Of a DNA stretch of 20,066 bases, positions 1-20,066 are shown one piece after another. The translations under genes and the position numbers were made by a program. The stretch is from a virus: positions 1 through 20,066 of IMG/VR virus record IMGVR_UViG_3300009155_000347, one strand, 5' to 3'. The notes beneath the pieces were generated by a model. It saw only the letters and a program-made list of their open reading frames with translations. It searched no databases and was not told where the DNA came from. Numbering within the stretch: position 1 is the first letter of the stretch; the number at the start of each line of letters is the position of its first letter.

Positions 1-1856
1 AAACCACCAACTAATGGCATAGTGAATCTATTATAACCAGCATTAAGAACTGCTTCGTAACTTGCTGAAGTAAATATAGAACCATATGAACTTGAGGCAC
101 CAGTAGCGGTTATTGATGTACCCAATACTCTTGAACCAGAAACATATACTGCACCATTTGATGAACCAGAAAGATCATCTAATGTGAAGTAGAACGAAAA
201 CTCTCTGTTTGAGCCAGAAGGAGCAGAATCAACTGAATAATCTGCTGTAGCCAATCTTACATAATCTACATAAGATTTGTCTGTTTGTGTTTTGGTAGCT
301 TTTGTAGTAACGTCATAACCAAAGTAAGCTTTAGTTATATCTGAAAGACCTTCTGCTGCTGCTGAAACTCTTAGGGCTGGTGCTGGGAATAAGAATTGTG
401 CATCAAAGGAAGATGATATACTACCTGTAATCTTTAAGAAGTTACCAGCAGTAGCAATATTTCGAGCACCAGAAGATGAAACAAATGTGTTGGCATAATT
501 TAATGAACCAGTACCTAATACTTGAACTTTCTTAAATCTTGCTGGACCTACGAAACCGAATGGAACAAGTTGTTGATCTGCTGTACCGTTATCAACTTGT
601 GCGTTCATCTCTACATAAACATATTTAGAAAGATTTGAATAGTTACCAAATTCTCTGTATCTCTTCTCACTATCATTCCATTCGATGAAACGATCACCAA
701 TTCTTCTGGCAATATAGTTTTCAGAAGCTGGATTGAGGTTAAGGTTTGTAAATCTTTCAACAACTTTAGGAACAACATCAAGATCTTCTGCTCTTCTAAT
801 TTCAACAGAGAATGTTCCATATTCTTCAAATTGTGGATTTCTTGGACCTTTAACATCTACGATTGAAATTTTAAGATTCTTTGATTCCCATTCGCCAGAG
901 TCAATTGTAACAAATCTGAACAATTGTGGCATATTTGCTGGATTGTAAGTTGCATTATTAAATCCAAGATCTTGACCAAATACAAAACCAGTTTTTGATT
1001 TTTGCATACCAGTACGGAAATTACCACCGTGATTAGTTCCGTTTGTTAATGGAGCAACAAAGCCATATACTGCACCAGAACCTGTTAAACTAGTAACATA
1101 TTCGGCTACTGAACGATCAAATGTCTCACCAAGCCAATACGTTTTTTGATTAGCTGTTGGTGTAATCGTTGTATTAGTTAATACTGGATTTGTATTGAAT
1201 ACATCTCTAACGTACTTGTTGCTATCAGTATTGAAGTTGAATGAGGTCTTGAAAGTTTGAGCACCAGAACCGTCAAATATTACAGCTTTGAATTCTCCGT
1301 TTACATCATCTGATTTAAATAGAGCATTTGAGCCTTGAGCAGTATCGGTAGTTAAACCACCTGCTAATGTACCAGAAAGAGCGATTGAACCAGTAGCGAG
1401 ATACCAAACAGCAGCAAGAGTACCAGTTAAATTAGTTGAACCAGAATTAACTAAGAACAATCCATAAGAACCGCCAGCAGATGCAGCGGGAGCAGCCAAG
1501 TTCCAACCAGCCTTACCGTCAGTTGTTGCGCTTGTGTGTTGTGTTCCAAGTAATCTAACAACGTTTACTGATGGAGTATTTCTTAACCAAGCTTGAATAG
1601 CATAAGCAGCATAGGTTGGAGCGGAGTAATTACCATTTCTCCAAGCATCATTTGAAACTCTACCAGCTACTGGATTGCCAAAGATTTCAACAAACTGTGA
1701 CATAGAACCAATACGAACTGGGCGCATAGCTGGTCCTCTTTCTAGACGACCGATAATTGTTGGGCCAACTCCTGCTGGTGTGGCTGTGATTTGTGAGTTA
1801 TCAAACTCTTTAACAAAGACGCCGGGGGATACAAACTTGAAACTGGATACTGACAT
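1..1856 (-). CDS. Tail sheath protein (gp18-like), C-terminus cut by window edge
   Basis: This is the contractile tail sheath subunit, which polymerises around the tail tube and contracts to drive the tube into the host. The frame is open from the ATG at 1856 to base 1, giving 618 codons with no stop, so the C-terminus lies outside the window. The N-terminus (SSFKFVSPGVFVKEFDNSQ, then GPTIIGRLERGPAMRP and FVEIFGNP) has the usual sheath-family pattern: a 'SPGV...KE' start followed by a 'G..ERGP' turn. Residues around 380-420 (WESKNLKISIVDVKGPRN, RRAEDLDVVPKVVERF) fit the conserved sheath core. T4 gp18 is 659 residues, so the length is compatible. A purine-rich Shine-Dalgarno sequence (AGAGGGAG) precedes the ATG. 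It follows the gp15-like gene after a 67-nt gap with promoter-like motifs. The family call is from remembered sequence patterns, not a search. Confidence 0.9.
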   Translation of the reverse strand, partial: MSVSSFKFVSPGVFVKEFDNSQITATPAGVGPTIIGRLERGPAMRPVRIGSMSQFVEIFGNPVAGRVSNDAWRNGNYSAPTYAAYAIQAWLRNTPSVNVVRLLGTQHTSATTDGKAGWNLAAPAASAGGSYGLFLVNSGSTNLTGTLAAVWYLATGSIALSGTLAGGLTTDTAQGSNALFKSDDVNGEFKAVIFDGSGAQTFKTSFNFNTDSNKYVRDVFNTNPVLTNTTITPTANQKTYWLGETFDRSVAEYVTSLTGSGAVYGFVAPLTNGTNHGGNFRTGMQKSKTGFVFGQDLGFNNATYNPANMPQLFRFVTIDSGEWESKNLKISIVDVKGPRNPQFEEYGTFSVEIRRAEDLDVVPKVVERFTNLNLNPASENYIARRIGDRFIEWNDSEKRYREFGNYSNLSKYVYVEMNAQVDNGTADQQLVPFGFVGPARFKKVQVLGTGSLNYANTFVSSSGARNIATAGNFLKITGSISSSFDAQFLFPAPALRVSAAAEGLSDITKAYFGYDVTTKATKTQTDKSYVDYVRLATADYSVDSAPSGSNREFSFYFTLDDLSGSSNGAVYVSGSRVLGTSITATGASSSYGSIFTSASYEAVLNAGYNRFTMPLVGG

Positions 1857-1878
1857 TATTTTCACTCCCTCTTAATGG

Positions 1879-1898
1879 ATTTATATAATCATAAATAA
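1879..1898 (-). promoter_or_regulatory. Candidate late promoter upstream of tail sheath
   Basis: On the minus strand the gap reads TTATTTAT (1898-1891) followed by TATAAAT (1885-1879), then the ribosome-binding site and the sheath ATG. TATAAAT with a following C differs by one base from the T4 late-promoter octamer TATAAATA. TTATTTAT resembles the CTATTTAT element found in other gaps of this window. No -35 element is visible, which is normal for T4-type late promoters. Assignment is inference only. Confidence 0.35.
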
Positions 1899-1923
1899 GT
1901 AGTAATATAAGCAGCAAAAAGCA

Positions 1924-2838
1924 TTATTCTCTGTAATAACGCTTATTTTTATTTGAATCTAATTCTTCAATCTCGTCTTGAAGTATTACTTTCTCTCTTG
2001 GGAACTTAACTTCAACAGCATTTTCTCTTCTAATAATTTTTGGTTTGTCTTCATTACTATCACCACCAATAAGTTTACCTAATACTTCTAGTGTAATCTT
2101 TGAACCATAAGTTTTTCTTTCTTCATTAAGGCTTAGGTAATTACTATCTTGTGTTATATCACCATTCATAAATGCTTCAAATCTATGATTTTCATTATGT
2201 AATATTATAGACCTTGTATTACCATTCTTTGTTAAAAACGGTGCCAATATTTCATTCATTTGTTGAACGTAATCTGTTTTAATAAATATTGAATATGTTA
2301 TAGTAACATGTATAGGTATAGGAATTGTTATTGTTTCGTATACTGTTTTGTTTCCAGAAATCACTCTTTGATCTCTTAATTCAAATAATCCTTTTTTATT
2401 ACCATTTCTTCTATTTCTTTCAATAGCTCTTCTAATATCTTCATTTGCTCCAACATATTTATTTAATGTTGCGTTCTCAAAATTAGATGTTTTTTCTTGT
2501 TGAATTGTTCTTGCTATTGTTATTGTTCCACCTTTTTCATCATTTATATTTCTTATATTTGCTGGGACAGAACCTTTTTTATTTACATCTTTATTCATCG
2601 AAGTTCTTTCAAGAGATATAATTGGGTATTTAATCATACCAGATGAATCACGAATGTCTTTATCTGCTTTAATTTGATGTGCTCTTTCTGCGGAAGTCCA
2701 TATAACAGGAACTTTCTTCCAACCTTCAGAAGTAGTAGCATGAACATTCATCTTTTCATTTAGCCAATTATAGACAGCAAAATCAACTGTTTCTATTGTT
2801 GAAGCTTCAAAAGTTATTTCTTGTGTTGTTTCGCTCAT
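1924..2838 (-). CDS. Tail terminator / sheath stabiliser (gp15-like)
   Basis: This is probably the protein that caps the tail tube and sheath and joins the tail to the head, as gp15 does in T4. Residues 40-80 read GWKKVPVIWTSAERA and then IRDSSGMIKYPIISLERTSM. This matches the gp15 pattern of a 'VPV.Y.S.E' strand followed by a 'LPRI.L' strand. Residues 172-202 (IPIPIHVTITYSIFIKTDY, then VQQMNEILAPFL) match the T4 segment containing 'YELSIFTRYEDD' and 'IVEQILPYF'. At 304 residues it is longer than T4 gp15 (272). A central charged stretch (about 85-165) looks like an insertion. It starts 5 nt after the gp13-like gene, with AGGAT inside that gene's 3' end as ribosome-binding site, so the two are probably co-translated. 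Its place between neck and sheath genes supports the call. Confidence 0.75.
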   Translation of the reverse strand: MSETTQEITFEASTIETVDFAVYNWLNEKMNVHATTSEGWKKVPVIWTSAERAHQIKADKDIRDSSGMIKYPIISLERTSMNKDVNKKGSVPANIRNINDEKGGTITIARTIQQEKTSNFENATLNKYVGANEDIRRAIERNRRNGNKKGLFELRDQRVISGNKTVYETITIPIPIHVTITYSIFIKTDYVQQMNEILAPFLTKNGNTRSIILHNENHRFEAFMNGDITQDSNYLSLNEERKTYGSKITLEVLGKLIGGDSNEDKPKIIRRENAVEVKFPREKVILQDEIEELDSNKNKRYYRE

Positions 2839-2843
2839 TTATA

Positions 2844-4133
2844 TCATCCTGCGTAAATAAGAACAGGAATCTTTTGAGAAACCTTTTGAACATCATCGGA
2901 CATTTTAGCTTCTGTTTCAGCAATCTTGTGATAAGTTACTTGATCAAGAATCTTATTTAATTCTTCTTTCAATTCTTTCTTTTCTTCTTTTGCTTCCGAC
3001 ATAAGTGCAGGACCATTTAAAGTAACAGAGTCACCTGGGATTGGTAATGTACTAAACTTGGATCTAACTTGTCCTAGCATTTCTTTACATACCGCTAAAG
3101 CATAACGACGTATCCACTGTTTACCTATTGCGTTTATATTCTCAAATGGTATATTGGAGAAGGGAAGTGTATTAATGTTATTAACCCCACCAGTTTCGGA
3201 GTCGCTTGAATTTGAAGGTGTTTCCCAAGGATTTGCTTCATTTGATATACTAAATTCAACCCACATATGATCTACACCTATATCACTTGGGCATGGATAT
3301 AATCTAACTTTATTATTTTTAATCTCATAAGAGAAGTGAGAGTTTCTTGTGTAGATTGCTGTTTCATAAGCCATAGCCTGTAATTTATTGTGCCATGTTG
3401 GGATTACTTCAAACGTGCTATCATCAGCATATTGACCATAAGATGATAAATTACCAATAGCATTTAAGCCGCCATAGTAACCAAAAAATCTCCACATAGA
3501 GTTTGGAGTTTTATAAAATACTTTTCTTATTATTACTCTTTTATTTCCAACTGAACCAGAGTAAGGTACAGGACCGCCACTTGCTTTATCTACGTTACTT
3601 AAAGAAGATGATTCAATAATAGCTTGTAAGTCATAATCTTGAACACTTGGGGTAACACTGAAGGAAGCTGAATATATTTGTTGTGTTGAGCCTATTCCAG
3701 CTTCAAGTGAAAAAGCATCACCATATCTTGAAAAATAATCTAAATTATATCTTGGATAAGCTAATTGTGGAGTTTGACCCGATAATGCTGAACCAGAAGT
3801 AAATTCTCCATCACTATTAAAGGTTCCTGTTGCTGCTCCAAGAAAAGTAGGCATAGCGTTAATTGCTTGATGTAAATTAACAATATAAGAGTATTCTAAT
3901 ACAGCTTCTTCATAAGCAGCGTATACATTTCCTGTTGTTATTTCAATATCTAATATATCACCACCAAGCTTTTTATATACATAACCAACTTGGTCTGCTG
4001 CTCCTGTTAAAAACGCTGGGGAGGAAGCATAAATACCAAAAGGTAAAGCTGCTGCTACATCTACCAGATTTCCTGCTGATGGTAATACAATAGCACTTAA
4101 AGTAGAAGCAGGAGTTAACGTAGGGACAGCCAT
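2844..4133 (-). CDS. Neck / head-completion protein (gp13-like)
   Basis: This 429-residue protein is probably a neck protein joining the filled head to the tail. The informative part is near residues 330-395: QWIRRYALAVCKEMLGQVRS, then a 'LPIPGDSVTLNG' loop and SEAKEEKKELKEELNKI. T4-type gp13 proteins have the same arrangement, with a 'W..RY..AL.K...G..L.KF' helix, an 'LPGG..LNG' loop and a charged 'EA..EI..L..EL' helix. The N-terminal two thirds are beta-rich and longer than in T4 gp13 (309 residues), and the middle is Tyr-, Ser- and Gly-rich. The gene follows the capsid terminator and has a ribosome-binding site AAGGAG 11 nt upstream. A baseplate or adaptor role cannot be excluded, but the gene lies directly upstream of the gp15-like gene, as expected for a neck component. 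Confidence 0.6.
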   Translation of the reverse strand: MAVPTLTPASTLSAIVLPSAGNLVDVAAALPFGIYASSPAFLTGAADQVGYVYKKLGGDILDIEITTGNVYAAYEEAVLEYSYIVNLHQAINAMPTFLGAATGTFNSDGEFTSGSALSGQTPQLAYPRYNLDYFSRYGDAFSLEAGIGSTQQIYSASFSVTPSVQDYDLQAIIESSSLSNVDKASGGPVPYSGSVGNKRVIIRKVFYKTPNSMWRFFGYYGGLNAIGNLSSYGQYADDSTFEVIPTWHNKLQAMAYETAIYTRNSHFSYEIKNNKVRLYPCPSDIGVDHMWVEFSISNEANPWETPSNSSDSETGGVNNINTLPFSNIPFENINAIGKQWIRRYALAVCKEMLGQVRSKFSTLPIPGDSVTLNGPALMSEAKEEKKELKEELNKILDQVTYHKIAETEAKMSDDVQKVSQKIPVLIYAG

Positions 4134-4156
4134 TAAATAAAATACTCCTTAATACT

Positions 4157-4164
4157 TTAAATAG
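4157..4164 (-). promoter_or_regulatory. CTATTTAA element after capsid terminator
   Basis: The minus strand reads CTATTTAA 17 nt past the end of the capsid-gene terminator stem and 23 nt before the neck-protein ATG. It is a one-base variant of the CTATTTAT octamer that follows two other terminators here at almost the same distance. It may be the promoter that restarts transcription of the neck-tail genes, or a U-rich RNA signal. Confidence 0.4.
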
Positions 4165-4171
4165 TTACAAA

Positions 4172-4212
4172 TAAAAGAAAACCCCCCAATCCTTTCGGAG
4201 AGGGGGGATTCT
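4172..4212 (-). terminator. Intrinsic terminator of the major capsid gene
   Basis: Read on the minus strand, a run of six C is followed by a TCC-GAAA-GGA hairpin tip and a run of six G, then TTTTCTTTTATTT. The GNRA-type tetraloop, six-pair GC stem and U-rich tail make a strong Rho-independent terminator. It lies about 24 nt after the capsid stop codon. A small perfect palindrome (GCCTAACTAGGC, 4215-4226) lies between the stop and the stem. Confidence 0.9.
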
Positions 4213-4233
4213 TTGCCTAGTTAGGCTGTTCTA

Positions 4234-5997
4234 TCAAGAACCGCTTTCGCCAATAAGGCCACGGATAATGACCAAACCGTAAAGATCTGGTTTAACCATT
4301 TTCTTAGCGTAACGGGTCATTACACCTTTGCGTGGAACAAAGTCCTCAGTACCAAAGATGGTTGGAGTTACTTGGAGTGGGACGTATGGTGCATATACAT
4401 ATCCGCTTTCGAGGAATGAGCTGCCCTTACGACCAACGAGGATTACGTTACGAAGGAAGTATGGATCAACGTAAACGTCAAATTTCTTGGAGATTGAACC
4501 AACGTTAATTGCTCCAATTTCACCCTTCTCGTCTTCGTGAGTTACTTTAGCTCTAAAGCCAGATGTAAACTCAAGAACGTTTGCAGTTTCTGGACCACAT
4601 ACGATAAAGTTTGCACCACCGCGAAGTGTCTTTCTGTGGATTTGGGCTGATACATCATTAATTGTTTCAATCAAGGTTTCGTACCAAGCTGAGACAGTAC
4701 CAGTGAAATCTGGAGCTTTAGCTGATGCACCAATTTCGGCACCAGTTAATCTGTTTACGAACAAACCTGGTGATCTTGACCAGTAGAATGTTCCAGCAGT
4801 TGCACCTTTGATAAGGTCTTCAAGAATTTCACGATCAATTTCAAGACCGATTTGTTCTGAAAGAATTGAGGTAAGCTCAACCTCTGCATCAAGATTGTGA
4901 TAAGCATTAAGATCTTGACCAAGTTCTGGTGTCCATTTTGCTTTCATTTTCTTGGTTATAGCGGTGATTGATACTGAATCGACGGAGATATCGATCTCTG
5001 GTATTTCAGTTTGAGCCTCAAGACCCCAAGTATCTTGACCAGCAATTGCGCCAAGAGCGTTAGTTGAGCCAGCAGCAATATTAGTTGTGCCAAACTTATC
5101 AACTATTGGGAATTTAGCTATAACGCTTGCAGCTTGTGTACCAACAGAAGCATTAAGAGTATTTAATGAAGCGTCAGTATTGGCTGGTGCTGTAAATACA
5201 AGATAAGTTTTTCCATCATTTGCAGCGGTAGCAGTTGAACCAACAGTAATACCATTTCCAAATTGTGTTAATCTTCTAACTTGGCTACCACTAAGAAGTG
5301 ATGTGCTGTCTGCTACGATAGCAACCAAATTTCTCTTGTTAAGAGCAACAAACTCAGTATCAGTTACTACTGAAGCGACCAATACTCTGGTTGAACCAGA
5401 AACAAAATCTGCGTCAAAACGACAGAATTCGTCAATACCTTGTGTACCAGCACCAAATGTACCAGAAGCAACAACAGTAATTGTCATACCTGTATTTGAA
5501 CCAGTTGGTGAGGTATAGCCGTTATTAAGGTTATAGAAGCCTTTCTCAGCATTTACACCAGTTAAGCTAACACCACCAGTGATTTGTTGACCGAGAACGC
5601 CTTGACCGTAAACTGAATCATTTGCAGCATAACCTAATCTTGGACCAGATCCAGCAGTTGATGAAATCTTAAAGTCGAGGAAGAAGATAAGACCAGATGG
5701 AAGTGACATAGGTTGAACTGAAACGAGATCGTTGGCGATAAGACCAGCGAATACTCTGCGAACGATTGGGAATGCTACGGCAGCAAAACCTTCTACGTCA
5801 CCAGCAGCCATAGCTGAAGATTCGCGAAGAAGCTCTTTTGCTTGGTTCTCAAGAAGACGAGCCATAGTGTGTTTTGCTCTTTCTGTACGAATACCTTCTA
5901 AAAGACCTGTTCTTTCCCATTTATTAAGAAGGGCTGTTCCTTCTTTTGCGAGGTCACGTTGAACCATGCCCTCTGTTAATCTTTCGATAATAGACAT
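4234..5997 (-). CDS. Major capsid protein (gp23-like)
   Basis: This is the main shell subunit of the head. Residues 74-110 (VAFPIVRRVFAGLIANDLVS, then VQPMSLPSGLIFFLDF) are the conserved gp23 signature, equivalent to T4 'VRRAIPNLIAFDICGVQPM'. The C-terminal part also fits the family: FIVCGPETANVLE, then VYVDPYFLRNVILVGRKGSS and YAPYVPLQVTP. At 587 residues it exceeds T4 gp23 (521); a beta-rich, Gly/Thr/Ser-rich segment at about 155-300 looks like a surface insertion. Residues 1-70 are charged and helical, as in the cleaved gp23 propeptide. Glutamates that could be prohead-protease sites are E50, E59 and E69, and LRE at 57-59 best fits the T4 (I/L)-X-E rule. The ribosome-binding site AAGGAG is 8 nt before the ATG. 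The gene ends in a strong terminator, consistent with high expression. Confidence 0.95.
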   Translation of the reverse strand: MSIIERLTEGMVQRDLAKEGTALLNKWERTGLLEGIRTERAKHTMARLLENQAKELLRESSAMAAGDVEGFAAVAFPIVRRVFAGLIANDLVSVQPMSLPSGLIFFLDFKISSTAGSGPRLGYAANDSVYGQGVLGQQITGGVSLTGVNAEKGFYNLNNGYTSPTGSNTGMTITVVASGTFGAGTQGIDEFCRFDADFVSGSTRVLVASVVTDTEFVALNKRNLVAIVADSTSLLSGSQVRRLTQFGNGITVGSTATAANDGKTYLVFTAPANTDASLNTLNASVGTQAASVIAKFPIVDKFGTTNIAAGSTNALGAIAGQDTWGLEAQTEIPEIDISVDSVSITAITKKMKAKWTPELGQDLNAYHNLDAEVELTSILSEQIGLEIDREILEDLIKGATAGTFYWSRSPGLFVNRLTGAEIGASAKAPDFTGTVSAWYETLIETINDVSAQIHRKTLRGGANFIVCGPETANVLEFTSGFRAKVTHEDEKGEIGAINVGSISKKFDVYVDPYFLRNVILVGRKGSSFLESGYVYAPYVPLQVTPTIFGTEDFVPRKGVMTRYAKKMVKPDLYGLVIIRGLIGESGS

Positions 5998-6021
5998 ATT
6001 ATAAACTCCTTAAATGTTTAT

Positions 6022-7050
6022 TTATTTAATACCTGCTAAACGACGCATTCTTTCCACTTCTGGAGTTACTGTATCGTTTTGCTTTGTGTGAAATACAGAT
6101 GAAGAAGGTCTATTTAAGGCTTCGCTAAGTGATTTTGGAGCAGATACTTTTGTATTACCCCCCACTGTGCTTTGAAGTGTTTGATAGATTGTCTTTGCTT
6201 CGTCTGTTGTTTTTGCGTTAGATAGTGCTTCGACAAGTTTATCTTTTTGTCGCTCATTCAAGGAGTTACTATTCAATACGCGGTTTGTATAGAGAAGTTT
6301 AGCATTTGTTACGGATAACTTATCTAAGTTCTCTTTTAACTGTGATACTGCGCTCTCGTATTGTTCTACTTTATTTGCAAGTGCTTCAGTAATCTTTTCA
6401 AGTTTTTTATATTCAACTTGTAAACTTTTATTTTGTCTGGTAAGTTTTTTGTTTTCTTCAATCTTAGCTTCAACTTCTTCTTCTGCTTCAAGTTGAACTT
6501 TTTTGGCTGCTGCAATATCTTTTTGATATTCAACTTCTAATGTGTTGGCTGGATACTCAATATTACCATATGGAACTGTTCTAGCATCAACTGTAAGTTT
6601 TTCATAGAGATCTAAAAGTTCTCCTTTATCAATCTCATATTCTTCGCCTTCTTGAAGTTGTGCTGCTTGTGATTGGATAAATTGATCACGGGACATAGCA
6701 GAACCATTATTACCAGAAAGATCAATATTAGCTTCTTTGGCTATTCCATCAACATCGCCAACTGTTAAATCAATTGTAATTTGATCCCCATCTTCTGGGC
6801 AAGGACACATTTTTTGTCCGTCTTTATAAGCTTGGGTCATTTGATCGCCAACGTTTCCACCATTAATACCAGATGTTCCACCTTCCGACGCTACTGGAGA
6901 ATTAAAGCCTTCGTCTTGTTCTAATAAGCTTTTTATTGCGTCTTTTACTTCAGTTGAATATCTTTCTAATACTTGTGCTTCTGCATTCTTAAGTGCAGCT
7001 TCTTTTAATGCTGTGGCATCTATAATTGCTTGTTCTAACAAAGAAGACAT
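6022..7050 (-). CDS. Prohead core scaffold protein (gp22-like)
   Basis: This is the internal scaffold around which the capsid assembles; it is normally degraded by the prohead protease. The chosen ATG at 7050 begins MSSLLEQAIIDATALKEAAL and has GGAG nine nt upstream. An in-frame start at 7080 would lie upstream of that site and has no ribosome-binding site. From 7050 the protein is 342 residues. Residues about 155-265 are a long charged coiled coil, followed by NAKLLYTNRVLNSNSLNERQ and EALSNAKTTDEAKTIYQTLQ. I associate that segment with gp22 proteins of T4-like phages from marine cyanobacteria. The C-terminus is VERMRRLAGIK. An odd CPCP motif lies near residue 82. The gene sits 24 nt upstream of the capsid gene, as gp22 does in T4, and two CTATTTAT elements precede it. 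Confidence 0.88.
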   Translation of the reverse strand: MSSLLEQAIIDATALKEAALKNAEAQVLERYSTEVKDAIKSLLEQDEGFNSPVASEGGTSGINGGNVGDQMTQAYKDGQKMCPCPEDGDQITIDLTVGDVDGIAKEANIDLSGNNGSAMSRDQFIQSQAAQLQEGEEYEIDKGELLDLYEKLTVDARTVPYGNIEYPANTLEVEYQKDIAAAKKVQLEAEEEVEAKIEENKKLTRQNKSLQVEYKKLEKITEALANKVEQYESAVSQLKENLDKLSVTNAKLLYTNRVLNSNSLNERQKDKLVEALSNAKTTDEAKTIYQTLQSTVGGNTKVSAPKSLSEALNRPSSSVFHTKQNDTVTPEVERMRRLAGIK

Positions 7051-7064
7051 TAAGGAGTTCTCCA

Positions 7065-7071
7065 ATTTATA
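7065..7071 (-). promoter_or_regulatory. TATAAAT element before scaffold gene
   Basis: The minus strand reads TATAAATT just upstream of the GGAG ribosome-binding site of the scaffold gene. It differs in one base from the T4 late consensus TATAAATA. A similar element lies before the sheath gene, where it also follows a (C/T)TATTTAT element. The AT-rich context makes chance occurrence possible. Confidence 0.3.
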
Positions 7072-7082
7072 TGTAATCAAAA

Positions 7083-7090
7083 ATAAATAG
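7083..7090 (-). promoter_or_regulatory. CTATTTAT element (proximal) upstream of scaffold
   Basis: This is an exact CTATTTAT on the minus strand, 32 nt before the scaffold ATG. It is the second exact copy in this gap. The two copies suggest tandem late promoters for the scaffold-capsid pair, but the role is inferred from recurrence and position only. Confidence 0.4.
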
Positions 7091-7166
7091 TGTCTAAATT
7101 TAGAAAAACCCTAATTTAATTAAATTACTCACCTATTATCTCTTCAAAAGTTTGAATGCCATGAAA

Positions 7167-7174
7167 ATAAATAG
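7167..7174 (-). promoter_or_regulatory. CTATTTAT element (distal) after terminator
   Basis: This is an exact CTATTTAT on the minus strand, 18 nt past the terminator stem of the 430-aa fibre gene and 116 nt before the scaffold ATG. It has the same terminator-to-motif spacing as the copies at 4157 and 11327. The gap of 213 nt (7051-7263) holds this element, its second copy and the terminator; no extra gene was seen there. Confidence 0.42.
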
Positions 7175-7179
7175 TATTA

Positions 7180-7220
7180 AACAAATAAAAAGGGTGGCAC
7201 CCCCCGAAGAAGATGCCACC
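7180..7220 (-). terminator. Intrinsic terminator after 430-aa fibre gene
   Basis: On the minus strand GGTGGCA (7220-7214) pairs perfectly with TGCCACC (7199-7193) around a 14-nt loop ending in GGGGGG, followed by CTTTTTATTTG. It is a clear Rho-independent terminator. A small hairpin (TTGGTT-TACT-AACCAA, 7231-7246) lies between the stop codon and the stem, like the small palindrome before the capsid terminator. Confidence 0.88.
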
Positions 7221-7263
7221 ACATTTTATATTGGTTAGTAAACCAAATCCAACAAAAGAAGGA

Positions 7264-8556
7264 TTAGAATACCATCCATGCAGATCCGTCCCATACTAAG
7301 GAAATGGCTGCACCGTATGACTCAAGAACAACTTGGCTTAAGCCTTCGATTGTTCCACCAACTTGTGGAACAATTATTACTGATGCAGTAGGATCGGCAG
7401 CATAGCACTTAATTCTGTGCTCTTGACCAACTGCTGGTCCAACTGGGAGATTAAGAGTGATATTTGCTGTAGCTTTAATAACGTTATCACCACTTAGGAT
7501 TGTATAATTTTCTGCTTTTGGTACAACATTAAGTTGCATCGAACCTACGAGGTTACCGTAGAATGATGTAGCCTTAACTGCTGGTGCAACTAATGGAAGT
7601 GATGAAGAAAGAACGTTTTCAGCACTACCACTACTATCAATATTAACTTCAGCAGTTAATAATGTTGCGTGACCAACGTGTGAACCAAAGTCGATACCAA
7701 CGTCAGTAGCAAAAGCAGTTGAGCCAGAAGCCATAAGGATTCTTGCATCTTTAATCTCAAGGTTTGTAGCGTTAACTGTGGTTAAAGTACCAGTTATATT
7801 GAGGTTTTCCATCGTAACTTGACCAGTGAAGGTTAAATTCTTGGAGATTGTGCTTGGAAGGCTTACTGTAGCAGTTCCACCAAGAGCTAATGGTGAACCA
7901 ACTACTGTAACTTCGCCAGCAGTTCCGTTGATTGTTACTGAGCTGCTAGCCAACATAGCATTTGTAATTCCACTATTTGGAACAGAAAATATACCAGTAG
8001 CAGGAACATAACTAAGACCAGAACCAGGACCAAAACGTCCTCTAACCCAACTTTCATCAACTTGTAAACCACTTGCATTCTTTAGAAGAGATGCACCAGT
8101 AAGCTCAAGTGAGAATTGACCAGTTGCAGAAGCATATTCGATACCTTGACCATCGGCACTAAAGTGTGCTCTTGCTTCGGCAGCAGATGGGCCTGTGTAA
8201 GTGAATACACCAGAACCAGAATTATAAGTAAGTGAACCATCACCACCAGCATCAGTTACGGATACTGCGGTTCTTGCTCTTGAATCTAAGTAGTATTTGT
8301 TGGTTGAACCTTCAGTTACTGCATCAGTTCCAAATGAGCCAGATTCGCCAAGTGCTACTGTTACACCGTTAAACTTTACTGTGTTGTTAACAAGTTTATC
8401 GTTTGTTATACCACCAGAAAGTTCGGTATTATTGATTACGCCAGCGTCAAGGTCTACATCACCATTAACGATAAGACCACCTTGTGAAGTAATTACTTGT
8501 GCTGTTTCGATTGAACCAGAAAGTTTTGCTTTACCTAATTGAAATTTATAAGCCAT
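7264..8556 (-). CDS. Fibre-like virion protein, 430 aa
   Basis: This is a Gly/Ser/Thr/Val-rich beta protein, probably a trimeric fibre or surface appendage. The N-terminus MAYKFQLGKAKLSGS resembles that of the 373-aa neighbour (MAYKFSVGAYQHSGS). Residues about 80-200 contain NKYYLDSRAR, DGSLTYNSGSGVFTYTGPS and a second G-LSYVPATGIFSV unit, a repeat type I associate with large structural proteins of marine phages. A middle unit (TNLEIKDARILMASGST) is shared with the 373-aa protein. The C-terminal 80 residues form the domain common to five proteins here: a 'L.LP.....G....IK' strand, then 'GGTIEGL' and a final DGSAWMVF. The ribosome-binding site TAGGAG lies just after a hairpin and T-run. A strong terminator follows. 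The receptor and exact position on the virion are unknown. Confidence 0.75.
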   Translation of the reverse strand: MAYKFQLGKAKLSGSIETAQVITSQGGLIVNGDVDLDAGVINNTELSGGITNDKLVNNTVKFNGVTVALGESGSFGTDAVTEGSTNKYYLDSRARTAVSVTDAGGDGSLTYNSGSGVFTYTGPSAAEARAHFSADGQGIEYASATGQFSLELTGASLLKNASGLQVDESWVRGRFGPGSGLSYVPATGIFSVPNSGITNAMLASSSVTINGTAGEVTVVGSPLALGGTATVSLPSTISKNLTFTGQVTMENLNITGTLTTVNATNLEIKDARILMASGSTAFATDVGIDFGSHVGHATLLTAEVNIDSSGSAENVLSSSLPLVAPAVKATSFYGNLVGSMQLNVVPKAENYTILSGDNVIKATANITLNLPVGPAVGQEHRIKCYAADPTASVIIVPQVGGTIEGLSQVVLESYGAAISLVWDGSAWMVF

Positions 8557-8580
8557 ATTTTTTATCTCCTAATAAAAAAA
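8541..8580 (-). repeat. Leader/start repeat shared with the 373-aa fibre gene
   Basis: This segment contains the first codons, the TAGGAGATAAAAA ribosome-binding region and a run of T (minus strand). It is nearly identical to 12511-12550 at the start of the 373-aa fibre gene. In both places a hairpin lies directly upstream of the T-run. The match covers non-coding as well as coding bases, so it suggests duplication of a gene with its leader, or a conserved translation-start cassette. Confidence 0.7.
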
Positions 8581-8623
8581 CGACACATAGTCCAAAAGCC
8601 GAAACTGTTAAACTATGTGTCGT
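8574..8623 (-). terminator. Hairpin plus T7 between two fibre genes
   Basis: On the minus strand ACGACACATAGT (8623-8612) pairs perfectly with ACTATGTGTCGT (8591-8580) around a 20-nt loop, followed by seven T. This looks like an intrinsic terminator for the gene ending at 8690. The T-run, however, ends only 17 nt before the next ATG, next to its ribosome-binding site. It could therefore instead be a 5' leader hairpin or attenuator of the 430-aa gene. The 133-nt gap holds no other gene. Confidence 0.75.
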
Positions 8624-8689
8624 AAAAGTAATTAGTGAATTAATTTTCCAAAAGCACTTGACAAATAAAAAAAGTTTGTTAGCAAAAAT

Positions 8690-9100
8690 TTAATAGATAA
8701 ACCATTTGTTAAATCCGTCTGTATAAAGATTTAATGAAGCATAAGGTGAGTCAATTGTAAAGGTATCTTCTCCGTCTACTCTGTCACCATTTAAAGTATC
8801 AATTATTATTGGATAAGTATCGGCCATTCCACCTTCATCTTTTATAATATAAGTTCTTCCATTAACAGAACCAGAAGCGTTTGGTAAGGTCAAAGTAATG
8901 CTACAAGCTGCATTTTCGGTATGAACTCCAATAAAATATTCTGTTCTTTTAATGTTATAAGAAGAAGATATAATAGTTCTATTGATTATTAATCCATCTA
9001 TTTTTAATAAAGTTGATTCAAGAAGATCAGCTTTAATAGTATTTGTTACTTCTTGATCTCCTACCATTTTAGGTATAGATTTATATGTTTTATATCCCAT
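8690..9100 (-). CDS. Small fibre-tip-like protein, 136 aa
   Basis: This protein consists of a short N-terminus (MGYKTYKSIPKMVGDQ) followed by the shared C-terminal beta domain. Residues about 35-136 read IDGLIINRTIISSS, FIGVHTENAACSITLTLPNA, GRTYIIKDEGGMAD, DRVDGEDTFTIDSPYASLNL and a final NKWFIY. It is closest to the end of the 444-aa neighbour (IIVNRTSTSSS, LSLPNAS, YVIKDEGGKAD, SPYAALNIYCDG, KYFIY). I chose the ATG at 9100 because it forms a TAATG overlap with the preceding stop, as at two other junctions in this window. An ATG at 9115, inside the preceding gene, is the alternative and would add five residues; neither has a strong ribosome-binding site. It is probably a trimeric virion protein carrying only the tip domain. 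Confidence 0.72.
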   Translation of the reverse strand: MGYKTYKSIPKMVGDQEVTNTIKADLLESTLLKIDGLIINRTIISSSYNIKRTEYFIGVHTENAACSITLTLPNASGSVNGRTYIIKDEGGMADTYPIIIDTLNGDRVDGEDTFTIDSPYASLNLYTDGFNKWFIY

Positions 9101-10149
9101 TAGAACAAATTCCATCCATTTGAAGCTTTATACAAACTTATTGAACCGTGGTCTACATCAATTTTAACGTATGGTTCCAAATCTATATATTGACCGGAAG
9201 AAGCGGATACCGTAATTGGCCGTATTGTAGTGGCTAATCCAGTTATATCTTTAACATGTATTACTCTTCCGTTTGTTGTTGAAGCTAAAGTTGGTAGTGA
9301 TACTATTATACCAGAGTAGGTACTATCAACACCAATAAAATAATCATCACTTACAACTGAATAACTTGATGTAATTAAAATTGTTTTATTTGTTATCGCT
9401 GAACTTGATAAAGTAATTTGTGAACCATTAACTAACAAAGTTCCACTTATAGAAACAGAACCAGTAATTATTACATTATCTCCTGCTGAATCTCCAAGAT
9501 ATGTGTTCCCACCAACAGTTAAATTGTTTACTACTGTTAAATTATTAAACGAATAGTTGTTTGAATAGTTTGCTTGTGGAGATGAACCAGTTGAAGTAGA
9601 TGTTGTAGCTCTTGTCGTTGGAACTGTATTAGCAACAAATTGAGGATTAAATAAACCTTCTCTTGCTCTTATACATTTAGCCATTACTTCAAATTTGTTT
9701 TCTATCTGCCCAAATAATTGTTTTGGTTCATCAAGTTTAACAATTTCATAATATCTATCACCATATAAAACAAAATCACCTTCACGAACAAAAACATCTT
9801 GATCTTCTGTTAGACGTTTTTTGTGAAAGTGAATTTCTATTGATGTTGCTTTATCAATACCAATATTTTGTGTGAAGGATTGTGTTTGACCTTCCCATTT
9901 AACCAAAGCATAAATTCTTATTGGAGGAAGATAAGTTTTTTCTATTGCTTCCCCATAAAGAGGATGGAAGTTAGAACGATCAATATCTACTGAGAAATAC
10001 GCTACCTGTTGACCAATAACTCTTTCAATAAGTTCGTCATTAACTTGCTTAACAAGATTACGCTCCTTCTCTCCTGTAAATAAGGGAGGAGGAGGTTGAG
10101 CGGGCTGCGTCCAAGCAGTTTCTTCTTTTTTCTTTCTAGGTCTTGCCAT
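9100..10149 (-). CDS. gp14-like neck protein fused to a fibre domain, 349 aa
   Basis: This looks like a two-part virion protein. Residues 25-170 resemble T4 neck protein gp14. 'FHPLYGEAIEKTYLPP' (61-76) matches T4 'LIFGEDLKNKF', 'IGIDKATSIEIHF' (96-108) matches 'FGMQVQDEVTLSI', and 'REGDFVLYGDRYYEIVKLDE' (122-141) with LFGQ matches '[20 protein letters not shown]' with 'YQLGQ'. A Ser/Thr/Asn-rich linker (173-200) leads to a fibre part (NNLTVVNNLTVGGNTYLGDS, then VIITGSVSISGTLLVNGSQI). The C-terminus is a divergent copy of the shared beta domain (YFIGVDSTYSG, HVKDITGLATT, ending NGWNLF). The N-terminus MARPRKKKEE is basic. No Shine-Dalgarno sequence is visible; instead CTATTTAT lies 5-12 nt before the ATG. 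The fusion suggests an appendage anchored at the neck, comparable in position to T4 whiskers. The gp14 match is from memory of the T4 sequence. Confidence 0.65.
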   Translation of the reverse strand: MARPRKKKEETAWTQPAQPPPPLFTGEKERNLVKQVNDELIERVIGQQVAYFSVDIDRSNFHPLYGEAIEKTYLPPIRIYALVKWEGQTQSFTQNIGIDKATSIEIHFHKKRLTEDQDVFVREGDFVLYGDRYYEIVKLDEPKQLFGQIENKFEVMAKCIRAREGLFNPQFVANTVPTTRATTSTSTGSSPQANYSNNYSFNNLTVVNNLTVGGNTYLGDSAGDNVIITGSVSISGTLLVNGSQITLSSSAITNKTILITSSYSVVSDDYFIGVDSTYSGIIVSLPTLASTTNGRVIHVKDITGLATTIRPITVSASSGQYIDLEPYVKIDVDHGSISLYKASNGWNLF

Positions 10150-10154
10150 TAACT

Positions 10155-10162
10155 ATAAATAG
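10155..10162 (-). promoter_or_regulatory. CTATTTAT element directly before the neck-fibre fusion gene
   Basis: This is an exact CTATTTAT on the minus strand, inside the 22-nt gap before the ATG at 10149. It is too close to the start codon for an ordinary promoter with a ribosome-binding site. Read on the plus strand it is an exact TATAAATA, the T4 late-promoter consensus, but pointing away from every gene here. The role is uncertain. Confidence 0.28.
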
Positions 10163-10171
10163 GTTATTTTA

Positions 10172-10705
10172 TTAAAAACCTTTAGTTACTACATTATAAA
10201 AAACTTTGCCAGTAACATTAGTAGTTTTGCCGATTGTTGCTGTTGAATGGTTAAATGTCATAACATCACCACCACCGTTCTCCCCATATTGAATTCTAAT
10301 TGGATAAGAAGTGTTAGCAGTAAGTGAAATTGTACCAGACACTTCTTGTGGTCCGTGAAGACCAGCATTATTGACTGTTGCGTTTGCTGTTGTAAAACCA
10401 GAAACCGCATTAGTTCCAATCCACATAAAAGAGGCATCGTCCGAACTTAAAAAGAACGTATATGTTTCAGTAGTCGTAGGAACAAAATATCCTAACCACT
10501 GCATACTAAAACTATTGCCGTCTTCTGAGTTTGGCTCTTCAATTACAGTTGTTTGAACTAATGTTGCAGTTGGAGTAGCCGTAGCAAAAAAAGAAGGAAC
10601 GTCAGCAAAATAACCAGAATAAGTAGTTCTATATAATCCAGCGGCTAAAGAACTTACTGGATTATAAGAAATTGGTCCTGCAAAAGATGAAATTCTGCTA
10701 ATCAT
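10172..10705 (-). CDS. Stand-alone PA14/GLEYA-type carbohydrate-binding protein
   Basis: This 177-residue protein is almost entirely one PA14/GLEYA-like beta-sandwich. Residues 23-35 (GLYRTTYSGYFAD) form the first strand. SMQWLGYFVPTTTETYTFFL (67-86) and SSDDASFMWIG (87-97) are the core, with the adjacent Asp pair D89-D90 and W95 typical of the family. NNAGLH (112-117) and SYPIRIQYGENGGGDVMTFN (133-152) match the 'YPIRI.Y.NGGG' end. In PA14-type adhesins the Asp pair helps bind calcium and sugar. No signal peptide or membrane segment is present, so it is probably a virion protein that binds host surface glycans. It lies 4 nt after the 189-aa fibre gene and just before the neck-fibre fusion gene. 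The fold call is confident; sugar binding is inferred from the family. Confidence 0.82.
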   Translation of the reverse strand: MISRISSFAGPISYNPVSSLAAGLYRTTYSGYFADVPSFFATATPTATLVQTTVIEEPNSEDGNSFSMQWLGYFVPTTTETYTFFLSSDDASFMWIGTNAVSGFTTANATVNNAGLHGPQEVSGTISLTANTSYPIRIQYGENGGGDVMTFNHSTATIGKTTNVTGKVFYNVVTKGF

Positions 10706-10709
10706 AATT

Positions 10710-11279
10710 TTATCCGTATGTACTCATTTGACCAAGAGTGATCCAAGTGCTGCCAGAACGTATAAGTGAGAAACCAAATATATCATATTGGTTTGCATTT
10801 CCAGTTGGTTTTATTTTGTTAGCCCAATTAATTGTTGAAGAAGTAGAATTAATTTGTAATGCTTCAACGATCCTAGCTGTTGCACTTTGAGACATAACTA
10901 TTGTAACAGATGTAGTTCTGCTAGTAGTTGTTGGAACATTTGTAAAGTTTGCTGTTATATTACCAGTTGGTCCACTATTATAGAAAACTGAATTGACTAA
11001 TGTATCATAGGTAACAGATCCAGTTCCACCAGAAGAAATTGTTAATTTTTCGGATGTTGTTCCAAGTATGAATTGTGCTCCTGCACTTATATCTCCACTT
11101 ACAGCGAAAGATCCAGTTACAGATACTCCTACTTTTGTAACAGATAAAACTGTACTTCCACTTGTTACTAAATCAATTTGATCATCGCCAAAATCAATTT
11201 TTGTGTTTAATTGTGGGTCTTGTACGGAAATTAAATCTCCAATTATTTGTGAGCCAGTTCCAAAATAATTATATGCCAT
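10710..11279 (-). CDS. Short fibre-like virion protein, 189 aa
   Basis: This is a beta-rich Ser/Thr/Gly protein. The N-terminus MAYNYFGTGSQIIGDL recalls the MAYKF starts of the neighbouring fibre proteins. Residues 22-68 (LNTKIDFGDDQIDLVTSGST, then VTKVGVSVTGSFAVSGDISA) form a repeat type that I associate with fibres of marine phages. The C-terminal part (NSTSSTINWANKIKPTGNAN, ending GFSLIRSGSTWITLGQMSTYG with a 'SGSTW' near the end) is not the same domain as in the other fibres but has a comparable 'GSTW' finish. It is separated from the PA14-type gene by 4 nt, so the two products may be partners, for example shaft and adhesin. It is the first gene after a strong terminator and a CTATTTAT element. 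Function is inferred from composition and position. Confidence 0.65.
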   Translation of the reverse strand: MAYNYFGTGSQIIGDLISVQDPQLNTKIDFGDDQIDLVTSGSTVLSVTKVGVSVTGSFAVSGDISAGAQFILGTTSEKLTISSGGTGSVTYDTLVNSVFYNSGPTGNITANFTNVPTTTSRTTSVTIVMSQSATARIVEALQINSTSSTINWANKIKPTGNANQYDIFGFSLIRSGSTWITLGQMSTYG

Positions 11280-11326
11280 GTTATTAAATAGTCCTATAGT
11301 TTAAACAAACATTCTCTTGTTTTAAT

Positions 11327-11334
11327 ATAAATAG
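11327..11334 (-). promoter_or_regulatory. CTATTTAT element after terminator, before 189-aa gene
   Basis: This is an exact CTATTTAT on the minus strand, 17 nt past the stem of the upstream terminator and 47 nt before the ATG at 11279. A variant CTATTTAA lies at 11291-11284. The 124-nt gap (11280-11403) contains only the terminator and these elements. It is a good candidate for a late promoter serving the 189-aa, PA14-type, fusion and 136-aa genes. Confidence 0.42.
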
Positions 11335-11342
11335 CAAAAGAT

Positions 11343-11377
11343 AATAAAAAAGGGAAGCATCCGTTAGGATACTCCCC
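11343..11377 (-). terminator. Intrinsic terminator after 373-aa fibre gene
   Basis: On the minus strand GGGGAGTATCC (11377-11367) pairs over all 11 positions (two G-T wobbles) with GGATGCTTCCC (11362-11352) around a TAAC loop. TTTTTTATTAT follows. It is a textbook Rho-independent terminator about 26 nt after the stop codon. Confidence 0.9.
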
Positions 11378-11403
11378 AATTTTATATCTAACCTAAAACT
11401 AGA

Positions 11404-12525
11404 TTAGAAAACGTGCCAGTTAGTTCCGTCACATGCGAATGTTGCGGCAGCATATTGAGTTCCTAGTGTAACACCAGTTGCTGCTGCGACACCATCAATT
11501 GTTCCACCAAGGGATTTAACAAATACTAATTTTGTTCCTACATTTTTAACTTTGTAAGTAAGACCAATAAAACTTGGTCCTGCTGCTGGTAAGTTTGCAG
11601 TAATATCAGCAGCAGTTGAATCTGCAAGTGTTATAAATTTTGAAATATTAATTGTAGCGGTTGAAGCAGATTCTATTGACTCGACTATCTTGGTATTAAG
11701 AAGAGACGTTCCAGTGATATTACCTGCTGTAAAATCTGTAAAGCCTGTTGAACCGCTGAATTGCCAAGAATCACCAACAGTACCCATAGAACCACTTACA
11801 AATTTAAGTTGATAACCAGTATTACCAAGAGTAAGACCAGCACCATTTACTTGTGCGCTTGTTGTTGATCCAGATGCAAGAATTAGATTTACATCTTTGA
11901 ATTCTACAACAGATGAACTTACATAAGTAATATTTCCATTAACAGTTAAATTACCATTTAGGGTTGTTGCACCAGCTACAGTAAGTGCTCCACCAACTTG
12001 TAAAGTTGATGAAGCTGAAAGAGTTGTAGCAGTTGTAGCTTGGGCATTTAATGTTTGAAGTGTTGAAGTTCCAACAACATCAAGCGTAGAAGAAGCACTT
12101 AGTGTTGTAAATTTACCACTAGATTGAGTAGATGCACCAATTGTAGTAGCATTTATTGTACCACCATTAATTTGAAATAGGGAACCAGTAATTTGACCAT
12201 TTACAGTAATAACATCTGCTGGAGCGTCACCAAGAGCTACGTTACCACTTAGAGTTGTGACACCAGTAACAGTTAGTGTTGTTGTACTAATGTTTGCTGG
12301 GCTAAATGTTCCAACTGTTAATGTTCCAAAGTTTGCTGTTGAAGCAGACATATTTGAAGATGCTGTTATATTTGTTGAACTAATATTTGCTGGACTGAAT
12401 GATGCTACTGTTAATGTACCGAAATTACCTACAGCACCAGAAACTGTAGTTGAACCTGTAATGTCTACTGTTGCTTGTAGAGAACCAGAGTGTTGGTATG
12501 CTCCTACTGAAAATTTATAAGCCAT
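11404..12525 (-). CDS. Fibre-like virion protein, 373 aa
   Basis: This is a Ser/Thr/Gly/Ala-rich beta protein, probably a trimeric fibre. It starts MAYKFSVGAYQHSGS, like the 430-aa protein. Residues 34-49 (NFGTLTVASFSPANIS) are repeated at 65-80 (NFGTLTVGTFSPANIS), a 31-residue direct repeat. Further units of the type 'TLSASSTL.V.G' follow. The segment EFKDVNLILASGSTT near residue 214 parallels LEIKDARILMASGST in the 430-aa protein. The C-terminal 85 residues form the shared beta domain (INISKFITLADSTAADITAN, YKVKNVG, GGTIDGV, ending DGTNWHVF). The start has a TAGGAG ribosome-binding site in a leader almost identical to that of the 430-aa gene. A strong terminator follows. Receptor and exact location on the virion are unknown. 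Confidence 0.72.
   Translation of the reverse strand: MAYKFSVGAYQHSGSLQATVDITGSTTVSGAVGNFGTLTVASFSPANISSTNITASSNMSASTANFGTLTVGTFSPANISTTTLTVTGVTTLSGNVALGDAPADVITVNGQITGSLFQINGGTINATTIGASTQSSGKFTTLSASSTLDVVGTSTLQTLNAQATTATTLSASSTLQVGGALTVAGATTLNGNLTVNGNITYVSSSVVEFKDVNLILASGSTTSAQVNGAGLTLGNTGYQLKFVSGSMGTVGDSWQFSGSTGFTDFTAGNITGTSLLNTKIVESIESASTATINISKFITLADSTAADITANLPAAGPSFIGLTYKVKNVGTKLVFVKSLGGTIDGVAAATGVTLGTQYAAATFACDGTNWHVF
12286..12426 (-). repeat. 31-codon direct repeat inside the 373-aa fibre gene
   Basis: Two copies, 12379-12426 and 12286-12333, are offset by exactly 93 nt and encode NFGTLTV(AS/GT)FSPANIS. The bases have diverged at several silent and non-silent positions. This suggests an older tandem duplication of one beta-repeat unit rather than a recent one. 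Confidence 0.8.
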
Positions 12526-12544
12526 ATGTTTTTATCTCCTATTT

Positions 12545-12583
12545 AAAAAAAAACAAATACTATAACTTATTATATAAGTTATA
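12545..12583 (-). promoter_or_regulatory. AT-rich palindrome and T9 run before 373-aa gene
   Basis: A 10-bp perfect inverted repeat (arms 12561-12570 and 12574-12583, 3-nt loop) is followed on the minus strand by AGTATTTG-like spacer and nine T, then the ribosome-binding site. It could be a weak terminator of the 444-aa gene, a leader hairpin, or an operator. CTATTTAG (12602-12595) and TTGACA lie just upstream. The gap of 89 nt holds no other gene. Confidence 0.4.
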
Positions 12584-12614
12584 TCTTGTCAATACTAAAT
12601 AGTAATCTATTTTG

Positions 12615-13949
12615 TTAATAGATGAAATACTTGCTTGTTCCATCGCAATATATATTTAATGCTGCGTAAGGTGAATTTGCTGTAACAGAACTTGCACCAT
12701 CTATAGTTTGACCAAAGACAGAACAACTTACTATAATATTTTTACTATCAGCTTTTCCACCTTCATCTTTTATTACATAATGTTTTCCACTAGGTAATGT
12801 TGAAGCATTTGGTAAAGATAGAGTTACGCTTCCAACAGCACCAGAAGTATTAACTGCTATTATATGTTGTATGGAAGTTAAAGAAATACTAGAAGAAGTG
12901 CTAGTTCTATTAACGATAATTGTATCAAATTTTCCAATACTTGCAGTTAAAGCACTACCACTAAAAGTTAAACCGGAAGAACCAGTTAAAGTTCCTGTGT
13001 TTCCATTTTTAAATTGAATAGTCCAATCGTCACCAACTCCATTAACCTTAGCACCATCAATACCAGTTATATTATTTCCATCACCTCTAAGGGAACTAGC
13101 AGACATAATACCTATTACAGTTAGGCTACCAGTAATAGTAGAACTACCAGTTACTGTTAAACCATTTTTAATAATAGCAAAATTATTTATTGTTAGATTT
13201 GTTCCTGCTGTAATATCACCAGCAGTTTGTAGATTGGCTGAAGCTGATACAGAACCAGTTACAGTAACAGTTCCTCCAAAAGAACCACCACCAGATATTT
13301 GTAATCCAGAACCATTTATATTACCAGAACTTGAAATTGGTCCATTTATTATGGCTGACGTAGCAGTTATCTCTCCTGTTTTTATATTAACAGAAGAAGA
13401 AATAGCGGAAGAAGATAAGGTAGTTATATAACCAGTTCTCCAAAATCTTGATGAAGCACCAAGATCTACGTCATTTGTTGTTGCTGGTTGAATATTTGTT
13501 TTTGAACTAGCATTAAAATAAACTTCATCACTTAAAGAAGTTCCTAATTGGACGTAATCTAAAAATGATGCTGATGTTGCTGTTATTGTGTTTGTTGCTG
13601 TTAATGAACCAGATACTAACGTTGTTCCAGTTAAGGATAAAATATTTGTTGTATAATCAAAAGTTAAATTTGATTTACCAGCAAATGTAGAACCAGAATT
13701 ATATTGTAAATGTGTATTAGAGCCACCTGGACTTGTACTGCCTCCACCGCTACCAGAAACACCAAGATAATTTGATGCAGATATTGTTCCAACTACTGTT
13801 AAAATGTTTGTTGATGGATTAAAAGTAAAATTACTCGATCCAGAAAAAACACCAGAACCAGAATTAAACTGGACAGAATTGGTTGGACCAGCAGCAGCAG
13901 CCGATCCAGTTATAATACCGTTTACATAAGCCCAACCAAATCTACTCAT
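12615..13949 (-). CDS. Fibre-like virion protein, 444 aa
   Basis: This is the longest fibre candidate, rich in Ser, Thr, Gly and Asn. The N-terminus MSRFGWAYVNGIITGSAAAA is followed by two related units, SVQFNSGSGVFSGSSNFTF and HLQYNSGSTFAGKSNLTFD, each leading into a 'T.ILT(V/L)(V/T)GT' strand. Similar 'N.L.YNS.SG...G' units occur in phage tail fibres. Residues about 150-175 (SKTNIQPATTNDVDLGASSR then FWRTGYI) form another known fibre-type unit (DLG..S.RF...Y). A string of 'TGSLTV' and 'ISSSGNI' strands follows. The C-terminal 90 residues are the shared beta domain and are closest to the 136-aa protein. The ATG lies 1 nt after the preceding stop (TAAAATG), with TAGGAT as ribosome-binding site, so it is probably translated together with the 144-aa gene. 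It may be an upstream member of the fibre set. Confidence 0.72.
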   Translation of the reverse strand: MSRFGWAYVNGIITGSAAAAGPTNSVQFNSGSGVFSGSSNFTFNPSTNILTVVGTISASNYLGVSGSGGGSTSPGGSNTHLQYNSGSTFAGKSNLTFDYTTNILSLTGTTLVSGSLTATNTITATSASFLDYVQLGTSLSDEVYFNASSKTNIQPATTNDVDLGASSRFWRTGYITTLSSSAISSSVNIKTGEITATSAIINGPISSSGNINGSGLQISGGGSFGGTVTVTGSVSASANLQTAGDITAGTNLTINNFAIIKNGLTVTGSSTITGSLTVIGIMSASSLRGDGNNITGIDGAKVNGVGDDWTIQFKNGNTGTLTGSSGLTFSGSALTASIGKFDTIIVNRTSTSSSISLTSIQHIIAVNTSGAVGSVTLSLPNASTLPSGKHYVIKDEGGKADSKNIIVSCSVFGQTIDGASSVTANSPYAALNIYCDGTSKYFIY

Positions 13950-13950
13950 T

Positions 13951-14385
13951 TTATCCTACCCCTACAGAACCCGACCAATTATTACCAATACCATTAGGTC
14001 CAGAATTGTTTAAATGTGAAGTTGAAATGTTTGTAAGCTCAGCAAATATAGAAGCACTTGTTGGAGTTGTTGTATGAGAAAGTAAAAATATTGATGATAC
14101 TTTAACTTTAAAATCTTGTGTAGGATAAACTACAGAACTTGAAGCAGCGGGAATTATAAAATAATTTGTCCCAGAGACACCATTTGCTGAAAATCCTACT
14201 CTTAAAGCAGAAGCAGTATTCACATTTGATACTACAATTCTTTGTGTTATGTCTGGAAACGAAACTTGGGTAGGAGTTCCAGCGTTTGATGGTGCTGCTA
14301 TACTTGAAGTAGCATAAGGAGCACCAGAAACTTGATATGAACCTACATTCTGTAATCCAACGCCATAAGGATATTGCTGTGACAT
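13951..14385 (-). CDS. Small conserved virion-type protein, 144 aa
   Basis: This is a small beta-rich protein without cysteine or membrane segments. It starts MSQQYPYGVGLQNVGSYQVS, then GAPYATSS. Residues about 42-75 (VSFPDITQRIVVSNVNTASA, then LRVGFSANGVSG) and 90-115 (DFKVKVSSIFLL, then ASIFAELTNI) form a sandwich-like pattern. I associate this pattern ('GLQNVGSYQVSG', 'LRV.F', 'FAELTNI') with small structural proteins of T4-like marine phages, with only moderate certainty. It could be a head decoration or vertex protein. The ATG is 2 nt after the bS21 stop and has GGGAAG upstream inside the bS21 gene. The gene ends 1 nt before the 444-aa fibre gene. Confidence 0.6.
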   Translation of the reverse strand: MSQQYPYGVGLQNVGSYQVSGAPYATSSIAAPSNAGTPTQVSFPDITQRIVVSNVNTASALRVGFSANGVSGTNYFIIPAASSSVVYPTQDFKVKVSSIFLLSHTTTPTSASIFAELTNISTSHLNNSGPNGIGNNWSGSVGVG

Positions 14386-14387
14386 TT

Positions 14388-14669
14388 TTAATCTTCCCTT
14401 CTTTTATTGTTATCTACACGTTTATTATAATTAGCTTCCTTTGCTAATTCTTTCTTTCTTTTATCTGCTTCAAATTTCTTCCATCTAGCAATTCCAGCAA
14501 GTTTTTCTTTCTTTTTGGTAACAGATGGTTTCTCATAATATCTTCTATCTTTAACTTGCTCGATAACTCTTTCTTTTTTTACTTTCTTTAAAAATCTCTT
14601 CACCATTCTTTCAAAAGGTTCGCCTTTCTTTGGGACTACTTTTGCGTGAAGATTCTTACTCTTAGACAT
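14388..14669 (-). CDS. rpsU: Phage-encoded ribosomal protein bS21
   Basis: This is a homologue of small-subunit ribosomal protein bS21, which sits near the 3' end of 16S rRNA and helps start translation. From the ATG at 14669 it is 93 residues. Residues 16-50 carry the family core GEPFERMVKRFLKKV, RVIEQVKDRRYYEKPS and TKKKEK. This parallels E. coli 'NEPFDVALRRFKRSCEK', 'VLAEVRRREFYEKPT' and 'ERKRAK'. The C-terminal third is a Lys/Arg-rich helix, as in cellular bS21. E. coli bS21 is 71 residues; this one is longer at both ends. I chose the ATG rather than the GTG at 14675 because GAGAGG is 5 nt upstream. The ATG overlaps the end of the preceding gene by 8 nt, so translation is probably coupled. 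Phage-borne bS21 is known from aquatic phages, including Pelagibacter phage HTVC008M. Confidence 0.9.
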   Translation of the reverse strand: MSKSKNLHAKVVPKKGEPFERMVKRFLKKVKKERVIEQVKDRRYYEKPSVTKKKEKLAGIARWKKFEADKRKKELAKEANYNKRVDNNKRRED

Positions 14670-15549
14670 AAACACCTCTCAATTCGTTTATTCTTTGTCT
14701 TAATTTATTAACTTTATTTTCTTGAAGCTGCTTTCCAATATATCTTTCCATATCTATCGCTTGTGCTGCATCAAACATTTTTTTAGGTATTTTTACATTA
14801 CCTAAATTATTACCTACTAATTGACTTAATTCTGATCCTCTTTGTATTTTATCATCCCAATAACCTAACTTCATAGGATCAAATAAATAATATGTATTTC
14901 CTTGTTCGTCTTTTTTGATTTTTGAGTTTTGAAAAGCTTCTTTATAATTTTCTCTAGCACTTAATAAAAATCCATTAGCTAAAGCAAATTCAATCGAAAG
15001 TTTGGGAGAAGATGTACCAAAATGTGAAGCAGCAGCAACAGCTTCGCTTCTACCTACATTTTCAGCGTGTTTCATAAAATCAAATGCAAGAATCTTATAA
15101 AGTGTTTCATCATTTAATATTTCGCCAAGTTTATTGTTAATAAATTTTATTTTTTCTTTTTCAAAATTTGGCTCTTTTTCCTCATGTGATGAATCAAATT
15201 CCTTTGCTGCTCCCACAAACACTCTGCTAACAATTTCTCTTGCATAATCTTCATTAGCACCTTTTGTTACTAACTTGACTATAATTTGTTCTGCTTTATC
15301 AAATATCTGCTGATCAACTTCAATTACTTCTTCGTCTTCTTCTTCTTGTGTATCTTTTAATTCTTCCATTTCTTCAACAGCTTGCTCTGCTTGTGCTGTT
15401 GGCTCTTTTATTAAATATTGAAGACCAGCAGCAGCAAGTCCACCAAGAACACCAAGAGTTATGTTTTTTAACATACCTTCTTGAATAAGATAATTTCTTA
15501 ATTCTTCTCTTATAACTTGTCTTACTTGTGCTTCTGTTAATCTTTTCAT
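14662..15549 (-). CDS. Putative internal head protein with N-terminal targeting helix, 295 aa
   Basis: I do not recognise a named family. The ATG at 15549 is chosen because it forms an ATGA overlap with the preceding stop; the longer frame would need a TTG at 15564. The protein then begins MKRLTEAQVRQVIREELRNY, a short charged helix shared in type with two nearby proteins. IQE (22-24) followed by G fits the T4 prohead-protease rule (I/L)-X-E. A hydrophobic helix follows immediately (about 28-46: NITLGVLGGLAAAGLQYLI). Next comes a very acidic stretch (about 55-78, EEEDEEV), then a mostly helical domain (GANEDYAREIVSRVF, SEAVAAASHFGTSS, IEFALANGFLL). This layout would suit a protein packaged in the prohead and matured by the protease, perhaps then ejected. 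Its position next to protease and scaffold-like genes supports this, but it is inference. Confidence 0.6.
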   Translation of the reverse strand: MKRLTEAQVRQVIREELRNYLIQEGMLKNITLGVLGGLAAAGLQYLIKEPTAQAEQAVEEMEELKDTQEEEDEEVIEVDQQIFDKAEQIIVKLVTKGANEDYAREIVSRVFVGAAKEFDSSHEEKEPNFEKEKIKFINNKLGEILNDETLYKILAFDFMKHAENVGRSEAVAAASHFGTSSPKLSIEFALANGFLLSARENYKEAFQNSKIKKDEQGNTYYLFDPMKLGYWDDKIQRGSELSQLVGNNLGNVKIPKKMFDAAQAIDMERYIGKQLQENKVNKLRQRINELRGVYV

Positions 15550-15968
15550 CTTATTTGTTTCCAACCACCTGTAAGTTTAAGAAGACCACCAATATCAACG
15601 CCGGGATCATGTGGGTCTACACCAGATAAAGGCTCTGCTGCTGAGGGGGTTGAGGATCTGCTTTCGCTTATTTCTCCACCTCTGGCTAAAGGAGTTGTTC
15701 CTTCAAATATATTTATACCACCATAAGATTTTTTGCTAATTTCTTCAAGCATTTTCTTTCTTTCGGATTCTGCTTTTTGTTTAGCAATCATTCTTTCTTG
15801 TTGTAGTTTTGGATCAATAGTAGGTTGTTTACGTTCTACTATTGATGTTGACCCTGCTGTTTGTTTTATTATCTCACTTATTACTGTGGATAATTCCTCT
15901 TGCATCGCTTCTTTTACTAGGGCTTTTACAAGAGGTCTTAAAGTTTTTTTAAGTTCTTCTGCTTTCAT
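15546..15968 (-). CDS. Unrecognised prohead-module protein, 140 aa
   Basis: No family is recognised with confidence. The first 40 residues are an amphipathic helix (MKAEELKKTLRPLVKALVKE, then AMQEELSTVISEI). A charged helix follows (KLQQERMIAKQKAESERKKM). The C-terminal 60 residues are Gly/Pro/Ser-rich and end YGGINIFEGTTPLARGG, then GVDPHDPGVDIGGLLKLTGG and WKQIR. The abrupt change from helix to an ordered-looking Gly-rich tail suggests a bridging or internal virion protein. GGTGA lies 4 nt before the ATG. It overlaps the next gene by ATGA, and follows an 86-nt gap with a hairpin and CTATTTAT. It could be a minor core or scaffold component, as expected between the protease and the capsid genes. 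Confidence 0.6.
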   Translation of the reverse strand: MKAEELKKTLRPLVKALVKEAMQEELSTVISEIIKQTAGSTSIVERKQPTIDPKLQQERMIAKQKAESERKKMLEEISKKSYGGINIFEGTTPLARGGEISESRSSTPSAAEPLSGVDPHDPGVDIGGLLKLTGGWKQIR

Positions 15969-15984
15969 TTTTCACCAATTCATA

Positions 15985-15992
15985 ATAAATAG
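15985..15992 (-). promoter_or_regulatory. CTATTTAT element at the end of a hairpin
   Basis: This is an exact CTATTTAT on the minus strand, 17 nt before the 140-aa gene. Its first base is also the last base of the hairpin described at 15992-16019, so it may be either the U-rich tail of a terminator or a promoter element. Confidence 0.33.
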
Positions 15993-16019
15993 AGGTGATG
16001 TAAGTAAATACACCACCTC
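15992..16019 (-). terminator. Hairpin after the 101-aa prohead gene
   Basis: On the minus strand GAGGTG-G-TGT pairs with ACA-T-CACCTC (one G-T wobble) around an 8-nt loop, followed by TATTTATTATG. The stem is good but the tail is only moderately T-rich. It is probably a leaky terminator or an mRNA-stabilising 3' hairpin. The 86-nt gap holds no further gene. Confidence 0.5.
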
Positions 16020-16054
16020 ATATTCAAAAACCTCAACTAAGGTCTATTTTTATC

Positions 16055-16360
16055 TCACTTTTTTGTAGGCATTTTTGTTGCACCCTTGCCATAAAGGTTG
16101 CCAACATTATTTGCTTTCATAGGTGCGGCAGCGGGGGCTACTGTTTTGCCTCTTTTGCCAACTGGTTTTTCTTTGCCTTTCATAGCGGCTTTTTTGCCCA
16201 TCTCAACTTTCTTTTTGGCTTCTGCAAGTTGTTGCTCAAGTGAAGCTACTTCTTGTTCTTCTGTTGAAAGTTCTGTCTCTGTTTCGTCGCTCATTTCCGA
16301 GACGATTGCTTCAAGTTCTTCTTTGATGATTTGCTTGAGACGTTGTGTTGTAAGTTGCAT
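16055..16360 (-). CDS. Small polyampholyte prohead-core candidate, 101 aa
   Basis: This is a small, highly charged protein. It begins with the helix MQLTTQRLKQIIKEELEAIV, the same type as in two neighbours. Residues 20-55 are strongly acidic and coiled (SDETETELSTEEQEVASLEQ). The second half is basic and Ala/Pro/Lys/Gly-rich (KKAAMKGKEKPVGKRGKTVA, ending KGATKMPTKK). T4 has small acidic prohead-core proteins (gp67, gp68) in the same position next to the protease gene, and this may be an analogue. No sequence match to them is claimed. The ATG has a strong AAAAGGAG site 8 nt upstream and lies 14 nt after the protease gene. IKE (12-14) and VSE (20-22) are possible protease sites. A DNA-binding internal head protein is an alternative, given the basic C-terminus. 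Confidence 0.65.
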   Translation of the reverse strand: MQLTTQRLKQIIKEELEAIVSEMSDETETELSTEEQEVASLEQQLAEAKKKVEMGKKAAMKGKEKPVGKRGKTVAPAAAPMKANNVGNLYGKGATKMPTKK

Positions 16361-16374
16361 TTATAAAACTCCTT

Positions 16375-16968
16375 TTATTTTAAAATATCTTTGATAAGAT
16401 TTGAAACTCTTGCTTGTTTATTTTCGTTTACATTTCCTTTTCTCTCTTGAAACATAAATGCTCCATGAGTTGAAGGCTCCGAAACAATATCAAAACAAAT
16501 TAATTGGAAATCATCTTCTACGATTGTCTCTCCTCTGCTTTCTCTAACAGATCCAGTTCCTCTTGAAGAAATACCAATTTTAACATTAGCGTTAACTAAC
16601 TCTCTTAATACTTGACCAGATGGTGTATTGAGAACTTGAATTTTACCCATTACATCTTTTCCATTCCACCATACTTCTACTACAAGATGTGAAACGTTTT
16701 TAAGATTAATTACTGATAGGTCTGGATGATCCAGTTCTCCAAGTGCTCTTCTTTCTTGAACAAGTTGTTTGTATGTATCCATTTCTCTCGATAAAACAGA
16801 ATGAGGATAAATTCTTCCATTTCCATTTCTCGCATCTGCTCTTTGAATTACACCAGATAACATCATGCCACCATTTTTAATAAAATGTTTATCGGACTCT
16901 GTAAGTATGTCTTCGCAGATCCCATCGGGGCATAGTTCAAAAAATTCTCTTAATAGCGGTTTGGACAT
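16375..16968 (-). CDS. Prohead core protease (gp21-like, serine protease)
   Basis: This is the assembly protease that cleaves scaffold, capsid and internal proteins during head maturation. At 197 residues it is close to T4 gp21 (212). The fold markers are clear: GMMLSGVIQRADARNGNGRI (34-53), YPHSVLSREM (54-63), then GELDHPD (77-83) with the probable catalytic His81. KIGISSRGTGSV (130-141) holds the probable nucleophile Ser135, and ICFDIVSEPS (157-166) a probable Asp160. This His-Ser pair with a 'GISSRG' loop is the pattern of T4-type (S80) and related prohead proteases. AGGAA lies 8-9 nt before the ATG, and the preceding gene ends 16 nt upstream. The last 25 residues are basic and helical and may be removed by self-cleavage. 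Target sites are expected to follow the (I/L)-X-E rule known from T4. Confidence 0.93.
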   Translation of the reverse strand: MSKPLLREFFELCPDGICEDILTESDKHFIKNGGMMLSGVIQRADARNGNGRIYPHSVLSREMDTYKQLVQERRALGELDHPDLSVINLKNVSHLVVEVWWNGKDVMGKIQVLNTPSGQVLRELVNANVKIGISSRGTGSVRESRGETIVEDDFQLICFDIVSEPSTHGAFMFQERKGNVNENKQARVSNLIKDILK

Positions 16969-16984
16969 TTAAATTATTCCTATT

Positions 16985-17404
16985 TTATTCCTCATAACCC
17001 AAATCTCTAGCAAGTTTATCGCTTTTAGCTAGACCTCTTGCTAATCTTTTTTGGTCAGCTTGTGGACTGTTAGCTTGACTTTTATCTTGTTGATTTTGAT
17101 CATTACTATATTCTATTAATTTTCTAAGTTTATCACCAGCTAAAAAATTATATTTATTTAGTTGTTCGTGTGTAGCATTTTTACCATGAATAGCTTGTGC
17201 TATATAATATGGTAATTGTCCCAAATCATAGTGTGCGCCATAGCCGAGGCCATCAGCTCTAAGTTCTTTTCTTGCTCTATTTATAACATCGTTTGGTATA
17301 CCATATGGTGGTGGTCCATTTGGATCTAATTTAATACCTTCAAATAAAATTTGATTTAATTCATTTTTTATTATTGAACGAAGTTGCGACTCAGTTATTC
17401 TCAT
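16985..17404 (-). CDS. Unrecognised prohead-module protein with targeting-type helix, 139 aa
   Basis: No named family is recognised. The protein starts MRITESQLRSIIKNELNQIL, the clearest example in this window of the shared N-terminal helix. LFE (20-22) followed by G fits the T4 prohead-protease rule. The rest is soluble: a Pro-rich turn (KLDPNGPPPYGIPNDVINRA), a compact Gly/Tyr-rich part (GLGYGAHYDLGQLPYYIAQA) and a Gln/Asn/Lys-rich tail. Cleavage would release a body of about 117 residues. The gene lies 16 nt upstream of the protease gene, and its ribosome-binding site AAGGAA is 8 nt before the ATG. An internal head protein or minor core protein is the most economical reading. The function is unknown. 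Confidence 0.65.
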   Translation of the reverse strand: MRITESQLRSIIKNELNQILFEGIKLDPNGPPPYGIPNDVINRARKELRADGLGYGAHYDLGQLPYYIAQAIHGKNATHEQLNKYNFLAGDKLRKLIEYSNDQNQQDKSQANSPQADQKRLARGLAKSDKLARDLGYEE

Positions 17405-17419
17405 TTTAATAATTCCTTT

Positions 17420-17521
17420 TTAATTAGATTTACGGTCAAACCGCTTTCCTCGGCAACACAGACGAACTGGTTGTAGAGCCCATTTACGGGTCCAAAAGCC
17501 TTGTGTTAAGTTAGTTTTCAT
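17420..17521 (-). CDS. Small basic ORF, 33 aa
   Basis: This ORF fills most of the 146-nt gap between two clear genes. It starts at an ATG at 17521 preceded by GGAG seven nt upstream, and ends in TAA at 17420-17422. The product begins MKTNLTQGFWTRKWALQPVR and ends LCCRGKRFDRKSN. It has two adjacent cysteines, two tryptophans and a net positive charge. The segment is visibly richer in G and C than its neighbours. The good ribosome-binding site, the exact fit into the gap and the distance to the next gene (16 nt) favour a real gene. No family is recognised. An untranslated RNA or leader role cannot be excluded. Confidence 0.55.
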   Translation of the reverse strand: MKTNLTQGFWTRKWALQPVRLCCRGKRFDRKSN

Positions 17522-17550
17522 AATATCTCCGACTATTTTAATTAGTTTGT

Positions 17551-17862
17551 TTATTTGTTATCTTGCTTGTTGATATTGAAATTAATTCCAAAATCCGTAA
17601 ATAATGAACAAAGAACATATGAAGTCCCCGATGAAAGACAAGCCAACATAAACATATCGATTATGTTGATTGATATACTAAATAGATCAGAAGCATTTAA
17701 TAATAAAGCAATTATATATCCAATATGAAATCCCATACACATAGGACATTTGAATAGTTCTCCCAATAATCCTTGTTTTGGTCTTATACAATTAAATATA
17801 GAACCATAAACAAGGATATTGGTTAAACCATAGCAAATTAGTATGAAGTATGGGAGGAACAT
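17551..17862 (-). CDS. Small membrane protein with CPMCMGF motif, 103 aa
   Basis: This is an inner-membrane protein candidate with about three hydrophobic segments: residues 2-25 (FLPYFILICYGLTNILVYGS), 46-58 (HIGYIIALLLNAS) and 60-90 (about ISINIIDMFMLACLSSGTSY). Between the first two lies FKCPMCMGFHIGY (38-50), a C-x-x-C-x-G-F-x-x-G motif. Small membrane proteins with this kind of 'CP.C.GFW.G' motif (DUF1360-like) occur in bacteria and phages; the assignment is tentative because it is made from memory. The start overlaps the preceding stop by one base (TAATG), so translation is coupled to the 191-aa gene. Its presence among head genes is unusual. A role at the host membrane during head assembly is possible, because T4 proheads assemble on the membrane, but nothing in the sequence proves this. 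Confidence 0.7.
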   Translation of the reverse strand: MFLPYFILICYGLTNILVYGSIFNCIRPKQGLLGELFKCPMCMGFHIGYIIALLLNASDLFSISINIIDMFMLACLSSGTSYVLCSLFTDFGINFNINKQDNK

Positions 17863-18437
17863 TATTTCTTCTCTTTACGCTCTCCAAGATAAGCGATATT
17901 GTAATGTTTGTTAATAGAGTAAGCAGCAGTTCCAATAGAACCTTGACGGGGCTTCTGTGGCACTTCTCCAAGTTCAGTTGAATCTTGATCGCTTGGGTCA
18001 GTAAGATAATCGTCTTGCATTTTTCTCATAGCCTTCTCGTATTCAAATGAAGGTCTTTCTTTATCCATAAACAAAGCAGTTGTAAATATTATTACTTCTA
18101 TTGGATCTACTTTCTCTTGTGTTTGAGGAATAGAAGCTTCCATAGAAGCATAAATGTTTCCAGCTTGAATTGTTGATGGGTCTATTACTCCACGCTTGTA
18201 AAGAAAGTCAAAGTATTTATTTTGAGTATAATATACTTTATCATCCATCGCAATAGTGGATAGGGCTAAGATCTTATTTTTTGATGGGGATAATATAATA
18301 TCAATATAAGGATGATCTTGGATTATATAATTACCATCTAAGGTTTTTCTTATATCAAGACGAACTTTAGTTTTTGGGATTTCTGGTTCGCCAATCCCTT
18401 CCATACTGTCGTCTTTAACTTTAATCTTTATCGACAT
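17862..18437 (-). CDS. Unrecognised protein between portal and prohead genes, 191 aa
   Basis: No family is recognised. This is a soluble mixed alpha/beta protein. Residues 22-60 (KTKVRLDIRKTLDGNYIIQD then HPYIDIILSPSKNKILALS) look like a small beta domain. FDFLYKRGVIDPSTIQAGNI (76-95) and ASMEASIPQ follow. The C-terminal third is charged and low in structure (KAMRKMQDDYLTDPSDQDST) and ends with a basic tail (YLGERKEKK). The start and stop both overlap their neighbours by one base (TAATG), with AAGGAA upstream of the ATG, so it belongs to one translationally coupled unit with the 267-aa and membrane-protein genes. Its position suggests a virion-assembly role. Confidence 0.6.
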   Translation of the reverse strand: MSIKIKVKDDSMEGIGEPEIPKTKVRLDIRKTLDGNYIIQDHPYIDIILSPSKNKILALSTIAMDDKVYYTQNKYFDFLYKRGVIDPSTIQAGNIYASMEASIPQTQEKVDPIEVIIFTTALFMDKERPSFEYEKAMRKMQDDYLTDPSDQDSTELGEVPQKPRQGSIGTAAYSINKHYNIAYLGERKEKK

Positions 18438-19240
18438 TAAACAAGTTCCTTAACTAACTGTTGTAATTTCAATACTTTCTCAACCATAGCTGGAGTTACT
18501 TGTGTTGTTTTAAAAGCTTCAAGAATATTTAGTAATCCTTCTTTTTCTTTACTCTCCGTGATTTGTTTAGATAATAAAACTACTTGTCTTATTCTTCCAA
18601 TCTCTTCGTTAAGATACATTTTAAAATCAATATCGTCATTTGAATAAGAAGCGATGTATTTGGTAAGAAGTTCTTTTTGTTCTTCCATCAAAGAGGTTCC
18701 ATACTTGTCGTTGAATTTCTTTACGAATTCTTTATAAACAAGGCTATCAATTGGTTTAAGGTTATTTTGTGCGTTGTCTTCTGTAGATAATCTATCAATC
18801 AAATATTGTTCTAAAATAACTCTTGTCTTCATAGGAATTTCATTATCAAAGATTTGAGCTATTGTTGCTAGGTCTTTGTAGTTAGACATAAAGTTTGTAA
18901 AGACAGAAGGATTTACTTTTTTATTTACATCATTTATAATTCTGGTTTGTTGATTGAAAATATCTTGAGGCATAAAAGTAGCATACATTCTTTTTGCTTC
19001 ATTCAACATTCTATTGGCTGTATCTTTATTAAGACCTCTTGTTTCATAAAGAGATTTATAAACATCTAATTCTTTTGATAGTATTGAACCTTTTTTAAAG
19101 TGTTCTTTAATAACAGACATAATAATTTGTTTTGTTTTCTCATCTTTATTTACAATTGCCTTAGTTAATTCTTTTGTTAATGACTCAAAAAGAAAAGCTG
19201 TATTTCTTTTCTTATTGTGTTTGAGTTTAAGTTTTTCCAT
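18437..19240 (-). CDS. Helical protein following the portal gene, 267 aa
   Basis: This is an all-helical, charged protein without cysteines or membrane segments. It begins MEKLKLKHNKKRNTAFLFES then LTKELTKAIVNKD. I recall similar N-termini ('KLK.....NT..LFE.LT..') in uncharacterised proteins of marine T4-like phages, usually near the portal, but I cannot name a function. Regularly spaced helices continue to the end (ILSKELDVYKSLYETRGLNK, DTANRMLNEAKRMYATF, and a final MVEKVLKLQQLVKELV). The ATG lies inside the last codons of the portal gene (14-nt overlap), with GGAG ten nt upstream, so the two are coupled. A head-assembly chaperone or core component is possible but unproven. Confidence 0.6.
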   Translation of the reverse strand: MEKLKLKHNKKRNTAFLFESLTKELTKAIVNKDEKTKQIIMSVIKEHFKKGSILSKELDVYKSLYETRGLNKDTANRMLNEAKRMYATFMPQDIFNQQTRIINDVNKKVNPSVFTNFMSNYKDLATIAQIFDNEIPMKTRVILEQYLIDRLSTEDNAQNNLKPIDSLVYKEFVKKFNDKYGTSLMEEQKELLTKYIASYSNDDIDFKMYLNEEIGRIRQVVLLSKQITESKEKEGLLNILEAFKTTQVTPAMVEKVLKLQQLVKELV

Positions 19241-20066
19241 TCTTTTTTGTCTCCAAGCTTTCTAAAAGAACTCTAGTTTCTTTTTCTATTGTAAATAGTT
19301 CGTATTCTTCGTCTCTGTGTTTTTCTTGTGAAGTTTCGCTAATACCTGCTGCATTTGCTAAAGATTTAATATCTTGGAACCCTGGAAAAATATTCTTTAC
19401 ACTTGGACTAGCTGTAAAACCTCCACCAGAAGCTTTAAATCCTCTGGCTCTTGCTCCTACATCTCTTTTGTCACCGCCTCTATTAGAAACTGGTCCATAC
19501 CACTTTCCTTTTGAAGCTGGTGTAGTAGTCATTACTTTTCCAGCACTATCTCTTCTTTTACCGGGGGGTGCTGCTAATAATGTGCTTCCTCCCTCGTCTC
19601 CCGCTGCTGGTGGAGCTTCTGGGGCTTCTGGTGCGCCTCCACCACCTTCTGGTCCTCCTCCACCTTCTGGAGCTTCTGGTGGGCCTCCTTCTGGTCCTAC
19701 GTCTGGTGGGGTTTCTTCTGGTCCTCCTCCACCTAAACCTCCAAGGCCACCTCCACCGCCTCCTCCTCCACCGTCTTGTGGTTGAGCACCAGCAGCTTCA
19801 AGTGTAGCGTTGAATTTACGATCATAGAATTGTTCTCTTTGAATACGGAGGAATTCTTCATCGGAGATACCAAAGATATTATGAGCAATCCAACGTTTAG
19901 AGAAATACCCTTCAGTAGCAGAACCAGCAACATCAAATTTAGTTTTCCAGTGTTCAAGTTCTTGTAGGGCTGCAATCTTATAAGGATTGTTAAGAGAAAG
20001 TTTAAATGAAATTAAATCTGATCCTCTGTATCCAAGTGTAAACAAATGGACTATACCAATCTTTTC
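19227..20066 (-). CDS. Portal protein (gp20-like), N-terminal part outside window
   Basis: This is the portal vertex protein through which DNA is packaged and the tail attaches. Only the C-terminal 279 codons are present; the frame is open to the window edge, so no start is assigned. The visible N-terminal part (KIGIVHLFTLGYRGSDL, then FKLSLNNPYKIAALQELEHW) matches the gp20 pattern of '..DL..F.L.L.NP......E' in the wing region. EGYFSKRWIAHNIFGISDEE and an F-YDRKFNATLEAAG helix follow. Then comes a 65-residue linker of Gly, Pro, Glu and Ala, after which a basic, Gly-rich part and a final helix (RDEEYELFTIEKETRVLLES) close the protein. The extended C-terminus is not in T4 gp20. The stop overlaps the next gene by 14 nt. 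Confidence 0.85.
   Translation of the reverse strand, partial: EKIGIVHLFTLGYRGSDLISFKLSLNNPYKIAALQELEHWKTKFDVAGSATEGYFSKRWIAHNIFGISDEEFLRIQREQFYDRKFNATLEAAGAQPQDGGGGGGGGGLGGLGGGGPEETPPDVGPEGGPPEAPEGGGGPEGGGGAPEAPEAPPAAGDEGGSTLLAAPPGKRRDSAGKVMTTTPASKGKWYGPVSNRGGDKRDVGARARGFKASGGGFTASPSVKNIFPGFQDIKSLANAAGISETSQEKHRDEEYELFTIEKETRVLLESLETKKNGKT
19584..19778 (-). repeat. Gly/Pro/Glu low-complexity segment in portal gene
   Basis: This codes a nine-glycine run followed by repeated GGP, PEAP and GGGGPEGGGG units, in a GC-rich patch unlike the rest of the AT-rich window. The repeats are short and imperfect at the DNA level (CTCCACC- and CTTCTGG-type units on the plus strand). Such tracts vary by slippage. 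Confidence 0.85.

Follow-up and report, generated by a model that had tools for sequence, protein, structure and literature searches.

How does a fibre come to lie on the same polypeptide as a protein that closes a phage head, and what might it do there? The question is raised by a virus record of 20,066 bases, referred to here as the window, whose minus strand carries a T4-type head gene set and, among its fibre genes, one gene in which a domain resembling T4 gp14 is followed by a fibre (Table 1). We think it fairly likely that the product is a gp14-type head-closure protein, probably the only one of the phage, whose gene has moved from the slot between gp13 and gp15 into the fibre cluster and been joined to a neck fibre that contacts the host. 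Between the fibre cluster and the gp23 gene lies an open reading frame (6022-7080) whose product has no family match and is labelled a putative scaffold from its place before gp23.

Table 1. The fused gene, its parts and neighbouring features of the window.
Feature	Coordinates	Strand	Basis
gp15-like tail sheath stabiliser; gap of 5 nt to the gp13-like gene (vacated gp14 slot)	1924..2838	-	homologues
gp13-like neck adaptor (Ad2)	2844..4133	-	phrog_211 head-tail adaptor Ad2, E 6e-12
Major capsid protein gp23	4234..5997	-	PF07068, E 2.8e-71
Neighbouring fibre, same tip domain	7264..8556	-	HMM E 3.9e-5
141-aa gene, same tip domain, proposed partner, 16-nt overlap with the fused gene	8690..9115	-	overlap and covariation of distances
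Fused gene: gp14 (head closure/stopper) domain plus fibre, 349 aa	9100..10149	-	open reading frame; 14 further distinct complete fused relatives
C-terminal tip domain, predicted XD1 fold, residues 253-349	9103..9393	-	pLDDT 89-97 per ten-residue block; structural matches
Beta-rich fibre shaft, residues ~191-252	9394..9579	-	strands only predicted, pLDDT mostly 62-73; spanned by the Pa223 capsid spike alignment
Ser/Thr-rich linker, residues ~170-190 (NPQF..NTVPTTR..TSTSTG)	9580..9642	-	sequence; C-half model, pLDDT about 40
gp14-like domain, residues ~25-169	9643..10077	-	AF2 model, Foldseek, hhalign, gp13-gp14-gp15 synteny of relatives
Neighbouring fibre, same tip domain	11404..12525	-	HMM E 7e-8, second model only
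Neighbouring fibre, same tip domain	12615..13949	-	HMM E 7.8e-18
Prohead protease gp21	16375..16968	-	PF03420, E 3.5e-27

The frame is open throughout its 349 codons and includes all of the gp14-like motifs named in an earlier, sequence-only reading of this DNA: LYGE (residues 64-67), IGIDKATSIEI (96-106), EGDFVLYGDRYYEI (123-136) and LFGQ (145-148). An accident of assembly or sequencing is ruled out, since 15 distinct complete fused proteins, that of the window included, occur among the matches listed, each on a different contig, and since both halves show the marks of purifying selection. In nine pairs chosen by hand among 10 loci, dN/dS ranges from 0.19 to 0.40 for the fibre half (nine of nine pairs) and is at most 0.115 for the gp14 domain, below 0.41 in either case. 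Judged from these ratios, the fibre half is under purifying selection.

The likeness of residues ~25-169 to T4 gp14, which the sequence-only reading had proposed from the motifs, was borne out by structure, profile and gene position. An AF2 model of residues 1-176 (54 rows; mean pLDDT 71, pTM 0.58) has T4 gp14 (9mkb_0) as its first Foldseek match in the PDB (E 2.8e-6, probability 1.00, 17% identity over 160 columns), and no other family matched better. The entries at ranks 2-19 bear titles of neck, connector, portal-connector or stopper structures, four of them further T4 neck entries, together with one gene-transfer-agent virion. With a second aligner (VIA) the neck of phage 812 reached Z 9.9 (rmsd 7.9, 155 aligned) and T4 gp14 (9lu4_M) Z 8.5 (rmsd 6.1, 117 aligned), the latter at rank 14 and below other neck proteins; baseplate or tip proteins of related fold scored lower (9j1k, Z 7.5; 6v8i, Z 7.4). 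Alignment by hhalign of 54 relatives with nine T4-like gp14 sequences gave a score of 37.2 (E 7.7e-5, probability 61.8, 128 columns) with the motifs collinear, against at most 27.6 for 200 column shuffles, 15.5 for the reversed control and 11.1 for the fibre half. When the alignment was broadened to include a distant Microcystis-phage outgroup, the score was 34.1 and the probability dropped to 42.7.

Direct family searches were less telling. PF11649 had no match in the window protein (E<=1), in 10 relatives (E<=10), in genome G001 or in the control genomes. The PHROG profiles for Hc2 matched a few of the 54 rows (phrog_460, 4 of 54, best 0.0013; phrog_679, 2 of 54, best 0.0028), and neither matched the window protein. 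The family HMM A1 did not find gp14 of T4 or of P-SSM3; searched against PDB sequences it gave just a chance-level match to myosin, and phmmer with the whole protein gave none. The following points stand against the assignment: no sequence profile labels the window protein as gp14 and the model of its N-terminal domain is of moderate quality; and the gp14 fold is common to other stopper proteins and, less closely, to some baseplate or tip proteins. Taken together, the fold, the collinear motifs and the gene position indicate that the N-terminal domain is a distant homologue of T4 gp14 (Hc2).

The evidence from gene position comes from the best 80 of at least 597 relatives of the N-terminal domain in viral contigs, to which three other queries added further loci (the best 80 or fewer each); all counts describe the resulting sample. 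Among the matches listed, 234 loci with a gp14 match represent 161 distinct proteins, 139 of which are encoded where gp14 lies in T4, no more than 300 nt after gp13 or before gp15. Nearly all of these (136) are short, and three carry a different extension. The remainder comprise 15 that have moved and have a complete fibre, one cut by a contig end (L005), two that have moved and have no fibre (L004 and L011) and four unclassified. Unfused relatives are mostly of 161-166 aa (68 of 76 proteins among the matches listed), ending about where the T4 arm would start. In Microcystis phage Mel-JY01 the unfused relative precedes sheath and tube and is flanked by a gp13-like protein (phrog_211, E 2.6e-16) on one side and a 333-aa gene on the other. 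The three canonically placed genes with an extension of ~100 aa unlike the fibre are L162:4164-4973, L145:4812-5603 and L146:4816-5607.

In the fused clade the gp14 slot is empty: gp13 and gp15 are 1-10 nt apart wherever both are present, which among the matches listed is in 13 fused cases. The gp15 label of the downstream gene of the window derives from matches of its homologues, the window protein itself having no significant family match: L067 scores 25.5 bits with PF16724 (T4-gp15_tss, cut-off 25) and also matches phrog_227, tail sheath stabilizer (E 0.0039), L014 (24.0) and L018 (18.8) fall below the cut-off, and the corresponding genes of L037, L003 and L083 have no PF16724 match. The fused gene itself, as had been remarked from the sequence, sits in the fibre cluster, about 5 kb from the gp13-like gene. 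The same reading had called for a search for a second, unfused gp14; in each of eight fused records, chosen by hand and none of them certified complete, only the fused gene was matched. One of the eight, a contig of 184,352 bases, has a single match to the gp14 profile, which is the fused gene, with a C-terminal half 90% identical.

In a tree of 85 gp14 domains the 16 moved rows group together as a single clade (100/99) that excludes the canonical rows. The two fibre-less members are nested with fused ones: L004 is sister to the fused L003, and L011 to the fused L008 and L009. L004 retains the first part of the linker, followed by DNA that corresponds to the spacer preceding the scaffold gene in L003, and L011 has only four residues, a small remnant, past the gp14 domain. 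Relocation first and fusion later, an order suggested by L004 and L011, was considered and set aside; both are nested among fused rows and L004 joins the linker straight to the pre-scaffold spacer, so that loss of the fibre is the simpler reading. The most economical history has a single move, a single fusion and subsequent fibre losses, in which an ancestral gp14 gene would have left the gp13-gp15 slot for the fibre cluster and gained a fibre there; alternatively, there may have been several separate fusions. Since both L004 and L011 are without it, the fibre is dispensable in these two lineages. A scan of genome contigs added three loci in MAG records, at 59-69% identity.

At the other end of the protein, a model of the C-terminal half (residues 176-349, 26 rows) has a mean pLDDT of 78, the tip being its best-predicted part (89-97). 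The tip superimposes on residues 79-175 of CBA120 TSP4 (Z 13.2, 92 aa, rmsd 1.7) and matches the C-terminus of tailspike Solidus_gp83 (Z 11.8), T4 gp10 (Z 11.2; the chain in 5iv5 was assigned by its length of 602 residues) and T4 gp9 (Z 10.4), as well as the bacterial structures 6o38 (Z 9.5) and 4dny (StcE, Z 8.0). In the model, therefore, the C-terminal tip has the XD1 fold of T4 gp9 and gp10 and of tailspikes. A published account identifies structure 6o38 as the metalloprotease CpaA, calls the domains of CpaA and StcE that match glycan-binding, and describes XD1 in TSP4, gp10 and gp9 as a trimer that appears to act as a spacer (PMC8825819); given this spacer role, the tip might not bind a receptor.

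The C-terminal domain had been said to recur in four neighbours, and two HMMs run on the 22 window proteins recovered it in four. An HMM built from 15 fused rows matched the 141-aa gene (E 1.9e-27) and the fibres at 12615-13949 and 7264-8556; a second, which includes the partner rows and 12615-13949 itself, added 11404-12525. The reversed control, run for the second HMM only, gave no match, and neither search found the domain in 10710-11279. In the 184-kb relative the tip domain (E<=0.01) occurs at four places, all within the stretch of 158.9-164.0 kb that holds the fused gene. Upstream of the fused gene, at a distance of 22 nt, 10172-10705 (minus strand) encodes a 177-aa protein with GLEYA and PA14 domains (E 4.3e-21 and 5.1e-15), perhaps a sugar-binding module of the fibre cluster, and just upstream of the fused gene of another record (L006:7566-9974) is an 802-aa fibre-like protein that contains a Peptidase_S74 domain of the endosialidase-chaperone type (E 6e-9).

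The overlapping 141-aa gene appears to travel with the tip. The 16-nt overlap is present in 10 of the 15 complete fused cases among the matches listed; in the other five the next fibre-like gene lies 8-118 nt downstream. Across 10 loci, distances between tips correlate with those between partners (r 0.86, Mantel p 1e-4, a value resting on related loci that include near copies), whereas those of the gp14 domain do not track the tip (r 0.15, p 0.14). Among 66 pairs of 12 loci, L097 and L102 share 98.8% DNA identity in the gp14 domain and 67.7% in the tip, and the reverse holds for L098 and L009 (73.3% and 97.7%). Compared in blocks of 150 columns, L097 and L101 show an identity of 0.93-1.00 along the initial ~734 nt of the fused gene, which drops to 0.51-0.71 over the tip and the next gene; beyond, it rises to 0.96 in one block and is lower again across the following fibre gene. 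These patterns indicate, at the sequence level, that tips are repeatedly exchanged between phages together with the overlapping gene, in the manner of host-range adhesins. Such joint exchange could come from physical linkage alone; it would also suit two cooperating parts, as a pattern compatible with contact between them and not a proof of it.

How the fused protein might be built into the virion can be drawn from T4, where gp14 is described as a hexamer beneath the gp13 dodecamer whose loops close the DNA channel, with C-terminal residues 178-256 disordered until bound to gp15 in the virion (PMC12270204, a preprint). By analogy, the gp14 domain would assemble as a hexameric ring, with the gp13 ring on one side and gp15 on the other, and its C-terminus, a flexible arm that in T4 comes to rest on gp15, would instead take the fibre outwards through the Ser/Thr-rich linker. 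Six fibre chains would thus leave the ring near the neck-tail junction, probably as a direct tether between the fibre and the DNA gate of the virion. Their XD1-type tips would trimerise, either among themselves, in which case each ring would bear two homotrimers, or in mixed trimers that include the 141-aa partner. Neck fibres of this kind would touch the surface of the host or serve to hold other fibres, the tip being replaced as host or receptor changes. A neck-anchored fibre that touches host surfaces is in our view the most likely arrangement, both the anchoring and the adhesion being inferred. One feature of T4 speaks against it: the fibritin whiskers dock there on domain III of gp13 rather than on gp14 (PMC12270204, preprint). 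Since gp14 forms the DNA gate, it is also conceivable, though quite improbable, that a receptor-reading fibre covalently joined to it relays pull or twist to the genome gate, as a second, neck-side ejection trigger or a safety lock besides the baseplate.

Three other readings of the same protein compete with this one. The fused tail might play a structural part, as a whisker or collar component comparable to T4 fibritin, and hold or assemble other neck fibres without binding the host. T4 whiskers are indeed located at the neck, the XD1 domains of TSP4, gp10 and gp9 are reported as trimeric and apparent spacers (PMC8825819), and the cluster also contains the other fibres that share this tip domain; in the 184-kb relative the domain (E<=0.01) is confined to the stretch around the fused gene. 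Against this, the tip swaps are recent and frequent, whereas C-terminal swapping of fibritin is reported to be ancient; in the same account the gp37/gp38 adhesins are the frequently shuffled parts (PMC3797505). As rapid exchange of the tip resembles these adhesins and not fibritin, we prefer, with moderate confidence, a role in host contact to a purely structural whisker, which we consider unlikely.

At the N-terminus, the gp14-fold domain could in principle be a baseplate tail-fibre adaptor, the true gp14 being encoded elsewhere. The gene does stand among fibre genes, and the same barrel fold occurs in the baseplate or tip proteins 9j1k and 6v8i; yet T4 gp14 is the first Foldseek match, unfused orthologues hold the T4 gp14 position, the slot between gp13 and gp15 is vacant in every fused case with both genes, and all eight fused records searched have a single gp14-like gene, all of which makes an adaptor very improbable. 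We attach equally little weight to removal of the fibre by proteolysis or to separate start sites, by which a plain gp14 would be assembled and the fibre would act elsewhere. The long flexible linker between the halves would allow it, and L004 and L011 suggest that gp14 is functional without the fibre; on the other side, a single frame is kept in all 15 complete proteins. The cleavage motif of T4 gp21-type proteases is (I/L)-X-E, and by eye the linker contains no such site. We retain, as the likeliest reading, a gp14-type protein that carries a host-contacting neck fibre.

Compared with T4 gp14 and the Hc2 families (PF11649, phrog_460 and phrog_679), the proteins studied here share the fold, the order of the motifs and, in unfused relatives, the gp13-gp15 position. 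The fused ones differ in that the C-terminal arm of ~80 aa, which in T4 binds gp15 (PMC12270204, preprint), is replaced by linker, shaft and XD1 tip, and in that the gene has moved. Extended gp14 proteins are found elsewhere. The sequence-only reading had contrasted the fusion with gp14 as a plain neck protein; this stands for T4, whose whiskers are a separate fibritin, and does not hold universally, since all ten cyanophage gp14s examined among the matches listed exceed the 256 aa of T4, with the excess at the C-terminus. Their annotated lengths (from CDS coordinates) are 292, 308, 355, 390, 390, 390, 415, 492, 657 and 762 aa; they represent all ten cyanophages among 40 of 2,327 matching records. 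Like the fused protein, the longest, from the Kyanoviridae S-SSM7 (762 aa, L093:2704-4992), S-CAM9 (657 aa, L094:2440-4413) and ACG-2014f (492 aa, L095:2017-3495), have a gp14 domain (PF11649, E 1.1e-23 to 1.9e-33) that continues into a large C-terminal extension. They are nevertheless encoded at the canonical gp13-gp14-gp15 place and have, by eye, G-x-G-Y..PP-type repeats and no XD1-tipped fibre. One of the three scanned, that of S-SSM7, includes a Laminin_G_3-like stretch (E 7.6e-6) whose 26.6 bits fall just below the cut-off of 27.6.

With extended gp14 recurring in cyanophage records, the fusion is not new in kind; new are the relocated gene, the different type of fibre, the swappable tip and the coupled partner. 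Among the open-access (PMC) papers listed, no title or abstract opening described a gp14-fibre fusion or a C-terminally extended gp14. Neck fibres, spikes or appendages are known as T4 fibritin (wac) whiskers, XM1 gp40 collar spikes and phi29 gp12 appendages, which are separate proteins in the accounts available, T4 fibritin docking on gp13 (PMC12270204, preprint; PMC10491603). Here, in contrast, a core head-tail connector and a fast-evolving fibre form one chain, a design that would fix the neck anchor genetically and offer a natural test of the part played by neck fibres in host recognition. Fibritin_C (PF07921) had no match in the window protein (E<=1) or in G001, and none over the cut-off in 14 control genomes. 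XD1 is likewise known from CBA120 TSP4 and T4 gp9/gp10, which are baseplate or tailspike proteins and have it internally, unlike the C-terminal domain here. A likeness that spans both shaft and tip is that to the capsid spike of Pseudomonas phage Pa223 (9ny6), whose C-terminal residues 145-289 align with them (Z 10.5, 117 aa, rmsd 3.4); it is named a capsid spike in the PDB title, and a literature search listed no paper on this structure. The cyanophage extensions suggest that the C-terminus of gp14 has repeatedly served T4-like phages as a platform for extra modules, a platform which labels such as neck protein or head closure Hc2 hide, and the fused clade illustrates that a gene held in gp13-gp14-gp15 order in most sampled relatives can leave that order.

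Two further genes of the window deserve mention. Within the head gene block, 14388-14675 (minus strand) encodes ribosomal protein S21 (PF01165, E 3.4e-12), which is likewise annotated in Mel-JY01, two genes past the prohead protease. Near the end of the window, 19227-20045 (minus strand) encodes a protein with a long Gly/Pro-rich stretch of low complexity, about 90 residues of which resemble part of proteins of 658 and 650 aa in L006 and L007.

Follow-up and report, generated by a model that had tools for sequence, protein, structure and literature searches.

What role does a stand-alone PA14-type domain play among the fibre genes of a phage? The question was raised by a sequence-only reading, in which such a protein was proposed to be a virion component binding a receptor, glycans or mucus. 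The window analysed here is the entire record of a lake-water virus, 20,066 bases in length. Its source is a T4-like phage, a virus of bacteria, and the best relatives of its major capsid protein gp23 belong to phages of Microcystis, Rhodothermus and Flavobacterium, all with less than 60% identity, which is too distant for a host assignment. The genes are transcribed on the minus strand in the order gp21-like protease, fibre-like cassette, gp22-position gene, gp23, head-tail adaptor and sheath-like ORF (Table 1). The PA14 gene is an intact ORF running from 10705 to 10172, while the plus strand of this segment is riddled with stop codons. Comparison with near relatives gave a dN/dS of about 0.24 to 0.25, indicating purifying selection.

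Table 1. Features of the window and of the PA14 protein and fibre encoded in it
Feature	Position	Strand	Basis
Long ORF running off the window end, reads like tail sheath	3-1865	minus	Our reading
Head-tail adaptor	2844-4133	minus	phrog_211
Major capsid protein gp23, T4-like marker	4234..5997	minus	PF07068, 2.8e-71
gp22-position gene	6022-7080	minus	Named by position only
Fibre/adhesin gene cassette holding the fibre and PA14 pair	7264..14385	minus	ORFs; C-terminal module common to five genes
PA14/GLEYA-domain protein, stand-alone, 177 aa	10172..10705	minus	ORF, Pfam, fold, relatives
PA14 beta-sandwich (predicted), residues 21-174	10184..10645	minus	VIA-align range to RsgI PA14, Z 19.9, rmsd 1.5 over 135 residues
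E142-N-G-G-G-D147, putative CBL2; 143-146 = specificity positions I-IV	10265..10282	minus	Epa1 alignment
D89-D90, putative DcisD calcium motif (CBL1)	10436..10441	minus	Invariant in 45 relatives; aligned with Epa1 Asp pair
Short N-terminal tag, residues 1-16, MISRISSFAGPISYNP, predicted disordered, proposed docking peptide	10658..10705	minus	pLDDT <50 for 1-17; similar tags elsewhere
4-nt gap, fibre stop TAA to PA14 ATG	10706..10709	minus	Sequence; +4 also in related phages
Upstream fibre-like protein, 189 aa, ending DIFGFSLIRSGSTWITLGQMSTYG	10710..11279	minus	ORF; phrog_29506 and phrog_5906
Fibre C-terminal beta domain, residues 79-189, proposed docking head	10713..11045	minus	Model pLDDT mostly >90; alignments
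Prohead core protease, gp21-like	16375..16968	minus	PF03420, 3.5e-27

Five proteins of the cassette (7264-8556, 8690-9115, 9100-10149, 11404-12525 and 12615-13949, all minus strand) have a C-terminal module of about 80 residues in common and differ in their N-terminal parts. Two of the five begin with MAYKF..G....SGS, like fibre genes of related phages, and this segment may serve as an anchor tag on the virion side. In the protein at 9100-10149 roughly the first 170 residues (MARPRKKKEETAW...) look unlike a fibre, and a similar protein is encoded at 653-1600 of locus L003. This protein seems to be a non-fibre structural domain fused to a fibre-type C-terminus.

The PA14 protein matched two Pfam profiles far past chance, GLEYA with 4.3e-21 (75.5 bits, cut-off 26.2) and PA14 (PF07691) with 5.1e-15 (56 bits, cut-off 24). 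An AlphaFold (AF2) model, built from an alignment of 45 relatives, reached a pLDDT of 90.3 and a pTM of 0.85, and the predicted fold is a PA14 beta-sandwich. The top VIA-align matches were the PA14 domains of RsgI anti-sigma factors (PDB 6qe7 and 6qdi, Z 19.9 and 19.1), with an rmsd of 1.5 to 1.8 over 135 to 136 residues at 21 to 22% identity; these were also the best PDB sequence matches. They were followed by Flo1/Flo5 (Z about 17.8) and the RTX-adhesin PA14 domain 6m8m (16.8), and further down by MpPA14 and Epa1 (about 16 each) and protective antigen (about 13). The model resembles solved PA14 lectins, including the Epa/flocculin domains with which the sequence-only reading had proposed to compare it.

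That reading had described the whole protein as one PA14 domain. Pfam and the model bear out the domain, while residues 1-17 form a separate, disordered segment of low confidence (pLDDT below 50) that resembles a tag. The term 'GLEYA-type' agrees with the profile match and is otherwise loose, as the closest structures are bacterial RsgI domains. The 177 residues contain no cysteine, so that the protein is without the Cys-bridged neck of GLEYA/Flo5-like fungal adhesins. D89-D90, W95 and YPIRIQYGENGGG were all found as described, and D89, D90 and W95 are invariant in the 45 relatives. YPIRIQYGENGGG had been taken for the end of the protein; it occupies residues 134-146, and the fold continues beyond it through residues 147-177, with strands at 147-154 and 168-171 and a conserved C-terminal VTGKVFYN..T.GF. 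A PHROGs search gave no family for the PA14 protein or for three stand-alone relatives, and tblastn of 50,697 cultured-phage records gave only two distant matches to it.

In fungal PA14 lectins the DcisD motif holds calcium together with a CBL2 Asn; the specificity is set by the four residues after this Asn, which also make most of the sugar contacts (PMC6218569). DcisD is also present in MpPA14 (PMC8092209). By sequence, the consecutive Asp pair of this motif occurs in 45 of 45 relatives of the phage protein, and D89, D90, N113, H117, E142 and D147 are all invariant among them. E142 aligns with the calcium-ligand Asn of Epa1 CBL2, which we take to be N225; the position is Glu in all 45 relatives in place of the Asn of the Flo5/Epa type, and its carboxylate could bind calcium. 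Residue 143, which had been assigned to the CBL2 loop by alignment before variability was computed, ranked first in variability among 157 core columns of the 45 relatives. An invariant site beside a variable residue 143 is the pattern expected of a conserved putative metal site with a tuned neighbour, though it does not prove binding.

The family is not rare, as an alignment search of IMG/VR gave at least 173 relatives of the PA14 protein. Among the 80 that were kept the module was located at the C-terminus, in some cases alone (177 to 196 aa) and in others behind varied N-terminal parts (up to 701 aa). Eighteen records had one PA14 match each, and gp23 was present in 10 of these, the others possibly being fragments. 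Across 11 phages the mean identity was 34% for gp23 versus 71% for PA14, a comparison biased by the choice of these loci through PA14 similarity. PA14 was more alike than gp23 in 52 of the 55 phage pairs, with a weak correlation between the two (r 0.24). Even so, the presence of PA14 modules about 75% identical in phages whose gp23 is only about 20% identical suggests that the module has moved from phage to phage, or else that it is unusually strongly constrained.

A near match in GTDB genomes (69% identity) was found on a 254 kb contig of a Bacteroidetes MAG (L253), possibly a phage contig that was binned with it. Many Hymenobacter genomes (L258, L259, L264-L274 and L283) encode PA14 domains 29 to 43% identical to the phage module, possibly a cellular source or a link to the host.

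The gene had been placed amid phage fibre genes, and it does follow a fibre gene directly. The 4-nt gap between the two suggests translational coupling. The upstream fibre gene ends in LGQMSTYG, and every fibre found to end in LGQ[ML]STYG, in loci ascertained through PA14 or LamG, had a tagged protein at +4 nt behind it. The tagged proteins start with M..R.S.FAGP or a sequence near it and carry PA14 alone, laminin-G, or a discoidin-like domain plus PA14. The tag of the window protein is thus similar to that which opens laminin-G and discoidin plus PA14 proteins of other phages, and the C-terminal domains behind it are swapped.

To escape the bias of a PA14-based start, the fibre C-terminus was used as query in a further scan. 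This gave 39 distinct downstream N-termini, 32 of which began +2 to +6 nt past the fibre stop. A short Ser-rich tag pattern, chosen after inspection, was present in 28 of the 39 N-termini versus 14 of 132 control ORFs (p 3e-13). In held-out distant loci the signal of tag composition persisted (p 1.3e-5); the strict motif was weaker there (10 of 26 versus 21 of 131), the tag being loose in these loci. The bodies behind the tags were unrelated to each other and comprised PA14, laminin-G, discoidin-like (below the cut-off) and unnamed domains, with Gly_rich_2 or FG-GAP repeats in loci further out. This combination, in which one head precedes lectin-like bodies that are unrelated but similarly tagged, is as expected from a docking tag with an exchangeable tip. 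Flavobacterium phage immuto, which has been cultured, has a fibre-like gene directly followed by two laminin-G-like proteins annotated as 'structural protein'.

In L196, L199, L201, L203 and L252 a fibre head of the same type is followed in the slot by Gly-rich gp38-like proteins, which could provide a route to receptor-binding proteins in uncultured phages.

Structural comparison of the fibre head with trimeric phage adaptor modules gave weak matches, the best with a Z of 8.1 (Pa223 capsid spike) and others with 5 to 7, while Foldseek alone gave no significant match for the head. A T4 gp10-like docking domain was considered for it and dropped; the matched parts of CBA120 TSP4 (residues 78-180), T4 gp9 and StcE are the XD1 module, with low Z. 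XD1 may be only a spacer, as its authors suggest. With this and the low Z scores, no family is claimed for the fibre head.

A second N-terminal tag, approximately MII(G/S)SGI(T/R)(V/I)G(A/S)G, occurs on the stand-alone PA14 relatives L024, L025, L029, L030, L043, L046, L050, L081 and L084. In the loci looked at (L025 and L050) the gene before the PA14 gene with this tag is not a fibre. A third type of N-terminal segment was found in L031 (5908-6498) and L035 (5902-6492), where gp23 and one further gene lie on one side of the PA14 gene and a neck-like gene on the other. The fibre tip is not the sole platform of the PA14 module, because these other N-termini occur away from such a fibre.

The window protein itself is, in our judgement, probably a calcium-dependent PA14 lectin docked as the tip of a T4-like phage tail fibre. 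It would be made separately from the fibre and docked onto the C-terminal fibre head by its N-terminal tag of 13 to 17 residues, much as gp37 of T2-type phages carries gp38 as its cap. Terminal sugars on the surface of the host would then be bound by the lectin face, with D89-D90, E142 and loop 143-147, and residue 143 would tune the choice of sugar. The position after the fibre, which is the place of other lectin-like or Gly-rich gp38-like proteins elsewhere, favours a receptor-binding part of the virion.

A decoration of head or neck, comparable to Hoc or whisker proteins and binding surface glycans or mucus instead of forming the receptor-binding tip, is unlikely for this protein, although some gene positions are in line with it. 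The PA14 gene is near the gp22 and gp23 genes in the window, in L001-L006 it immediately precedes the gp22-like and gp23 genes, and in L031 and L035 no fibre lies beside it. Nevertheless, in the window and in the relatives with the same tag the gene is locked at +4 nt behind the fibre, even in differing surroundings, and the tag is also found on other proteins of that slot. For mucus binding, which the sequence-only reading had also offered, nothing specific was found in its favour. We consider it quite improbable that the PA14 domain is a rigid end-piece, a structural cap that binds no ligand and retains the sugar site as a relic. Such a cap would agree with E142 in place of Asn, and no glycan ligand could be found for KpFlo2A, whose fold is that of a PA14 lectin (PMC6218569), but invariant site residues next to a most variable specificity position are the pattern of a tuned binding site. 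Least probable of all, and very much so, is a fibre-folding chaperone like T4 gp38, which would be needed for trimerisation of the fibre and then released. Such chaperones are encoded immediately after a fibre gene, as the PA14 protein is, and T4 gp38 is released after assembly (PMC12892980). A chaperone should however be conserved together with the fibre head, yet the same head precedes unrelated lectin-like folds, and the PA14 site shows the conservation seen in sugar binders.

The fibre tip of the window may be one case of a wider arrangement. Freshwater uncultured T4-like phages may use a plug-and-socket fibre tip, in which a Ser-rich tag about 13 residues long lets one head take interchangeable tips of unrelated folds, and the PA14 plug travels between T4-like phages whose gp23 is about 20% identical; we regard the chances for and against this generalisation as evenly balanced. 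If it is true, the host range could be changed by exchange of one small gene. Most lake phages are known only by sequence, and their host-touching proteins are mostly unknown; if head and tag are paired as proposed, the receptor-binding protein would be the next gene after the fibre head, whatever its fold. These phages would also gain a known sugar-lectin chemistry, calcium plus one tuning residue, with predictable ligands.

The closest solved fold is that of RsgI PA14 (6qe7, 6qdi), although RsgI proteins are bacterial anti-sigma factors with tandem PA14 domains, and have neither the phage tag nor a fibre. The fungal lectins Flo1/Flo5, Epa1 and Cea1 resemble the phage protein in fold (Z about 16 to 18), in the Asp pair and in the location of the CBL2 loop. 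In contrast to them the phage protein, at 14 to 25% identity, is without cysteines, disulfide neck and GPI anchor and has Glu for the CBL2 Asn.

PA14 domains have been encountered in phages before. In 2010 T4-like phages of Synechococcus were already noted to have a 'PA14 carbohydrate-binding domain' gene (PMC3037559); the likeness is that of a PA14 domain in T4-like phages, and the gene is only named there. In the Pelagibacter phage HTVC112P (32 kb) the PA14 region of tail protein gp47 is 31 to 34% identical, but it is embedded in a protein of about 1100 aa, whereas the window protein stands alone. The best viral model match, 66% identical and matching in structure over 167 columns, was A0A6J5SX62, a 'GLEYA adhesin domain containing protein' from uncultured Caudovirales. 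It contains the same module, which means that a PA14 domain in a phage is in itself no novelty. At 289 aa it is longer, apparently with an N-terminal module as in L048, whereas the window protein stands alone behind its tag.

The arrangement is most comparable to gp38 on gp37 in phages T2, S16 and PP01, where a separate adhesin gene with a variable distal part lies beside the fibre gene. As for gp38, the PA14 gene is located directly downstream of a distal fibre gene, at +4 nt in the window. T2 gp38 caps the gp37 tip and interacts with gp37 through its N-terminus (PMC12892980); in the window and its relatives a tag common to the slot proteins follows a common fibre head, and some of these slot proteins are Gly-rich, as gp38 is. 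Instead of the Gly-rich PGII sandwich of gp38, the window protein has a PA14 lectin fold, and its tag of about 13 to 17 residues is shorter than the N-terminal region of gp38, to which no sequence similarity was shown. In Klebsiella phages conserved peptides of as few as 7 residues are thought to provide the attachment of second receptor-binding proteins (PMC6872550). While the PA14 domain in phages was known, what is new to us is its proposed place in a plug-in slot at the fibre tip, one common to many binding domains without relation to each other.
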